Assembly (NCBI GenBank): GCA_023667845.1
Contig: JAMPIU010000005.1
Coordinates: 1 to 61,101 of the forward strand
Source: Dehalobacter sp.
GTDB lineage: Bacteria > Bacillota > Desulfitobacteriia > Desulfitobacteriales > Syntrophobotulaceae
DNA length: 61,101 nucleotides
Direction: 5' to 3'
The position numbers and the translations under genes were made by a program. This document shows, one piece after another, positions 1-61,101 of this stretch (position 1 is the stretch's first letter; each line of letters begins with the position of its first letter). The notes under the pieces are model-generated. The model saw only the letters and a program-made list of their open reading frames with translations. It did not search any database and was not told the origin of the DNA.

Positions 1-605
1 AAGCAGAGGTCAAACCGCCTGATTTTAAAACGCTTGATGCAATTTTAGTCACCCATGGTCATGACGATCATTTGGGAGATGCGGTCGAACTGGCCAGGCT
101 GACCGGGGCAGTCCTGATCTCCAATTTTGAATTATGCCGGTATGCGGAGACCTTTGGGGTGAGGGTTCATTCCATGCATATCGGGGGTAAGCACGTCTTT
201 CCGTTTGGAACTGTAAAGCTGACTCAGGCCGTTCATGGTTCCGGGATCGAGCAGGCTGACGGAACCTGTCTGTATGGTGGTTTGGCCTGCGGTTTTCTGC
301 TTCAGCTCGAGGGCAAGCAGCTTTACCATGCCGGGGATACCGGTTTGTTCGGGGATATGAAGCTTATTGGCAGCCTGACGGAAATCGATCTGGCTATGCT
401 GCCGATCGGGGATAATTTTGTGATGGGGCCGGAAGATGCGGCCGAAGCAGCTCAGATGCTCCAGGCCAAAGTCGTGGTTCCGATGCATTACAATACATTT
501 GAGGAAGAACAGCAGGATGCCAAGGCCTTTCTCGCGCTGCTAAGCAGAAAAGCACCGGAGAGCAAGGGAATGATTCTTGAGCCGGGACAGTATATGAAGT
601 TGTAG
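1..605 (+). CDS. Metal-dependent hydrolase, metallo-beta-lactamase fold (UPF0173/YtkL-like), 5' truncated
   Basis: The reading frame is open from base 3 to the stop at 603-605, so the gene starts left of the window. About 200 residues are visible. The metal-binding signature THGHDDHLGD (HxHxDH) lies at bases 51-80. A later GDTGLFGDM segment and a C-terminal PMHYNTF supply further metal-ligand positions, as in the UPF0173 / YtkL group of small metallo-beta-lactamase-fold hydrolases. These are cytosolic, usually have two metals, and have no agreed substrate. A TTG at 72 could be mistaken for a start, but it lies after the HxHxDH motif, so it is internal. A short terminator-like hairpin follows about 120 bases downstream. 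The fold is secure; the substrate is unknown. Confidence 0.85.
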   Translation, partial: AEVKPPDFKTLDAILVTHGHDDHLGDAVELARLTGAVLISNFELCRYAETFGVRVHSMHIGGKHVFPFGTVKLTQAVHGSGIEQADGTCLYGGLACGFLLQLEGKQLYHAGDTGLFGDMKLIGSLTEIDLAMLPIGDNFVMGPEDAAEAAQMLQAKVVVPMHYNTFEEEQQDAKAFLALLSRKAPESKGMILEPGQYMKL

Positions 606-726
606 AATCTAAAGGGCATTAATGCAGCGCAGAATCATATCAAGAAAGCTGGAAGACAAAGCAAATTTATGATATAAAAACCGATATTGATCATAAGATT
701 AGACAGATAGATATGTTTCAAAGAAA

Positions 727-752
727 ATCCTGTAACCTTACAGGATATTTTT
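727..752 (+). terminator. Rho-independent terminator-like hairpin
   Basis: A 7-bp stem TCCTGTA / TACAGGA with a four-base loop is followed by a run rich in T (TATTTTTT). It lies between the hydrolase stop and the next small gene and probably ends the hydrolase transcript. Confidence 0.65.
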
Positions 753-795
753 TGCTTTTCAGGGCAAAAATAGACTGTAAGGAGATGAAAACAGA

Positions 796-930
796 ATGAG
801 AACCAAAGATTGCGCGAAAGAATGCATTTATGCTGTGGACGGCGTCTGCCGTCTGGAAAACAACCATGGGCTGAAAACTCCCGAATGCCCCAACCGGGAC
901 GGTTCACTGGCCGCAGTCTCCATACTCTGA
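796..930 (+). CDS. Small cysteine-containing protein, 44 aa, unknown function
   Basis: An ATG at 796 sits behind a GGAG motif at 781-784 (a somewhat long spacing) and gives a 44-residue protein starting MRTKDCAKECIYAVDGVC. Four cysteines (residues 6, 10, 18 and 31) in a short soluble protein suggest a metal or zinc-knuckle site. Similar tiny Cys-rich proteins occur beside spore-protein genes in Peptococcaceae, but I know no function for them. It is 16 bases upstream of the SASP-like gene and may be co-transcribed with it. The call rests on the ribosome site, the spacing and the non-random Cys pattern. Confidence 0.5.
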   Translation: MRTKDCAKECIYAVDGVCRLENNHGLKTPECPNRDGSLAAVSIL

Positions 931-946
931 ACAGGAGCGTTAAAGC

Positions 947-1165
947 ATGAGAGAAAACATCACCAAGAAAAACACAGGCAATACGAAAAAAAAGGATAAC
1001 AGGAAGAAGAGACCAGACTTCATTGAGGAAATGAAAATGGAGATTGCTTCGGAACTTGGCATCATCCAGCAGGTCCAAAACGAGGGCTGGGATTCCCTGT
1101 CTCCGAGAATTTCCGGGAAAATAGGCGGAAAGTTGTCTCAAAGATTAAAACGGATCAATAAATAA
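947..1165 (+). CDS. Small acid-soluble spore protein, alpha/beta type, divergent (SspF-like)
   Basis: A 72-residue, very basic protein. The N-terminal third is Lys/Arg/Asn-rich (KKKDNRKKRP). The rest carries the alpha/beta SASP pattern: an MEIASELGI segment (residues about 31-39), which fits the germination-protease cleavage region, then NEGWDSLSPRISGKIGGKLSQRLKR (shown here only as a pattern), matching the GW...L..R..G..GG...R consensus. Alpha/beta SASPs coat DNA in the dormant spore and are degraded at germination. The long basic extension is unusual and nearer to the SspF-like minor forms. A strong hairpin starts 30 bases after the stop. Confidence 0.75.
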   Translation: MRENITKKNTGNTKKKDNRKKRPDFIEEMKMEIASELGIIQQVQNEGWDSLSPRISGKIGGKLSQRLKRINK

Positions 1166-1195
1166 AAACTACTATATAACAACAATTAGTTCAAA

Positions 1196-1247
1196 GCCTC
1201 ACCATGTGATATAATTAATGAAAAAAACAGGTGAGGCGTTTTTATTT
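1196..1247 (+). terminator. Rho-independent terminator of the SASP gene, overlapping the next gene's ribosome site
   Basis: Perfect 8-bp arms GCCTCACC (1196-1203) and GGTGAGGC (1230-1237) are followed by GTTTTTATTT. The 3' arm GGTGAGG also serves as the ribosome-binding site of the TTG start at 1246, and the T-tract runs into that start codon. The 26-base loop holds the promoter listed next. Confidence 0.65.
1207..1215 (+). promoter_or_regulatory. Extended -10 promoter inside the terminator loop
   Basis: TGATATAAT (TG-N-TATAAT) is a consensus extended -10 element at 1207-1215. Transcription would begin near 1222, past the left arm of the hairpin, so the downstream gene's own transcript could not form the terminator. 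No good -35 is seen; extended -10 promoters can work without one. Confidence 0.5.
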
Positions 1248-2553
1248 GACAAAGACAAAGCATCAGCAGATTCTTAATTTTATTGAGGATCTCGACATAG
1301 GGAGCAAGGTATCAGTCCGGTTTATTGCCAAAGAGCTTGATGTCAGCGAAGGGACTGCTTACCGCGCAATTAAAGAAGCGGAGAACAAAGGGTTTGTCCG
1401 TTCGATCCCGAAGGTTGGGACACTGCGGATTGAAGGCGTCAAAGAAAAACAGATTGAAGATCTTACGCTTCAGGAAGTAGCCCAAATCGTGGAAGGGCTT
1501 GTTATCTGCGGAGAGAACAGGCTGACGGAATGTCCGAATAAGTTTATTATTGCGGCGATGGAACTGAAAGATTTAGCGCGTTATCTGGAAGAAGGCGCGC
1601 TCTGTATCGTCGGCAACAGGACAGATGCCCAGCTCCTTGCCTTGAAAAATAATGTTCCTTTGCTTATTTCCGGAGGCCCGGGACCTACGGAAGAGGTCGT
1701 GGCGCTGGCCAAGAGCCTGAATTCGGTGATTATCATTTCCCCGTATGACACCTTCGTAGTTACGACGATGATCAACCGGGCGCTTTTTGACAGGCTCATC
1801 GGCAAGGAACTATTGCTCATTGAAGATATCATGGTTAAGGATGCGAAGGTTCTGGAAGACAGTGCTACGATCGGAGACTGGTATAAGCTTTCGCAAAAGA
1901 CCGGACACAGCCGCTTCCCGGTCATCGATAGCCAGCATAACCTACTCGGTATTGTGACCGCGGTCGATGTCGCCGGCGAAGGCGTCGAGGTCAAGATCAC
2001 CAAAGTCATGAACAGGAATCCGCTGACCGTCGGAAGAGACGATCCGGTTACCCATATCTCCCGCAAAATGGTCTGGGAGGGCTGGGAGATTGCGCCCGTA
2101 CTTGAAAACGGCAAGCTGATCGGAATCATAAGCTTGCAGGATGTACTCGAGGCTTTTCAGCAGATCCAAAAGCAGCCTCAGTTCGGCGAGACCGTGGATA
2201 ATCTGGTTTTAAGCGGCTTTGGTTATGTGGAAGAGTCTGAATACCTGACCATTCGGGGCGAAATCACGCAGTTTATGGTGAATGAATTTGGTTCAGCCAG
2301 CTGCGGTGTTCTGGTAACCCTGATGAATACGGCGGGTTACATTGCGCTCCGAAAAAAATACCGCTTGGATGCGATCACAGAAAATTTCAGCTTTTATCAG
2401 TTCCATCCGGTTCCGGCCGGAACAGTCGTCAGCATTTCGGCCAGACTGTTGCTCGTAACAAAAAAGAACTGCAATATTGAGATTGAAGTTTTCAACGATA
2501 ACGGAGTCCTGGCTAAAGGGATGATGACAGCCCGGATGGGGGATAAAAGATAG
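1246..2553 (+). CDS. ytoI: HTH-DRTGG-CBS-hotdog multidomain regulator (YtoI family)
   Basis: A 435-residue protein. I chose TTG 1246 (MTKTKHQQILNFIEDL) over GTG 1231 because GGTGAGG at 1230-1236 is a ribosome site with proper spacing for 1246. Domains in order: winged HTH (about 1-60, EGTAYRAIKEAENKGFV), DRTGG domain (about 70-185), a pair of CBS domains (about 195-310, with SRFPVIDSQHNLLGIVT and ISLQDVLEAF), and a C-terminal hotdog/thioesterase-like domain (about 320-435). This is the order of B. subtilis YtoI. CBS and DRTGG domains typically bind adenine nucleotides, so a nucleotide-sensing DNA-binding role is likely, but the targets are unknown. The gene lies just upstream of dnaE, as ytoI does near dnaE in Bacillus. 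Confidence 0.85.
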   Translation: MTKTKHQQILNFIEDLDIGSKVSVRFIAKELDVSEGTAYRAIKEAENKGFVRSIPKVGTLRIEGVKEKQIEDLTLQEVAQIVEGLVICGENRLTECPNKFIIAAMELKDLARYLEEGALCIVGNRTDAQLLALKNNVPLLISGGPGPTEEVVALAKSLNSVIIISPYDTFVVTTMINRALFDRLIGKELLLIEDIMVKDAKVLEDSATIGDWYKLSQKTGHSRFPVIDSQHNLLGIVTAVDVAGEGVEVKITKVMNRNPLTVGRDDPVTHISRKMVWEGWEIAPVLENGKLIGIISLQDVLEAFQQIQKQPQFGETVDNLVLSGFGYVEESEYLTIRGEITQFMVNEFGSASCGVLVTLMNTAGYIALRKKYRLDAITENFSFYQFHPVPAGTVVSISARLLLVTKKNCNIEIEVFNDNGVLAKGMMTARMGDKR

Positions 2554-2556
2554 GCT

Positions 2557-5500
2557 ATGTTCACACATCTTCATGTTCATACCGAATACAGCCTTCTGGA
2601 CGGCGCGGCCAGAATCAATGACCTTGTGCATTCCGCTGCCGAGCTGGAAATGCCGGCGCTCGCGATCACTGATCACGGCGTGATGTACGGCGTGCTGGAT
2701 TTTTATAAAGCCTGCGGCAAACAGGGAATTAAGCCTATCATCGGCTGTGAGATCTATATGGCTCCGGGAAAAAGAACGGAACGGGTTCTCGGCAAAGATG
2801 ACAAGAACTATCATCTGGTCCTTCTTGCCGAAACGAACGAGGGCTATCAGAACCTGGTGAAAATTGTCTCGCAGGCCAACGTGGACGGCTTTTATTACAA
2901 ACCCAGGGCCGACAAGGAGCTTTTACAGCAGCACAGTAAAGGTTTAATTGCACTGAGCGCCTGTCTGGGCGGAGAGATCCCGGAGTACCTGATGCAGGAC
3001 AATCCGGCCAGAGCCAGAGCGGCGGCGATGGAGTATCTTGATATTTTTGGTCCGGAACACTTTTATCTGGAGCTGCAGGATCATGGCATCACCGATCAGA
3101 GAAAAGTTAATGCCGGCCTCTGGGACCTGCACCGGGAGACGCGGATTCCGCTGCTCGCGACCAACGATGTCCATTATATCCGGAAAGAAGATGCGTCGGT
3201 TCAGGATATCCTGCTGTGCATCCAGACCGGAAAGACGCTGGCCGACAGCTCCAGGATGAGCTTTGAGGGCAGCGAGTATTATCTGAAAAGCAAGCAGGAG
3301 ATGAATTTGCTTTTTGGGGAGACGCCCGAGGTTTTACGCCAGACGAATGAGATTGCGGAGCGCTGCAACGTCAGCTTTTCGTTTGGCCAGCATTATCTGC
3401 CGGTGTACGAGGTTCCGGAGGGCTGCACCTTGGACGAGTACCTGCGGGAATTATGCTGGAAGGCGTTCCCGGTGTTCTACCCCGATGCAACGCCGGAACA
3501 GCGCGAGCGGCTGGAATATGAGCTTGGGATTATTACCCAGACTGGTTTTTCCGGGTATTTTCTGATTGTGTCCGATTTCTGCCGGTATGCCCGGGAGCAT
3601 GATGTTGCGGTCGGTCCGGGGCGTGGTTCGGCAGCTGCGAGCATGGTTGCGTACTTGCTCGGCATCACCTCCGTGGAGCCGTTGCGCCATGATCTTCTTT
3701 TTGAACGTTTTTTAAATCCGGAAAGGATTTCGATGCCGGATATTGACATCGACTTTGACCCGGAAGGCCGGGAAAAAGTCATCAAATATGTGACGGAAAA
3801 GTATGGGGAAGAGAAAGTCTGCCAGATTATTACGTTTGGTACCATGGGTGCCAAGGGCGTGCTGAGGGATGTCGGAAGAGTCCTGAATATACCGCTCAGC
3901 AAAGTCGATAAAGTTGCCAAAGCTGTTCCATTCGAACTGGGCATGACGCTGGAAAGGGCGCTGACCGTTTCTCCGGAGCTGCAGAAAATGGTTAGGGAAG
4001 AAGAGGAAATCAAAAGGCTCTATGAGATTTCAAAATCGCTGGAGGGGATGCCGAGGCATGCTTCCACGCATGCTGCCGGCGTCGTGATTGCCAGGGATGA
4101 ATTGACCAGTTACCTTCCGCTTCAGAAAACTTCCGACGGGCTGCTGATGACCCAGTTCCCGATGAAATTGGTCGAGGAGATCGGACTGCTGAAAATGGAT
4201 TTCCTGGGCTTGCGGAACCTGACGATCCTGACCAAAGCCCAGGCGAATATTGGGAAAACCCGCGGTATCCGGCTTGATCTGAATCATTTGCCGCTGGATG
4301 ACCAAGCGACCTATCAACTGCTTTCCGAAGGGAACAGCACAGGCGTATTTCAGCTGGAAAGCGGCGGCATGCGGGCTATCTTAAAAGATTTGAAGCCCAG
4401 TTGTTTTGAAGATATTATTGCTGTGCTCGCTCTGTACCGTCCTGGTCCGATGGAACAGATTCCGGAGTTCGTGCGCCGAAAGCATGGCGGGCAGATCAAG
4501 GTCCTGCATCAGAAAATGGAAGAAATTTTAAGACCGACGTACGGGATTATCGTCTATCAGGAACAGGTCATGCAGATTGCCCAGAATCTTGGCGGATACT
4601 CTCTTGGACGAGCAGATCTTCTGCGCAGGGCCATGGGGAAAAAAGACAAGAAAATCATGGCCGAAGAAAGGCAGAACTTTATCTATGGCCTGCAGGACAG
4701 CGGCGGCGAATGGATTGTGCCGGGAGCGCTCCGTCTGGGTATAGGTGAAAAGGAAGCCGAAGAGATTTTTGATCTGATGGCCAAATTTGCCGAGTACGGA
4801 TTCAATAAGGGCCACGCTACGGCTTATGCGATGATCTCTTACCAGACAGCCTATCTAAAAGCGAATTATCCGCTGGAATACACCGCGGCGCTGCTGAGTT
4901 CCGTGATCGGCGCATCAGATAAAGTCACTTTTTATATTCAGGAGGCCAGGAGCAGTGGCATTGAGATTCTGCCGCCCGATGTCCAGTACAGTTACCGGGA
5001 TTTTACCATTGAACACGGAGCGATACGTTTTGGACTCGAGGCGATCCGCAATGTCGGGACACAGGTGGTTGACAGGATCATCGCCGAAAGAGAGAACGGC
5101 CCGTTTACCTCATTTTATGATTTTATTGTACGCATGGATGCTAAAGTTCTGAACAAACGAACCCTGGAAAGTCTGATTAAGGCCGGCGCATTTCAGTCAC
5201 TGTGCAGCCGCGCTCAGGCTATGAAAGTCCTGGATCAGGCCCTGGAGCTGGCCCAGAACCGGCAAAAGGACAGCGAATCCGGCCAGATGTCTTTGTTTGA
5301 TCTCGATCAGGACCTCGATGAAGGGCTGGTTATGCCTGAAATACCGGAATTCAGCGAGAACGAGATCCTGAAGATGGAGAGGGAGTATATCGGTATATAT
5401 CTCACAGCCCATCCGCTTTATTCCGTGAATGACCTGCTCAGGAAAATCACGAGTTCAGAAATTGCGGCCTGTCTCGAAAATACGGAAGAAAAAAAGGTCA

Positions 5501-5970
5501 TTCTGGGTGGGATAATAAATTCTTATCGGCAAACAATAACGAAAAAAGGGGAAATGATGGCTACCTTCTTACTGGAGGATCTGACCGGAACGATTGAGGT
5601 TCTGGTATTTCCCAGATTGTTTCCGGAAGTTGTCAGGATGGACAACGACCATATTGTGGTTGTTCACGGTCGTTATTATGTGAATGAAGATGAAAAGAAA
5701 ATATTTGCTGAAAAAGTTCTGCCAATCGAGGAATGCAGCGTCAAACCGGATAAATTGTTTCTGAAGATTCCAAGCAATCAGGATACGGAACTGACCGATA
5801 AGATCCTGGCGGTCCTTGGGGCATTTCGCGGAACGCATCCTGTCTATTTCTTTTGCCAGGATAATAAGAAGACCTTTGAGATAAGTCCAAATTATTTTGT
5901 CAGGCCATCTGAAGAGCTTGACAGGGTGCTTATTGCGCTTTTGGGAAATGATCAGGTAAGATGGCAATAA
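2557..5970 (+). CDS. dnaE: DNA polymerase III alpha subunit (DnaE)
   Basis: A 1137-residue C-family replicative polymerase starting three bases after the ytoI stop. The N-terminal PHP domain begins at HLHVHTEYSLLDG. The palm carries the catalytic aspartates in PDIDIDFDPEGR (about residues 393-404), preceded by GPGRGSAAASMV. Fingers and helix-hairpin-helix regions follow (FNKGHATAYAMISYQTAYLK). An OB-fold lies near residue 980 (LLEDLTGTIEVLVFPRLF). The length is typical of the DnaE1/DnaE3-like enzymes of Clostridia. It polymerises DNA in the replisome; a separate PolC may exist elsewhere in the genome. Start ATG 2557 is the only sensible one before the PHP motif. Confidence 0.97.
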   Translation: MFTHLHVHTEYSLLDGAARINDLVHSAAELEMPALAITDHGVMYGVLDFYKACGKQGIKPIIGCEIYMAPGKRTERVLGKDDKNYHLVLLAETNEGYQNLVKIVSQANVDGFYYKPRADKELLQQHSKGLIALSACLGGEIPEYLMQDNPARARAAAMEYLDIFGPEHFYLELQDHGITDQRKVNAGLWDLHRETRIPLLATNDVHYIRKEDASVQDILLCIQTGKTLADSSRMSFEGSEYYLKSKQEMNLLFGETPEVLRQTNEIAERCNVSFSFGQHYLPVYEVPEGCTLDEYLRELCWKAFPVFYPDATPEQRERLEYELGIITQTGFSGYFLIVSDFCRYAREHDVAVGPGRGSAAASMVAYLLGITSVEPLRHDLLFERFLNPERISMPDIDIDFDPEGREKVIKYVTEKYGEEKVCQIITFGTMGAKGVLRDVGRVLNIPLSKVDKVAKAVPFELGMTLERALTVSPELQKMVREEEEIKRLYEISKSLEGMPRHASTHAAGVVIARDELTSYLPLQKTSDGLLMTQFPMKLVEEIGLLKMDFLGLRNLTILTKAQANIGKTRGIRLDLNHLPLDDQATYQLLSEGNSTGVFQLESGGMRAILKDLKPSCFEDIIAVLALYRPGPMEQIPEFVRRKHGGQIKVLHQKMEEILRPTYGIIVYQEQVMQIAQNLGGYSLGRADLLRRAMGKKDKKIMAEERQNFIYGLQDSGGEWIVPGALRLGIGEKEAEEIFDLMAKFAEYGFNKGHATAYAMISYQTAYLKANYPLEYTAALLSSVIGASDKVTFYIQEARSSGIEILPPDVQYSYRDFTIEHGAIRFGLEAIRNVGTQVVDRIIAERENGPFTSFYDFIVRMDAKVLNKRTLESLIKAGAFQSLCSRAQAMKVLDQALELAQNRQKDSESGQMSLFDLDQDLDEGLVMPEIPEFSENEILKMEREYIGIYLTAHPLYSVNDLLRKITSSEIAACLENTEEKKVILGGIINSYRQTITKKGEMMATFLLEDLTGTIEVLVFPRLFPEVVRMDNDHIVVVHGRYYVNEDEKKIFAEKVLPIEECSVKPDKLFLKIPSNQDTELTDKILAVLGAFRGTHPVYFFCQDNKKTFEISPNYFVRPSEELDRVLIALLGNDQVRWQ

Positions 5971-6068
5971 AAATTTGTTGGAAGAGGCAGGATATTGCCG
6001 CTTTGGGGCGAATCCCATAAATAGATTTTATGACACTAAGATATTTTCTAGACTGAAGGAGATTTTTT

Positions 6069-6554
6069 GTGCGAACTGCAATATACCCGGGGACATTCGA
6101 TCCAGTAACCAATGGACACCTTGACATCCTGCATAGAGCCATTTATCTTTTTGACCGTGTCATTGTGGCAGTAGCTTCCGAAAGTAACAAACAGACGCTT
6201 TTTTCCTTGGAAGAAAGACAGATACTGTTGAGATGCGAAACTAGCGATATGGAAAATGTTGAAGTCAAGTCTTTTGGCGGTCTGACTGTGGATTTTGCGC
6301 GTGAATGCGGAGCTATTGCGCTGATCAGAGGCTTGCGGGCCATGACTGATTTCGAATACGAATTTCAGCTGGCTTTGATGAATAAAAAGCTGGCTCCCGA
6401 CATCGAGACCGTCTTTTTAATGACAAAAAGCGAGTATTCGTTCATCAGTTCCAGCTCGATCAAATCGGCGGCAAGTCTGCAAGGAGATGTTTCAGGATTA
6501 GTTCCGCCGAATGTGGAGAAAGCAATGATTCAAAAGTATAATAAGATGGTCTAA
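6069..6554 (+). CDS. coaD: Phosphopantetheine adenylyltransferase
   Basis: A 161-residue nucleotidyltransferase of usual family length. The start is GTG 6069 behind GAAGGAG. The N-terminal YPGTFDPVTNGHLDIL contains the TxGH-type nucleotide-binding motif (TNGH). RGLRAMTDFEYEFQLA and the C-terminal YSFISSSSIK (ISSTxVR-like) complete the family signature. It catalyses the penultimate step of coenzyme A synthesis, transferring AMP from ATP to 4'-phosphopantetheine in the cytosol. coaE, for the last step, is at 22.4 kb in this window. Confidence 0.97.
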   Translation: MRTAIYPGTFDPVTNGHLDILHRAIYLFDRVIVAVASESNKQTLFSLEERQILLRCETSDMENVEVKSFGGLTVDFARECGAIALIRGLRAMTDFEYEFQLALMNKKLAPDIETVFLMTKSEYSFISSSSIKSAASLQGDVSGLVPPNVEKAMIQKYNKMV

Positions 6555-6574
6555 ATGCTATTGGAGGATAGAAT

Positions 6575-6772
6575 ATGTGGACAGTCATTTATATAGCACC
6601 AAATAAAGCAGTCGCTGAAAAATATCAAAAAGCATTTGCAGACGAAGGTATTTTAGTCCAGCTAAAAGCAGTTGGTTCACAGGAATCCACCGACGTAAGC
6701 GTCGAAATACTCGTGCCGGAGTCGGAGGCTGAGGAAGCCAACGAGATTCTGACCGGTATTATGCGTTCATAA
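6575..6772 (+). CDS. DUF2007-like small protein
   Basis: A 65-residue protein behind GGAGG, 20 bases after coaD. The pattern WTVIYIAPNKAVAEKYQKAFADEGI...EILVPESEAEEANEIL (abridged) matches the DUF2007 / putative prokaryotic signal-transducing fold, a small alpha/beta ACT-like unit. The function is not established. Proteins of this kind in Peptococcaceae often sit near central genes and are often misannotated as glutamate decarboxylase. It is likely co-transcribed with coaD. Confidence 0.65.
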   Translation: MWTVIYIAPNKAVAEKYQKAFADEGILVQLKAVGSQESTDVSVEILVPESEAEEANEILTGIMRS

Positions 6773-6882
6773 TCCAAGTTGTCTTTATCGGAGTAAAAAA
6801 TAATATGAAAATAGCCGTAAAAAAAGTGGCAATGTACTTGCGTTTTTGACGCTGATACTATAAAATAGCAAAAGTAAGGCGT

Positions 6883-6969
6883 GCCGAAGTGGCGGAATTG
6901 GCAGACGCGTCGGTCTCAAAAACCGATATCTGTGAGGATGTGCCGGTTCGACCCCGGCCTTCGGCACCA
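6883..6969 (+). tRNA. tRNA-Leu (anticodon CAA)
   Basis: The acceptor stem GCCGAAG pairs with CTTCGGC and the 3' ACCA is encoded (6966-6969). The anticodon stem TCGGT/ACCGA closes loop CTCAAAA, giving anticodon CAA (reads UUG). The long variable arm (TATCTGTGAGGATGT) and the T arm GCCGGTTCGACCCCGGC are typical of class II tRNA-Leu. Confidence 0.97.
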
Positions 6970-7030
6970 AGTAATTTAAAGGCTTAAAATATAGAAGAAC
7001 TATGAATGGTGAAAGATATACGAACATCGA

Positions 7031-7060
7031 AGCCCCGAGGGAGTAAGATCCTTCGGGGCT
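7031..7060 (+). terminator. Hairpin after tRNA-Leu, probable terminator
   Basis: AGCCCCGA (7031-7038) pairs with TCGGGGCT (7053-7060). The T-run behind it is poor on both strands, so it may be a processing or bidirectional stop between the tRNA and the convergent SASP gene. Confidence 0.45.
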
Positions 7061-7082
7061 TTCGCTGTCATGGCTGGATGAT

Positions 7083-7232
7083 TTAGATTTTACCGTTAAT
7101 GTATTCAAAGGTTTTCTTAACCATGCTACCTCCAACAGAGCCGTTTTGTCTTGCGGAGGTGTCTGGACCTAAGTTAACATTAAGCTCGCTGGCAACGCTT
7201 TGTTTGTTAACCGGCAGTTTATACTTAGCCAT
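7083..7232 (-). CDS. Small acid-soluble spore protein, alpha/beta type
   Basis: A 49-residue protein on the minus strand. ATG at 7232 is preceded by GGAGGGATATCTA, a strong ribosome site. The protein starts MAKYKLPVNKQSVASELNVN and continues TSARQNGSVGGSMVKKTFE. This is the alpha/beta SASP pattern, with SEL at the usual germination-protease site and the C-terminal TSRxNGxVGGxMVK DNA-binding block. It is shorter than the common 60-70 residues but contains both conserved blocks. It protects spore DNA and serves as an amino-acid store at outgrowth. It should be expressed only in the forespore. Confidence 0.9.
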   Translation of the reverse strand: MAKYKLPVNKQSVASELNVNLGPDTSARQNGSVGGSMVKKTFEYINGKI

Positions 7233-7538
7233 TAGATATCCCTCCTTTTTGTTTATTTATCTGTAGTATCTGCATATAGGAATAAAATACACAGGTAGTT
7301 TATTTTAATTCAGTAAGTTTTTAACATTTAGACCAGGGATTGTTCTCGGTTTGTTGTTTTGTTTGGCTGCATCCCATGAGCGGGATTGCCAGAAAGAAGC
7401 TTATTATTTTTTGCAAGCCTTATATACAACGAATTGTATATACCTGTATAAAATCAGGATTTTAGCCAAATTTTGCGTTTTGGGGCAGGAAATGAAATCT
7501 TCATAGCGAAGTAATAAAACCGGAAAGGGGGGATTGAA
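7233..7538. other. Intergenic region between divergent genes
   Basis: This 306-base AT-rich spacer separates the minus-strand SASP gene and the plus-strand hypothetical gene. It must hold both promoters (the SASP one presumably sigma-G type). I see no convincing consensus boxes, RNA motif or ORF. Confidence 0.4.
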
Positions 7539-7841
7539 ATGGAAAACCAATTTGCTGAACTGTATCATGACTTTGAGATGTATCAACACTGCCAGCTTAT
7601 CTTTTCAGAACAGGCTCCGGATGGCATAAAAATCCAGCAAATCTCTTATGATACATTTAAACCGATTAAAGATGATAACGGGATATTATACTTCCCAATG
7701 AACGAACTCGGTTTCGGGTATTTTATAACCAATAATTTTAATATTGTGAAAATGCCTTCCAAGCAGAAAAAAGTAATGTATAGGATTGAAAAAGATGGAG
7801 AAGAATACTTTTCCATTTATTTATTTGGTCCAAAGAAGTAA
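7539..7841 (+). CDS. Hypothetical protein, 100 aa
   Basis: ATG 7539 follows a strong ribosome site (GGAAAGGGGGG). The 100-residue product is soluble, mildly charged and rich in aromatic residues (LYHDFEMYQHCQLIF; LGFGYFITNNFNIV). It has no signal peptide or membrane segment. I do not recognise a family. It stands alone between the SASP gene and a long spacer with hairpins. Confidence 0.6.
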   Translation: MENQFAELYHDFEMYQHCQLIFSEQAPDGIKIQQISYDTFKPIKDDNGILYFPMNELGFGYFITNNFNIVKMPSKQKKVMYRIEKDGEEYFSIYLFGPKK

Positions 7842-8207
7842 TTGCGTGCCTTTCCGTAACCCTCACAATTACTAATTACTTTAAGTTTTTTGAGTTCTAT
7901 TGCCATAAAGAATTTAGAAAACTGCAAGTAAGTTGGCAGGTTTTACATTGTTCCAGTGTAAAACGGTTACATACTAAAAGGTAGAACAAATTTGCAATCG
8001 ACAATTCACGAATACGGGTGTTTATGATTCGGATCTGAGTCTAAACACCCGTATTTGCTGTTCATCGGACAATGGTGTATTGAGAGACGATGGATGTAAT
8101 CAAATGGTTCTTATGGTATTCTTAACATAGATGCCGGTATAAGGTTAGAGATCGGTGCAATACGCTTCAGGTTTGCTCTGGCAGTAAGCGCTGAGAGGAG
8201 TGTTTTT
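7842..8207. other. Intergenic region with two hairpins
   Basis: This 366-base region is without a gene. A short inverted repeat (GTTTTACA at 7940-7947 facing TGTAAAAC at 7957-7964) and the larger perfect stem at 8011-8055 are the only structures seen. The promoter of the 8208 gene must lie here but is not obvious. Confidence 0.4.
8011..8055. repeat. Perfect 14-bp inverted repeat
   Basis: AATACGGGTGTTTA (8011-8024) and TAAACACCCGTATT (8042-8055) are exact reverse complements around a 17-base loop. There is no T-tract on either side, so this is not a standard terminator. It could be an operator, a mobile-element end or an RNA-stability hairpin for the 7539 gene. Confidence 0.6.
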
Positions 8208-9158
8208 TTGTTCGGGCTAAAATTTTTATCAAAAAAAGTTTTAGGAGTCAGCATTGCCTGTCTTGTTGTGTTTGTGATGATCATTTCGGCCGTTATGGCT
8301 CTATGGTCAGAAGATGAGCCTGCCTTCCAGACTGTCTCAGTGACAGAAATGGCAGATAAGGTGAAGAATATCAAAAAACAAGGCGGGACGATTGAATTCA
8401 GTCAAGACGAGATCAACAGCGCAATGGCTTTTTATTGCGAAAAGAAACTGCAGTCTGTCCCGTATCTTACAGGGCTTACTTCCAAGCTTGGGAAAAACAG
8501 GATTGAGATATTTGTTGGGGGAACAATCGGGCAGAAAATCAAATTTCAGCTATATTCAGAGGGGTATCTGTTTTACAGCGACGGGAGCATAGTCTATATA
8601 CCGGAGAATTTTAAAATAGGCAAAATATTACTGCCTAAAGGCTTGGTCCTCAATAAGCTCAGCAAGATCAGGGCGATAGCTGATAAAGGAATTACCCTTG
8701 AAGGCGACACCCTTGTTTTAACAAATGATTTTTTTCCTTTTGAGATCATAGCGTTTTCAGTAAAACCTGACAAGATGACATTCGAAGTGAAGAAAGACGA
8801 AAAAGTTTCGAGCAGCGAAAGTGCTGCCGGAGGCGCAAATTCAACTGGCCAAGGAGGAAGCGGTTCTCAAATTAATTCTGAAGCGACAAAAGTGCTGCTG
8901 CGTACCGTTTACAGCCAGTTAGGGATCGTCTATGCAAATGTAAAAACAGTGCAGGAAAAACAAATTGTCGGATCCATGATGACGGTTGTCAATAATCTGA
9001 TCCAAAATCCTTCCTCGCCTTATCGCGATCAAGCCGGCAGGGTCATCGCAGAATACAACAAGCTTACCGCGGAAGAAAAAAGTGATCTAAAGCTTGCGAT
9101 GCTGACCTATATGGACACGGGTATCGCTTTGAAATTAAAGGATCTATTTGGATTATGA
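8208..9158 (+). CDS. Membrane-anchored protein of unknown function
   Basis: TTG 8208 follows GAGAGGAGTG. The 316-residue product has one N-terminal membrane segment (about residues 12-32, VLGVSIACLVVFVMIISAVM) and a large, probably extracytoplasmic part. Residues about 55-200 are alternating beta-like (FSQDEINSAMAFYCEKKL...IEIFVGGTIGQKIKFQLYSEGYLFY, abridged). A low-complexity Ser/Gly/Ala linker (about 200-225) leads to a helical C-terminal part. The NSAM and beta architecture vaguely recall YpmS/DUF2140 proteins, but I would not assign that. It appears monocistronic. Confidence 0.7.
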   Translation: MFGLKFLSKKVLGVSIACLVVFVMIISAVMALWSEDEPAFQTVSVTEMADKVKNIKKQGGTIEFSQDEINSAMAFYCEKKLQSVPYLTGLTSKLGKNRIEIFVGGTIGQKIKFQLYSEGYLFYSDGSIVYIPENFKIGKILLPKGLVLNKLSKIRAIADKGITLEGDTLVLTNDFFPFEIIAFSVKPDKMTFEVKKDEKVSSSESAAGGANSTGQGGSGSQINSEATKVLLRTVYSQLGIVYANVKTVQEKQIVGSMMTVVNNLIQNPSSPYRDQAGRVIAEYNKLTAEEKSDLKLAMLTYMDTGIALKLKDLFGL

Positions 9159-9299
9159 AAAACAACGAAGTAAGCATTAAATAAGCCGAAAATTGGCCGA
9201 AAATTGAGTATTAAATATGTATTGAAGTTGATATCAAACGTGAATTTGTGGTATTATTAATTTTAATTGTCTTAGTATACTTACTTTAGGAGGTCTCGT

Positions 9300-9965
9300 G
9301 TGCAGAGTGCAAGGGTTACCATTTTTGCCGGTCACTATGGCAGCGGCAAGACGAGTGTTGCTGTAAACTACGCCTTGTGGCTGAAAAAAAGTCATCAGAA
9401 AGTCACCATTGCCGATCTGGATATTGTTAACCCTTATTTCAGAACGAAAGATAGCGCGCAGATGCTGAAACGGTCAGGGATTAAGCTGATTTCCTCGGAT
9501 TATGCGAATTCGAATGTTGATATTCCTGCTGTTCCGGGAGAAATCAATGCGGTATTTGACGAACGCGATGCCTATGCGGTGATCGATGTCGGCGGAGACG
9601 ACAGAGGCGCCTATGCTCTCGGCCGCTATTACGAACAGCTTCATCGTACAGATGCTGCTGCCTGTATTGTTGTAAATATGTACCGGCCTTTAAGCCGCGA
9701 TGCCGAAGCGACGATTAAAATTAAATACGAAATTGAAGCGGCAGCGCGAATCAAATTTTCCGGAATTATTAATAATTCCAACCTGGGTAATGCTACTACC
9801 GCCTCCGATGTCATGAATTCGCTTCCTTACGCAGAGCAAATCTCTGCAAGGACGGGACTGCCGATTGTGATGACAACCGTGCAGAGAAGTCTGGCAGCGG
9901 AACTGGCAAGTAATATTCAAAATATATTTCCAATAGATTTGGAGGAGTATGAATGGCAAAAGTGA
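9300..9965 (+). CDS. P-loop ATPase (MinD/CobQ-type) of the 2-oxoacid oxidoreductase operon
   Basis: GTG 9300 lies behind AGGAGG. A 221-residue SIMIBI-class NTPase with Walker A GHYGSGKTS (about residues 11-19), a switch-like DLDIVNPYFRTKD, and Walker B VIDVGGDDRGA. The family is found in anaerobes directly upstream of or inside ferredoxin oxidoreductase operons. It may help cofactor or Fe-S loading, or use energy in regulation, but its role is not settled. It overlaps the ferredoxin-subunit gene by 13 bases, so translational coupling is likely. Confidence 0.8.
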   Translation: MQSARVTIFAGHYGSGKTSVAVNYALWLKKSHQKVTIADLDIVNPYFRTKDSAQMLKRSGIKLISSDYANSNVDIPAVPGEINAVFDERDAYAVIDVGGDDRGAYALGRYYEQLHRTDAAACIVVNMYRPLSRDAEATIKIKYEIEAAARIKFSGIINNSNLGNATTASDVMNSLPYAEQISARTGLPIVMTTVQRSLAAELASNIQNIFPIDLEEYEWQK

Positions 9966-10177
9966 CGAAACTAACAATCGAGGCAGACAGATGCAAAGGC
10001 TGCTCTCTTTGTGTAAATGCTTGTCCTAAGAAATTGCTCAGACTTTCGCCCGAAATCCTTAACAGCAAAGGATTTCATCCTGCGGAAATGACAGATCAGC
10101 AAGCGTGCACTGCCTGTGGATTCTGCGCGATCATGTGTCCGGATGTTTGTATTCAGATTGAAAAAGAGGTGAATTAA
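9953..10177 (+). CDS. korD: 2-oxoacid:ferredoxin oxidoreductase, ferredoxin-like delta subunit
   Basis: A 74-residue protein with two 4Fe-4S motifs: CKGCSLCVNACP (residues about 14-25) and CTACGFCAIMCP (about 51-62). It is the electron-relay subunit that passes electrons between the TPP/Fe-S core and external ferredoxin. Start ATG 9953 is inside the end of the ATPase gene. The order delta-alpha-beta-gamma matches korDABC-type operons. The symbol is given by operon type; substrate preference (2-oxoglutarate versus branched-chain or aryl 2-oxoacids) cannot be read from this subunit. Confidence 0.88.
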   Translation: MAKVTKLTIEADRCKGCSLCVNACPKKLLRLSPEILNSKGFHPAEMTDQQACTACGFCAIMCPDVCIQIEKEVN

Positions 10178-10182
10178 AGAAA

Positions 10183-11247
10183 ATGGCGGAAAAAGTATTA
10201 ATGAAGGGAAATGAAGCAATTGCTGAAGCCGCAATTATGGCCGGTTGCCGTCATTTCTTCGGTTATCCGATAACGCCTCAGACCGAGGTCGCAGCTTATA
10301 TGGCTAAACGTATGCCGAAAATCGGGGGAACCTATTTGCAGGCGGAAAGTGAAATTGCGGCCATCAACATGGTTTACGGAGCGTCCTCAGCGGGAGTCCG
10401 AGCGATGACGTCTTCATCGAGCCCGGGAATTTCCTTGAAAAGCGAAGGCTTATCCTATATGGCAGGAAGCGATCTGCCTGCAGTGCTGGTCAACATTCAG
10501 CGCGGCGGTCCTGGACTTGGCGGAATCCGTCCGTCCCAGTCCGACTATTTCCAGGCAACACGTTCTTCCGGTCACGGAGATTTTCATATGATTGTGCTCG
10601 CACCGAATAACGTTCAGGAAATGTTCGACCTGACGATAGAAGCTTTTGAACTGGCTGACCAGTACCGGATGACCGCGATGATTTTAGGCGACGGGATGCT
10701 CGGACAGGTGATGGAGCCTGTGGACATCAGCCGCGGCGAAGCGGCGTCGAACGTTACCAAGGATTGGGCGCTGACTGGAACAAAAGGTCAGAGAAAAAGA
10801 AATGTCATTAATTCGCTTTATCTCGAAGCCGAAGAGCTCGAGATGCTTAACTTGAAACGTTTTGAAAAATACGCGGAAGTTGAGAAAATTGCCAGAACGG
10901 ACAATTACCTGACCGAGGATGCGGAAGTAATTATCGTTGCTTATGGTATCTGCGCCAGAATAGCCCGAAATGCGATTAACGAAGCCCGTAAAAAAGGCAT
11001 AAAAGCAGGGTTGATTCGTCCGGTTACTTTATGGCCGTTCCCGAAAAACCAGCTGAAAGCCGCAGCGGAAAAAGCAAAGGCTTTTGTGGTGGTCGAAATG
11101 AGTATGGGACAAATGATCCAGGATGTGGAGCTGAGCATCCGCTGCAGCCGTCCGGTGCATCTCTGCAGCCGTACCGGCGGGATGGTTCCGACTCCAGAAG
11201 CTGTCTTGGAAGCCATAGAAAACGCTGCGCAGGCGGAAAGGAGTTAA
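10183..11247 (+). CDS. korA: 2-oxoacid:ferredoxin oxidoreductase, alpha subunit
   Basis: A 354-residue protein with the pyrimidine-binding core (GNEAIAEAAIMAGCRHFFGYPITPQTEV) and the conserved QAESEIAAINMVYGAS and TSSSSPGISLKSEG segments. These place it with KorA/VorB alpha chains rather than single-chain pyruvate enzymes. Domain II with the transketolase C-like fold lies near residues 245-340 (EVIIVAYGICARIARNAI). It is cytosolic and oxidatively decarboxylates a 2-oxoacid to acyl-CoA, reducing ferredoxin, or runs in reverse to make 2-oxoacids. It ends in the start region of the beta gene. Confidence 0.92.
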   Translation: MAEKVLMKGNEAIAEAAIMAGCRHFFGYPITPQTEVAAYMAKRMPKIGGTYLQAESEIAAINMVYGASSAGVRAMTSSSSPGISLKSEGLSYMAGSDLPAVLVNIQRGGPGLGGIRPSQSDYFQATRSSGHGDFHMIVLAPNNVQEMFDLTIEAFELADQYRMTAMILGDGMLGQVMEPVDISRGEAASNVTKDWALTGTKGQRKRNVINSLYLEAEELEMLNLKRFEKYAEVEKIARTDNYLTEDAEVIIVAYGICARIARNAINEARKKGIKAGLIRPVTLWPFPKNQLKAAAEKAKAFVVVEMSMGQMIQDVELSIRCSRPVHLCSRTGGMVPTPEAVLEAIENAAQAERS

Positions 11248-11249
11248 TG

Positions 11250-11993
11250 ATGGAAATTGTTTTTCAAAGACCGAAAGCACTTTCAGATGTATCCAGTCAC
11301 TATTGCCCCGGCTGTACCCATGGGATCATTCACAGGCTGGTGGCAGAAGTTCTGGACGAACTTGATCTTACCGGAAAAACAGTCGGTGTCGCCCCTGTTG
11401 GCTGCGCTGTACTTGCTTATAACTATTTTGAATGTGATATGGCGCAGGCAGCGCACGGCCGGGCTCCGGCAGTTGCGACAGGCCTTAAGCGCGCCAATCC
11501 GGCCAATATCGTATTTACGTACCAGGGGGACGGAGACCTGGCAGCTATTGGGACGGCTGAGACCGTTCATGCAGCAGCCCGAGGTGAAAATATTACCATT
11601 ATCTTCGTCAACAATGCCATTTACGGCATGACCGGCGGACAGATGGCCCCTACGACCATCCCGGGCCAGATCACGCAGACCTCTCCTTACGGGAGAGATC
11701 CAAAGTATGCAGGTTTCCCCCTGAAAATCTGCGAAACGCTTTCCACGATTGACGGGACGGCCTATGCGGAGCGGGTGTCCGTAGACAGTGTTAAAAATGT
11801 GATTAACGCCAAGAAGGCGATCAAAAAGGCTTTTGAATACCAGATCGCCGGGAAAGGCTTTACGATTGTCGAGGTTCTGTCGACCTGCTCGACCAACTGG
11901 GGGCTTGAGCCTGTTGAAGCGCTCACCTGGCTGCGCGAGAACCTGATTCCTTACTACCCGCTGGGTGTCTATAAGGATAAGGAGGTTTTCTAA
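11250..11993 (+). CDS. korB: 2-oxoacid:ferredoxin oxidoreductase, beta (TPP-binding) subunit
   Basis: A 247-residue protein from ATG 11250. An adjacent ATG at 11247 overlaps the alpha stop, but AAAGGAG at 11237-11243 is better placed for 11250. It contains HYCPGCTHGIIHR (Fe-S/TPP region) and the TPP-Mg motif GDGDLAAIG...NN (about residues 91-121). A frame stays open far upstream inside the alpha gene, but that part is a shadow. The C-terminus ends TAATG with the gamma gene. Length and motifs are standard for KorB/VorA-type beta chains. Confidence 0.92.
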   Translation: MEIVFQRPKALSDVSSHYCPGCTHGIIHRLVAEVLDELDLTGKTVGVAPVGCAVLAYNYFECDMAQAAHGRAPAVATGLKRANPANIVFTYQGDGDLAAIGTAETVHAAARGENITIIFVNNAIYGMTGGQMAPTTIPGQITQTSPYGRDPKYAGFPLKICETLSTIDGTAYAERVSVDSVKNVINAKKAIKKAFEYQIAGKGFTIVEVLSTCSTNWGLEPVEALTWLRENLIPYYPLGVYKDKEVF

Positions 11994-12532
11994 TGAGCAC
12001 GACACTTGAACTTATGATTGCAGGTTTTGGCGGACAGGGTGTGCTGTTCGCCGGCAAAATCCTTGTCTATGCCGGGCTGCTCGCGGGCAAGGAAGTCAGC
12101 TGGCTTCCGTCCTACGGACCGGAAATGCGCGGCGGCACAGCCAATATCAACGTGATTGTCAGTGATACGCCGATCGGATCACCGATTATTACCTATCCCG
12201 GGATGTTGGTTGCGATGAACCAGCCGTCCCTCGAAAAATTTGAAATGGACGTCCAGAAAAACGGGACAATCATCGTGGATTCCTCCCTGATCCCGATTCA
12301 GGTACAGCGTCCCGATGTTCAGACCTTTTATATACCGGCCACGAGGCTGGCTGAAGATGCCGGTCTGAAAGGACTCGGGAATATGGTCATGGTTGGGAAA
12401 ATTGCCAAGCAAGCCGGTATCTTTGATCTGGAGATGCTGAATAAAGCAGTATCCAAGTCGATTCCGGAGAGAAAGAAAGATCTTCTGGCATCCAATATCA
12501 AAGCGATAGAAATCGGGTATAAATTTAACTAA
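11993..12532 (+). CDS. korC: 2-oxoacid:ferredoxin oxidoreductase, gamma subunit
   Basis: A 179-residue protein. Start ATG overlaps the beta stop (TAATG). The N-terminal GFGGQGVLFAGKILVYAG is the signature of the gamma subunit, and SYGPEMRGGTANINVIVSD follows. This subunit helps bind CoA and completes the heterotetramer. It is the last gene of the tightly coupled operon begun at 9300. Confidence 0.93.
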   Translation: MSTTLELMIAGFGGQGVLFAGKILVYAGLLAGKEVSWLPSYGPEMRGGTANINVIVSDTPIGSPIITYPGMLVAMNQPSLEKFEMDVQKNGTIIVDSSLIPIQVQRPDVQTFYIPATRLAEDAGLKGLGNMVMVGKIAKQAGIFDLEMLNKAVSKSIPERKKDLLASNIKAIEIGYKFN

Positions 12533-12686
12533 AGTCGTAGCGGCTTAACTTAAGTCGTACCGTTTTGACTTAAGTATTTCAAAAAAGTCTTGTAAAAGTA
12601 TTGCCGTATTGTATTACAGCATAGTATTATAATACTATTGAAACATAGTGTTATAGTATAGTAGTATGATCCGGCAATTATTTTAG

Positions 12687-12720
12687 TATAGCAGAAAGGC
12701 TCTAAGCGCTTTCTGCTATA
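12687..12720 (+). repeat. Perfect 12-bp hairpin downstream of the kor operon
   Basis: TATAGCAGAAAG (12687-12698) and CTTTCTGCTATA (12709-12720) are exact reverse complements around a 10-base loop. No T-tract follows. Upstream (12600-12670) the sequence has several AT-rich near-repeats of the type ATAGT(A/G)TTATA. It may be an RNA 3'-end or a regulatory element. Confidence 0.5.
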
Positions 12721-12730
12721 CATAAGTGCA

Positions 12731-12778
12731 GCTAAGGCTGTAGCCTTAGCCAAGGCTTGGCTCCAGCCAAGTTTTACT
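12731..12778 (+). terminator. Double hairpin with T-tract before the HTH-cupin gene
   Basis: GCTAAGGCT/AGCCTTAGC (12731-12750) is followed at once by CTTGGCT/AGCCAAG (12756-12771) and then TTTTACTT. The second stem plus T-tract looks like an intrinsic terminator for transcripts coming from the kor operon, or an attenuator ahead of the cupin gene. Confidence 0.5.
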
Positions 12779-12812
12779 TAAAACAGGCAAATTATAAGGA
12801 GGTGCCATTAAC

Positions 12813-13364
12813 TTGACTGATCAACTAAAGGATATGGGCGCACGTCTCTTGATGCTGCGCGAGTCAACGGGCTTCACGCCGGAAAAAATTGCTGAGATAC
12901 TCGATGTTCCGGTTGCGGATTATCTTCAATATGAAGCAGGAGAAAAAGATTTTTCGTTTAGTTTTCTGTACAATGTTGCAGGTATTTTAGGGGTTGACGT
13001 ACTGGATATCATCAGCGGTGAGTCACCGAAGCTATCCACCTGCTGCGTGGTCAGAGCCGGCGGCGGGTATGAGATCAACCGCCGAAAAGCTTACGATTAC
13101 AAGCACTTGGCCTTCACCTTCCGCAATAAGAAAGCTGAACCGTTTATGGTGACAGTAGAACCGAACAATGCGATACCGGAACGTCATTCCCATGACGGGC
13201 AAGAATTCAATTACCTGGTTTCAGGATCCATGGACTTTTTTATCGGTGAGATGGTTTACGAACTTGGTGAGGGTGACAGCGTTTACTTCGATTCGTCCGT
13301 TCCCCACGCGATGAAGGCCCATGGCGATGCTCCGGCAAAATTCCTGGCCATCGTCATGAAATAA
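12813..13364 (+). CDS. HTH-cupin transcriptional regulator
   Basis: TTG 12813 follows AAGGAGGTG. The 183-residue protein has an XRE-like helix-turn-helix (about residues 8-65, LMLRESTGFTPEKIAEIL) and a C-terminal cupin barrel (about 100-180) with PERHSHDGQEFNYLVSG as metal/ligand-binding motif 1 and SVPHAM as motif 2. Such proteins are often local regulators that sense a small ligand. It lies 14 bases upstream of the acyl-CoA synthetase gene and so likely regulates or is co-regulated with it and possibly the kor operon. The ligand is unknown. Confidence 0.85.
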   Translation: MTDQLKDMGARLLMLRESTGFTPEKIAEILDVPVADYLQYEAGEKDFSFSFLYNVAGILGVDVLDIISGESPKLSTCCVVRAGGGYEINRRKAYDYKHLAFTFRNKKAEPFMVTVEPNNAIPERHSHDGQEFNYLVSGSMDFFIGEMVYELGEGDSVYFDSSVPHAMKAHGDAPAKFLAIVMK

Positions 13365-13378
13365 AGGAGGACGCGCAC

Positions 13379-15067
13379 ATGATCATGTATGAGAAGTATA
13401 TTGGCAGACACCGGGACGACTATGTCACGCTGGAAGATTTATATAAGAATTTTAAGGTGACCTGTCCGGATGATTTTAACTTTGCCTACGATGTCCTTGA
13501 TAAACTGGCTGAGGAGAAACCCGATCAGCTGGCGATGCTCTGGGTAAGCAATAGCGGTGAAGAAAAAAGGATTACTTTTGCTGAAATGAAACGCTGGTCT
13601 GATAAGACGGCGAATTATTTTAAGTCACTTGGCATTAAAAAAGGAGATCTTGTCCTACTGGTTTTAAAAAGAAGCTATTTATTCTGGTATGCGATGATGG
13701 CTCTGCATAAAATTGGCGCAGTGGCTGTTCAGGCCACGAACCTGTTGACGGCGAAAGATTATATCTATCGCTGCCAGGCGGCAGGTATCAAGATGGCCGT
13801 GATTACCGCAGACGGTGATTGTACCCGGCATTTTGACGAGGCTGCTCCAGAATGTAAAACGGTTCAGATGAAAGCGGTGACCAAACATAAGGATGCAGGG
13901 GAAGGCTGGCTCGATTTTGAGGCCGGGATCGAAGCTGCGTCTGACCAATGGGAACGCCCTACCGGCGAAGAAGCGACCAAAGTCACGGATATGCTGATTA
14001 TGGCCTTTTCCTCCGGAACGACCGGCTACCCCAAGATGGTCTCGCATGACCATGCTTATCCCTTGGGGCATACGATGACCGGCATTTTTTGGCACAGGGT
14101 AGAGCCTGGCGGCCTGCATTTCACAATTTCCGACACCGGCTGGCTGAAATCTCTCTGGGGCAAAATGTATGGCCAGTGGTTAGGTGAATCAGCGATATTC
14201 ACGTATGACTTTGACACCTTTAACGGTGCGGATATTTTGCAGAAACTGGAGAAATACCAAATAACCACTTTCTGTGCACCGCCGACCATGTACCGCTTTA
14301 TGCTGCGGGAAGATGTAAAGGGCTACAATCTGTCGGCGCTGAAACACTGCTGTACCGCAGGAGAGGCACTAAATCCGGAAGTGTTCAATCAATGGCGGCA
14401 GGCTACCGGACTGCGTATCTTTGAAGGCTTTGGACAGTCGGAGACAACCGTCTGCTGCTCGATCCTGTACCCATGGGTGCAGCCGCGACCGGGTTCGATG
14501 GGGATGCCCACACCGGGTTATCAGATGGTGATTACGGATGAAGACGGCAAAGAGGTTGACCCTGGTGTGACCGGGGAAATCTGCATCAAAGCTCCGGATT
14601 ACGCGACCAAGACGAAAGGTCTTTTTATGGGCTATTACCGGGACGAAGCGAATACGCAGCGTTCCTGGCATGACGGACTGTATCATACCGGCGATCTGGC
14701 CTACCGTGATGAGCTTGGTTTCCTGTGGTATATCGGCAGGAATGACGATATTATTAAATCATCAGGCTACCGCATCGGGCCCTTTGAAGTCGAGTCGGCT
14801 CTAGCGGAGCATCCCGCAGTTTTGGAATCAGCTGTTACGGGTGTCCCAGACCCAATCAGAGGATTTAACGTCAAAGCGACGATCGTACTGAACAAAGGTT
14901 ACGAACCTTCGGAAGACATGATTAAGGAATTGCAGGATCATGTCAAAAAGGTAACCGCACCCTATAAATATCCGAGGGTCATTGAGTTTGTGACCGAGCT
15001 CCCCAAAACCATCAGCGGTAAAATCCGCAGGGTTGAAATCAGGGAAAAGGATTTGCGGTCCGAATAA
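13379..15067 (+). CDS. AMP-forming acyl-CoA synthetase (medium-chain / aryl acid type)
   Basis: A 562-residue ANL-family adenylating enzyme (560 if the second ATG at 13385 is used; AAAGGAGG precedes both). The P-loop-like AFSSGTTGYPKMVSHD is near residues 210-225. The aromatic/adenine motif EGFGQSETT lies near 356-364. YHTGDLAYRDE and GRNDDIIKSSGYRIGPFEVES form the hinge, and the catalytic lysine is in PKTISGKIRR (about 546-555). It activates a carboxylic acid to acyl-AMP and then acyl-CoA in the cytosol. Next to a 2-oxoacid:ferredoxin oxidoreductase, it could feed acyl-CoA for reductive carboxylation to 2-oxoacids, as anaerobes do with branched-chain or aryl acids, or salvage acids. That is inference from context. 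Confidence 0.9.
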   Translation: MIMYEKYIGRHRDDYVTLEDLYKNFKVTCPDDFNFAYDVLDKLAEEKPDQLAMLWVSNSGEEKRITFAEMKRWSDKTANYFKSLGIKKGDLVLLVLKRSYLFWYAMMALHKIGAVAVQATNLLTAKDYIYRCQAAGIKMAVITADGDCTRHFDEAAPECKTVQMKAVTKHKDAGEGWLDFEAGIEAASDQWERPTGEEATKVTDMLIMAFSSGTTGYPKMVSHDHAYPLGHTMTGIFWHRVEPGGLHFTISDTGWLKSLWGKMYGQWLGESAIFTYDFDTFNGADILQKLEKYQITTFCAPPTMYRFMLREDVKGYNLSALKHCCTAGEALNPEVFNQWRQATGLRIFEGFGQSETTVCCSILYPWVQPRPGSMGMPTPGYQMVITDEDGKEVDPGVTGEICIKAPDYATKTKGLFMGYYRDEANTQRSWHDGLYHTGDLAYRDELGFLWYIGRNDDIIKSSGYRIGPFEVESALAEHPAVLESAVTGVPDPIRGFNVKATIVLNKGYEPSEDMIKELQDHVKKVTAPYKYPRVIEFVTELPKTISGKIRRVEIREKDLRSE

Positions 15068-15091
15068 ACGTACAGGAAAATTGACATAAGA

Positions 15092-15127
15092 AAAGAGGAT
15101 GCAACTTTGCTGTGTCCTCTTTCTATT
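15092..15127 (+). terminator. Rho-independent terminator after acyl-CoA synthetase
   Basis: AAAGAGGA (15092-15099) pairs with TCCTCTTT (15115-15122), followed by a moderately T-rich CTATTT. It lies 25 bases after the stop. Confidence 0.65.
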
Positions 15128-15309
15128 TCCACTATATGCCCGATCCTATATATCTCGGCTGATTACGCTAAGTTATTGTAGATTTACATATCACTGTTTG
15201 TAACTATTGTATAAAAATAGGACTAATGGCCTATATAATATTTGGCTCCGTTGTCATATCCTAAATTTAAATATAATGTTTAATAATGGAAGAGTGAAAG
15301 GAAAAGAAG

Positions 15310-15792
15310 ATGGAAGCTGTCGAATTTGGTAAAAAAACGGATAATGACGTGTACGTTGCCAAAGAATGCAAAATAACAGGAAAAATAAACTCCAGAACCA
15401 ATGTGATAATTGACGGGGAGCTTGAAGGCACAATTGAAACAAAAGCAGATCTGCTTGTGGGTCCGCATGGAAAAGTAGAAGCGGAAATTTTTGCTGTAAA
15501 CGCCCGGATACAGGGAGAAGTACATGGGAATATTACAGTTGAGAACTTATTGGTAATAGCTTCAACTGCCGTAGTCTATGGTGATATAAAAACAAAAGGG
15601 CTTCAGATTGAACAGGGTGCAAGGTTCATAGGGAAGAGTCAAAATCATGATCAGGCAGGCAGTATAACTGAACTAGAAACCAAGCCTGAGACTGAATATG
15701 AAAGTGAGCCTTCTGACAATCCTGAATTTTTAGAAGGAAAGAAAAAGTCAAAACTTTCCTTTAAGCCTATTGTCTATAACAGGATGTCTTAG
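15310..15792 (+). CDS. Bactofilin family cytoskeletal protein
   Basis: A 160-residue protein. The central part (about residues 15-105) shows the bactofilin right-handed beta-helix pattern with repeated short beta rungs: ITGKINSRTNVIIDGELEGTI, then LVGPHGKVEAEIFAVNARIQG, then VHGNITVENLLVI (abridged). The C-terminal 50 residues are charged and disordered (ELETKPETEYESEPSD). Bactofilins polymerise without nucleotide and act in cell shape, stalk or polar organisation; in Firmicutes they are tied to motility or envelope. It is followed by a chemoreceptor remnant rather than the M23 peptidase often found beside bactofilins. Confidence 0.85.
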   Translation: MEAVEFGKKTDNDVYVAKECKITGKINSRTNVIIDGELEGTIETKADLLVGPHGKVEAEIFAVNARIQGEVHGNITVENLLVIASTAVVYGDIKTKGLQIEQGARFIGKSQNHDQAGSITELETKPETEYESEPSDNPEFLEGKKKSKLSFKPIVYNRMS

Positions 15793-15806
15793 ACAGGGGG
15801 AACTGT

Positions 15807-15911
15807 CTATCCTCGGAGCTCAATACCAGTATCCAGGAGATCTCCGATACTTTTCAGAGAATGGTACGAGGAATGATCGAAATCAATGATGCAGCGGACA
15901 AAGAAGTGTGA
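15807..15911 (+). pseudogene. Remnant of a methyl-accepting chemotaxis protein C-terminus
   Basis: In one frame this encodes LSSELNTSIQEISDTFQRMV and continues RGMIEINDAADKEV before TGA. This is the heptad-rich tail of a chemoreceptor signalling domain. No start, ribosome site or signalling tip is present upstream, where bactofilin ends. A terminator (15934-15966) follows, as expected for the 3' end of a real gene whose 5' part was deleted. Confidence 0.55.
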
Positions 15912-15933
15912 ATGACTGAAATCAGCGGATATT

Positions 15934-15966
15934 AAACGGCTTGCAGCAATGCAGCCGTTTATTTTT
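15934..15966 (+). terminator. Rho-independent terminator
   Basis: AAACGGC...GCCGTTT arms with inner TGC/GCA pairing are followed by ATTTTTCT. It sits downstream of the chemoreceptor remnant and upstream of polA. Confidence 0.7.
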
Positions 15967-16095
15967 CTGTGCTGTGTACTTGTTGTACTTGATTCCAGAA
16001 AAGGTTATGATATAGAAAGGTATATTCAAAGGAATTGTTTGACGAATGATTCCGAGGGAGATTCTGAAGAAACGGTTCTTGAAAGGAGTATTACG

Positions 16096-18864
16096 ATGCC
16101 CCGAATGCTGATCTTAGACGGTAACAGTCTTATCAATAGAGCTTTCTATGCGCTTCCGCCGCTTACCTCCAACGAAGGTCTTCCGACGAACGCCGTACAC
16201 GGTTTTTTAACCATGCTGTTCAGGCTCCAGAAAGAGCAGAAGCCCGATTATTGGGTCGTAGCTTTTGACAAGACGAAAGCAACGGTCCGCATTGAGCAGT
16301 TTGCAGGCTACAAAGCTCACCGGAAAGAGACACCGGAGACTTTGCGGCCGCAGTTTAATTATCTTAAAGAAATTTTGCGGGTGATGGCCGTTCCGATTCT
16401 GGAACTGGAAGGTTACGAAGCGGATGATATCATAGCGACAGTAAACGATCTGGCGATCGCCCAGCAAATAGAAGTTTTAATCTTTACCGGAGACAGGGAC
16501 GCTCTTCAGCTGATTTCGCCGCATAGCTCTGTGCTGCTGACAATGAAAGGGATTTCGGAAGTTGAGTGTTACAACGAACAACGGCTGGAAGAAAGGTATC
16601 TGCTGAAGCCTGCCCAGATTATCGATCTGAAAGGCCTGATGGGGGACGTTTCGGACAATATCCCCGGGATTCCCGGTGTGGGGGAAAAGACCGCACTAAA
16701 ATTGCTTCACGAATACGGGTCCGTCGAAAATGTGCTGCAGAACAAGGATGAGGTCAAAGGCAATAAATTAAAGGAACTGCTGAATCAATACGCTGATCAG
16801 GCACTCTTAAGCAAAAAGCTCGCAGCAATGATTCATGATGTGCCGGTTACGTTTTCTCTTGACGACTTAAGATGGACGGAGCCGGACAAAGATGCCTGCA
16901 GAAAGATCCTCCATAGCTACAGCTTATATAAAGTCGCATCGCTGTTTGAACAGAGCCTCGCTGCGGTAACGAGTCCTGAGCAATTTGTCGAAAAAAGCAA
17001 GAAGCAAAAAGCATCAGGTAACAAAAATCAGGAAATAAAGACTCACGAGATAGCTGCTTCTAAACCGGATTTAATCAATAACCTATATGGAAATTTGAAA
17101 GATCAGAATAAAGGCGGCATGAAAGATACAGAGATCATTGATACTGTCCAGCAAGAAAAGAACATGGACGGAGAAGGCTGGCTGGAGCTGCTGAATACCT
17201 GGCTTGAGCAGAAACCGGTCCTCGCACTCAGTTATCGTTTTGAGGGCAGGAATATTCATCAGGGGCTCTGGACTGAAATGGGGATCTGTGATGAACATCA
17301 TACGTATTCGCTGAACCGGTATGCTGCTGCTCCAAGTGTGCTGCGTCTCTGGGAAGAAATCCTGGCTGACGACGGTGTCCGCAAAGTGGTTGCAGACAGC
17401 AAGGGGCTATATTCACTGCTTCTGAATGAGAATAAGACATTCGCCGGCGTTGATTTGGATTTAAGCCTGGCCGCTTATTTGTTAAACCCGAACCGGTCCA
17501 ATTACAGCGCTTCCGAATTGCTGGGGGATTATGTGACGGATTTGTTTTCAAATACGCCGGCACGGGAAGCAGCTCTGCTACGGAAACTTGCCGCTTCCTA
17601 TATGGAAAAGCTGGCGGAAGACGATCTTGAAAAGCTCTTGCATGAGGTTGAAGAGCCTTTAAGCCTCATATTGGCCAGGATGGAAAAGACCGGCATTGCA
17701 CTGGACAAGGCGAAACTCCAGGAATATGGTCAGGAACTTGAGGTTAAGATCAGCCGATTGGAAAGTGAGATTTACAATCTGGCCGGTGAAAACTTTAATA
17801 TCAATTCGCCGCAGCAGCTTGGCAGGATTCTATTTGAGAATTTAGGGCTCCCGCCACTCAAAAAAACCAAAACGGGTTATTCAACGGATGCGGAAACGCT
17901 GGAAGAATTGCGGACGGAGCACGCTGTCGTGGAGAAACTACTGGAATACCGGCAGCTGGTTAAACTGAATTCCACCTATGTCAAGGGCCTGCTGGCCCAG
18001 TGCTGTGACGGCAAAATTCATACCACGTTTCAGCAGACGGTTACAGCTACCGGCAGACTTTCCAGTACCGAACCGAATCTGCAAAATATTCCAATCCGTC
18101 TGGAAGAAGGCCGGAGACTTAGGAAGGTTTTCCAGGCAACTCAGGAAGACTGGCTTTTGTTATCCGCAGATTATTCTCAGATTGAATTAAGAATTCTGGC
18201 GCATTATTCGAAAGATCCGATACTTTGTGAGTCCTTCCTGATCGGGGAAGACGTGCACAGACGTACAGCTGCCGAGGTGTTTGACGTAGCGCTGAACGAA
18301 GTCAATTCAGATATGCGGCGCAAGGCCAAAGCGGTTAACTTTGGTTTAATGTATGGTCTGACGGACTTTGGACTGGCCAGGGATCTGGCTATTTCCAGAA
18401 AAGAGGCAAAATACTATATCAGTCAGTATTTTGAAAGATACAGCGGTGTTCACCGTTATCTTGAGGAGGCCGTCGCTGAAGCCAAAGAAAATGGAGAGGT
18501 TCGTACGCTGCTGAACCGGCTGCGGAAAATCCCCGAATTGTCTCATCCAAACAGAATGACGCGGCAGTTTGGCGAACGGATTGCCAAGAATACCCCGATC
18601 CAGGGAACCGCGGCTGATATGATGAAAATTGCGATGATCAAAGTAGCTGAAGCGCTTGAGGGCCTGCAGGCAGAAGTTCTGCTTCAGGTTCACGACGAAC
18701 TGGTAGTCCAGGTCGAACCGTCAGCGCTTCCCAAGGTCGCAGCAATTGTCAAGAAAGAGATGGAGCAGGCTTTCCCGATTTCTGTTCCATTGCTGGTAGA
18801 CTGCAAAGTCGGAAGCAACTGGTATGATATGGTCCCTTATCAGGTGAATGCGCTGTTGTTTTAG
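16096..18864 (+). CDS. polA: DNA polymerase I
   Basis: A 922-residue A-family polymerase. I chose ATG 16096 (MPRMLILDGNSLINRAFYAL) because GAAAGGAG precedes it and it matches the family N-terminus; the frame is open further upstream but without homology. Domains: 5' nuclease (about 1-290), a linker rich in K/N/Q (about 295-355), a 3'-5' exonuclease-like domain (about 360-545) lacking the DxE proofreading motif, and the polymerase domain (about 560-922). Motif A is SADYSQIELRILAHYS, motif B RRKAKAVNFGLMYGLTDFG and motif C QVHDELVVQV. It fills gaps and removes primers. Proofreading is probably absent, as in other Firmicute PolA. It heads the polA-mutM-ytaF-coaE block known from Bacillus. Confidence 0.96.
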   Translation: MPRMLILDGNSLINRAFYALPPLTSNEGLPTNAVHGFLTMLFRLQKEQKPDYWVVAFDKTKATVRIEQFAGYKAHRKETPETLRPQFNYLKEILRVMAVPILELEGYEADDIIATVNDLAIAQQIEVLIFTGDRDALQLISPHSSVLLTMKGISEVECYNEQRLEERYLLKPAQIIDLKGLMGDVSDNIPGIPGVGEKTALKLLHEYGSVENVLQNKDEVKGNKLKELLNQYADQALLSKKLAAMIHDVPVTFSLDDLRWTEPDKDACRKILHSYSLYKVASLFEQSLAAVTSPEQFVEKSKKQKASGNKNQEIKTHEIAASKPDLINNLYGNLKDQNKGGMKDTEIIDTVQQEKNMDGEGWLELLNTWLEQKPVLALSYRFEGRNIHQGLWTEMGICDEHHTYSLNRYAAAPSVLRLWEEILADDGVRKVVADSKGLYSLLLNENKTFAGVDLDLSLAAYLLNPNRSNYSASELLGDYVTDLFSNTPAREAALLRKLAASYMEKLAEDDLEKLLHEVEEPLSLILARMEKTGIALDKAKLQEYGQELEVKISRLESEIYNLAGENFNINSPQQLGRILFENLGLPPLKKTKTGYSTDAETLEELRTEHAVVEKLLEYRQLVKLNSTYVKGLLAQCCDGKIHTTFQQTVTATGRLSSTEPNLQNIPIRLEEGRRLRKVFQATQEDWLLLSADYSQIELRILAHYSKDPILCESFLIGEDVHRRTAAEVFDVALNEVNSDMRRKAKAVNFGLMYGLTDFGLARDLAISRKEAKYYISQYFERYSGVHRYLEEAVAEAKENGEVRTLLNRLRKIPELSHPNRMTRQFGERIAKNTPIQGTAADMMKIAMIKVAEALEGLQAEVLLQVHDELVVQVEPSALPKVAAIVKKEMEQAFPISVPLLVDCKVGSNWYDMVPYQVNALLF

Positions 18865-18876
18865 GAGGTCGATCCG

Positions 18877-19698
18877 ATGCCTGAACTTCCCGAGGTAGAA
18901 AGTATCCGGCTGTCCCTGGCTGCAAGGATTCTGGGAAAGACAATTCAAGATATCGAAGTCCGATGGCCTCCGGCAGCAGTTTCTCTGGCGGATGAGGATT
19001 TCAGCGCTTTGGTCAGGAACCGAACGATTGAAAGCCTTGACAGACGCGGCAAGTATCTGCTCGTGAACCTGAGTCACGGCCTTACGATGATCATTCATTT
19101 CAGGATGACCGGACGTTTGATCTATTATCCTGAGCAGCATGAGCCGGATAAACATACGCATGTCCTGTTTAGGCTCGATCAGGGAGAACTTCATTACTCC
19201 GATATCCGTAAATTCGGCAGAATACAGCTGGTGTCTTTTCAAATGGCCTTTAAGGCTGCCTGTTTGGCTAAACTTGGGCCGGAACCGCTGGACGAGTCAT
19301 TTGCATTTGATCAGCTCGGGATGCGTCTCGCCAGGAAAAAGAGTACGATTAAGGCTGCGCTGCTCGATCAGACCGTCGTAGCCGGTATCGGAAATATTTA
19401 TGCGGACGAGGCCCTGTTCCGCGCAGGTATTTTGCCGGATAGGAATACGGCTTCGTTAAAGGTGTCGGAGATTATGCTGCTTTACGATGCGATCTGTGAG
19501 GTTCTGCAGGAAGGAATCACGGCTGGCGGAACATCATTTCGTGATTATCGTGACGCAGACGGCAAGAAGGGTGCATTTCAGGAAAATCTGATGGTCTACG
19601 GACGCAGCGGTCAGGAGTGCAAATATTGCGGAGGTCAATTGGCTAAAATCAAAGTAGTCGGAAGGACAACGGTGTATTGTCCAAACTGCCAGAGATAG
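18877..19698 (+). CDS. mutM: Formamidopyrimidine-DNA glycosylase
   Basis: A 273-residue Fpg, 12 bases after polA, behind TAGGAGG. The N-terminal PELPEVE contains the catalytic proline and glutamate. RRGKYLLVNL includes the conserved lysine. The helix-two-turn-helix region has GIGNIYADEALFRAGI, and the C-terminal zinc finger reads CKYCG...TVYCPNCQ. It excises 8-oxoguanine and formamidopyrimidine and nicks the strand. All catalytic residues are present. Confidence 0.97.
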   Translation: MPELPEVESIRLSLAARILGKTIQDIEVRWPPAAVSLADEDFSALVRNRTIESLDRRGKYLLVNLSHGLTMIIHFRMTGRLIYYPEQHEPDKHTHVLFRLDQGELHYSDIRKFGRIQLVSFQMAFKAACLAKLGPEPLDESFAFDQLGMRLARKKSTIKAALLDQTVVAGIGNIYADEALFRAGILPDRNTASLKVSEIMLLYDAICEVLQEGITAGGTSFRDYRDADGKKGAFQENLMVYGRSGQECKYCGGQLAKIKVVGRTTVYCPNCQR

Positions 19699-19771
19699 AT
19701 GAAATTTGTTTTGAAGAAACATAACTTTTAATGCAGGAAGATAGAATCCAGGAGGAGTATTTCACAGAAGG

Positions 19772-21646
19772 ATGAGCATACTTTATTGCAATGGACTTGA
19801 AATTGAAGTAGCAGGGAGCACCCTGCTGGATCATATAACGCTGCGTTTGGAAAAGGGTCAAAAAGCCGGCCTGGTCGGAGCCAATGGGGCAGGTAAAACA
19901 ACACTGATCAGGGCTGTCATGGGGGAAATTGCTCATGAAAACGGAGATATCAACTGGCAGGGTACTGTCGGCTATCTGCCGCAGACAGCGGCAGCCACAG
20001 CAGAACACGGTACAGTATTTGAACAAATGCTGACGGAACGCCGGGATATTCTTGATCTGCGGGACAGCCTCAGATCCTTGGAAAATAAAATGGCGGAACA
20101 GGCCGACGAGAAAACGCTCGAAAGGTACAGTCTGCTTACGGAACAATATGAAAGGGCGGGTGGTTATGCGCTCGAAGCCAGGATCCGCAAGATCCTGACC
20201 GGACTCGGGATGGACCGGCATCAGACGACTGAAGCTAATCATTTAAGCGGTGGTCAGAAAACTCGTCTGGCGCTTGGCAAGCTTCTGCTGCGTGATCCGG
20301 ACGTGCTGATTCTTGACGAGCCTACGAACCATCTCGATATTGAGGCACTGGAATGGCTCGAAAATTACCTGGGAGATTATGCTGGAGCTGTGCTTGTCGT
20401 TTCCCATGACAGGTACTTCCTGGATAGGGTCGTGGACAGCATCTTCCTGATTGAGGATGGGTTCCTGAAAGCTTACAACGGCAATTATTCGGAATTTGAA
20501 CTGCAGCGGAATATTGAAAAAATATCGCTGACCAGAGAAGCGGAACGGATCAATAAAAAAATTGTGGACCTGGAGGAGTATATCCGGCGTCATGGCGCCG
20601 GAATCAAAGCTAAACAAGCCCGGGGCAGGGAATCCATGCTGAAAAGAATTACGCCGGTGAATGCGCCGAAAGAGTCGAAAAAACTCAGCATAAGCCTCCA
20701 GGCCAAAACCCGCTCAGGTGACCGGGTTCTCGAGATAGACGATCTGGCCGTTAAGTACGGGCAGAAGACCATATTCGAACATGTAGGTTTGGAATTGCGC
20801 CGGGGTGATAAGATTGCCCTGCTCGGCAGAAACGGGATTGGAAAGACGACGCTGTTGAGAGCTGTTACAGGACAAATTCCGTATAACGGTACGATCCGGA
20901 CCGGGGCGAATGTCTCCGTCAGCTACTATTCCCAGGAGCATGAGAATATTGGATTAAGGGAAATTGTCATGGACGAAATCCGTTATTCTTCAACGCTTGA
21001 CGATCCGGAAATACGCAATGTTTTAGCCCGTTTTGGCTTCCGGGGAGAGGATGTATTTAAACCTGTTGCTGGTTTAAGCGGGGGAGAGAAAAGCAGGCTG
21101 GCACTTTGCAAGCTTTTTCTGAATCAGGGAAACCTGCTTTTGCTTGATGAGCCGACCAACCATCTCGATATGGAGACGAGAGAAGTCCTGGAGGAAGTGT
21201 TGCAGGATTACAACGGGACAATTTTGACCGTATCCCATGACCGGTACTTTCTGAACCGAATCGTGAATAAGATTGCTTTGCTTACAGTGAATGGTCTGAA
21301 GGTATTTGAGGGAGACTACACGGCCTATCGTGAGATGAGCGAGAAGAGTGAAAATGAAGAAACGGAATCTGTTCAAGCCACTGAAGATCAGACCTGTAAA
21401 AATGAAGAGGCTCAAAAAGCCAGAGATTACAGGGAAGAGTCCAAGAATACCAAACGGATAGAAAAAAAGATCAAGCAAATCGAGGAAAAAATTGCGGATA
21501 CAGAATTATTGCTTCAAGAAATTGAGGATAAGCTCGATGCCGCAGCCAGTGATTATGAACTGACATTGTCACTTCACCAGTCGTATGAGAAAGTGCAGGC
21601 AGAGCTCAATCATCTGATGGAGGAGTGGCTGGCTTACCAGGATTAG
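19772..21646 (+). CDS. ABC-F family ATPase (ribosome-associated)
   Basis: A 624-residue protein with two fused ATP-binding domains and no membrane segment. Walker A motifs are GANGAGKT (about residues 36-43) and GRNGIGKT (about 350-357). The signatures LSGGQKTRLALGKLLL and LSGGEKSRLALCKLFL, each followed by LLLDEPTNHLD-type Walker B, are intact. The inter-domain linker (about 240-310) is Lys/Glu/Arg-rich, the P-site tRNA interaction motif of the family. A charged coiled coil forms the last 90 residues, as in Uup/YdiF-like members. It probably modulates the ribosome in translation. Resistance function cannot be excluded, but the housekeeping context argues for a YdiF-like role. Confidence 0.9.
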   Translation: MSILYCNGLEIEVAGSTLLDHITLRLEKGQKAGLVGANGAGKTTLIRAVMGEIAHENGDINWQGTVGYLPQTAAATAEHGTVFEQMLTERRDILDLRDSLRSLENKMAEQADEKTLERYSLLTEQYERAGGYALEARIRKILTGLGMDRHQTTEANHLSGGQKTRLALGKLLLRDPDVLILDEPTNHLDIEALEWLENYLGDYAGAVLVVSHDRYFLDRVVDSIFLIEDGFLKAYNGNYSEFELQRNIEKISLTREAERINKKIVDLEEYIRRHGAGIKAKQARGRESMLKRITPVNAPKESKKLSISLQAKTRSGDRVLEIDDLAVKYGQKTIFEHVGLELRRGDKIALLGRNGIGKTTLLRAVTGQIPYNGTIRTGANVSVSYYSQEHENIGLREIVMDEIRYSSTLDDPEIRNVLARFGFRGEDVFKPVAGLSGGEKSRLALCKLFLNQGNLLLLDEPTNHLDMETREVLEEVLQDYNGTILTVSHDRYFLNRIVNKIALLTVNGLKVFEGDYTAYREMSEKSENEETESVQATEDQTCKNEEAQKARDYREESKNTKRIEKKIKQIEEKIADTELLLQEIEDKLDAAASDYELTLSLHQSYEKVQAELNHLMEEWLAYQD

Positions 21647-21754
21647 TACGGGAAACCCGACAGATCGACGACCACAGATGAGCCGGCGCGGCACACCAAA
21701 ACGAGGTTACAGCCATATATTATCCCGAAGGAAATACTTAAGGGGTAAAAGAAT

Positions 21755-22417
21755 ATGGGAATGGCAATGATCCTTGCTTTGGCTTTGAGTCTTGACGGTT
21801 TTGGGGTAGGGATGGCCTACGGTCTGAAGAGGATTCGGATACCGCTCAGTTCCATGATGATTATTGGTTTTTGTACGGCACTCGCCATGACAGTCTCGAT
21901 GTACTGCGGACATCTGATCACGTCTCAGCTTACGGTGATCCATCCAGGTATTCTGGGAGCAGTCGTTCTTATTGCAATCGGCTTGTATCAATTGATTCAA
22001 ACTTTGAGAAACAGAGCGGAACTGCCTGAAGCTGTCCCGGTAATGGTAGCTTCAGTCGGGCAGAGAGATGACAATCCGTATCGTACTTTGTTCAGTATTA
22101 ATTTGAATTTCTTCGGTCTGGTCATTCAGGTTTTGCAGACCCCGGATGCGGCAGACATTGACGGCTCCGGAGTCATTACGCTGAATGAAAGTCTGCTTCT
22201 CGGCGTGGCATTGTCCCTGGATGCATTTGCTTCGGGTGTAGCCGCTGCGCTGACAGGAATTTTCTGGTATGTCATCGGGATGGTGACGCTGATGCAGGTT
22301 CTGATGATCTTTACCGGTCAGGTATTGACAGGCAGGCTTCCGGCGGGCGTGCTGGCGAGAGTCAGGTATCTGCCGGGGATCGTCCTGATACTCATCGGAT
22401 CATTAAAAATAATTTGA
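21755..22417 (+). CDS. ytaF: YtaF-like sporulation membrane protein (MntP fold)
   Basis: A 220-residue polytopic protein with about six membrane segments and the paired ALSLDGFGVGMAYG (residues about 8-21) and ALSLDAFASGVAAAL (about 151-165) repeats characteristic of the MntP/YtaF family, each with the conserved aspartate. In Bacillus ytaF lies between mutM and coaE, as here, which supports this name over the manganese exporter MntP. Its function is not well defined; it is tied to sporulation. The coaE gene begins 8 bases after the stop. Confidence 0.88.
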   Translation: MGMAMILALALSLDGFGVGMAYGLKRIRIPLSSMMIIGFCTALAMTVSMYCGHLITSQLTVIHPGILGAVVLIAIGLYQLIQTLRNRAELPEAVPVMVASVGQRDDNPYRTLFSINLNFFGLVIQVLQTPDAADIDGSGVITLNESLLLGVALSLDAFASGVAAALTGIFWYVIGMVTLMQVLMIFTGQVLTGRLPAGVLARVRYLPGIVLILIGSLKII

Positions 22418-22425
22418 GGTTAAAC

Positions 22426-23010
22426 ATGATCAAAATTGGACTTACAGGAGGAATAGCAAGCGGCAAGACGCGTGTTGCCAGCTGGTTTGCGCAGAAGGGC
22501 ATCCCGGTTTTTAACGCGGATGACGCAGTTCATAGGTTGTATGACGGGCCGTTAATCCCTTTGATTGGCAAAGAGTTTGGATCTGAATGCGTCCGAGATG
22601 GGAAGATTGACCGGGCGGAGCTAGGCAAAATCATATTTGCCGATCCTGAGGCCAAGCAAAGGCTTGAGGAACTTGTTCATCCTTTGATCCGCCAGCAGAT
22701 GCAGGATCAATGCCTGAAGGCAGAAATCCAAAGTGAAAAGCTGATTATCCTGGATATTCCGCTGCTTCTGGAAACGGGATGGGGGAAATTTGTCGACGAG
22801 GTTTGGGTCGTTTATGTCCCTGCTGAAATACAAATCACCAGGCTGATGGAACGAAGTGGCTTGACTAGGGAAGAGGCAGAGCGGCGGCTTGCTGCGCAAA
22901 TGCCGCTGGAGGACAAAAAAGGGAAAGCCGACCGGGTTATCGATAATTCCAGGAACTGGGGAGAAACTGAAAAACAACTTGAAACGATCTGGAAAGAACT
23001 GTTCTCCTGA
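22426..23010 (+). CDS. coaE: Dephospho-CoA kinase
   Basis: A 194-residue P-loop kinase. ATG 22426 (MIKIGLTGGIASGKT) is chosen over TTG 22414, since TGAGGT at 22415-22420 fits as its ribosome site and the P-loop then sits at residues 6-14. HPLIRQQ and DIPLLLETGW are the substrate-binding region. It phosphorylates the 3'-hydroxyl of dephospho-CoA, the last step of CoA synthesis. Confidence 0.96.
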   Translation: MIKIGLTGGIASGKTRVASWFAQKGIPVFNADDAVHRLYDGPLIPLIGKEFGSECVRDGKIDRAELGKIIFADPEAKQRLEELVHPLIRQQMQDQCLKAEIQSEKLIILDIPLLLETGWGKFVDEVWVVYVPAEIQITRLMERSGLTREEAERRLAAQMPLEDKKGKADRVIDNSRNWGETEKQLETIWKELFS

Positions 23011-23176
23011 AATCTCCACTCCATAGATTTCTCAGGCAAGGTTTCATCAAGCAAGGTCTCGGCTTGCATTGAATCAGCTTTGTCGTATATAATGTTTCAG
23101 AATTAAATCATATCTTTGCTCAGATCAACATACTGATAATCAAAAGGTTAGAATATTGAAATAGGATGGGTGCATT

Positions 23177-23758
23177 TTGTTTATCGCAAAGAAGAAAATT
23201 GTTAAGACCATAACAATTATTTTTTTATTATTTATGATCCTGGCTGTATACCAGTCAAACTTTGTCGGCAGAATGATGTATCCTTTTCCATACAAACAGA
23301 CCGTTGAGAAATATGCCGCCCAGTATGGTACGGATCCTTTGCTGGTGATTGCTGTAATCAGGGAGGAGAGCAGGTTCATCACCAAATCGAAATCATCCAA
23401 AGGGGCGGTCGGATTGATGCAGCTGATGCCAGCGACAGCTAAAGAGGTAGCTGTCTGGCTGAAAGAGGATTACGCGAAGGCTGATTTACTTGATCCGGAA
23501 ACCAATATTCGTTACGGCACCTGGTATCTTGCTTCTTTGAGCAAAGAGTTTTCCGGCAATACAGTTCTTACCCTGGCGGCTTATAACGCCGGGATCGGCA
23601 GGGTGCAAAGCTGGCTGGATGATTGGCCGAAGGATCCGAATGCGTACCGTATTGAGGAAATTCCAATTACAGAGACCAGGGAATATGTCGAGAAAGTTTA
23701 CAAAAGTTATGAAAAATACTTGGCCCTTTATGCTACTCAACATTCTGGAGGGCATTAG
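23177..23758 (+). CDS. Membrane-anchored lytic transglycosylase (SLT domain)
   Basis: A 193-residue protein (TTG 23177) with an N-terminal membrane anchor (about residues 9-26, VKTITIIFLLFMILAVYQ). A goose-type/SLT catalytic domain follows: the catalytic glutamate is in IREESRFITKSKSSKGAVGLMQLMP (abridged) and AAYNAGIGRVQSWL is the conserved C-terminal motif. It cleaves peptidoglycan glycan strands at the outer face of the membrane. It follows coaE as does the YjbJ/MltE-like gene in other Clostridia. Confidence 0.93.
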   Translation: MFIAKKKIVKTITIIFLLFMILAVYQSNFVGRMMYPFPYKQTVEKYAAQYGTDPLLVIAVIREESRFITKSKSSKGAVGLMQLMPATAKEVAVWLKEDYAKADLLDPETNIRYGTWYLASLSKEFSGNTVLTLAAYNAGIGRVQSWLDDWPKDPNAYRIEEIPITETREYVEKVYKSYEKYLALYATQHSGGH

Positions 23759-23882
23759 GGTGCATGGTGGAAACCATAGTTATCGGTCCCCCGTTACGTC
23801 CCCAGTTCGACTCCTCGGTTCAATCGGGGACTGCGTTTACGCTCTATTATCTTTCATGATGTTTATCGATATACGGATAATT

Positions 23883-23927
23883 AAAACGCTGATAGTTGTA
23901 TCGAAGTGATAAGACTGCCAGCGTTTA
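23883..23927 (-). terminator. Decayed copy of the MFS terminator
   Basis: AAAACGCTGATAG / CTGCCAGCGTTT repeats the hairpin at 30853-30896 with one arm change that weakens pairing. It stands downstream of the MFS pseudogene on the minus strand. Confidence 0.5.
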
Positions 23928-24041
23928 TTGCATAGATCCTCTGTGAAACTCATTCAAGCAATTCCACGGATTTTTTAGGACCTTTTTTAAAACTAATTCT
24001 TGACATAGGAAGCACTTTAACTACCGTAGAATAGCAAATTA

Positions 24042-24402
24042 TTATTTCTCGAACTTGATCATGGGCTTGAAGACAAAGAATATGCCACAAATGACCATAA
24101 AGATTGCGTAGAGCAGGATAGGGAAGTTTGCCGAAAACGGTGCAAAGAGCGATGCCAAAGTAATTCGTGAAGAACATGGCCAAATTGTTACCTAAGATCA
24201 TAAAACCGTTGGCCATAGGCATTTTGCTGGTGGGCGCCGTTATGCTGACCCCCAGCTACATTTAGGACATGATCGCGCCCCGCCAAGTCCCGCAATAAAA
24301 GACGCGGCTTCCATTATTAACACGGTCTCAGGCATGATCAGGCCAAAGATGAAGGGAATTATGGCGATCAGGTGGACCAGCCACAAATATTTAATACCTA
24401 TA
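24042..24402 (-). pseudogene. Pseudogene of the MFS transporter (copy of the 31012-32196 gene)
   Basis: The C-terminal coding end is nearly identical to the intact gene at 31012-32196, but 14 bases are missing (after GGGAAG at 24121-24126), breaking the frame. One base is lost near 24272. About 330 bases are missing at CACGGTCT/CAGGCATG (near 24330). The N-terminal part is absent after AATACCTAT at 24393-24401. A 90-codon open stretch inside is only the surviving C-terminal piece. No product is expected. Confidence 0.8.
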
Positions 24403-24429
24403 AGATCAACTGGATGGTTTTACATTTTG

Positions 24430-24590
24430 GGTTGATTGTAACATTATTTGATTATTGAGGAAAATGTAAATTGCACCGCAATTTTATGCCATATAAAATT
24501 AAATTGTAAACAGGTTCACGGCTTGAATGACCTGTCCAGCTAAGATCAGCAATCAGGATTACCGAGACGTATAAAACGTGTCAACAAATT
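24430..24590 (+). repeat. Decayed copy of the OYE-gene promoter region and start
   Basis: TTATTTGATTAT, ATGTAAATTGC and ATATAAAAT blocks occur in the same order and spacing as at 34343-34400. GAGACGTATAA matches 34481-34491, and TATAAAACGTGTCAACAAAT matches the ribosome-site/start region of the OYE gene at 34680-34699. The two matched parts are joined at a shared GTATAA, so about 190 bases present at 34.5-34.7 kb were lost here. Confidence 0.75.
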
Positions 24591-24687
24591 TATTGGGTTT
24601 GTTGCTATTCCTATCATACCATTTTTGGCGGTTTTCTTGCTGTTTAAGCCTCTCTCCTATAGGTTTATTCCTTTAAATAAAGGATGA
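24589..24687 (+). pseudogene. C-terminal fragment of a membrane transporter
   Basis: Read from 24589, the frame gives FIGFVAIPIIPFLAVFLLFK and then PLSYRFIPLNKG before TGA. This is one hydrophobic helix with a KPL tail, typical of the last helix of a major-facilitator protein. It has no start of its own and is joined to the copied OYE start in another frame. Confidence 0.5.
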
Positions 24688-24737
24688 TGGGAAAGTTGAA
24701 TGATTTATGATGATTTATTTAAAAGAGGGAGGATTTT

Positions 24738-25574
24738 ATGAATATTAATCCACAAAATGACGATGAACTTCTGGAATACTATGCGTTTGTGCTGTCAAAT
24801 CTTAAAGATATGGTTGATGAAGACTTACAGGTCATCGTGACAAACACAAAAACTGGTCTTTATTACTTCCCCGGGAACAAAATGTCGACTGATGCCAATT
24901 TAATCGTCGGTGTAGAAAATGCACACGAATATAAAGCGATGCAGTCTGGAAAAATATTAAAGTATACGGTAGGCAAAGAACTTTTTGGTTTCCCTTTTAC
25001 GGGCATCGAATTTCCGATTAGAAATTTGAAGGGGGAAATCATTGGTTGTGTTGGTATCGGAAAAAGCTTAGAAACAGATTACAAGATTGAAGAAATATCC
25101 AATGGCCTGGCGGCAACCCTTGAACAGGTCAATGCAGGGGTTGAGGAGGTCGCTTCAGGATCCCAGGGACTTTCAGATAAGATTAACTATGTAATTTCAT
25201 CAGCAAATGAAGCCCAAAACCGAATTCAGGAAATTAATAAAGTCATTGGCGCTATCACAGATATTGCTTCCCATTCGAATCTATTGGGACTAAATGCGGC
25301 CATCGAAGCGGCCCGGGCTGGCGAGCAAGGCAGGGGGTTTGCGGTCGTCGCTGATGAAATGCGGAAGCTAGCTGTGCAAAGCAAAGATTCGGCCAAAATG
25401 GTGACGGATATTCTAAATGGAATGAAGCAATCGATCGAATCGATAATCAATGAAATCAATCAAGTCGGCAATATCGCTGAAAATCAGGCGGCTGCCACAG
25501 AAGAGATTACGTCTTCGATCATGGAAGTCAGCCAAACATCACAGTCATTGTTAAGCTTAACTAAGATTTATTAG
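24738..25574 (+). CDS. Soluble methyl-accepting chemotaxis protein
   Basis: ATG 24738 follows GAGGGAGGA. The 278-residue protein has no membrane segment. Residues about 1-118 form a small sensor domain ([31 protein letters not shown]). The rest is a short chemoreceptor signalling hairpin with the conserved tip region [20 protein letters not shown] (residues 183-202) and [12 protein letters not shown]. The Cys in GCVG could be a ligand site. It should signal to CheA/CheW from the cytoplasm. It is one of the short soluble receptors common in Desulfitobacterium-like genomes; it ends only about 55 residues after the tip, which is on the short side. Confidence 0.88.
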
Positions 25575-25682
25575 GAAACAAGGTGAGAACCACAGCAATT
25601 GCTTTTTATTTAAGAAATAACTTTTTCCCAGTTGGCTCCCGAAAAGCCCTCATCAGCCATGAGAAAAAATGGATAGAAATAT

Positions 25683-25705
25683 CATGTGAATCTGCGTTTC
25701 ACATG
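25683..25705. repeat. Short inverted repeat upstream of gerA
   Basis: CATGTGAA (25683-25690) and TTCACATG (25698-25705) are perfect 8-bp arms with a 7-base spacer, about 95 bases before the gerA start. It could be an operator or a weak terminator of the chemoreceptor transcript. The rest of the 224-base spacer shows nothing clear. Confidence 0.4.
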
Positions 25706-25798
25706 TCTCCTGTAATCGCATTATGATACGATCAATAATAAATTGAAATTTGGGTTATTCTAAATATAAGAATTCTGCTTTATTGAGGAATAAAAGCG

Positions 25799-27394
25799 AT
25801 GCCTTTTTCAAAAATAACCAGCAAGATTAAGAATAAAGGTCAGAGTTTAAATAAATTTGTAAAACAACACCCTTCCCAAAAGCAAACAAGGTTGCTGACT
25901 TCTTCCATGGAGAAAAATCTGTCATTAATTGCTGAGCTGTTAAAAGCTGATACAGATATGGTAATTGGCCGGGTTAACATAACGGGGAATGAAAAATTAG
26001 GAATTGTCTACATTCGTGGGATGACGGATAAAGATGCACTGAATAAGTACGTTATTGAGCCTTTGATGAATGGCCCAAACAAGTTTGAAAAGCTTAATGA
26101 AACGCCATCAATTAATAGGATAAGATTCATTCAGGGGTTATTGAAGACGGTAGACGTCAAGGAAACAAAACAAATGGAAGCGGTAATTACCGCTGTGTTG
26201 TATGGCAATGTTTGCTTGTTTATTGACGGGACGGATTCAGCTCTGGTTGTGGGTAATATAAAATTTGATAAACGTTCAATTGAAAATCCAGAGACGGATA
26301 CGGTGATACGGGGAAGCCGAGAAGGATTTATTGAAGATATTTCAACCAATGTAAGCATGGTACGACGGAGGCTGTGCAGTCCCACTCTTCGTTTTGAAAC
26401 TTTTTTTTTAGGAAAAATATCGCGCACCGAGATACGTTTGTCATGGATTGAAGGGATAGCGAACCCCAAAATTATTGAGGAAGTCCGTACCCGCATTCAA
26501 AGAATCGATATCGATTATATTTACGGAAGTGGCCTGATTGCCGAATTGATCGAAGATAATCCTTCCTCTCTCTGGCCCCAGGTCCATATGTCCGAACGGC
26601 CTGATGTCGTGGCTGCAAACTTAGCAGAAGGGCGTTTTGCCATTTTCTGCAACGGGTTTCCGTATATCATCATAGCCCCGCTATTATTCTGGCAAAACTT
26701 ACAAACGCCCGATGATTATGCGGATAAACCACTGATAGGAAGCTTTTTTCGTCTGCTTCGGCATATGGCCTTTTACATTTCCCTTATGATGTCCCCAATT
26801 TTTGTAGCCCTTGTTTCCTTTCATCCGACAATTATTCCTCAGCTTCTGGCATTTAAAATAGCTGCCGGACGGGAAGGCGTCCCTGTTCCTAGTATTTTTG
26901 AAGCTTTAATGCTCACGCTGATGATTGATTTGCTGCGGGAAGCCGGAGCACGGTTGCCCAAGCCTATCGGGGTGGCGGTCGCTGTTCTGGGAGCGGTAAT
27001 CATTGGCCAGGCAGCAGTTGCCGCCGGATTCGTCAGCCCGACCGTAATCATCATTGTAGCAATAGCAGCGATAGCAAACTTTAGTATCCCATCTCTAGAA
27101 TTAGCAAATGCCACCAGGATAGCAAACTATTTGCTGATCATACTTGGAGGGATTTTCGGGCTTTTAGGGGTCACGATAGGGATGGCTTGGCTGCTGTGGA
27201 CCGTTATTTCTTTACGATCTTTTGGGATTCCACTTTTTTATCCCCTAGCTCCGGGCGAGAACTATGGACTAAAGGATATTTTTTTCCGCGCGCCCGTCTG
27301 GCAATTGCGTAAGCGTCCCAGTTTACTGGCACAAGATAATATAAAAAAAATGGGAGCAGGTACGGTCAAGCCAAAACCGAAAGATAGAGGATAG
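25799..27394 (+). CDS. gerA: Spore germination protein, GerA family A subunit
   Basis: A 531-residue protein. The N-terminal cytosolic part (about 1-280) holds the GerA signature (LIAELLKADTDMVIGRV; NPETDTVIRGSREGFIEDI; RTEIRLSWIEGIANP). It is followed by the membrane part with about five helices (about 285-480; PTIIPQLLAFKIAAGREGVP). It forms the membrane receptor with GerB and GerC in the spore inner membrane that senses germinants and likely conducts ions. It is the first gene of a three-gene operon, seven bases ahead of gerB. Expression would be forespore-specific; I see no certain sigma-G box. The germinant is unknown. Confidence 0.93.
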   Translation: MPFSKITSKIKNKGQSLNKFVKQHPSQKQTRLLTSSMEKNLSLIAELLKADTDMVIGRVNITGNEKLGIVYIRGMTDKDALNKYVIEPLMNGPNKFEKLNETPSINRIRFIQGLLKTVDVKETKQMEAVITAVLYGNVCLFIDGTDSALVVGNIKFDKRSIENPETDTVIRGSREGFIEDISTNVSMVRRRLCSPTLRFETFFLGKISRTEIRLSWIEGIANPKIIEEVRTRIQRIDIDYIYGSGLIAELIEDNPSSLWPQVHMSERPDVVAANLAEGRFAIFCNGFPYIIIAPLLFWQNLQTPDDYADKPLIGSFFRLLRHMAFYISLMMSPIFVALVSFHPTIIPQLLAFKIAAGREGVPVPSIFEALMLTLMIDLLREAGARLPKPIGVAVAVLGAVIIGQAAVAAGFVSPTVIIIVAIAAIANFSIPSLELANATRIANYLLIILGGIFGLLGVTIGMAWLLWTVISLRSFGIPLFYPLAPGENYGLKDIFFRAPVWQLRKRPSLLAQDNIKKMGAGTVKPKPKDRG

Positions 27395-27401
27395 TATATA
27401 T

Positions 27402-28508
27402 ATGATTGAAAACCAAAAAATTTCTGGGCGACAGTTAGCTGTTTTATTGATATTAAATATAGGCTGCCTTGTAAGTTTCGCATGGAATACGATAATCGGC
27501 GTTTCCGGGCGGGCAGCCGGGGTAGCCGTTTCGGCAGGCATGATAGTGTTATTGCCATTAACACTGTGGTCATTGTGGCTGGGCAATTCACTTCTGGGGC
27601 ACACAATCTTGGAAATCCTGGAGATCAATGCAGGAAAGATCATTGGGAAAATGATTGAAATTGTATACATAATACTCTCTATTGCTGCTTCATCTTTGAT
27701 GCTTCGGAGCTTAAGCGGGTTACTTCAAATATTTATCCTGCCTGATACACCTATTTTAGTTTTAAGCCTGCTGATTCTTGTACTGCCTGTTCTTATGGCG
27801 CGAGACGGAATTGAAGGTCTTGGCCGGATGTCTGAAATAATTTGGCTTGTTGTCATGGTCATATATATTCCCGGGATAGGCTTTGCACTTATTGGGCAAC
27901 TGAATTTGGAGCTTTTTACGCCCATCTTTGATCGGGGCCTAAAAGCATTGGCCGAAGGCACATACCTTAGTGCCGCCTATTTCTCGATTTTTATTTTATT
28001 CCTCTTTGTGATAACCGCTGCGCTTCCCCGTCCCGCCGATCATTACCGCTTCATGTTCAAAGCTTTACTTGTATTCACGCCTTTAATGGCAACAGAAGTA
28101 GTATTACCTGCTATCGGAACTTTTGGCGCTGAACAAGCAGGAAGTCTATCGGAAATAGGTTTAAGTGTAGCCAAGTCTGCTTCTCTTGGACGATTCATTC
28201 AGGGTTTGGATATATTTATTGTAGTTGCATACATTTTAGTCACGATGATGAACATTGGAATGTGTATGTACTGTGGATGGACAGCCTCAATCAGAATTTT
28301 TAATAATTGGAAGCCTAATTTATGGCTGATCGTAAATACTTGTTTGATATTGTTTTTATCTATTAGCATTCATTCATTTAATGAATCCGTATTATTATCG
28401 GAACTTTTAAGCATCTATGGAATTTTCCCGTTTGCTTTCTTTGTTCTCCTGTTGGCAACCGCCAGCCTTTTGCTTAGGGGTAAAAAGCGGGCAGGTGTAA
28501 AGAAATGA
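27402..28508 (+). CDS. gerB: Spore germination protein, GerB family (APC-type) subunit
   Basis: A 368-residue polytopic protein with about ten membrane helices, opening ISGRQLAVLLILNIGC and containing the family patterns GVSGRAAGVAVSAGM and ARDGIEGLGRM. It is the amino-acid/polyamine/cation-type transporter-like subunit that binds germinant in the membrane. The stop overlaps the start of gerC (ATGA). Confidence 0.92.
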   Translation: MIENQKISGRQLAVLLILNIGCLVSFAWNTIIGVSGRAAGVAVSAGMIVLLPLTLWSLWLGNSLLGHTILEILEINAGKIIGKMIEIVYIILSIAASSLMLRSLSGLLQIFILPDTPILVLSLLILVLPVLMARDGIEGLGRMSEIIWLVVMVIYIPGIGFALIGQLNLELFTPIFDRGLKALAEGTYLSAAYFSIFILFLFVITAALPRPADHYRFMFKALLVFTPLMATEVVLPAIGTFGAEQAGSLSEIGLSVAKSASLGRFIQGLDIFIVVAYILVTMMNIGMCMYCGWTASIRIFNNWKPNLWLIVNTCLILFLSISIHSFNESVLLSELLSIYGIFPFAFFVLLLATASLLLRGKKRAGVKK

Positions 28509-29758
28509 GGAAAGTCTTCTTATTACTATTGTCTGTAATCATGCTGATGCTGTCAGGATGCGGGGGAGCCAAAGAATTGGAGGAATATAGTTTTATCACC
28601 TCCGTGGGCATTGACAGTGGGCCCGGTGACGGTGAAATGACGCTGACGGTCGAGAGTGCCATCCCTCAATCCCGGTCTGCAGGCGGAAATAGTGGGAAGG
28701 CAGACGGGAGTGAGAGCCAAATAGGAAGCGGCGTCATTTATCAGGCCAGCGAAGTAACCTTGTCGGCAGCGCTAAGCCGGCTGCAGGAGATAACGGAGCA
28801 TGAGATTTTTCTTGGGTATGTGGGATCGGTCGTTATCGGTGAAGAAGCCGCCAGGAAGGATATGGACCGGATACTGGATTTTTTGAAGGGTAACCTGGAA
28901 TTACGGCGTTCTGCTTATATATTCATCAGCAAAGATCGTGCAGAGAATGTTTTATCCATCATTGTACCTCGGAAATCTTTAATTGGAGTAACAATCAGTT
29001 CAATGGCAAGAGATACTGAAGAAACGGGATTTTCCTTTGCCACAAGAATTGGAGACAGCCTTTTCTTACCCCTGTTCAGCACCGGAGTCCAGCCGCTTAT
29101 TGCTGCTGTTAAAGCTTCGGATTTACCGGAACAGGCGGCTGGTTCGCCGGAAAAGACTGGAACACAGGGAGTTGTGAAGCAAAAACCCGGTTATTTAAGT
29201 CTCCCTGGAATGGCTGTCTTTAATGGGACAACGCTTGTAGGCTGGCTGAATGAAAAAGAAAGCAGGGGCTGGGGATGGATCCGTGGGAAAGTAAAGCGTG
29301 GTTATATTGTAAGAATCACTCCCCGCAGCGATACAGGTAAGTTAAGTCCGGTTACTTTTCATCTCTTGGACGGAAAATCATCAATTAAATATACGATTGA
29401 TAATAATACAGTGTCAGCGCATATCGACATTAAAGTTAAGGGCGAAGTCAGAGAATGGGCCGAGAGTATAAATGTAATTGACACGGATATCATCCGCAGC
29501 TTGGAGAAGGACCTGGCAGTTGAGATAAAATCCGAGGTCCAGGCGGCTCTGGAGAAGGGGCAGCGAGAATTGAAATCCGATATTTTCGGTTTCGGTTTCG
29601 AACTGTTTAGGCAAAACTACCGTGCGTATAACCAAAATTTCCGTGATAAATGGCCTGTATTCTTTCCTGATATGCCTATTGACGTGAAGGTAGAAGCGAG
29701 TATTCAAAACACAGGCACGTTCATGCGGGCCTTAGAAATTAGAACTATACGCAAATAA
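28505..29758 (+). CDS. gerC: Spore germination lipoprotein, GerC family subunit
   Basis: A 417-residue lipoprotein. The signal peptide MRKVFLLLLSVIMLMLSGC ends in a lipobox with the lipidated cysteine at residue 19. EYSFITSVGID is the family opening of domain 1. A Ser/Gly-rich stretch (about 55-80) and a Pro/Gly-rich insert (about 205-222) are loops. The C-terminal GerC domain includes NFRDKWPVFFPDMPIDVKVE. It completes the GerABC receptor, facing the cortex. The gene overlaps gerB by four bases. Confidence 0.93.
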   Translation: MRKVFLLLLSVIMLMLSGCGGAKELEEYSFITSVGIDSGPGDGEMTLTVESAIPQSRSAGGNSGKADGSESQIGSGVIYQASEVTLSAALSRLQEITEHEIFLGYVGSVVIGEEAARKDMDRILDFLKGNLELRRSAYIFISKDRAENVLSIIVPRKSLIGVTISSMARDTEETGFSFATRIGDSLFLPLFSTGVQPLIAAVKASDLPEQAAGSPEKTGTQGVVKQKPGYLSLPGMAVFNGTTLVGWLNEKESRGWGWIRGKVKRGYIVRITPRSDTGKLSPVTFHLLDGKSSIKYTIDNNTVSAHIDIKVKGEVREWAESINVIDTDIIRSLEKDLAVEIKSEVQAALEKGQRELKSDIFGFGFELFRQNYRAYNQNFRDKWPVFFPDMPIDVKVEASIQNTGTFMRALEIRTIRK

Positions 29759-29759
29759 T

Positions 29760-29838
29760 ACTCAAATGTATTCTTACTCTTTTTCATTGCCTCTAATATT
29801 TCTATTTTTTGGGCTTCGCTAAATTGATATTTCGGCAT
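29760..29838 (-). pseudogene. Transposase N-terminal remnant
   Basis: The minus-strand ATG at 29838 follows GAAAGGTGCTGATATT. It encodes MPKYQFSEAQKIEILEAMKK, then KSKNTFE, the opening helix of a transposase-like HTH (pattern M.KY.F.E.QK.EI). The frame then runs into the end of gerC and stops. Only the first third of an HTH remains. Confidence 0.5.
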
Positions 29839-29963
29839 AATATCAGCACCTTTCTTACTAATATTTTACCATTGATATCTAAATATTTTTCATATACTAT
29901 ACGCAGATTAGTATTATTTACATCTTGTGGCAGACATCAAAATCTATAGAAAGAGGCGATCAT

Positions 29964-30503
29964 ATGTGTATTGGAACAAAAAAGGCACTGACCGATGCGT
30001 TTTTGGAACTATGTGAAACTATGTCTATTACGAAGATCACCGTACAGGACATCGTCGATCACTGTGGTGCCAGCAGGCAGACATTTTACAATCATTTCCA
30101 TGATAAGTTTGAGCTGATAGAGTGGGTCTATCTCCGCAATTTTGACGATCCCCTCATGGAGTTCCAGGACTATGACCGGTGGGCGAGAAAATCAAGTAGG
30201 CTTATAAGTAAAAACAGGCATTTTTATCTCCAGGCTTACAAAACGACAGACTTCATGGAATGGCTTGAAAAATGGATTTATGAAAATATGCGTAACTTTA
30301 TAAGCGTCAAATTCGGCCCCCAGGAATTGACAGCGAATGTCTTGTATACTCTGGAATCGTATGTACGCGGAGCCTTTCGGATCTTTCAAAAACAGCTGTT
30401 GTCCAGCGCATACGCACCCATTGAAGAAAGTACTGTTAGAGACTTAAAAAATATGCCCGCCATACTGCGGAAATATTTTCCTTCCAGTGGGAACCCGACC
30501 TGA
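29964..30503 (+). CDS. TetR-family transcriptional regulator
   Basis: A 179-residue protein from ATG 29964 (MCIGTKKALTDAFLELCE), behind AGAAAGAGGCG. The N-terminal HTH (about residues 6-50) reads ITKITVQDIVDHCGASRQTF then YNHFHDKFELI, the TetR recognition helix. The C-terminal helical part resembles the TetR_C_7 / DhaS-like group with a YLRNF...FMEWLEKWIYENM pattern. It sits at the left edge of the accessory island, ahead of the MFS/OYE genes, and is a candidate regulator of them. The operator is unknown. Confidence 0.85.
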   Translation: MCIGTKKALTDAFLELCETMSITKITVQDIVDHCGASRQTFYNHFHDKFELIEWVYLRNFDDPLMEFQDYDRWARKSSRLISKNRHFYLQAYKTTDFMEWLEKWIYENMRNFISVKFGPQELTANVLYTLESYVRGAFRIFQKQLLSSAYAPIEESTVRDLKNMPAILRKYFPSSGNPT

Positions 30504-30589
30504 TCTGCACAAATGCAAAATGGGTAAACTGATCCCTGTGTCAAGGACAATTAAAAAAAGGGCTTGATTTCTCTTTTGTATATGAGGAA

Positions 30590-30819
30590 TTGAAAGTTAA
30601 CTATTGTCTAGATAAGGCAGAAATGCGATCGATCCAATTCGGATGTTCAAATACTTACTCATGGGCTGATGATATTGTAATTCTGGTGAATCCTCACTCA
30701 TCAAAGGAATGGATAGTAAATCGTGCGCATCAAAGGTTGACGGAAGGGCTAAACCGACTACAGGTAGCACAAAATACGGAAAAGACCAAGACAGTCTGCA
30801 AAGCCTTCTCACTGATAGC
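30590..30819 (+). pseudogene. Group II intron-type reverse transcriptase fragment
   Basis: The readable stretch contains TYSWADDIVILVNPHSSKEW and LTEGLNRLQVAQNTEKTKTV. These are the RT catalytic box (YADD changed to WADD) and the following L..N..KTK motif of group II intron-encoded reverse transcriptases. The upstream fingers and downstream maturase domains are missing, and the frame passes into the repeat shared with 23.8 kb. It is a dead relic. Confidence 0.65.
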
Positions 30820-30852
30820 TTTCATGATGTTTATCAATATACGGATATATTA

Positions 30853-30896
30853 AAACGCTGGTAGTTGTATCGAAGTGATAAGACTGCCAGCGTTTA
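30853..30896 (-). terminator. Rho-independent terminator of the 31012-32196 MFS gene
   Basis: Read on the minus strand: a 12-bp stem (one G-U pair) with arms at 30885-30896 and 30853-30864, followed by a TTTTAAT tail. It lies about 115 bases beyond the MFS stop. A decayed copy exists at 23883-23927. Confidence 0.65.
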
Positions 30897-31011
30897 TTGC
30901 ATAGTTCCTCTGTGAAACTCATTCAAGCAATTCCACGGATTTTAATAGGACCTTTTTCAAAACTAATTCTTGACATAGGGAACACTTTAACTGCCGTAGA
31001 ATAGTAAATTA

Positions 31012-32196
31012 TTATTTCTCGAACTTGATCATGGGCTTAAAGACAAAGAATATGCCACAAATGACCATAAAGATTGCGTAGAGCAGGATAGGGAAGCGCA
31101 GGTCGCCGACTTTGCCGAAAACGGTGCAAAGAGCAATGCCAAAGTAATTCGCGAAGAACATGGCCAAATTGTTACCTAAGACCATAAAACCGTTGGCCTG
31201 TGGTATCTTGCTGGCAGGCGCCGTTATGCTGACCCCCAGGTACATATAGGACATGATCGCGGCCCAGCCAAGTCCCGCAATAAAAGACGCGGCTTCCATC
31301 ATTAACACGGTCTTAGAGAAGAAGAATAAAAACAAACCTGCAGAATTAACCAATGCCGATAAAGGAAAAGTCATTCTTTTAGCATTCTTCATAAGAAAGC
31401 TAAAGACAAAACCGCCGATAAAGCCGCCGGCGTTCCACATGGAGAATATTGTCCCGACCTGCACGGCGGTGCCAATACCCTCGTTGGCGACGATGGATGA
31501 AAGATTAAGGAAGTAGGGATAGCAAAACGCCATCATAATTGAAAAGGCGATAATGAAGAACCAGGTTAAACCGGGAATCTTTCTTTGGACGTCGACTCCT
31601 TTCGCTTCCCTTTCGGCAGGAGTGTCTTTGAGCTCTGGCTCAGGCATGATCAGGCCAAAGATGAAGGGAATTATGGCGATCAGATGGACCAGCCACAAAT
31701 ATTTAATACCTATGGTAACCAACAGGCCACCAATCAGCGAGAAAAGCATAGCGCCTAAATTTAGGAAGGCGTTGCCCCCGCCAATGATTCTGCCTCTCAC
31801 GGTTTCATCTTTAAAGTATGCGGAGGCCAGAGATACGCCCATGGGAACACTTAGGCCGAAGCCAAGTCCCACCACCATGCGGCAAATCAAAATAGCCCAA
31901 AAGTTCGTAAGGAAGAACGGAATAAGGCCCCCGAGAAGAAATAAAACAAGGCCGATCAGATTCGTGACCTTAAAGCCAAGCTTTTTTACGATCGTCCCGA
32001 ATAACATATTGGTGGGAAGACAGGTCAGGCTGACTATGGTGGAGAGCAGTACGACGGTGGTGAAGGGATATTGCGGATACTGTGTCGAAAGCTTGGCTAT
32101 GCCTACGGTAACGCCGTTCGGGGCTCCCGCGACAAGATAAACTACCAATACAGCCATAGTAAGGAATAACGAGTTTCTTTTTACTGATGAGTCCAT
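31012..32196 (-). CDS. MFS transporter
   Basis: A 394-residue, 12-helix major-facilitator protein. ATG 32196 follows AAAAGGAGATTTATAA. The N-terminal half has the A-motif-like NMLFGTIVKKLGFKVTN (loop 2-3), and MPEPELKDTPAEREAKGVDV (about 197-216) is the central cytoplasmic loop. The KFEK tail is basic. It is clearly paralogous to the 390-residue carrier encoded upstream at 32490-33662 and shares the STQYPQYPFTTVVLLSTIVS region. It is likely an importer or exporter of the organic acid used by the nearby flavoenzymes; the substrate is unknown. A broken copy is at 24.0-24.4 kb. Confidence 0.92.
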   Translation of the reverse strand: MDSSVKRNSLFLTMAVLVVYLVAGAPNGVTVGIAKLSTQYPQYPFTTVVLLSTIVSLTCLPTNMLFGTIVKKLGFKVTNLIGLVLFLLGGLIPFFLTNFWAILICRMVVGLGFGLSVPMGVSLASAYFKDETVRGRIIGGGNAFLNLGAMLFSLIGGLLVTIGIKYLWLVHLIAIIPFIFGLIMPEPELKDTPAEREAKGVDVQRKIPGLTWFFIIAFSIMMAFCYPYFLNLSSIVANEGIGTAVQVGTIFSMWNAGGFIGGFVFSFLMKNAKRMTFPLSALVNSAGLFLFFFSKTVLMMEAASFIAGLGWAAIMSYMYLGVSITAPASKIPQANGFMVLGNNLAMFFANYFGIALCTVFGKVGDLRFPILLYAIFMVICGIFFVFKPMIKFEK

Positions 32197-32390
32197 TTAT
32201 AAATCTCCTTTTCCGTATTTAACTATTTATATAAGGGTATTAGGGTGAGGCATTCAGCAAGCTGCCAAAAAAACTTACTACTATTCTCCACCATTCGTTT
32301 TCCTCCAGCATGGGCTCCGCCCTGATCGGTACAAATGTGAGAGGAGTAATCTGATTTCTGTAGTTTAAATAATATTGAAAAAAATAATTT

Positions 32391-32433
32391 AACGCCCAAA
32401 AACTACTGTTACCATGGTTCTTGGGCGTTTTTC
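32391..32433. terminator. Bidirectional intrinsic terminator between the two MFS genes
   Basis: AACGCCCAA (32391-32399) and TTGGGCGTT (32421-32429) form a perfect 9-bp stem with a 21-base loop. A T-run follows on the plus strand, and AAATTATTTTTTT follows on the minus strand. It lies about 60 bases past the stop of the 32490-33662 gene and gives that gene its own transcript end. Further left (32329-32370) is a 40-base imperfect match to 30499-30540. Confidence 0.7.
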
Positions 32434-32489
32434 CATAATTAATAGCGCCAGGATTTTTTAAATTCTTGGTTCAACCCCATGTGGCGGGT

Positions 32490-33662
32490 TTATTTGGATT
32501 CCACCAGCTTAAGAGGATTGACCAAGAGGACTATTGCCAGTACCGCAACGACGACCACGCATACTACGATAGGAAAACGTATATTACCAGACTGGCCAAA
32601 GAACGTGGAAATAGCAGTACTGCAGTAGGGTGCAACGAACTGACCCAGACCACTGCCAGCAACAATCAGTCCCATGGCCGTAGCGGTTTTGCTTGGCGGC
32701 GCTGAGATAGCGATACCTGTGTACATATAAGCCACCATGAGAACCCAGCCGATACCGGCGATCACAGTCATAATATCAAGCATCAAAATACTTTTGGCGT
32801 ATGCAAAAAGGAACATTGAAGGGCAAAAGATTATTGCCGCGACACAGATGAGCCTATTAGGAACTGCCTTGAAAAGAAAACCGAAAATTAAGCCGGCAAG
32901 AACCGCGCCGACAGTAAACAAAGAGCCCATCAGACCGGAATCAACCGGAGTGCCGCCTACGGCGATAACAACGGAAGACATATTGAGAAAGTAAGGATAC
33001 ATGAATATCATCAAAACCGTATAGCAGATAATAAAAAACCAGGACTTACCTATTTTCTCATTTGATTTTTCCGCAACGGCGGATTCAGTTTTTTCAGTCT
33101 TCGGTTCGGGCATAACCAGCGCAAAAATGAAAGGAATCACCATAATAAGGTTAACCAGCCAAACATACTTAATACCAATGGCGACCAAAACGCCGGCGAT
33201 CATGGCAAAAGCTATGCCGCTGGCAGCCATGACAGTGTTGCCCCAGCCAATGACTCTAGCCTTTTGAACATCGTCCCGAAAATATGCGCTTGTCAGCGCG
33301 GCCCCCATCGGGAAGACCATGCCATAGCCGAGAGCCAGCAACACACGAAACGCCAGGATAACAGGGAAACTCGTAAGGAAGAAGGGAGCGAGGCCGCCCA
33401 CCAGAACCAAGATAATACCGATTAAACTGGTGACCTTAAAGCCCAGCTTATTTACAATCGCTCCAAACAGCAGATTCGTTGGAATGGAGCACAGACTGAC
33501 AAGCGTGGATACCAGCATGATTGTGTTTACGCTGTACTGAGGATATTCCGCCATTAGATACCCAAGAGCCGGATTGATGCCGTTCAGGAAACCCTGGATA
33601 GTGAAAGCGGACAGTGCAATTACGGCCAGGAACATGAAACTATTTTGTTTTGAGTTTTCCAT
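32490..33662 (-). CDS. MFS transporter, paralogue
   Basis: A 390-residue, 12-helix major-facilitator protein; ATG 33662 follows AAAAGGAGAATAAAA. Motif A-like NLLFGAIVNKLGFKVTS, central loop MPEPKTEKTESAVAEKSNEK (residues about 199-218). It shares length, loop pattern and the AEYPQYSVNTIMLVSTLVS segment with the downstream MFS protein, so the pair arose by duplication. It is divergent to the OYE gene at 34687 across a 1-kb regulatory region, which suggests shared control and a substrate linked to that enzyme. Confidence 0.92.
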   Translation of the reverse strand: MENSKQNSFMFLAVIALSAFTIQGFLNGINPALGYLMAEYPQYSVNTIMLVSTLVSLCSIPTNLLFGAIVNKLGFKVTSLIGIILVLVGGLAPFFLTSFPVILAFRVLLALGYGMVFPMGAALTSAYFRDDVQKARVIGWGNTVMAASGIAFAMIAGVLVAIGIKYVWLVNLIMVIPFIFALVMPEPKTEKTESAVAEKSNEKIGKSWFFIICYTVLMIFMYPYFLNMSSVVIAVGGTPVDSGLMGSLFTVGAVLAGLIFGFLFKAVPNRLICVAAIIFCPSMFLFAYAKSILMLDIMTVIAGIGWVLMVAYMYTGIAISAPPSKTATAMGLIVAGSGLGQFVAPYCSTAISTFFGQSGNIRFPIVVCVVVVAVLAIVLLVNPLKLVESK

Positions 33663-34686
33663 TTTTATTCTCCTTTTTTCGGACTTGATTTACTTCGTCT
33701 TGATGCACGGAGCTGCCGCAGTATAATCAGATCCCGAAGCTCCGCGGAAGGGATGGGAGAGAACATCTCCGCGTGGTTGGAAAACACTTTGCGGCAATTA
33801 ATTATGTTTTAATGTAATACTGCTGAATAATTCTGAATTGCTTGTAAACACAAGACTACGGACGCCCCTCTTCAGCGGCCGCCAAGACGCTCACGTTGAC
33901 GCAGTCGGTTACATCGACGAAGAGAATAACTTCATATAACCTCCTTTCTTTTTTTTGCGCACGTGATATTTGCCTCAACTTCATCTTACTGAATAAATGA
34001 TAAAAGACAATTTACAGAATAAAATATTTGCCTAGCTATTATACAATTTAAAAATAATGTATAGAATTAGATAATTGTGAATAATGTAAATTGCGAATAA
34101 TATAAATAATATAGATGATAAGTAAAAAATAATGTAAAAAATGTAGACAATAAAATCAAAGAGTGAAATTCAGCTCAGAAAAATCGACAGAAGAAGCGCT
34201 GATGTTAGTTCAGTTTTTCTATGTATTTTACAGGTGAAGTCCACAGGTGAAGTCCTTTTCCTGCGCAAATGCGGTTTCGACCGGAAAATAACTAACCTAA
34301 AGTTTAAACTAAAGTAATTTTACATTTAAAAAAAGATGTAAAATTATTTGATTATAATCCAAAAATGTAAATTGCGCCTCAATTTTTTTCTATATAAAAT
34401 CAGACTGTAGACAAGTTCGCAATTTATCTGCCGGTTTCTAACGGTACAGGGGTGTTTGGGGTTAAGTGTTTCGCCAGATTCGAGACGTATAACTGTAGTG
34501 CCTAAATCAATTTTTGCGCGAACTTATTTTTATCAAGTTCCAATTGCACAAATATCGCTTGTTTTAACTATGTGAAGTTGGGAACTTATAGGGGCGAGCA
34601 TAATTTACCAACACTTAAACCGGTTGATTTGACTGGATGATGAAGACTTCTGAAAATCTACAAAATAGTAACAGGAGGTATAAAAC
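33663..34686. other. 1-kb divergent regulatory region (MFS / OYE)
   Basis: No intact gene. On the minus strand a strong ribosome site and ATG near 33930 open only eight codons (MKLFSSSM). A +1-shifted frame continues EVILFVDVTDCVNVSVLAAA before a stop, so this may be a decayed short gene. A direct repeat CAGGTGAAGTCC occurs twice at 34231-34254. The stretch 34020-34160 is very AT-rich with repeated AATAATGTA. The likely OYE control site is listed separately. Confidence 0.5.
34371..34398 (+). promoter_or_regulatory. Candidate operator and -10 for the OYE gene
   Basis: ATTGCGCCTCAAT (imperfect palindrome, 34371-34383) lies about ten bases upstream of a TATAAA (34393-34398). The decayed copy at 24470-24497 has the better palindrome ATTGCACCGCAAT and the same TATAAA, so the arrangement was preserved through the duplication. 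Related ATTGC elements recur at 34090, 34544 and 38960-38986. The factor is unknown; the TetR protein at 29964 is one candidate. Confidence 0.4.
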
Positions 34687-36633
34687 GTGTCAACAAATTA
34701 CCAAAAGCTTTTTGAACGGACTTCAATAGGAAAAGTAAAGCTGCGCAACCGTATTGCTACGCCGCCTATGGGCACTATGGCGGAAGAACCGACTGGAGTG
34801 CTGAGCGATTCGCAAATCAATTATTATGAAGCCCGGGCTAAAGGCGGAATAGGATTGGTTATAGTTGAGGGCCAATTTGTTACCAACAAAACAGATCCGG
34901 GGCTAGTTCATCAAACTTTGGTTGATACCCAATTTCAAATGAAGAAATGGTCCTTTTTGGCGGATAAGATACATGCCCATGGCGCTAAAATGGGTATCCA
35001 ACTGATGTGCGGCATCGGCAGATGCGCGTTCGTTCCGGAAAACGGTCCGGTTCCGGTAGCGCCGTCGGCTATTCCGACGCCTTATAATCCGAACATTATC
35101 TGCCGTCCTTTGACTGTGGAGGAAATCCGCGAAGTCGTGGAAAGTCATGGACGTTGTGCCGCCCGCGCCGTCAATGCCGGATGTGATATCCTCGAAATTA
35201 ACGCGCATAACGGTTTTCTGCTTGACCAGTTTATGACGCCGTTATGGAATCACAGAACGGATGAGTACGGGGGAAGTTTTGAAAACCGAATGCGGATTAT
35301 TGCGGAAATTTATCATTCCATGCGCAAGGCCGTAGGTCCGGATGTTCCGATTGTTGCAAGAATAGGAGTCTGGCACGATGTCGAAGGCGCGCGCAGCATG
35401 GATGAAGGTATTGAGATATGCAAATATCTGGAAGGCCTTGGCTTTGACGCGCTTGATATCGACCTGGGCGCTCCCGATAACCCTATATGGGGGCAGCCTC
35501 CCGGTTACGCGGGAGATGGATGCATGGCTTTTGCCTCCGAGGCGGTTAAAAAAACGGTAAAGATTCCGGTGATGAACACCGGCTCCTATACACCACAAAG
35601 CGCGGTAGAAGCTGTGGAAAAAGGAAAAACCGACATCGTCCTGCTTGGACGGGCCTCGATTGCCGATCCTGACTGGGCCAATAAGCTCATAAGCGGCTGT
35701 GAGGAGGATATTCGTCCCTGCCTGTTGTGTAACCAGTATTGTATAGGAAGGGTCTATAAAGGTCTGACGGTCACTTGTTCTGTGAATCCACAGGCTGGCG
35801 GCGAACGTGATTATATCATTGCCAAGACGGAAGAACCCAAAAATGTAGCGGTAATAGGCGGGGGCCCCGGAGGCATGGAGGCGGCAAGGGTCGCCGCGTT
35901 AAAGGGGCACCGGGTCACGCTGTTTGAAAAAAGCGACAGACTTGGCGGTCAGCTTGATGTTGCTTCCAAGCCTCCCTTCAAGGGGCGCCTGAAAGCTTAT
36001 CTGAACTGGCAGAAATTGCAGTTACAAAAGAACGGGGTGAGCGTCGTCTATAATAAAGCGATAATGCCGGATTCGCCGGAGCTTGCCGGGGCTGATCGGA
36101 TTATTGTTGCTGTCGGCGCCGTTCCCTTCACCCCGCCGATCAAAGGTATTGATCTTCCCAATGTCATCGAAGTGACGGATGCCCACCGGGAGCCTGACCG
36201 AATCAAAGGAGACCGTATTGTCGTCGTGGGCGGCGGGCTTTCAGGGTGTGAGTGCGCTTTGGAACTGGCCATGCAAGGCAGGGACGTGACGCTTGTCGAA
36301 ATGCTTCCTGCAATCGCTCAGAAGGAGTTTGTTCTGGAAATTAAGATTCCACTGCTCAATGAATTGAAAAAATACAGCGTAAAGCAGATGGTCGGCACGA
36401 AAGTTCTGGAATTCAAACCCCAGAGTGTGGTCGCGCAGAACGAATCCGGGACGCTGGAGCTTCCGGCCGATACCGTAATCTTTGCTCTCGGTATGAAGTC
36501 GGAAGGTGAATTGTGCGATGCGATCTGTGATAAATATCCTTCCGCAGTGGCTGTCGGCGACTGCAACGCGGGCGAAGGACAGATCGGCGACACGGTGCGG
36601 GAAGGTTTTTTTGCGGGCTGGTCTGTTGATTAA
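34687..36633 (+). CDS. OYE / 2,4-dienoyl-CoA reductase-like Fe-S flavoenzyme
   Basis: A 648-residue protein from GTG 34687, behind ACAGGAGG. The N-terminal FMN TIM barrel (about 1-340) shows LFERTSIGKVKLRNRI, the active-site region INAHNGFLLDQFMTPLWNHR, and DEYGGSFENRMRI. The 4Fe-4S site is complete: C345-x2-C348-x3-C352-x11-C364. The C-terminal FAD/NAD half (about 380-648) has VIGGGPGGMEAARVAALKG and VVGGGLSGCECALELAMQG. This three-cofactor design matches 2,4-dienoyl-CoA reductase, trimethylamine dehydrogenase and bai-type enoate reductases. It probably reduces or oxidises a C=C bond conjugated to a carbonyl. Substrate unknown. It is followed by a 300-base gap. Confidence 0.9.
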   Translation: MSTNYQKLFERTSIGKVKLRNRIATPPMGTMAEEPTGVLSDSQINYYEARAKGGIGLVIVEGQFVTNKTDPGLVHQTLVDTQFQMKKWSFLADKIHAHGAKMGIQLMCGIGRCAFVPENGPVPVAPSAIPTPYNPNIICRPLTVEEIREVVESHGRCAARAVNAGCDILEINAHNGFLLDQFMTPLWNHRTDEYGGSFENRMRIIAEIYHSMRKAVGPDVPIVARIGVWHDVEGARSMDEGIEICKYLEGLGFDALDIDLGAPDNPIWGQPPGYAGDGCMAFASEAVKKTVKIPVMNTGSYTPQSAVEAVEKGKTDIVLLGRASIADPDWANKLISGCEEDIRPCLLCNQYCIGRVYKGLTVTCSVNPQAGGERDYIIAKTEEPKNVAVIGGGPGGMEAARVAALKGHRVTLFEKSDRLGGQLDVASKPPFKGRLKAYLNWQKLQLQKNGVSVVYNKAIMPDSPELAGADRIIVAVGAVPFTPPIKGIDLPNVIEVTDAHREPDRIKGDRIVVVGGGLSGCECALELAMQGRDVTLVEMLPAIAQKEFVLEIKIPLLNELKKYSVKQMVGTKVLEFKPQSVVAQNESGTLELPADTVIFALGMKSEGELCDAICDKYPSAVAVGDCNAGEGQIGDTVREGFFAGWSVD

Positions 36634-36931
36634 GCGAAAATACGTAATTTAGAACGTTAAAAGCAATGATATTGGAAGTAGCCATAATTGAGATAAATTC
36701 AAACAATGATTTTGGACGAATAGAGGTATAGAAAGGAGGATTATATATATAAGGAAAGAGTCGATAAAATATCGATGAAGGTTATAAAATATTTTAATAT
36801 AAATAGAATGCTGCAGCCTTGAATTCGTCCGTAAATCGTCGTTCATTTTGCCACTCATATCAGAAGGGGTAAAACAGGGTTTGCTACTTCGGTGCCAATA
36901 TAAAGCGGTAAATAAGAAAGGGGTGCTAATT

Positions 36932-37411
36932 ATGAATAGTCAAGAAGAAAGAAATACTAAGTGTGCGCGTGAAATAGTCCGTATACTTGAGCGGGGCGAC
37001 GGGAAGGCTTTTGCTAATTATCTATCGGAGGATTGCGTCGTGACGATCATAGGCGACCTTGTGTTTTCGAGGACGCTTAAGACAGGGAAAGACTTGCTTG
37101 CCGCTTTTTCAGGAGTGGGCGGGGAAACCCTGGACTGGAAGTACAATATTTATAACACTACGGCCCAGGATGACCGTGTAGCCGTCGAGGTTGAGACCTT
37201 AGTCCGTATGCCGTCCGGAAAGCTTTACAACTGCAGGTATCATTTCCTCTGGACATTCCGCGACGGCAAGGCGGTTGACTGGAAAGAATATGCAGATACG
37301 GAAATGGTCACGTGGGGCCTGTTGGACGGCGTCAAACCATGGCCGCCGATAAGCGACGAAGAGCGCATCGCGGCGTTCGAAGCGCGGAGAAAACAATTCC
37401 CGCAGGACTGA
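36932..37411 (+). CDS. SnoaL-like / NTF2-fold protein, copy 1
   Basis: A 159-residue protein from ATG 36932, with AAAGGGG at 36918-36924 as ribosome site. The pattern REIVRILERGDGKAFANYLS, then EDCVVTIIGD, and the YNCRYHFLWTFRDGKAVDWK region (residues about 104-123) fit the cone-shaped alpha+beta barrel of SnoaL, ketosteroid isomerase and the bile-acid dehydratase BaiE. These act as isomerases, dehydratases or cyclases on ring ketones and polyketides. I cannot pick out a definite catalytic pair. It lies between the two OYE genes. It differs from copy 2 only at residue 136 (Val here, Arg in copy 2). An upstream in-frame extension is unsupported. Confidence 0.8.
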   Translation: MNSQEERNTKCAREIVRILERGDGKAFANYLSEDCVVTIIGDLVFSRTLKTGKDLLAAFSGVGGETLDWKYNIYNTTAQDDRVAVEVETLVRMPSGKLYNCRYHFLWTFRDGKAVDWKEYADTEMVTWGLLDGVKPWPPISDEERIAAFEARRKQFPQD

Positions 37412-37470
37412 GCGGACAGTGGAAGAGAACCAAAGTTTACTAAGCGGTAAATAAGAAAGGGGTGCTAATT

Positions 37471-37950
37471 ATGAATAGTCAAGAAGAAAGAAATACTAAG
37501 TGTGCGCGTGAAATAGTCCGTATACTTGAGCGGGGCGACGGGAAGGCTTTTGCTAATTATCTATCGGAGGATTGCGTCGTGACGATCATAGGCGACCTTG
37601 TGTTTTCGAGGACGCTTAAGACAGGGAAAGACTTGCTTGCCGCTTTTTCAGGAGTGGGCGGGGAAACCCTGGACTGGAAGTACAATATTTATAACACTAC
37701 GGCCCAGGATGACCGTGTAGCCGTCGAGGTTGAGACCTTAGTCCGTATGCCGTCCGGAAAGCTTTACAACTGCAGGTATCATTTCCTCTGGACATTCCGC
37801 GACGGCAAGGCGGTTGACTGGAAAGAATATGCAGATACGGAAATGGTCACGTGGGGCCTGTTGGATGGCCGCAAACCATGGCCTCCGATAAGCGACGAAG
37901 AGCGCATCGCGGCGTTCGAAGCGCGGAGAAAACAATTCCCGCAGGACTGA
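37471..37950 (+). CDS. SnoaL-like / NTF2-fold protein, copy 2
   Basis: A 159-residue near-identical paralogue of copy 1, with the same ribosome site, and Arg at residue 136 in LLDGRKPWPPI. The surrounding bases also changed (GGCGTC to GGCCGC, and one silent change each side), suggesting point divergence after the tandem duplication. GTG 37462 lies in frame just upstream, but AAAGGGG favours ATG 37471. Two copies may raise dosage or provide a heterodimer. Function as for copy 1, inferred from fold and context only. Confidence 0.8.
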   Translation: MNSQEERNTKCAREIVRILERGDGKAFANYLSEDCVVTIIGDLVFSRTLKTGKDLLAAFSGVGGETLDWKYNIYNTTAQDDRVAVEVETLVRMPSGKLYNCRYHFLWTFRDGKAVDWKEYADTEMVTWGLLDGRKPWPPISDEERIAAFEARRKQFPQD

Positions 37951-38005
37951 GCGGACAGTGGAAGAATACCGAAGTTTACTAAATTAATTGAAGTGAGGGA
38001 AAATA

Positions 38006-38701
38006 ATGAGTAAGGAAAATAATCCCAACTGCACTATTAAGCACATGGTTCTGTTGAAGTGGAAGCCGGGAACCACAGAAGAGCAAGCTAAGGCCTTTGG
38101 CGAGTGGATCCGTGAGCTGGCTGATGATATTGGCTTTGTCTTTGACTTAGAGCACGGACCAAGTTTAGAACCTCGCTATCATAGCGCCTATTTTGATTAC
38201 TGCATTATGCTGAGCCTTGGCGGCGGATATGAAGCGATGAGTGCATACATGTCGCATTGGTCTCACTTACGCGCCGACGCACGGATGGCTTCCGTATGCG
38301 GTATTATTGAACAGGTTATGGCGTTCAACTTTGAAGTTAACCCGTATGGGCGCACCGAATATGATCCTGTTTTAGCGAGAGAGGACATCGAGCGGGAGAG
38401 AGAACGCGTCCAGCGCGTGCATCCCAATAAGGATATGGCTTATGTACCTGATTTGCGTGGACGTTTTGTTGAAGATGCCATTCCTATGCTTGAAGCAGCC
38501 GGGATTACCCTTGACTCTGAACGGATGATACTTATGGGCAGTTCCTGGGCTCCTGGGCGGATCAACGCTACCGAACCGGAAGCTCAAAAAGAAGTGCCAA
38601 AAGGAACCAAGGTGAAATTAACTGTAAGTGGTGATTATTTGATGGGTGTTGATGTTCCGTATGTGATAGGCGATCGTCCTCTTTCACCAGTCAAGTATTA
38701 A
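38006..38701 (+). CDS. Dabb-domain protein with C-terminal PASTA domain
   Basis: A 231-residue protein; ATG 38006 follows GTGAGGG. Residues about 9-112 form a Dabb (stress-responsive dimeric alpha-beta barrel) domain: IKHMVLLKWKPGTTEEQAKA and later YMSHWSHLRADARMASVCGI. After a charged linker (about 118-145, REDIERERERVQRVH), residues about 147-210 match a PASTA domain: VPDLRGRFVEDAIPMLEAAG and KEVPKGTKVKLTVSG. There is no signal peptide or membrane segment, so the PASTA unit is cytosolic, which is unusual; PASTA normally binds cell-wall precursors outside the cell. Dabb proteins include polyketide cyclases such as olivetolic acid cyclase. The role is likely tied to the OYE/SnoaL genes. Confidence 0.8.
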   Translation: MSKENNPNCTIKHMVLLKWKPGTTEEQAKAFGEWIRELADDIGFVFDLEHGPSLEPRYHSAYFDYCIMLSLGGGYEAMSAYMSHWSHLRADARMASVCGIIEQVMAFNFEVNPYGRTEYDPVLAREDIERERERVQRVHPNKDMAYVPDLRGRFVEDAIPMLEAAGITLDSERMILMGSSWAPGRINATEPEAQKEVPKGTKVKLTVSGDYLMGVDVPYVIGDRPLSPVKY

Positions 38702-38775
38702 CCGTTCATTACTATGTGGTAGGCGCAGACCATCATCATCCGGGCGATTGCGATGATAGCCTTTTTATGGCGAAA
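38698..38775 (-). pseudogene. IS110-family transposase C-terminal remnant
   Basis: On the minus strand the frame reads FRHKKAIIAIARMMMVCAYH then IVMNG and a stop. This is the conserved last helix of IS110/IS116/IS902 transposases (GHKKAIIAIARMML..YHML). Nothing further upstream is readable. Its stop codon overlaps the stop of the Dabb-PASTA gene, so the insertion boundary touches that gene's 3' end. Confidence 0.6.
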
Positions 38776-38840
38776 AGCCTATAAAGGGATCTATTATCTT
38801 GCAGGCGTAGACGTGTCTTAATACCGGGAGAAGAACGAAT

Positions 38841-38885
38841 TGCTTTCCCCGAGCGTTATGAGGCGTTCCACGCTCGGGGAAAGCA
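38841..38885. repeat. Perfect 16-bp inverted repeat
   Basis: TGCTTTCCCCGAGCGT (38841-38856) and ACGCTCGGGGAAAGCA (38870-38885) are exact reverse complements around 13 bases. GC-rich with no T-tract. It lies about 65 bases from the IS110 remnant and could be a mobile-element relic or an RNA hairpin. Confidence 0.65.
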
Positions 38886-38959
38886 AGAGCCGTAATGAAT
38901 GGACGTTGACTGGTGCTGAGTTGTGCACTTGCGAAGTAAGAATTCATTTCTAGTGTTTA

Positions 38960-38986
38960 ATTGCACTAATGGTCGATTGCATTAAT
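38960..38986. promoter_or_regulatory. Paired ATTGCA(C/T)TAAT direct repeat
   Basis: ATTGCACTAAT (38960-38970) and ATTGCATTAAT (38976-38986) are 16 bases apart, upstream of the second OYE gene. They share ATTGC with the candidate operator of the first OYE gene. A regulator site is possible. Confidence 0.35.
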
Positions 38987-39057
38987 AATAGTAATTATTG
39001 AGTGGTTCTCCATACATGGCACAATGTAATCAACAATTGAAAAGGCGGTTATGAACT

Positions 39058-39192
39058 GTGCCAAGGAAAATAATAGTTGTTAGTCACAGCGAACCCGATA
39101 TTCTTAAACTTTGCCTTGTTAAGCAAGGGAGTAGGTTACAATCGGAGAAGATACTAGGTGATATCCAGCAGCCCATTCGGCTAGGAGCATGA
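39058..39192 (+). CDS. Possible short ORF, response-regulator-like start (doubtful)
   Basis: GTG 39058 with AAAGGCGG upstream opens 44 codons starting MPRKIIVVSHSEPDILKLCL. This resembles the first beta strand and helix of a receiver domain (KIIVVDDEPDILKL), but the phospho-acceptor acidic pair is changed to SHSEPD, and the frame ends before the rest of the domain. It may be a decayed receiver gene or chance. The 600-base gap 38702-39308 otherwise holds only the items listed. Confidence 0.3.
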   Translation: MPRKIIVVSHSEPDILKLCLVKQGSRLQSEKILGDIQQPIRLGA

Positions 39193-39308
39193 CTGACGTT
39201 TGATCTCTTGGAATGGTAGGACGAAGGAACTTCGGGCTATGACCTAGGAACGCTGTGAAGACAACGGAACAATGAAGTAATGACTAATCAATCAAGGGAG
39301 GATAACAC

Positions 39309-41270
39309 ATGAGCAACTTTAAGTATTTGTTTACTCCGATAAAAATCGGATCCATGGAACTTCAGAACAGGATCATGATGGCTCCGCACGCATTGATAGG
39401 TTGGCCACCTGCCAGCGATGAACATGTTGGCTATTTCGAAGCCCGCGCCAAAGGCGGAGCAGGTATGATGGTTATTGGCAGCTGCGTTGTGCAGCCGTTT
39501 GTGGGTGAAGAGGGGCTGTTGCGCTGTTACGACCGCGATGAGATACCGAAGTTAGCTAAGATTATTAATGCAATTCACAAATGGGGCTCCAAAGCGATCG
39601 TTCAGGGAATCTTGGGGACGGGTGGTGCTCCCGGCACGCGGGTACCAGCCAAGAGCGTTCCCACGTCAATTTGGGGCGATTATCAGAACCGGGAATTGTC
39701 ATTGGAAGACATTCAACAACTGATCAAAGATCACGGACAGGCAGCAGCCAATGCCCAAGAGGCGGGAGCCGACGGCATAGAGTTCCCGGCAGGCGGCGGT
39801 GTTGGACTGCAGTTCTTCTATTCACCGTTGGGCAACAAACGCACGGACGCTTATGGCGGCGATGTCGAGGGAAGAACCAGGATTCTCGTGGAGATTGCCA
39901 ATGAAGTCAAGGCGCGTTGCGGACGCGACTTTAACATTGGATATGTAGTGAATGCCGACGAAACCATCCTGGGTGGACCCGGGCTGGATGTCGGCACGCA
40001 GGCTTGCAAAATCCTGGCCGATACCGAAAATGTTGATTGGCTGCGGATTACCGCCGGTGGGCAGAAGCCTCAGTCGATCCAGTTGCACTATCCTTCGTCT
40101 TATCTGCCTCAGGGTACCCAGCTGTATGCCGCGGCAGCTGTGCGTGAGGTTGTAGACAATATTCCGATCATTGGCGGCGGCCGGGTTAACAGCGCTGAGT
40201 TTGCTGAGCAGGCCTTGGCTGAAGGCCAATGCGACCTCGTATATGCCGCCCGGGCGTTCCTCTGCGATCCAGAATGGCCCAATAAAGCCAAGCGGGGCGA
40301 TACGGAAGAAATCCGCAACTGTATCGGCGATGTTGAGGGTTGTTTCCTGCGCATTACTTCTGGAGCGCCTGCGGGCTGTACCTGTAACCCCGATCTTCAG
40401 CGTGAGCATTTGGCATTGCCCATGGCCGAAAAGAAGAAGAAAATAGCTGTTATCGGCGGTGGCCCGGCCGGCATGCAGGCCGCACTCGTTGCCGCCAAAC
40501 GCGGCCATAACGTAACGCTGTTGGAGAGGACCGGTGCCCTTGGCGGTCATATTCTCATGGAAGCCCAGCTTCCCGGTCTTGCCGATCGTGCCGATCTGCC
40601 GCGTTGGTTAACACTTCAACTCCAAAAACAGAATGTTGACATTCGTTTGGATGAGGAAGCTACTGCCGAATCTGTCATATCCCTGCAGCCGGACGCCGTG
40701 GTTGTCGCTACCGGCTCGGAGTATGCCCGAACAGGAATTAGTCATTTGCACATGATGCCTATTACCGGCGTGGAGGCTGATTATGTGCTGACACCCGAAG
40801 ATGTTATTCTGGCTAAGAACGAAGTTGGCCAGAAAGTCGTCGTCTATGATGCCACCGGTTATCTTATTGGGCCTGGTATTGCAGAGATGTTTGCGGATCA
40901 AGGCAAGGAAGTCACGTTTATCTGCCCTGACCCGGCGATGGCAAAATCCGTACACAATATCGGCGTTGATAAGCTTGTTGCCCTGCGCGTCCTTACCAAA
41001 GCCCAGTTTATACCTAATACTATGATTTCCGGTATCGATGATCATACGCTTGGGCTGACGAATATCCTGACCTATCAGATTGACGAGCTGAATGATGTCG
41101 ACACGGTGATTCTGGTCACATGCAGACCTCCACGGGATGAGCTGTACGATGAGCTTAAGGGGAGAGTCCCCGAGCTTCATGTCATCGGAGACGCCAACGA
41201 TTCTCACTGGAGTGCCTTCTGTATTGATGATGCCATAAAGGCCGGCCAAAAAATAGGTATGCAACTCTAG
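39309..41270 (+). CDS. OYE / 2,4-dienoyl-CoA reductase-like flavoenzyme with altered Fe-S ligand
   Basis: A 653-residue paralogue of the 34687 enzyme; ATG 39309 follows AAGGGAGGA. FMN barrel about 1-335 (LFTPIKIGSMELQNRIMMAP; NKRTDAYGGDVEGRTRI). FAD/NAD half from about 380 (AVIGGGPAGMQAALVAAKRG). The Fe-S motif reads C338-I-G-D341-V-E-G-C345 with C357 and C359. The second ligand, Cys in the first enzyme, is Asp here. The active-site region EFPAGGGVGLQFFYSPLG lacks the HG/HN seen in the paralogue. So it may act on another substrate or in another direction, or carry a different cluster. An intrinsic terminator lies 30 bases downstream. Confidence 0.88.
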   Translation: MSNFKYLFTPIKIGSMELQNRIMMAPHALIGWPPASDEHVGYFEARAKGGAGMMVIGSCVVQPFVGEEGLLRCYDRDEIPKLAKIINAIHKWGSKAIVQGILGTGGAPGTRVPAKSVPTSIWGDYQNRELSLEDIQQLIKDHGQAAANAQEAGADGIEFPAGGGVGLQFFYSPLGNKRTDAYGGDVEGRTRILVEIANEVKARCGRDFNIGYVVNADETILGGPGLDVGTQACKILADTENVDWLRITAGGQKPQSIQLHYPSSYLPQGTQLYAAAAVREVVDNIPIIGGGRVNSAEFAEQALAEGQCDLVYAARAFLCDPEWPNKAKRGDTEEIRNCIGDVEGCFLRITSGAPAGCTCNPDLQREHLALPMAEKKKKIAVIGGGPAGMQAALVAAKRGHNVTLLERTGALGGHILMEAQLPGLADRADLPRWLTLQLQKQNVDIRLDEEATAESVISLQPDAVVVATGSEYARTGISHLHMMPITGVEADYVLTPEDVILAKNEVGQKVVVYDATGYLIGPGIAEMFADQGKEVTFICPDPAMAKSVHNIGVDKLVALRVLTKAQFIPNTMISGIDDHTLGLTNILTYQIDELNDVDTVILVTCRPPRDELYDELKGRVPELHVIGDANDSHWSAFCIDDAIKAGQKIGMQL

Positions 41271-41300
41271 TTTGTCTTAGAGACTCTTCAATAGAATTAG

Positions 41301-41330
41301 GGAGGCGGCTTTTGGAGTCGCCTCCGTTTT
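41301..41330 (+). terminator. Intrinsic terminator or attenuator between OYE and etfA
   Basis: GGAGGCGGC (41301-41309) pairs with GTCGCCTCC (41317-41325, one G-U), followed by GTTTTA. It lies 50 bases before the etfA start and could limit read-through into the ETF unit. Confidence 0.6.
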
Positions 41331-41380
41331 ATAAGACCATTAAGCTAAATGGAAATTTCAGGATAGGAGGCAGAATAGCA

Positions 41381-42379
41381 ATGGACAAAGAAATTTGGAT
41401 TTGGGCTGAGCACGAACAAGGTGAAATACGGGAAGCCAGCCTGGAAGTTCTGGGAGAAGCCCGCAGATTGGCCAACAAGATCAAAGGCAAGGTATGTGCA
41501 TTTCTCTTTGGAGAGGAAATTTCAGGACTGACAGGGGAACTTGCCTCCTACGGCGCCGATGTCGTCTACCTGTACGAGGATAGCTCGTTCAAAGAGCTTA
41601 ACCTGGATTTGTATCTGAAGGCTTTCTCCGAAAAGGGGAAGGAAGGTTCTCCGCAGTTAATTCTCATTTCAGCGACGCCCAACGGGATTAGTCTGGCTCC
41701 GCGATTGGCTGCCCGCCTTCAATGCGGCTATGCAGCCAACACCGTTACCATAAGTATGGAAGTGGACAATCGTATCAAAATCAACCGATCCGCGTATCTT
41801 GATAAAGCCCAGGCGGTATTCTCCTTTGCCCCCAACAACACGGTGGTAGTCACCATGAAGCCTGGGAGTTTGGGATTGGACAAAGCGGTGCGTTCCCGAA
41901 AATGCGAAAGTATCGCTGTGAAGATCGAGGATATCCCGGCATCACGGACAGAGGTACGGGGCTTTGTGAAAGCCGATCCAAAGGTTGTTTCATTGGGCGA
42001 GGCTGAACGTGTGGCTGCAGCGGGCGCCGGTTTCCGTGACAAAGATGACGTTGGTCTCGTCTGGAAATTGGCTGAAGCTATCGGAGCTGCTGTAGGTGGA
42101 TCAAAACCCACTGTTGACAGAGGCTGGATTCCGCATAGCCGCCTGGTGGGACAAAGCAGCGGGCGCCGCTTGTCACCGCGTCTGTTTGTGGCCGTGGGAG
42201 TCTCCGGAACGAATCATTTTGTCGAAGGGATGAAAGACTCCCGCTTGATTATTGCTATCAACAAGGATAAGGGCGCTCCGATCATGAAACTAGCCGATTT
42301 GGCGGCTATCGGAGATCTCCATGAGGTGTTGCCGGAAATAATCGGGCAGATTAATCGGAAGCAAGAAGGGGCGGTGTAA
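41381..42379 (+). CDS. etfA: Electron transfer flavoprotein, alpha subunit
   Basis: A 332-residue protein from ATG 41381 (MDKEIWIWAEHEQGEIREAS) behind TAGGAGG. An upstream in-frame start would span the terminator and is rejected. Domain I about 1-190; the FAD-binding domain II (about 200-325) carries GRRLSPRLFVAVGVSGTNHF and LIIAINKDKGAPIMKLADLA. The usual SGAIQH is SGTNHF here, a flavin-loop change. It forms a heterodimer with the EtfB encoded at 43972 and passes electrons to the FixC/FixX pair. It starts the etfA-fixC-fixX-etfB unit; the next gene begins 2 bases after the stop. Confidence 0.9.
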   Translation: MDKEIWIWAEHEQGEIREASLEVLGEARRLANKIKGKVCAFLFGEEISGLTGELASYGADVVYLYEDSSFKELNLDLYLKAFSEKGKEGSPQLILISATPNGISLAPRLAARLQCGYAANTVTISMEVDNRIKINRSAYLDKAQAVFSFAPNNTVVVTMKPGSLGLDKAVRSRKCESIAVKIEDIPASRTEVRGFVKADPKVVSLGEAERVAAAGAGFRDKDDVGLVWKLAEAIGAAVGGSKPTVDRGWIPHSRLVGQSSGRRLSPRLFVAVGVSGTNHFVEGMKDSRLIIAINKDKGAPIMKLADLAAIGDLHEVLPEIIGQINRKQEGAV

Positions 42380-42381
42380 AG

Positions 42382-43674
42382 ATGTCGGAAACTTTTGACG
42401 TAATCGTCGTTGGTGCGGGCCTTGCCGGGGCTTCAGCAGCTTTAACCGCTGCTAAAGCCGGTTTAAGCGTTCTGGTCATCGAACGCGGCGAGTATATTGG
42501 AGCCAAAAATATTACCGGGGGCATGATCTTGACCCGGGTGTTGCAGGATATTGTCCCGAATTATTGGGAAGATGCTCCGCTGGAGCGTCCGATTCAGCAT
42601 CAAAGAATTATGATGACCTCCGGCGAGAGGGCTTTGGAAATTGACATTGGCAACAGCACTTTTTTGAATCCTCCTTATAATGGGTTTAGCGTGCTGCGCA
42701 AGGAATTTGACCAATGGCTGGCAGGAAAGGCACGGGAAGCCGGAGCATTGATCGTGACCGGTACCGTTGTGGATGATTTTCTTTATGAGGGCGACCGGGT
42801 GGTTGGCGTAAAAACTCGCAGAACTGAAGGGAATATCCGGGCCAAGGTTGTCATTCTGGCCGACGGGGTTAATTCGCTTCTAGCCCGTAAGGCCGGACTG
42901 CGCAAAAAATACGGACACCATGATATCGGTTTAGGGATCAAAGAACTGCTGGCTTTGCCGGCAAAAGTGATTAACGAACGCTTTGGACTTACCGGTAATG
43001 CGGGCGCATGCTATGCCGCGATCGGCGACTTTGCCCGCGGTATCCCGGGAGGCGGATTTATTTATACGAATAAAGAGAGCGTGTCGATTGGCATGGTCGT
43101 ACAGCCTCAGGCTTTAGCCGAACAACGGGTCACCGCGGATGAAGTTCTGGAGCGCTTTAAGGCCAGGCCGGAGGTCGCACGTCTGATTGAGGGCGGAAAA
43201 CTCCTGGAGTACTCCGGGCATCTTATTCCTGAAGGCGGGTATACAGCGATGCCCAAGCTTTTCCGCGATGGATTGTTAGTAGCGGGAGATGCCGCAGGCT
43301 TTGTTGTCAATACCGGAATCGTGCTGCAAGGCATGAATCTGGCTCTTGCTTCCGGAAGATGCGCCGGTGAGACGGCTGTACTGGCTTGCCAAAAAGGGGA
43401 TCCCTCAACTGCGGTGTTGAGCCGCTACACAACCTTGTTGGAACAGGGTATAGCGCTTTCAGAAATGAAGGCCCATAAGAAAGCCCCGGAATTCATGAGG
43501 TCTCCGCGCTTATTTGACCAGTATCCGGATCTCCTGAACAATGTTATGGAACAAATGGTAACCGTGGGTTCTGATCCGCGCCAAAGTTTGATGCGTATGG
43601 CCAAAAAAGAACTTGGCAATGTGAAATTAATGGATGTCGTCCGCGATGCCTTGATGGGGGTGAGAGCCTTATGA
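42382..43674 (+). CDS. fixC: FixC-like ETF:quinone oxidoreductase family flavoprotein
   Basis: A 430-residue FAD protein with the dinucleotide motif VVGAGLAGASAALTAAKAGL (residues 9-28), GAKNITGGMI, and GLLVAGDAAGFVVNTGIVLQ (the second FAD contact). Such proteins, paired with FixX, hand electrons from ETF to quinone or ferredoxin; in FixABCX they take part in electron bifurcation. There is no membrane helix, but a peripheral contact region is expected. It overlaps fixX by four bases (ATGA). Confidence 0.92.
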   Translation: MSETFDVIVVGAGLAGASAALTAAKAGLSVLVIERGEYIGAKNITGGMILTRVLQDIVPNYWEDAPLERPIQHQRIMMTSGERALEIDIGNSTFLNPPYNGFSVLRKEFDQWLAGKAREAGALIVTGTVVDDFLYEGDRVVGVKTRRTEGNIRAKVVILADGVNSLLARKAGLRKKYGHHDIGLGIKELLALPAKVINERFGLTGNAGACYAAIGDFARGIPGGGFIYTNKESVSIGMVVQPQALAEQRVTADEVLERFKARPEVARLIEGGKLLEYSGHLIPEGGYTAMPKLFRDGLLVAGDAAGFVVNTGIVLQGMNLALASGRCAGETAVLACQKGDPSTAVLSRYTTLLEQGIALSEMKAHKKAPEFMRSPRLFDQYPDLLNNVMEQMVTVGSDPRQSLMRMAKKELGNVKLMDVVRDALMGVRAL

Positions 43675-43943
43675 GTGACCGTGCAGAAAAGCTTGAGCTT
43701 ATTCGCCACGTTGTGCACATGGAACCGCATATTATTCTGGATAGTGCCAAATGCAGCAACTGTCAACAAAAACCCTGTCTGTACGTTTGTCCGGCCGGCT
43801 GCTTTACTGAGAAGGACGGCGAAACCGAGTTTCAGTATGCAGGATGCCTGGAATGCGGGACATGCCGGGTGATGTGCGCCAAGGAAGCTCTGAAGTGGGA
43901 TTATCCGCTCGGCGGATATGGAGTTTCCATTCGGATGGGTTAA
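43671..43943 (+). CDS. fixX: FixX-like ferredoxin
   Basis: A 90-residue protein that binds Fe-S clusters via KCSNCQQKPCLYVCPAGC and CLECGTCRVMC. It ends WDYPLGGYGVSIRMG, the FixX tail. It is the partner of FixC in ETF-linked electron flow. The start overlaps the fixC stop and the gene lies 28 bases before etfB. Confidence 0.92.
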   Translation: MSDRAEKLELIRHVVHMEPHIILDSAKCSNCQQKPCLYVCPAGCFTEKDGETEFQYAGCLECGTCRVMCAKEALKWDYPLGGYGVSIRMG

Positions 43944-43971
43944 GAAGAATAAAAAAATAAGGAGAAAGTAT

Positions 43972-44856
43972 ATGCATATTGCCTTATGTGTTAAGCAAGT
44001 ATACGATGCGACAGGTCCCTTCAGCCTTACGGAAGAAACCAAGGCGATCGATACACGCAGACTTGTTCCGATTGTAAATCCGGCTGATCTTGCGGCGTTG
44101 GCCTTGATACGGGAGGTACTTCCCGCGGGGACTGCGAAGGTCACGGCGATTAGCGTGGGACCGAAGCCGGCCGAGCGTGCGCTAAGGTCTTGTGTTGCCT
44201 CAGGGGCAGATGAGGCAGTCCGGATTTGGGATAACGCGCTTGATAGCGCGCTTACCGAGGTGGGAGGCGGTGAAATCATTGCGCGAATGTTGGCGGCAGC
44301 CATTAGAAGGCTAAACGTTGACTTGGTCGTTTGCGGCTCGCATGGGCTTTGCGGCGCATCCGGGTTTGTGGGGCCCGCTTTGGCTGAGTATTTGGAATTT
44401 GCCCAGATCTCCAGCGTCAGCCGTTTAGAGATTTCTTCCGGGGAAAATGCACTGACTGTTCACCGCCGGCTTGAACGCGGGGATCGGGAAATTGTCTATT
44501 GTAAACTTCCGGCGGTCATCACAGTTGACGAGGGTTCAGCCGAGCTGCCATACCCTTCTATGCCCAACGTGTTGGCGGCAGAATGTCTGGAGATACCGGT
44601 CATGAACCTTGCGTCGTTAGATTTGACGCCTTCTGCCATAAAACCCGGCGGCGTCCAATTATTGAATTTCGTCCCGCCACGGCCGAGAACAAAGAAATCT
44701 GCCGCCGCGGATACCGCTAACCTTACGCAGGCCCAAATAATGCAGCAGCTCAGTGGCGCCGGTCCGGCAAAACAAAAAAGTTCTTTCATCGAAGGCGATC
44801 CGAAAAAAGTTGCCTCAGAGATTGTCCGATTTTTAGAAGCGAACGGTATATTGTAA
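43972..44856 (+). CDS. etfB: Electron transfer flavoprotein, beta subunit
   Basis: A 294-residue protein from ATG 43972 (MHIALCVKQVYDATGPFSL), behind AAGGAG; an in-frame extension overlapping fixX is rejected. VNPADLAALALIREV and SGADEAVRIWD are the usual EtfB/FixA core. VDLVVCGSHGLCGASGFVGP lies where the AMP/FAD-binding loop is in ETF beta chains. The C-terminal 60 residues (AQIMQQLSGAGPAKQKSSFI) form the tail that reaches EtfA. The etf genes are split, with A first and B last around fixCX. Confidence 0.9.
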   Translation: MHIALCVKQVYDATGPFSLTEETKAIDTRRLVPIVNPADLAALALIREVLPAGTAKVTAISVGPKPAERALRSCVASGADEAVRIWDNALDSALTEVGGGEIIARMLAAAIRRLNVDLVVCGSHGLCGASGFVGPALAEYLEFAQISSVSRLEISSGENALTVHRRLERGDREIVYCKLPAVITVDEGSAELPYPSMPNVLAAECLEIPVMNLASLDLTPSAIKPGGVQLLNFVPPRPRTKKSAAADTANLTQAQIMQQLSGAGPAKQKSSFIEGDPKKVASEIVRFLEANGIL

Positions 44857-45094
44857 CAGCGGGGAAAACAATTTACATTTCTTTCCTCACGGTCTAATTC
44901 TTTATAAGAAGGGAGAAAATGTAAACCGGTCGCCGGGTTTCCTGCGATATATCCCGGGTATAAGGTTTTCGGTTCTCCGGAGTTACCTTACCGGAGGACT
45001 GATGACGATATGCGCAGTCGGAGAACTATCAAAAAACGGCCCCTTATCCGAAGGCTGTAATTGGAACGACCTATGCCTGGGGTGATCATAGAAA
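44857..45094. other. Spacer between etfB and the convergent terminator
   Basis: This 238-base stretch holds only short imperfect inverted repeats (for example CCGGAG pairs near 44975-44997). I see no gene. Confidence 0.4.
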
Positions 45095-45127
45095 GGACGC
45101 CGCAAAACTTCGCGGCGTCCCCTTATC
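45095..45127. terminator. Bidirectional terminator between etfB and thrB
   Basis: GGACGCCGC (45095-45103) and GCGGCGTCC (45112-45120) form a perfect 9-bp stem. The T-runs are modest on both sides (CCTTATCGTTTT on plus, CTTTCT on minus). It separates convergent transcripts. Confidence 0.65.
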
Positions 45128-45148
45128 GTTTTAGGGCGAATAAAAAAA

Positions 45149-46048
45149 TCAAATTTCGGTCAGCACAGCTCCCTCAGAATCAATATCCAGGGTCAGGGTT
45201 GCAGAAGGCAACCCATTTTCATGGAGTACGCGCTTCATCGTCAGGGCTATCTGATCTTCTTTTCCATAGGGGCAAAAAGCAATCAAAGTCGGTCCTGAAC
45301 CACTCAGAGCTGCGCCGTACGCGCCAACGTGGACAGCAGATTCTAAGGCTTCGGGCATACCAGGGATTAAAGAAGCCCGCTGATTTTGGTGGATCCTGTC
45401 CCGAGTGGCAATTGCCAATAAATCGTATTCCTCATTAATAAACGCATCAACTAAAAGGCCGACGCGGGAAGCGTTAAAGATCACATCAGCTCTGGGAACA
45501 GAAGAAGGCAGTATCCCGCGCGCTTTTTCAGTTTCAACGAGAATATCCGGAATCACGACCACCGCTTTAAATTTTGGAGACTTCGCCAGCGTCCTTGGTA
45601 TAAGTTTGTCTTCATCCATAACTGTCAGGGTAATCCCGCCGCAAAGGGCAGGTGTGACATTATCCGGATGGCCTTCGATTTCAGAAGCAATTTCTAGCAA
45701 TTGAAGCCGGTTTAAAGGGTTTCCGGCTACCGCGTTTGCAATGATCAGTCCGCCGACGACGGCAGTGGAACTGCTTCCCAGTCCGCGGGCAGGCGGAACA
45801 TGGCTTTCCAGGGTGATTTTTAAGGGCTTCGGCTGGAAATCAATTTTCTGCCACAGCTTGCAGACAGTTTTCCATAAGAGGTTCGTTTCATCTGTAGGAA
45901 TATTGCTCGTATAGGTGCCTTTAAGGATAATCTCCAGTTTTTCGCTTTCTTCAGCCTGGATATAGTTATATAGCCTTAAGGCCAGTCCCATGCAGTCAAA
46001 ACCTGGTCCGAGATTTGCTGAAGTTGCTGGTACTTTTACTTGGAACAT
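45149..46048 (-). CDS. thrB: Homoserine kinase
   Basis: A 299-residue GHMP kinase. ATG 46048 (MFQVKVPATSANLGPGFDCM) is chosen because GGAGGAAAAG precedes it. An upstream in-frame ATG would add 11 basic residues without support. VPPARGLGSSSTAVVGGLIIAN (abridged) is the ATP-binding GHMP motif, and GAALSGSGPTLIAFC is the C-terminal motif. It phosphorylates homoserine for threonine synthesis. hom lies upstream on the same strand; thrC is not in the window. Confidence 0.95.
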   Translation of the reverse strand: MFQVKVPATSANLGPGFDCMGLALRLYNYIQAEESEKLEIILKGTYTSNIPTDETNLLWKTVCKLWQKIDFQPKPLKITLESHVPPARGLGSSSTAVVGGLIIANAVAGNPLNRLQLLEIASEIEGHPDNVTPALCGGITLTVMDEDKLIPRTLAKSPKFKAVVVIPDILVETEKARGILPSSVPRADVIFNASRVGLLVDAFINEEYDLLAIATRDRIHQNQRASLIPGMPEALESAVHVGAYGAALSGSGPTLIAFCPYGKEDQIALTMKRVLHENGLPSATLTLDIDSEGAVLTEI

Positions 46049-46195
46049 TCTTTTCCTCCATTTTTTCGGCAGGTAATCCATGAATATGCCTATTTATTCG
46101 AATAAATTCTATAACAATTACTGAGGGAAGTAAACAGTCGGTACAACATTCTTAAATTCATTGCTCAATAATTTCATTCAAGCCTCAATACCCCA

Positions 46196-46222
46196 TATTA
46201 GGTCTGGGTGCCACAAGTTCCA
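46196..46222 (-). repeat. Truncated copy of the structured repeat
   Basis: AGGTCTGGGTGCCAC then AAGTTCCAGC at the 3' end of hom resembles one arm (TGGGTCTGTGTGCCACAGTT) of the element at 48812-48926. The conserved core is absent. Confidence 0.35.
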
Positions 46223-46227
46223 GCCGG

Positions 46228-47517
46228 TCAAATTCCATTTGTCTCCAGCCGAATAACATTATAGATTTTATCCAGTTTGCTGTAGGAATTCAGGGACTGG
46301 ATGGCCTGACGGAGCTGTCCTTCCCGGCAGGGGTGGGTCACCAGTGCGATTTCGGCGCTTTTATCCGGCCGCGGTTTCTGGATGATGGAATTAAAGCTGA
46401 TGCCGGCTTCAGCAAAGAATAACGCCAGTGTTGCAAAGACTTTTGGTTCGTCTTTAACTTTAAGCCGGATGTAATAAGCGGTTGTAAAATCATCCGTTGA
46501 GATGATCGGATAGTTGCGGTAACAGCCGCAATTCAGGAGTCCTTCGGATCCGGCGGACATATTGCGTACAATCTGGATAATGTCGGCTACAACGGAGCTG
46601 CCCGTGGGCAAAGCTCCGGCGCCTTTCCCGTAAAACATGGTTTCTCCGACAGCATCACCGGTGACATAAATCGCGTTGTAAACACCGCCGATATTGGCCA
46701 GCGGATGTTTTTTGGAAATCAGGGCGGGATGTACCCTGACTTCGATCCTTTCTTCCTGGTTTTTAGCAATGGCCAGCAGCTTAATCACGCAGCCGAGTTC
46801 ATCCGCATAGTGAATGTCTTCCGGAGAAATGTTGGAAATTCCTTCGGCATAAACATCGTTAAAGGTTACGCGTGTATTAAAAGCCAAGGAAGAAAGAATC
46901 GCAAGTTTGCGGGCGGCATCCAGCCCTTCCACGTCAGAGACCGGATCTGCTTCAGCATAGCCGAGCTCCTGGGCTTCTTTCAGGACATCAGCAAAATTGC
47001 GTCCCTGTTCGGTCATAGCAGATAAAATATAATTGGTCGTACCGTTAATAATCCCAAGCAGTGAGGAGATCCGGTTGGCAGTCAGGGATTGCCTTAAGGC
47101 AGCGATAATCGGGATACCGCCAGCGACACTGGCTTCAAAATACAAATCTCGGCCGTTCTTTTTCGCAGCTTCAAGCAGTTCTTCTCCATTTTGAGCTAAA
47201 AGATCTTTATTGGCGGTAACGACATTTTTGCCGTTTGCCATTGCAGTCAGGATAAGCGTGCGGGCTGGCTCAATACCGCCCATTACTTCAACAACAATGT
47301 CAATTTCCGGATCATCCGTGATCTCCCTGGGATCGTCTGTCAAAATAATGCCGCGGCAATCCGGCCGAGGTTTATGGATATCATGGACTAAAGCCTTTTT
47401 TATACTTATATCAGCGTTGGTACGGGTACTGATGTCATACCGGTTATTTTCCAGTATGGCAGCTGTACCTGATCCGACAGTTCCAAAACCCAGTAAACCA
47501 ATTACAATTTTCTTCAT
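46228..47517 (-). CDS. hom: Homoserine dehydrogenase
   Basis: A 429-residue NAD(P)-dependent enzyme. The N-terminal Rossmann motif GLLGFGTVGSGTAAIL (residues 8-23) and the catalytic core GIINGTTNYILSAMTEQG (about 158-175) are intact; EAQELGYAEADPVSDVEGLD is the substrate-binding motif. The C-terminal ACT domain (about 350-425, YYIRLKVKDEPKVFATLALF) binds threonine for feedback control. It makes homoserine from aspartate semialdehyde. It is transcribed toward thrB with a 180-base gap. Confidence 0.96.
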   Translation of the reverse strand: MKKIVIGLLGFGTVGSGTAAILENNRYDISTRTNADISIKKALVHDIHKPRPDCRGIILTDDPREITDDPEIDIVVEVMGGIEPARTLILTAMANGKNVVTANKDLLAQNGEELLEAAKKNGRDLYFEASVAGGIPIIAALRQSLTANRISSLLGIINGTTNYILSAMTEQGRNFADVLKEAQELGYAEADPVSDVEGLDAARKLAILSSLAFNTRVTFNDVYAEGISNISPEDIHYADELGCVIKLLAIAKNQEERIEVRVHPALISKKHPLANIGGVYNAIYVTGDAVGETMFYGKGAGALPTGSSVVADIIQIVRNMSAGSEGLLNCGCYRNYPIISTDDFTTAYYIRLKVKDEPKVFATLALFFAEAGISFNSIIQKPRPDKSAEIALVTHPCREGQLRQAIQSLNSYSKLDKIYNVIRLETNGI

Positions 47518-47903
47518 AATATTTCCTCCCTATCCCTTCTGAATGAACAAGTGTTTCTGTACAGTGGACATTATACCAAGCTATCCTGGAATTGGCAAGG
47601 ATATTTTTGATCGGTCCACTGCAGGATGAAAAGTATACTCCAAATATATTGACACAGTTAACTGTATCATATACACTTAGGTAAAATAATTATATGTGCT
47701 ATAACACAGCGTTAGCGAGATAATGATGGTTCAGAAAGTCTGTAGAGTTTTTCTTATTCTCATATATGAATATGCACGTTAGGAAGTGTAGCAATTAGAC
47801 TCCCTGTTTTTTTTTATTAAGGTATATTTTACATGTTGATTGTGTTTCGTTACAATATAGATAGTGTTGAAATCAAAATTGAGTTTCGGAAAGGAGTATT
47901 CAC
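47518..47903. other. Divergent promoter region of hom and ilvE
   Basis: A 386-base region. TTGACA (47649-47654) - N17 - TACACT (47672-47677) is a possible plus-strand promoter, and a better-placed one is listed next. A poly-T at 47800-47814 follows ACTCCC without a clear stem. I looked for a T-box (AGGGTGGNACCGCG) and found none. Confidence 0.5.
47828..47856 (+). promoter_or_regulatory. Sigma-A promoter of ilvE
   Basis: TTTACA (47828-47833), 17-base spacer, TACAAT (47851-47856), about 47 bases before the ATG of ilvE. Good match to a housekeeping promoter. Confidence 0.6.
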
Positions 47904-48770
47904 ATGATTATCTATTGCGATGGTAAATTTGTTGACAGCCAGGAGGCGAAAATTTCTGTATTTGATCATGGCTTTCTTTATGGAGACGGTGTATTTGAAG
48001 GGATCCGGGCCTATAATAGCCGGGTATTCAAATTAAAGGAACATATCGACAGACTGTATGAGTCAGCCAATGCGATCCTGTTAAACGTTGAGGTAAGCCG
48101 TCGGGAAATGATGGATATCGTTGTGGAAACTGTAAGGAAAAACAATCTTACAGATGCTTATATCCGCCTGATTATTTCCAGAGGGGTCGGAGATATGGGT
48201 TTAGACCCAAGGAAATGCCCTAAATCGGAAATTATTTGTATTGCCGGCAATATTTCATTGTATCCGCAGAGCATGTACGAAAATGGGATGGAGATCATTA
48301 CGGCTGCCACCCGCCGGAACAGTTCGGATGCGTTAAGCCCGAGAATCAAATCCCTGAACTATTTAAACAATATTATGGCTAAGATTGAAGCCAACAGGGC
48401 AGGTCTGATGGAAGCATTGATGTTGAATCAGGAAGGGTATGTCAGTGAAGCCACCGGCGACAACATTTTCATTATCAAAGACGGAGTTATAACCACACCT
48501 CCAGTTTATGCCGGGATTTTAAAAGGCGTCACCCGTGATTCGGTCATCGATTTAGCCCGCCAGGAAGGGATCCCCGTTCAAGAAGAACTGTTTCATCTGA
48601 TTGATGTTTACAGTGCCGATGAGTGCTTCCTGACCGGTACGGCAGCTGAGCTGATTCCGATTATTATGCTGGATTCCAGAAAGATCGGCGACGGTAAACC
48701 AGGACCCGTATTTAAAAAGCTGCTGGCTAAATTCCACGAATATGTCAAGACAGAGGGAGAGCCTATCTAG
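47904..48770 (+). CDS. ilvE: Branched-chain amino acid aminotransferase
   Basis: A 288-residue class IV PLP enzyme. The N-terminus IYCDGKFVDSQEAKISVFDH and GDGVFEGIRAYN are typical. The PLP lysine is in IKSLNYLNNIMAKIEANRAG (abridged; Lys about residue 150), and SEATGDNIFIIKDG and the late LTGTAAELIPI are family motifs. It performs the last step of Val, Leu and Ile synthesis or the first of their breakdown. It has AAAGGAG upstream. A structured repeat follows, then ilvD. Confidence 0.93.
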   Translation: MIIYCDGKFVDSQEAKISVFDHGFLYGDGVFEGIRAYNSRVFKLKEHIDRLYESANAILLNVEVSRREMMDIVVETVRKNNLTDAYIRLIISRGVGDMGLDPRKCPKSEIICIAGNISLYPQSMYENGMEIITAATRRNSSDALSPRIKSLNYLNNIMAKIEANRAGLMEALMLNQEGYVSEATGDNIFIIKDGVITTPPVYAGILKGVTRDSVIDLARQEGIPVQEELFHLIDVYSADECFLTGTAAELIPIIMLDSRKIGDGKPGPVFKKLLAKFHEYVKTEGEPI

Positions 48771-48811
48771 TAACTGTTCTCTAAATAACTAGACATTTAA
48801 ACCTTTATAGC

Positions 48812-48926
48812 TGGGTCTGTGTGCCACAGTTCCAGCGTAAGCGGAGCATGGATGCGGAGCGCGGCAGAAAGCGCCATGGAGGGCGCTATCTGCCGAGACC
48901 GGAATGTGGCGCGCAGACCAGACCCA
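48812..48926 (+). repeat. Structured intergenic repeat, copy A
   Basis: The ends TGGGTCT / AGACCCA and the next bases form a long bulged outer stem. The inside carries the conserved core AAGCGGAGCATGGATGCGGA with GCGCGG, and a small hairpin AGCGCC-ATGGAG-GGCGCT. The same core occurs in copies B (53994-54097, reverse) and C (54177-54281). The outer stem sequences differ between copies but keep pairing, so structure is conserved. Confidence 0.75.
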
Positions 48927-48999
48927 AATGATTATATTAATAGATTGAAAACAAACAATAGATTAAAGACAAAAAAATTTCAGGAAAGGAAGCGATTCC

Positions 49000-50697
49000 A
49001 TGAACAGTGATGCAGTAAAAGTTGGAATTGACAGGGCACCTCACCGCTCTCTATTTAAAGCTCTTGGACTTACCGACCGGGAAATCAATAAACCCTTGAT
49101 CGGTATCGTCAACTCCTTTAATGAATTTGTGCCCGGGCATATGCATCTGCGTCAAATTGCCGAAGCAGTCAAAACCGGAGTCAGAGAAAATGGCGGTACG
49201 CCGCTCGAATTTTCGACGATTGGTGTCTGTGACGGCATTGCCATGGGACACGTCGGGATGCATTTTTCCCTCGCGAGCAGGGAGCTGATTACCGACTCCA
49301 TTGAGATCATGGCCAGAGCACATGCTGTCGATGCCCTGGTATTTATTCCAAGCTGTGACAAAATTGTCCCTGGAATGCTGATGGCTGCAATGCGGCTGAA
49401 TCTGCCGTCCATCGTCGTGAGCGGCGGACCGATGCTACCGGGTCGTCACGAGGGGAAAAATGTTGATTTTATCACAGTCTACGAAGGCGTCGGTAAAGTC
49501 TACAGCGGCCAGGAAAGCCAGGAGTGGCTTCAGGGACTCGAACAGAATGCGTGCCCGACCTGCGGTTCCTGCGCCGGGATGTTTACGGCAAACTCCATGA
49601 ACTGCCTGACAGAGGTCATCGGCATGGCTCTGCCCGGCAATGGTACGATACCGGCTGTCTATTCCGAGAGAATACGCTTGGCCAAAGAAACCGGCTATCA
49701 GGTTATGAACCTGCTGCGGGACAATATTCGGCCACGTGATATCGTAACGAGCATTTCAATCAGGAACAGCATTGCCGCCGACATGGCGTTAGGGTGTTCA
49801 ACCAATACCATCCTTCATCTGCCTGCGATTGCGTTTGAAGGAGAAATCGAATTTGATTTGGCCGAGATCAATGCAATCAGTGACCGGACCCCTCAGATCT
49901 GTAAACTGAGTCCGGCGGTGAACGGGCATTATCTCGTCGAAGTCAATGAAGCAGGCGGGATCAGTGCCGTTTTGAAGAGCTTGCTGGATGCCGGTTTGAT
50001 CGATGGTTCCGGCATGACGGTTTCCGGCAGTACCATGGCGGAAAGGCTAAGCAGCGCGGCTGTCAAAAATCCGGGTGTGATCCGGCCGCTGACTGATCCG
50101 TATTCCGCCAAAGGCGGACTCTGTGTCCTGTTTGGCAACCTGGCACCGGAAGGAGCCGTGATCAAAGTAGGGGCTCTGGCGAACAGGGATATTGTCTTCG
50201 AGGGCGCGGCCAAGGTCTACGACGGAGAAGACCTGGCAGCGGAAGCGATCCGCAGCGGCGTGATTAAAGAGGGCGATGTCGTGATTATTCGTTATGAAGG
50301 ACCGAAAGGCGGACCGGGTATGCGAGAGATGCTCGGGCCAACCGCAACGCTGGCAGGGATGGGGCTTGATTCTTCTGTGGCGTTGCTTACCGACGGACGT
50401 TTTTCCGGAGGCAGCCGGGGACTTTCGATCGGGCATATCTCTCCAGAAGCAGCGCTCGGTGGGGAGATTGCGTTTGTCGGAAACGGCGATATGATTCGGA
50501 TTGATTTAGAAAAACGGACCATCGACTGGCTTCTGCCCGAATCTGAAAAAGCAGAAAGAAGAAACAGCTTTGACCCGGAAAAAGGGTTGGAGAAAGTGTA
50601 TAAAGTAGCAGGCCGGACAGGATATCTGGGACGTTACGTCCAATTTGCCCAGTCGGCCAATAAAGGAGCAGCTTTCCGGACACTCAAGGAGGAATGA
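49000..50697 (+). CDS. ilvD: Dihydroxy-acid dehydratase
   Basis: A 565-residue Fe-S enzyme with IPSCDKIVPGMLMA and CPTCGSCAGMFTANSMNCLT (cluster cysteines) and the C-terminal TDGRFSGGSRGLSIGHISPE motif. It converts dihydroxy-isovalerate and dihydroxy-methylvalerate to the 2-oxoacids of Val and Ile. It begins the ilvDBNC run, with AGGAAAGGAAG upstream and a four-base gap to ilvB. Confidence 0.97.
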   Translation: MNSDAVKVGIDRAPHRSLFKALGLTDREINKPLIGIVNSFNEFVPGHMHLRQIAEAVKTGVRENGGTPLEFSTIGVCDGIAMGHVGMHFSLASRELITDSIEIMARAHAVDALVFIPSCDKIVPGMLMAAMRLNLPSIVVSGGPMLPGRHEGKNVDFITVYEGVGKVYSGQESQEWLQGLEQNACPTCGSCAGMFTANSMNCLTEVIGMALPGNGTIPAVYSERIRLAKETGYQVMNLLRDNIRPRDIVTSISIRNSIAADMALGCSTNTILHLPAIAFEGEIEFDLAEINAISDRTPQICKLSPAVNGHYLVEVNEAGGISAVLKSLLDAGLIDGSGMTVSGSTMAERLSSAAVKNPGVIRPLTDPYSAKGGLCVLFGNLAPEGAVIKVGALANRDIVFEGAAKVYDGEDLAAEAIRSGVIKEGDVVIIRYEGPKGGPGMREMLGPTATLAGMGLDSSVALLTDGRFSGGSRGLSIGHISPEAALGGEIAFVGNGDMIRIDLEKRTIDWLLPESEKAERRNSFDPEKGLEKVYKVAGRTGYLGRYVQFAQSANKGAAFRTLKEE

Positions 50698-50701
50698 ATG
50701 A

Positions 50702-52453
50702 ATGGATAAGTCCAAAGAAGACGCCTTAATAGCCAGAGACCCTGAAATTACCTGGGAAGACGAAGAAAGTCTTGCTTTGGATAATTATAATGGCGCCAAA
50801 GCGCTGCTCGATGTACTGGACCAGGAAGGGGTAGAGCTGATATTCGGGTATCCTGGCGGATCTTTGCTCGCACTGTATGATGCGCTTCTGGACAGCTCGA
50901 TCCGTCATATCCTGCCGAGACATGAGCAGAGTGCTGTTCATGCGGCCGATGCCTACGCGCGGGTCAGCGGCAAGGTTGGCGTCTGTCTGGCCACCTCAGG
51001 TCCGGGAGCCGCCAATATGGTTACAGGAATTGCGAATGCGTATATGGATTCCATTCCGCTTGTGATTTTAACCGGTCAGGTATCGACCCAGCTGTTAGGG
51101 ACGGATTCTTTTCAGGAAGTAGACATTACGGGAATCACGATGCCGATCACGAAGCATTCCTATCTGGTCAAAGATGCCAGAGACATTCCGCGTATCGTGA
51201 AAGAAGCGTTTTACATTGCCAGTACAGGACGTCCGGGTCCGGTCCTGATCGATCTGCCGAAGAATATTATGGCAGCAGAGGTCACTGAGCCTTATCCGTC
51301 CAAAGTAGCGCTGAAAAGCTATAAATTCTTCACTAAAGGAAACTCCGGTCAGATTTCTGAAGCAGCTAAAGCGCTGGCCCAAAGCAAAAAACCGATTGTT
51401 TATGCCGGGGGAGGCGTCATAACCTCCGGAGCCGGCAAGATTCTTCAGGAAATGCTCGAAAAAGCCAATCTTCCTGTGGTTACAACGCTGATGGGCATTG
51501 GCAGTGTCCCGTCCAAGCATCCGAATCATTTAGGGATGGTCGGAATGCATGGGACCATTACTGCCAATCTCGCCGTCGATGAGTGCGATTTACTGATTGC
51601 CATCGGTGTCCGCTTTGACGACAGGGTCACGAGCGGGCTGAAACACCGTTTTGCTACGAAGGCAAAAGTCATTCATATTGATATTGACCCTGCCGAGATT
51701 GGCAAAGTTATCCGTGCACATATACCGATTGTCGGAGATGCCAAACTTGTCCTGGAAGAGTTCCTTACCAAAATCAATCCGCCGGCCATTCAGGATTGGT
51801 GGAACGAACTCAGGAGCTGGCAAAAGGAATACCCGTTAAGCTATGAGCAGGATGGCCGCCTGAATCCGCAGACGATTTTGGAAGCGATGGGAAAAATCAG
51901 CGGGGAAGAAGCGGTCGTGGTGACGGATGTCGGCCAGCACCAGATGTGGGCGGCTCAATTCTGTCCGGTTAATCAAGAAAGACATTTTATTACCAGTGCC
52001 GGTCTGGGCACGATGGGGTTTGGTCTTCCGGCTGCAATCGGCGCCCAGTTTGCGAAACCGGACAGTCTGGTCTTTCTGGTTACCGGAGACGGTTCTTTAC
52101 AAATGAGCATCCATGAGCTCGCCACCGCGGTTCAATATCACCTTCCCATAAAAATAGTCCTGATGAATAACGGGGTTTTAGGCATGGTAAGGCAGATGCA
52201 AAAAATGCTCTTTAACGAGCGTTTCAGCCAGATCCAGCTGGATGCCAATCCCGATTTTGTGAAACTCGCTGACGCCTATGGGATCAAAGGGCGCAGAGTC
52301 GAGCAGGCCGACCAGGTTGAAGATGCCTTGAAGGAAGCTGTTGCAACGCCCGGACCTTTTTTGCTGGATTTCACGATCTCACCGGATGAAGTTGTACTTC
52401 CTTTTGTCCCTGCCGGTCAGGGAATTACAGAGATACTGGAGGGGAAGGAATAA
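50702..52453 (+). CDS. ilvB: Acetolactate synthase, large subunit
   Basis: A 583-residue TPP enzyme. It starts with a 25-residue extension (KSKEDALIARDPEITWEDEE) before the usual GAKALLDVLDQEGVELIFGY. The catalytic glutamate is in RHEQSAVHAADAYAR, the FAD region is in the middle, and the TPP-Mg motif is GDGSLQMSIHELATAVQ...NN. It joins pyruvate with pyruvate or 2-oxobutyrate. The N-terminal extension is slightly unusual, but no better start is seen. It overlaps ilvN by one base. Confidence 0.96.
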   Translation: MDKSKEDALIARDPEITWEDEESLALDNYNGAKALLDVLDQEGVELIFGYPGGSLLALYDALLDSSIRHILPRHEQSAVHAADAYARVSGKVGVCLATSGPGAANMVTGIANAYMDSIPLVILTGQVSTQLLGTDSFQEVDITGITMPITKHSYLVKDARDIPRIVKEAFYIASTGRPGPVLIDLPKNIMAAEVTEPYPSKVALKSYKFFTKGNSGQISEAAKALAQSKKPIVYAGGGVITSGAGKILQEMLEKANLPVVTTLMGIGSVPSKHPNHLGMVGMHGTITANLAVDECDLLIAIGVRFDDRVTSGLKHRFATKAKVIHIDIDPAEIGKVIRAHIPIVGDAKLVLEEFLTKINPPAIQDWWNELRSWQKEYPLSYEQDGRLNPQTILEAMGKISGEEAVVVTDVGQHQMWAAQFCPVNQERHFITSAGLGTMGFGLPAAIGAQFAKPDSLVFLVTGDGSLQMSIHELATAVQYHLPIKIVLMNNGVLGMVRQMQKMLFNERFSQIQLDANPDFVKLADAYGIKGRRVEQADQVEDALKEAVATPGPFLLDFTISPDEVVLPFVPAGQGITEILEGKE

Positions 52454-52932
52454 TGCTGCATACGCTCGCTGTAATGGTCGAAAATGATCCGGGGGTCCTG
52501 GCACGGGTATCAGGCCTGTTTTCCCGGCGGGGCTACAATATCTACAGCCTGACGGTATGTCAGACTGAAAATCCGGACCTTTCCATGATGACGATCGTGG
52601 TTGAGGGTGACAGCCAGGTCATTGAACAGGTCACCAAGCAGCTGCATAAACTGGTCGTCGTCCATAAGGTGACCAATCTGAGCCAGGAGTCCGTGGTGAA
52701 CAGGGAGCTGGCCCTGATCCGGGTCAAGGTTAAATCGGATACCCGGCTCGAAGTACTCCAGACGGTAGACATCTTCAGAGGCAGAGTCGTCGATATGGGC
52801 AAAAATAATCTAACCATTGAGCTAACCGGTGATGAAGAAAAGATTGATGCGTTTGTCAGAACGATGCGATCTTACGGCATTCTCGAGCTTGTCAGAACCG
52901 GTAAAATTGCGATTGCCCGTTCCGATAATTAA
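52453..52932 (+). CDS. ilvN: Acetolactate synthase, small regulatory subunit
   Basis: A 159-residue protein with an N-terminal ACT domain (LHTLAVMVENDPGVLARVSG; FSRRGYNIYSLTV) and a C-terminal dimer region. It binds valine and confers feedback inhibition on IlvB. The TAATG overlap with ilvB implies coupled translation. The symbol ilvH is used for the same subunit in some genomes. Confidence 0.95.
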   Translation: MLHTLAVMVENDPGVLARVSGLFSRRGYNIYSLTVCQTENPDLSMMTIVVEGDSQVIEQVTKQLHKLVVVHKVTNLSQESVVNRELALIRVKVKSDTRLEVLQTVDIFRGRVVDMGKNNLTIELTGDEEKIDAFVRTMRSYGILELVRTGKIAIARSDN

Positions 52933-52966
52933 AATTAAGAAATAATGAATAAGGAGAGTAAATAAC

Positions 52967-53962
52967 ATGGCTAAAATGTATTATGATCAAGATGCTGATT
53001 TGGGATTGCTGAAAGGAAAGACGATTGCGGTAATGGGTTGGGGAAGCCAGGGTCACGCCCAATCACAGAACCTTAAAGATTCCGGTTTGAATGTCATTGT
53101 GGGCTTGCGTAAAAACAGCCCGAGATGGAAAGAAGCCGAAGAAGCCGGCCTAACGGTGATGACGGTTGCTGAAGCAGCAGCCAAAGCGGACCTGATCCAA
53201 ATCCTTCTGCCTGATGAGACCCAGAGCAGGATCTACCGGGAAGAAATCGAGCCGTCGCTCACTGCCGGCAAAGTACTTTGCTTTTCACACGGCTTCAACA
53301 TTCACTTTGGCCAGATCGTGCCGCCGGCTGATGTCGATGTGATTATGATCGCTCCGAAGAGCCCGGGACATCTGGTCCGCCGGACCTACACCGAAGGTGC
53401 AGGAACACCGGGACTGATCGCCGTCTATCAGGACGCTACCGGTAACGCCCACCAGATTGGTCTTGCTTATGCCAAAGGGATTGGCTGCACCCGTACAGGG
53501 CTGATTGAAACTACGTTCGCTGAAGAGACCGAAACCGATTTATTCGGTGAACAGGCAGTACTTTGCGGCGGTGCGTCCGAATTGGTCCGCGCCGGTTTTG
53601 ACACACTTGTAGAAGCCGGTTACCAGCCGGAAATCGCCTACTTTGAGTGTCTGCATGAACTGAAGTTAATTGTCGACCTGATGTACGAAGGCGGAATCAG
53701 CCGGATGCGCTACTCCGTATCCGACACAGCCCAGTACGGGGACCTGATGGTCGGCAGACGGATCATTACGGAAGAAACCCGCAAGGAAATGAAGAAAGTT
53801 CTTTCTGAAATCCAAAACGGGGAATTTGCCCGCAAATGGCTCTCCGAAAATCAGGTTGGCCGTCCGGTCTTCAATGCCATGACCCGCAGGGATGCCGAAC
53901 ACAAAATTGAAAAAGTCGGCCAGGAGCTTCGTTCGATGATGCCTTGGCTGAAGAAGAAATAA
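52967..53962 (+). CDS. ilvC: Ketol-acid reductoisomerase
   Basis: A 331-residue class I enzyme. The Rossmann motif [20 protein letters not shown] is near residues 24-43, and the beta2-alphaB loop [14 protein letters not shown] sets NADPH use. The acidic Mg-binding residues lie in [15 protein letters not shown]. It isomerises and reduces acetolactate and acetohydroxybutyrate. ATG 52967 follows AAGGAGAG. Confidence 0.97.
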
Positions 53963-53993
53963 CCTCAACTCTCAATACCAATATTTGGGGTAT

Positions 53994-54097
53994 GTCTGTG
54001 GGCTACAATACCGCTTTTCGACCGTTGTGCCATCCGTGGCACAAAAGGCCGCGCTCCGCATCGTGCTCCGCTCACAGCGGAACTGTAGCCCCCAGAC
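53994..54097 (-). repeat. Structured intergenic repeat, copy B (reverse orientation)
   Basis: The outer arms GTCTGTGGGCTACA (53994-54007) and TGTAGCCCCCAGAC (54084-54097) pair with one G-U; ATACCAA/TTTGGTAT outside can extend the stem. Read on the minus strand the inside has AGCGGAGCACGATGCGGAGC, GCGG, then hairpin GTGCCA-CGGA-TGGCAC, matching the core of copies A and C. Confidence 0.75.
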
Positions 54098-54176
54098 TAA
54101 TCTTTGGTATGAATACTTGCATGTTGATTCCAAAGTGTATTTTTCAGAATAATTTAACGAATATCTCCAGAGATCA

Positions 54177-54281
54177 GTCTCCGTAATATATAGGCGGCGA
54201 CAAGCGGAGCAAGGAGTGCGAAGCGCGGCTTTTTGAGCCAGGAGGGCTCAATTGCCGTAAGCGGCTATATATTACGGAGAC
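54177..54281 (+). repeat. Structured intergenic repeat, copy C
   Basis: A perfect 17-bp outer stem: GTCTCCGTAATATATAG (54177-54193) with CTATATATTACGGAGAC (54265-54281). The inside has AAGCGGAGCAAGGAGTGCGA, AGCGCGG, then hairpin GAGCC-AGGAG-GGCTC (54235-54249). It lies 60 bases before the leuA start and 80 bases from copy B. Confidence 0.78.
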
Positions 54282-54341
54282 CTACCTGGATAAAAAATCT
54301 TTATGAATAAAATTGATTCTAAGCGCAAGGGGGGTAGGGTA

Positions 54342-55877
54342 GTGAGACGGATTGAATTTTTTGACACAACGCTGCGGGACGGGGAGCAGTCTCCAGGGGT
54401 TGCGCTGAATATGGAAGAGAAGCTGCAGATTGCCCGTCAGCTGGAAAAACTGGGTGTGGATATCATTGAAGCCGGTTTTCCGATTACTTCTCCGGGCGAT
54501 TTTCAGGCCGTATCCCTGATCGCTGAAAAAATCAGAAATACGACCATTGCTGCGCTTGCCAGGGCAGAAGCCAAGGATATTGAAAGGGCCTGGGAGGCGA
54601 TCCATATCGCGGAAAGCCCGCGAATCCATACATTTATTGCGACATCTCCGATTCATATGCAGTACAAACTCAGAAAAACACCGGATGAGGTGTTGGAACG
54701 CGCTGTCTATGGGGTCAAACTGGCAAAATCCAAAGTTAGCGATGTTGAATTCAGTGCTGAAGATGCTTCCCGTAGCGACGTGGATTTTCTGGCCAAGGTA
54801 TTCTCACTGGTCATTAAGGCCGGAGCTACTGTGATCAACATCCCGGATACCGTCGGGTATGCGATGCCCGCAGAATTTGCTCAGTTCGTCAAGGCGATCA
54901 TGGACAAAACGGAGGGCATTGAAAAAGTCAAAGTAAGCGTCCACTGCCACAATGATCTCGGACTGGCCGTGGCAAATTCCCTGGCAGCAGTCAAGGCAGG
55001 CATTCATCAGATTGAATGTGCGGTCAACGGCCTCGGAGAACGGGCTGGGAATGCTGCGCTGGAAGAATTGGCCATGGCGCTGCACACCCGGAAAGACCTT
55101 TATGAGGTCGAGACAGGTATTGTCACCCGGGAGATTTCCCGGACCAGCAGTCTGGTCAGCAGACTGTCCGGTATGAGGGTCCAGCCGAATAAAGCGATCG
55201 TCGGCAAAAACGCTTTTGCGCACGAATCAGGCATTCATCAGGACGGAGTCCTGAAAGAACGCAGTACGTATGAAATTATGTCCCCGGATGCCATCGGACT
55301 CGATATGAATACGATTGTCCTCGGCAAACATTCCGGGAGGCATGCGGTTAAACAGTCTCTGGACGACCTGAGCATTGAAGTCAGTGAAGAACGCTTTGAG
55401 AAGCTTTTTGAAGACTTCAAAACCCTTGCTGAAAAGAAAAAAATTATCACGGAAGCTGATCTTTATGCGCTTGCTGAAACGCAGGAGGCAGAGGAAACGC
55501 TGGTCTTAAATTACTGGCAGATTCTAAGCGGAAACAACCTGAAGCCTACGGCGACGATTGGCTTAGAGCTGAAAGATGGGAAAGAGCATCATAATGAGCT
55601 GGTGAAAGCGGCTTATGGTGACGGTCCTGTAGCGGCTGCCTATAAGGCGATCGACAAAATTGTCGGGATTGAAGGAAAACTGCAGAATTTCTCGTTACAG
55701 GCGATTGACGTCGGCGAGGATTCTCAGGGTGAAGTAACCGTAACGGTTTTGTTCGGTGATCACACTGTTGCCGGCCGGGGAGTCAGTCCGGATATTATCG
55801 AGGCCAGTGTTAAAGCGTATGTCCAGGCTGTCAACAGGGCACTCAGCAAAGGCTGGATCAGCCTGAAGCAAAGATGA
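54342..55877 (+). CDS. leuA: 2-isopropylmalate synthase
   Basis: About 511 residues from GTG 54342 ([20 protein letters not shown]), chosen because AAGGGGGG (54327-54334) sits seven bases upstream and the family starts here; the in-frame ATG 54303 would add 13 residues. The metal site includes DTTLRDGE and [37 protein letters not shown] is the active-site loop. The C-terminal domain (about 385-511) is the leucine-binding regulatory part. It condenses acetyl-CoA with 2-oxoisovalerate. Confidence 0.95.
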
Positions 55878-55924
55878 TAACTGGAGACAAAACAGGCTGT
55901 GATGATGCATGATTGAGGATACTT

Positions 55925-55970
55925 ATTATCTCATCTCGCACGTACTGAATGTTCACGCAGATGAGATAAT
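55925..55970. repeat. Hairpin between leuA and leuC
   Basis: ATTATCTCATCT (55925-55936) and AGATGAGATAAT (55959-55970) are perfect 12-bp arms with a 22-base loop. There is no T-tract. It sits about 45 bases before leuC and might tune its expression or mRNA stability. Confidence 0.55.
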
Positions 55971-56012
55971 ATTATATGAACAGGAGCATAGGCAAAAAGG
56001 AGGTTGTTGCCC

Positions 56013-57287
56013 ATGGGTATGACGATAAGCGAAAAAATTCTGGCAGCCCATGCCGGAGTAGATAAAGTTGTTCCCGGAGAAATCATCAATGCCAAATTGG
56101 ATATAGTCTTATCCAATGACGTTACGGCTCCGGTGGCGATCAAAGAGTTTGAAAAGTTAGGAATTGAAAAGGTATTTGACAGGAAAAAAATTGCGCTGGT
56201 ACCCGACCATTTCACACCGAACAAAGATATAGCCTCCGCGGAACAATGCAAAACTGTCAGGGAATTTGCCCGGAAACATGAGATTAAACATTACTGGGAT
56301 ACCGGAAGAGTCGGTATCGAGCACTGTCTGCTCCCGGAACAGGGCGTGGTTCTACCCGGTGACCTAATTATCGGCGCCGACTCCCACACCTGCACATATG
56401 GCGCACTCGGCGCTTTTGCGACCGGCGTCGGCAGTACGGATTGCGCGGCTGGGATGGCCACAGGTGAGGCTTGGTTCAGAGTACCCGAAACTTTAAAATT
56501 TGTTTTTCACGGCACGAAGTTTCAGCCCTATGTCGGCGGCAAAGACCTGATCCTATATATCATCGGCAAAATCGGCGTTGACGGTGCCCGCTACAAAGCG
56601 ATGGAATTTACCGGAAACGGCATCAAAGCGCTTTCTATGGACAACAGGCTGACGATGTGCAATATGGCAATCGAGGCCGGCGGCAAGGCCGGAATCATTG
56701 AACCGGACGAGATTACGCTGGAGTACGTTAAAGCAAGGGCAAAAAGAGATTATAAAGTCTATCAAAGCGACCCGGATGCCATATACGAGAAGGTTTATGA
56801 ATTTGACACGGAAGATATTCCGCTGCAGATTGCTTTCCCGCATCTTCCGGAGAACACAAAATCGGTAGATGAAGCGCGCGGCATAAAAATAGATCAGGTT
56901 GTCATCGGCTCGTGTACGAACGGACGTCTTGAGGATCTCGAAATCACGGCTAAGATTCTGAAAGGAAAGAAGATCCATCCGAATATCCGCTGCCTGATAT
57001 TCCCCGGGACACAGGATATCCTGCTCGAAGCGATGAACCGCGGCTGGATTCAGACCATGATTGAAGCCGGAGCAGCAGTCAGTACGCCGACCTGCGGGCC
57101 ATGTCTGGGCGGTCATATGGGAATCCTAGCGAAAGGTGAACGGTCGCTGTCCACCACAAATAGGAATTTCGTTGGCCGGATGGGCCATCCCGAAAGCGAA
57201 GTATACCTGTGCAATCCGGCAGTCGCTGCGGCTTCAGCCATATGCGGACAAATCGTTCATCCGAGGGAGGTCGTTGATAATGGGTAA
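56013..57287 (+). CDS. leuC: 3-isopropylmalate dehydratase, large subunit
   Basis: A 424-residue aconitase-family protein from ATG 56013, behind AAAAAGGAGG. Fe-S ligands occur in [15 protein letters not shown] and [39 protein letters not shown] is the substrate motif. The length matches the short (archaeal/clostridial-type) LeuC that pairs with a 160-residue LeuD. It overlaps leuD by eight bases. Confidence 0.96.
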
Positions 57288-57768
57288 AGCTTGGAAATTC
57301 GGCCATGATATTGACACGGATGTCATCATCCCGGCCCGCTATTTAAACCGCTTCGAACCTGAACATCTCGCCGCCCACTGTATGGAAGATGCGGATGCAA
57401 CGTTCGCTGCCAACGTTAAGCCAGGCGATATGATGATCGGCGGCAAAAACTTTGGCTGCGGATCTTCGCGGGAACATGCTCCGCTGGCGATTAAAGCGGC
57501 CGGTGTCAAGGCCGTCATCGCAGAATCCTATGCACGGATATTTTACCGGAATGCGCTGAACATCGGGATGCCGATTCTGGAGTGTCCGGAAGCTGTCAAA
57601 GGCATTGAGTCCGGTGACGAGATTGAGGTCGATCTTCAGAACAGCACGATTCAAAACGTCAGCAAGGGAACAAGTTTTCAGGCCACTCCTTTTCCGCCAT
57701 TTATGCAGGAATTGATCAAAGCCGGTGGGCTGGTTCCGTACGTAAAGGAGAAAAGAAAGAATGCCTAA
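57280..57768 (+). CDS. leuD: 3-isopropylmalate dehydratase, small subunit
   Basis: A 162-residue protein from ATG 57280 ([20 protein letters not shown]). [20 protein letters not shown] and [20 protein letters not shown] are the swivel-domain motifs. The frame is open upstream inside leuC, but that part is a shadow. It overlaps both neighbours by eight bases, so translation is coupled. Confidence 0.96.
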
Positions 57769-58819
57769 AATTGCCGTATTACCCGGTGACGGGATTGGAA
57801 GAGAGATCATCCCTGAAGCGCTGAAAGTGCTTCAGGCAGTATTAAAAGACTGCCCGGTCAAGTTCGAATTCGACAGTTATCTGATCGGCGGAGCCGCAAT
57901 CGATGAAGTCGGCAAAGCACTGCCTGCCGAAACACTGGATGCCTGCAAGAAGGCTGATGCAGTGCTTTTGGGCGCGATCGGCGGACCCAAATGGGATACA
58001 CTGCCGGCGAAGGAAAGACCTGAGCTCGGCGCGCTTTTGCCGATCAGAAAAGAACTCGGTCTTTTCGCGAATATCCGTCCGGTCAAGATGATTCCTTCGC
58101 TCATTTCAGCTTCCACCTTACGGGAAGAAGTCGTCAAGAATGTGGATATGGTTGTGATCCGCGAACTGACCGGCGGGATCTATTTTGGAGAAAAGGGAAG
58201 AAACGAGAGTCCCAGGGCGGCCTATGACGTCCTTCTCTATAATGAGGAAGAAGTCCGCCGGATCATTGAACTTGGTTTTGAAACTGCGAGAGGCAGAAGG
58301 AAAAAGCTTTGTTCGGTTGATAAGGCTAATGTGCTCGAGTCGTCTCGTTTCTGGCGGGAGATTGCTGAAGAAGTGGCCAAGGAATACCCGGATATCGAAC
58401 TGACCCATATGTATGTTGATAATGCTGCGATGCAGCTCGTGCGTTATCCGGAACAGTTCGACGTGATCGTCACAGAGAATATGTTCGGAGATATCCTGAC
58501 CGACCTGGCTTCGATGCTCGGTGGTTCGATCGGCATGCTTGCTTCAGCCAGCCTGAGCGGCAAAAAAGGACTGTATGAGCCAGCTCATGGCTCCGCACCG
58601 GACATTGCCGGCCAGAATAAAGCCAATCCGCTGGCGACGATCCTTTCGGCAGCCATGATGCTGCGCTATACGTTTGACCTAAACGAAGAAGCCGGTAGAA
58701 TAGAGAATGCTGTGGCCAAAGTTCTGGATCAGGGCTATCGGACAGCCGACCTGGCCAAACCCGGCGATAAAGTGCTTGGGACCAAAGAAATGGGTGACGC
58801 AGTGGTAGCTGCGCTGTAA
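57761..58819 (+). CDS. leuB: 3-isopropylmalate dehydrogenase
   Basis: A 352-residue enzyme starting [35 protein letters not shown] and [20 protein letters not shown] carry substrate and Mg ligands, and [20 protein letters not shown] the NAD site. It oxidises and decarboxylates 3-isopropylmalate to 2-oxoisocaproate. It is the last gene of leuACDB, followed by a strong terminator. Confidence 0.97.
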
Positions 58820-58840
58820 GGCTTAACGATGATTAAGAAT

Positions 58841-58885
58841 AAGACCGCTATGATTGTTGAAATCATTGCGGTCTTTGATTTTTTT
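58841..58885 (+). terminator. Rho-independent terminator of the leu operon
   Basis: AAGACCGCTATGATT (58841-58855) pairs with AATCATTGCGGTCTT (58861-58875; one mismatch), followed by TGATTTTTTTT. It lies 22 bases after the leuB stop. Confidence 0.9.
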
Positions 58886-58996
58886 TATGTCATCCGTGAC
58901 AAAAGGCCGTGTAATTTGAAAATTTCAAAGCGCTTCAAAGCAAATAAGGTTCTATAATGTAATGTTGACAACATAATCATTTTATAGTAGCATGCA

Positions 58997-59016
58997 TATA
59001 GTGTATATACACTATA
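58997..59016. promoter_or_regulatory. MarR operator, site 1
   Basis: TATAGTGTATATACACTATA is a perfect 20-bp palindrome just before the MarR gene. Its core GTGTATATACAC recurs at 59478-59489, before the next gene. This is the usual layout of an autoregulated MarR protein. Confidence 0.7.
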
Positions 59017-59033
59017 TAGAGGTGACTTACTAT

Positions 59034-59465
59034 ATGAAGAACAATGAAAAGAAGTCGTCAATCTGTAATTGTCTGAATTTACGTAGGGCTGCTTCGACAA
59101 TTACAAAAATATATGATGAAAAGCTGAGCCCAAGCGGATTGACAGTCAGCCAGTATTCAATTTTGAAGCATCTAAAGTTTTTTGGTCCCATCAGTGTCAG
59201 TGATCTGGCTATAAAAATCAGGTTGGACAGGACGACTTTAGTCCGTAGCTTTAAACCTCTGGAAGCGGCATCCTTAATTATTGATGTTTCTCAAAAAGGC
59301 ACCCGAAACCGTCAGCTTCAATTAACCCAAAAAGGAATTGAGAAATACATTGAGGCGGAATACCTGTGGAACGATGCGCAGAATTTTATTGAACAGGAAC
59401 TCGGAAAAGAAAATATTGAAAAATTAACATCTCTCCTTTCCGTGATTGAGAGGTTGGGGTCTTAA
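59034..59465 (+). CDS. MarR-family transcriptional regulator
   Basis: A 143-residue winged-helix regulator. ATG 59034 follows AGAGGTGA at eight-base spacing; an upstream in-frame ATG at 58992 lies inside the palindrome region and is less likely. LTVSQYSILKHLKFFGPISV and SDLAIKIRLDRTTLVRSFKP are the HTH, followed by the wing (SQKGTRNRQLQLTQKG). Two cysteines in ICNCLNLRRA at residues 11 and 13 could be a redox or metal sensor, as in several MarR proteins of this group. Targets: itself and the QueG-like gene. Confidence 0.88.
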   Translation: MKNNEKKSSICNCLNLRRAASTITKIYDEKLSPSGLTVSQYSILKHLKFFGPISVSDLAIKIRLDRTTLVRSFKPLEAASLIIDVSQKGTRNRQLQLTQKGIEKYIEAEYLWNDAQNFIEQELGKENIEKLTSLLSVIERLGS

Positions 59466-59474
59466 TTTACCCTA

Positions 59475-59494
59475 TTCGTGTATATACACTATAT
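59475..59494. promoter_or_regulatory. MarR operator, site 2
   Basis: The core GTGTATATACAC (59478-59489) is identical to site 1, with ACTATA following on one side only. It lies about 27 bases before the start of the QueG-like gene. Confidence 0.65.
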
Positions 59495-59515
59495 TTATAA
59501 AGGAGAGCACAAATC

Positions 59516-60544
59516 ATGCGTATAGAGAATTTGATTCAGGATAAGGCTTATGAATTTGGTTATGAAAAGTGTGGGATTGTCCGTATTCAGGATTTAGAAG
59601 GTTATGATAAATGTCTAAGGGAACGTATCGATAAAGTCCCCATCTCAAAGATGTTCTATCAGAGCCAAAGCCGTTTGACGAACCTGCAAGAGCGGTACCC
59701 CTGGGCAAAATCTGTTATCGTCGTTGTTTCTCATTTCGGACATTATAAAGCACCTGGGCAGTTAAAAGGTCATATCGGTAAACACTATCTATTTGACGGA
59801 CGTGTCAATACGGAATCTAAGGAATTCAAGAGAAGTGTTCTGATGGAACAATTTCTGCAAGATCTGGGACTTAAAACAGCCTCAAACCGAAATTTTGGTA
59901 TCGTAGGATTACGCTGGGCGGCCATGAGGGCCGGGCTTGGAATCATACGCAAAAATAATTTCTTTTATACGGAATCCGGTTCCTGGGTGCAACTAGAAGC
60001 GTGGATTACTGACAAGGATATGGAACTGGTTGAATCAACCAATTTACCGATTTGTCCTGAAGGCTGCTCTAATTGTATCAAAGCCTGCCCCACCTGTTCT
60101 CTTTCATCGCCTTATACAATGAATCCACTTAGCTGTATCTCCTTTCTTACTACTTTTGGCGGCCGTGATTTGGCAAACGATCCTCTCGGCAAGAGTTTTG
60201 GAACCTGGATCTACGGGTGCGATGCCTGTCAGGACGTATGCCCGATGAACAGCGGCAAATGGACGGAGGAGGACGAATTCCCCGGTGTTTTAGAAATATC
60301 GCTTAGTCTCACACCAGAAAACATGATGAAACTGGAAGAAGAATTTTATAAGCATAACATACAGCCAAAATTCTTTTACCTTTCTCCGGATGAATTATGG
60401 AAATGGAAAGTAAACGTATTGAATTTCATGCGAAATAATTATCAGGAAAGCTACAAGCAATATATCTTGGAGGCATGCAATAATGAAAATGAAAAGATTC
60501 GCGATATAGCACAGATGATCTGTAAAGATGTCTTCAACAGATAA
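59516..60544 (+). CDS. QueG-like double 4Fe-4S protein
   Basis: A 342-residue cytosolic protein; ATG 59516 follows AAGGAGAG. The N-terminal part (about 1-170) has the QueG/reductive-dehalogenase-like fold pattern (YPWAKSVIVVVSHFGHYKAP; RWAAMRAGLGIIRKNNFFYT). Two 4Fe-4S sites follow: CPEGCSNCIKACPTC (about 182-196) and CDACQDVCPMN (about 236-246). The C-terminal helices (about 280-342) resemble a HEAT-like tail. True QueG reduces epoxyqueuosine with cobalamin. This member is divergent and MarR-controlled, so a different substrate is likely. It has no Tat signal, so it is not a classic reductive dehalogenase. Confidence 0.8.
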   Translation: MRIENLIQDKAYEFGYEKCGIVRIQDLEGYDKCLRERIDKVPISKMFYQSQSRLTNLQERYPWAKSVIVVVSHFGHYKAPGQLKGHIGKHYLFDGRVNTESKEFKRSVLMEQFLQDLGLKTASNRNFGIVGLRWAAMRAGLGIIRKNNFFYTESGSWVQLEAWITDKDMELVESTNLPICPEGCSNCIKACPTCSLSSPYTMNPLSCISFLTTFGGRDLANDPLGKSFGTWIYGCDACQDVCPMNSGKWTEEDEFPGVLEISLSLTPENMMKLEEEFYKHNIQPKFFYLSPDELWKWKVNVLNFMRNNYQESYKQYILEACNNENEKIRDIAQMICKDVFNR

Positions 60545-60604
60545 TCGATTAAAACGGGCTTACCCGAAGCAAGGGATCATCATTTTTCATCAAGCATAGG
60601 TAGA

Positions 60605-60640
60605 AGAGTCTTCCAGAATTATTTTGGGAGGCTCTTTTTC
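60605..60640 (+). terminator. Rho-independent terminator
   Basis: AGAGTCTTCC (60605-60614) pairs with GGGAGGCTCT (60626-60635) using two G-U pairs, followed by TTTTTC. It ends the MarR/QueG-like transcript. Confidence 0.75.
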
Positions 60641-60864
60641 TAATATACAATTGCAAGTTTTGCAGAGACAAAAGGGGTTAATTTGTTTTGGATTTTTGGC
60701 TAATAATTTGAAAATTAAAAAAAAATTAAAATCTTTTTCACGTGATAAGAAATGCGGACTTTTCTTTTGATATATTTACTTGTATAGACAGCGAATTGGA
60801 AGCTATCATTCCAGGCTAAAAACTGTAAACGCATCAAAGAAAAATTTAAAGGAGGATGATTGAA
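60641..60864. other. Promoter region of the corrinoid protein
   Basis: AT-rich, with poly-A at 60715-60735. I see no cobalamin riboswitch and no good sigma-54 box (TTGGCTAATAATTTGAA is a weak half match). Confidence 0.35.
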
Positions 60865-61101
60865 AGTGGTAGATTTGAAAGTCCTGACTCAAGCAATGTC
60901 CGATTTGGACGAAGACGTGTTAAACAAGGCTATTGATGAAGCGCTAAGCAAAGACGACAATGCCGCAGAAGTTCAAGAAGTTGTTAAAGCCTGTCAGCAA
61001 GGTATGACGCTCGTAGGTGAACGCTATGATTCGGGCGAGTACTTTATCGGGGACTTGGTCTTTGCAGGGGAAGTGTTGCAAAACGTCATGGACAAGCTCA
61101 A
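60865..61101 (+). CDS. Methyltransferase corrinoid protein, N-terminal part (3' truncated)
   Basis: GTG 60865 lies ten bases after AAAGGAGG; TTG 60859 in the same frame is an alternative. The 79 visible residues start MVDLKVLTQAMSDLDEDVLN and include MTLVGERYDSGEYFIGDLVF then AGEVLQ. This is the B12-binding helical cap (B12-binding_2) of MtaC/MtbC/MttC-type corrinoid proteins. The cobalamin-binding DxHxxG domain would follow to the right of the window. It would carry methyl groups between a substrate-specific methyltransferase and a second methyltransferase. Substrate is not decidable here. Confidence 0.88.

Follow-up and report, generated by a model that had tools for sequence, protein, structure and literature searches.

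The window, which is the whole stretch of DNA analyzed here (61,101 nucleotides, positions 1 to 61,101 of contig JAMPIU010000005.1), comes from Dehalobacter sp., a genus known for reductive dehalogenation. It contains an island with an intact segment of two MFS genes and one old yellow enzyme gene (MFS1, MFS2, and OYE1) and, 94 bases inside the island's left rim, a relic at 23848-24590. With order and orientation preserved, this relic corresponds to the MFS1 3' flank and the C-terminal half of that gene, and then to the OYE1 upstream region and initial codons. The features, in window positions, are as follows.

23754..45142, no strand: island of 21,389 bases, missing at this site in congeners (window compared by BLAST with the syntenic loci in genomes G002, G001, and G004; G003 by match coordinates; Pfam)
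23754..23847, no strand: stretch of 94 bases between backbone and relic, with no homologue at E < 0.01 in five congeneric genomes and no Rfam match (23700-34700 searched, E up to 1)
23848..24041, minus strand: relic of the MFS1 3' flank, matching 30816-31011, with 10 of 194 aligned bases different
24042..24326, minus strand: relic of the MFS1 C-terminal coding part, matching 31012-31311, with 14-base and 1-base gaps (alignment)
24327..24401, minus strand: relic of the MFS1 middle part, matching 31639-31713, past a 327-base loss
24402..24568, plus strand: relic of the OYE1 upstream region, matching about 34287-34486
24419-24470: dyad in the relic promoter, within the OYE1 upstream relic
24569..24589, plus strand: relic of the OYE1 start, GTATAAAAC, with the GTG start codon at 24578 plus three codons, matching 34678-34698
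24590..~24700, minus strand: IS4-family end fragment, truncated at the OYE1 start and repeated in G001, where an intact copy encodes a transposase
30548..30663, plus strand: fragment of an IS1182-family transposase gene, spread over two frames and located upstream of the intact copy (tblastn with a G001 transposase)
30665..30800, plus strand: probable but weak fragment of a reverse transcriptase from a group II intron (NCBIfam TIGR04416, E 2.5e-5, and Pfam RVT_1, E 0.014, both below cut-off)
31012..32196, minus strand: MFS1, the intact source-like copy (Pfam MFS_1, E 1.2e-31)
32490..33662, minus strand: MFS2, 43% identical to MFS1, which leaves no trace in the relic
34319..34371, no strand: dyad TTTACATTT-N34-AAAATGTAAA upstream of OYE1 (pattern search)
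34687..36633, plus strand: OYE1, a flavin oxidoreductase of the BaiCD/bilirubin-reductase-like kind (Pfam Oxidored_FMN, E 2.6e-65; best NCBIfam matches below cut-off)
44872..44925, no strand: third dyad copy, following etfB and close to the right rim of the island (pattern search)

BLAST comparison with congeneric genomes revealed that backbone synteny extends up to 23753 and resumes at 45143 or 45145, at 97% in G002, 92% in G001, and 91% in G004. Between these flanks the three genomes hold 1.77 kb, 0.29 kb, and 1.76 kb, respectively, and the flanks of G003 lie about 1.4 kb apart by coordinates. The block is thus absent between conserved flanks, as is characteristic of a genomic island, and its bounds are 23754-45142 rather than the 30-45 kb given in an earlier note on this DNA. 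The suggestion made there, that a 30-45 kb island was a separate second arrival, does not hold, since the insertion relative to the congeners is one block with the relic inside it. The GC content of the island (0.463) is close to that of its flanks (0.470 and 0.479), so a foreign base composition was not found. At the island site, G002 carries an open frame of 520 residues with, at best, weak similarity to a helix-turn-helix (E 0.067, under the cut-off), and G004 carries similar DNA. A shortened remnant of this G002/G004 gene was also observed at the island site of G001 (locus L087, reverse complement, 2762-3047).

According to Pfam, the 17 island ORFs scanned include, besides MFS1, MFS2, and OYE1, an MCP-like gene, a gerA-type operon, a TetR-like regulator (29925-30503), two SnoaL-like genes, Dabb/PASTA, OYE2, EtfA, a FixC-like gene, a ferredoxin-like gene, and EtfB. 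No intact recombinase, integrase, transposase, or conjugation gene was detected among them, and no repeat linking the two rims was found when the window was compared with itself. The gerA-type spore germination operon is full, with three genes at 25799-29758, and lies near the OYE and ETF genes. In addition, a tandem duplication of 541 bases (36903-37982) with the two SnoaL-like genes (36848-37411 and 37462-37950) differs at 7 of 541 bases and, judged by this sequence comparison, is far younger than the MFS/OYE duplication.

To characterize the relic, 23840-24740 was searched against the window's own genome (3,654,475 bases in 209 contigs). Four blocks were matched on the same contig, on the plus strand, and in the same order: 30816-31316 (91%, E 2.4e-204), 31639-31713 (99%, E 6e-31), 34337-34418 (79%, E 6e-12), and 34675-34699 (96%, E 8e-4). 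The sole match outside the contig, on contig C206, concerned only the right end of the query, and BLAST of 23001-25500 against the window recovered identical blocks. The promoter part of the relic reached a local alignment score of 47.5 against the OYE1 upstream region, compared with a best of 21.0 in 1,000 dinucleotide shuffles, or 22.0 when the start-codon block was omitted; since this score lies above all shuffles, the promoter part is colinear and not a chance match. Thus, the own-genome search, BLAST, and shuffles agree that the relic is colinear with the intact copy beyond chance, which bears out the earlier description of a decayed MFS/OYE duplicate in the same order, including the colinearity of its promoter parts. 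That description had called the segment a regulatory module, which fits the retained OYE upstream region, but most of the scar consists of MFS coding sequence and MFS 3' flank.

The losses reported previously are real at base level, with 14 bases, 1 base, 327 bases (given as about 330), and 191 bases (given as about 190) missing from the relic; single-base gaps are visible in the alignment, one of them within the MFS coding part. The 191-base loss spans two GTATAA copies upstream of OYE1 (34487 and 34678), of which the relic keeps one, and it took the ribosome-binding AGGAGG. Two further junctions were not on the earlier list. The first is a jump of 2,623 bases (31714-34336) between the MFS and OYE blocks, covering the remainder of MFS1, MFS2 in its entirety, and some of the OYE1 upstream region; its joint has 35 bases without an exact match to either side, although a looser alignment extends the promoter similarity back across most of them. 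The second lies at 24590, where the sequence switches, after GTG and three codons, into the IS4-family end fragment. Collapse at short repeats had been proposed for the deletions in general. Raw counts of shared bases are 6 for the 191-base loss (GTATAA), 2 for the 327-base loss, and 0 for the 14-base loss, with no clean overlap at the 2,623-base jump; a clear repeat stands at one junction only.

The fragment at 24590-24700 carries the sequence of an IS4-family element's end as found in intact copies. Searching with 24590-24717 gave matches on C206 (82%), at five places in G001, and at one or two places each in G002, G003, G011, and G015. In G001 these places form the outer ends of an element with a transposase of the NCBIfam IS4 family NF049925 (E 1.6e-162). 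All G001 copies displayed terminate near GGGAAAGTTGAG, while the fragment beside the relic terminates with GGGAAAGTTGAA at about 24700. A search of the own genome at E 1e-10 detected no related transposase. Another truncated end of the same kind was observed on C206 (locus L004, 1501-1626), between other genes. A membrane-like frame had made 24590-24680 a candidate for the 3' end of rdhB, the reductive dehalogenase anchor gene; it was rejected, because in G001 this sequence is the upstream end of the IS4-family element with its transposase.

The MFS frame of the relic is broken by the 14- and 1-base gaps and by two codons of the ancestral frame that are now stops, and its N-terminal part is absent. 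Among 360 aligned coding bases there are 16 differences, comprising 6 synonymous and 8 non-synonymous changes and the 2 stops, which fall 5, 1, and 10 times at codon positions 1, 2, and 3 (120 each). Even divergence along the relic would be expected for one duplication, but the MFS part differs at 26 of 554 positions (4.7%) and the promoter core at about 16 of 82 (about 20%; p = 1.5e-5), which argues against the simplest history, a single duplication that then decayed neutrally. Given the uneven codon positions, the two copies may both have been functional while some of the divergence accumulated. Third positions differ at 10 of 120 (8.3%, a small count). For eight backbone genes (matches below 500 bits and reverse-strand matches left out), the own genome differs at third positions from G002 at 263 of 2,786 (9.4%), from G001 at 377 of 2,792 (13.5%), and from G004 at 315 of 2,778 (11.3%). 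Intergenic divergence from G002, G001, and G004 is 4.6%, 4.0%, and 6.3%, and the MFS flank of the relic differs by 5.2%. A third-position divergence like that between species indicates that the duplication is old; the relic thus provides a rough relative age, and on these sequence distances, with similar rates assumed, the duplication would date from roughly the time at which the nearest congener split off.

With its colinear blocks, its losses, its broken MFS frame, its OYE1-IS4 fusion, and its place at the left rim of the island, 23848-24590 is very probably all that is left of a second MFS1-OYE1 segment, now dead after duplication, loss of function, and several deletions. This agrees with the earlier proposal that such a segment once lay here and collapsed. 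The second copy would have arisen by segmental duplication, either in this lineage or in a donor before arrival; it would then have lost its function and contracted in several separate deletion events. In the final event, the OYE start would have become fused to an IS4 element previously inserted some distance beyond it. Since MFS2 has left no trace in the relic, the copy that was lost was not necessarily complete. The relic most likely has no present function.

We also considered whether two related but separate modules arrived apart, with the relic being the leftover of an earlier homologous MFS-OYE arrival and the intact copy a later one that entered the same site by recombination; both would have been functional for a while and would have diverged outside this genome. 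The uneven codon-position differences are also compatible with such arrivals, as only 1 of the 16 coding differences falls at second positions; the far more diverged promoter core, the third-position divergence close to the between-species value for G002, and the mobile-element scraps adjoining both copies point the same way. However, one island holds both copies, and no second source of the module was found: MFS1 matched in its own genome only among 398 genomes of the phylum (E 1e-80), and module DNA likewise among 82 genomes of the class, both collections being a sample of species. Separate arrivals are therefore possible, but we regard them as clearly the less probable explanation.

Further searches with the module gave a similar picture. 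At E 1e-30, MFS1 matched in 10 of 41 relatives, with at most 31% identity outside the own genome, and a search of genome contigs with MFS1 yielded 13 stretches but no relative. The plasmid collection contained no match to 30816-36633, and the whole-genome search proposed earlier for further MFS/OYE modules found no copy of the module DNA in the own genome beyond the intact one and the relic. OYE1 relatives are common, with 90 in genome contigs, and the best of the 80 kept (71% identical) belongs to Anaerosolibacter carboniphilus, where no MFS neighbor was seen in the stretch examined. No relative of MFS1 or MFS2 lay beside an OYE1 relative at E 1e-15 in the 17 of 80 loci tabulated. A literature search for Dehalobacter with old yellow enzyme led nowhere, as only a biocatalysis review turned up.

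The retained promoter part contains the dyad TTTACATTT-N33..35-AAAATGTAAA, which occurs in the window at 24419, 34319, and 44872, with 0 occurrences expected from 100 shuffles of the window. A slightly looser pattern (N30-38, one arm base fewer), used genome-wide, was detected at three places in the own genome, all in the island, and at none in 24 relatives; the reversed control pattern was absent from all 25 genomes. Half-sites AATGTAAA or GATGTAAA were also observed upstream of OYE1, at 34083, 34131, and 34335. The arms are exact in the relic, even though the intervening bases have changed. The dyads of the relic and OYE1 are homologous by descent, while the third copy is not demonstrably so. 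As a further collapsed OYE promoter the third dyad was rejected: 44857-45130 scored 12.0 against the OYE1 upstream region (shuffle mean, 11.5; reached by 200 of 500 shuffles) and 13.0 against the relic (shuffle mean, 9.6; 10 of 500), weak at best. The third dyad shows no similarity to the other two beyond its arms, a pattern that fits a binding site better than copied DNA.

A natural guess is that the dyad is a candidate operator for a regulator of the island, and the copy retained in the relic may still be bound by the factor, whatever it is, that recognizes the OYE1 promoter. That it would be the private operator of a regulatory circuit encoded by the island, with the relic still binding the regulator as a decoy or second control point, seems rather unlikely. 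The dyad nevertheless offers a testable handle on the control of the OYE/ETF gene set in this genus. It is improbable that the relic is a working regulatory locus, its conserved dyad serving as a regulator-binding decoy or driving the MCP-like gene at 24738-25574. The exact arms around altered bases would suit such a role, but promoter-like sites (4 found versus 3.0 expected) are not above shuffles, the ribosome-binding site is gone, and the IS end separates the dyad from the MCP-like gene. An assembly artefact is very improbable: the assembly is fragmented (209 contigs, contamination estimate of 3.73%), but the substitutions, the small gaps, and the junction with a different IS end do not resemble a misjoin, and both backbone flanks lie within one contig.

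Past mobile-element activity near both copies of the segment is likely, because IS4, IS1182, and, weakly, group II reverse transcriptase fragments adjoin them. The earlier statement that the scar points to a mobile or amplified island is supported to this extent, but the copies are old and single, and the 17 ORFs scanned include no intact recombinase; these findings separate an ordinary fossil from a claim of mobility. Compared with IS4-family elements (NF049925), 24590-24700 corresponds to the outer end of one, intact in G001 with its transposase, but at the relic the end alone is present. For Dehalobacter, transposases and a nested island are described in PMC11578063. Like the genomic islands of Dehalobacter-like organohalide-respiring bacteria (PMC11578063), the present island is a strain-specific block between core genes, and the own genome, like theirs, carries the reductive dehalogenase family PF13486 elsewhere (10 matches); it differs in that none of these 10 matches places an rdhA in the window and in that no recombinase occurs in the 17 ORFs scanned. 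Finally, the relic is an ordinary kind of genome fossil. As in bacterial partial pseudogenes formed by segmental duplication and deletion, it combines colinear pieces of neighboring genes, frame-breaking gaps, stops, and an IS scrap at its edge, and it differs from them in no way in kind; here the source-like copy lies 7-10 kb away within the same island.
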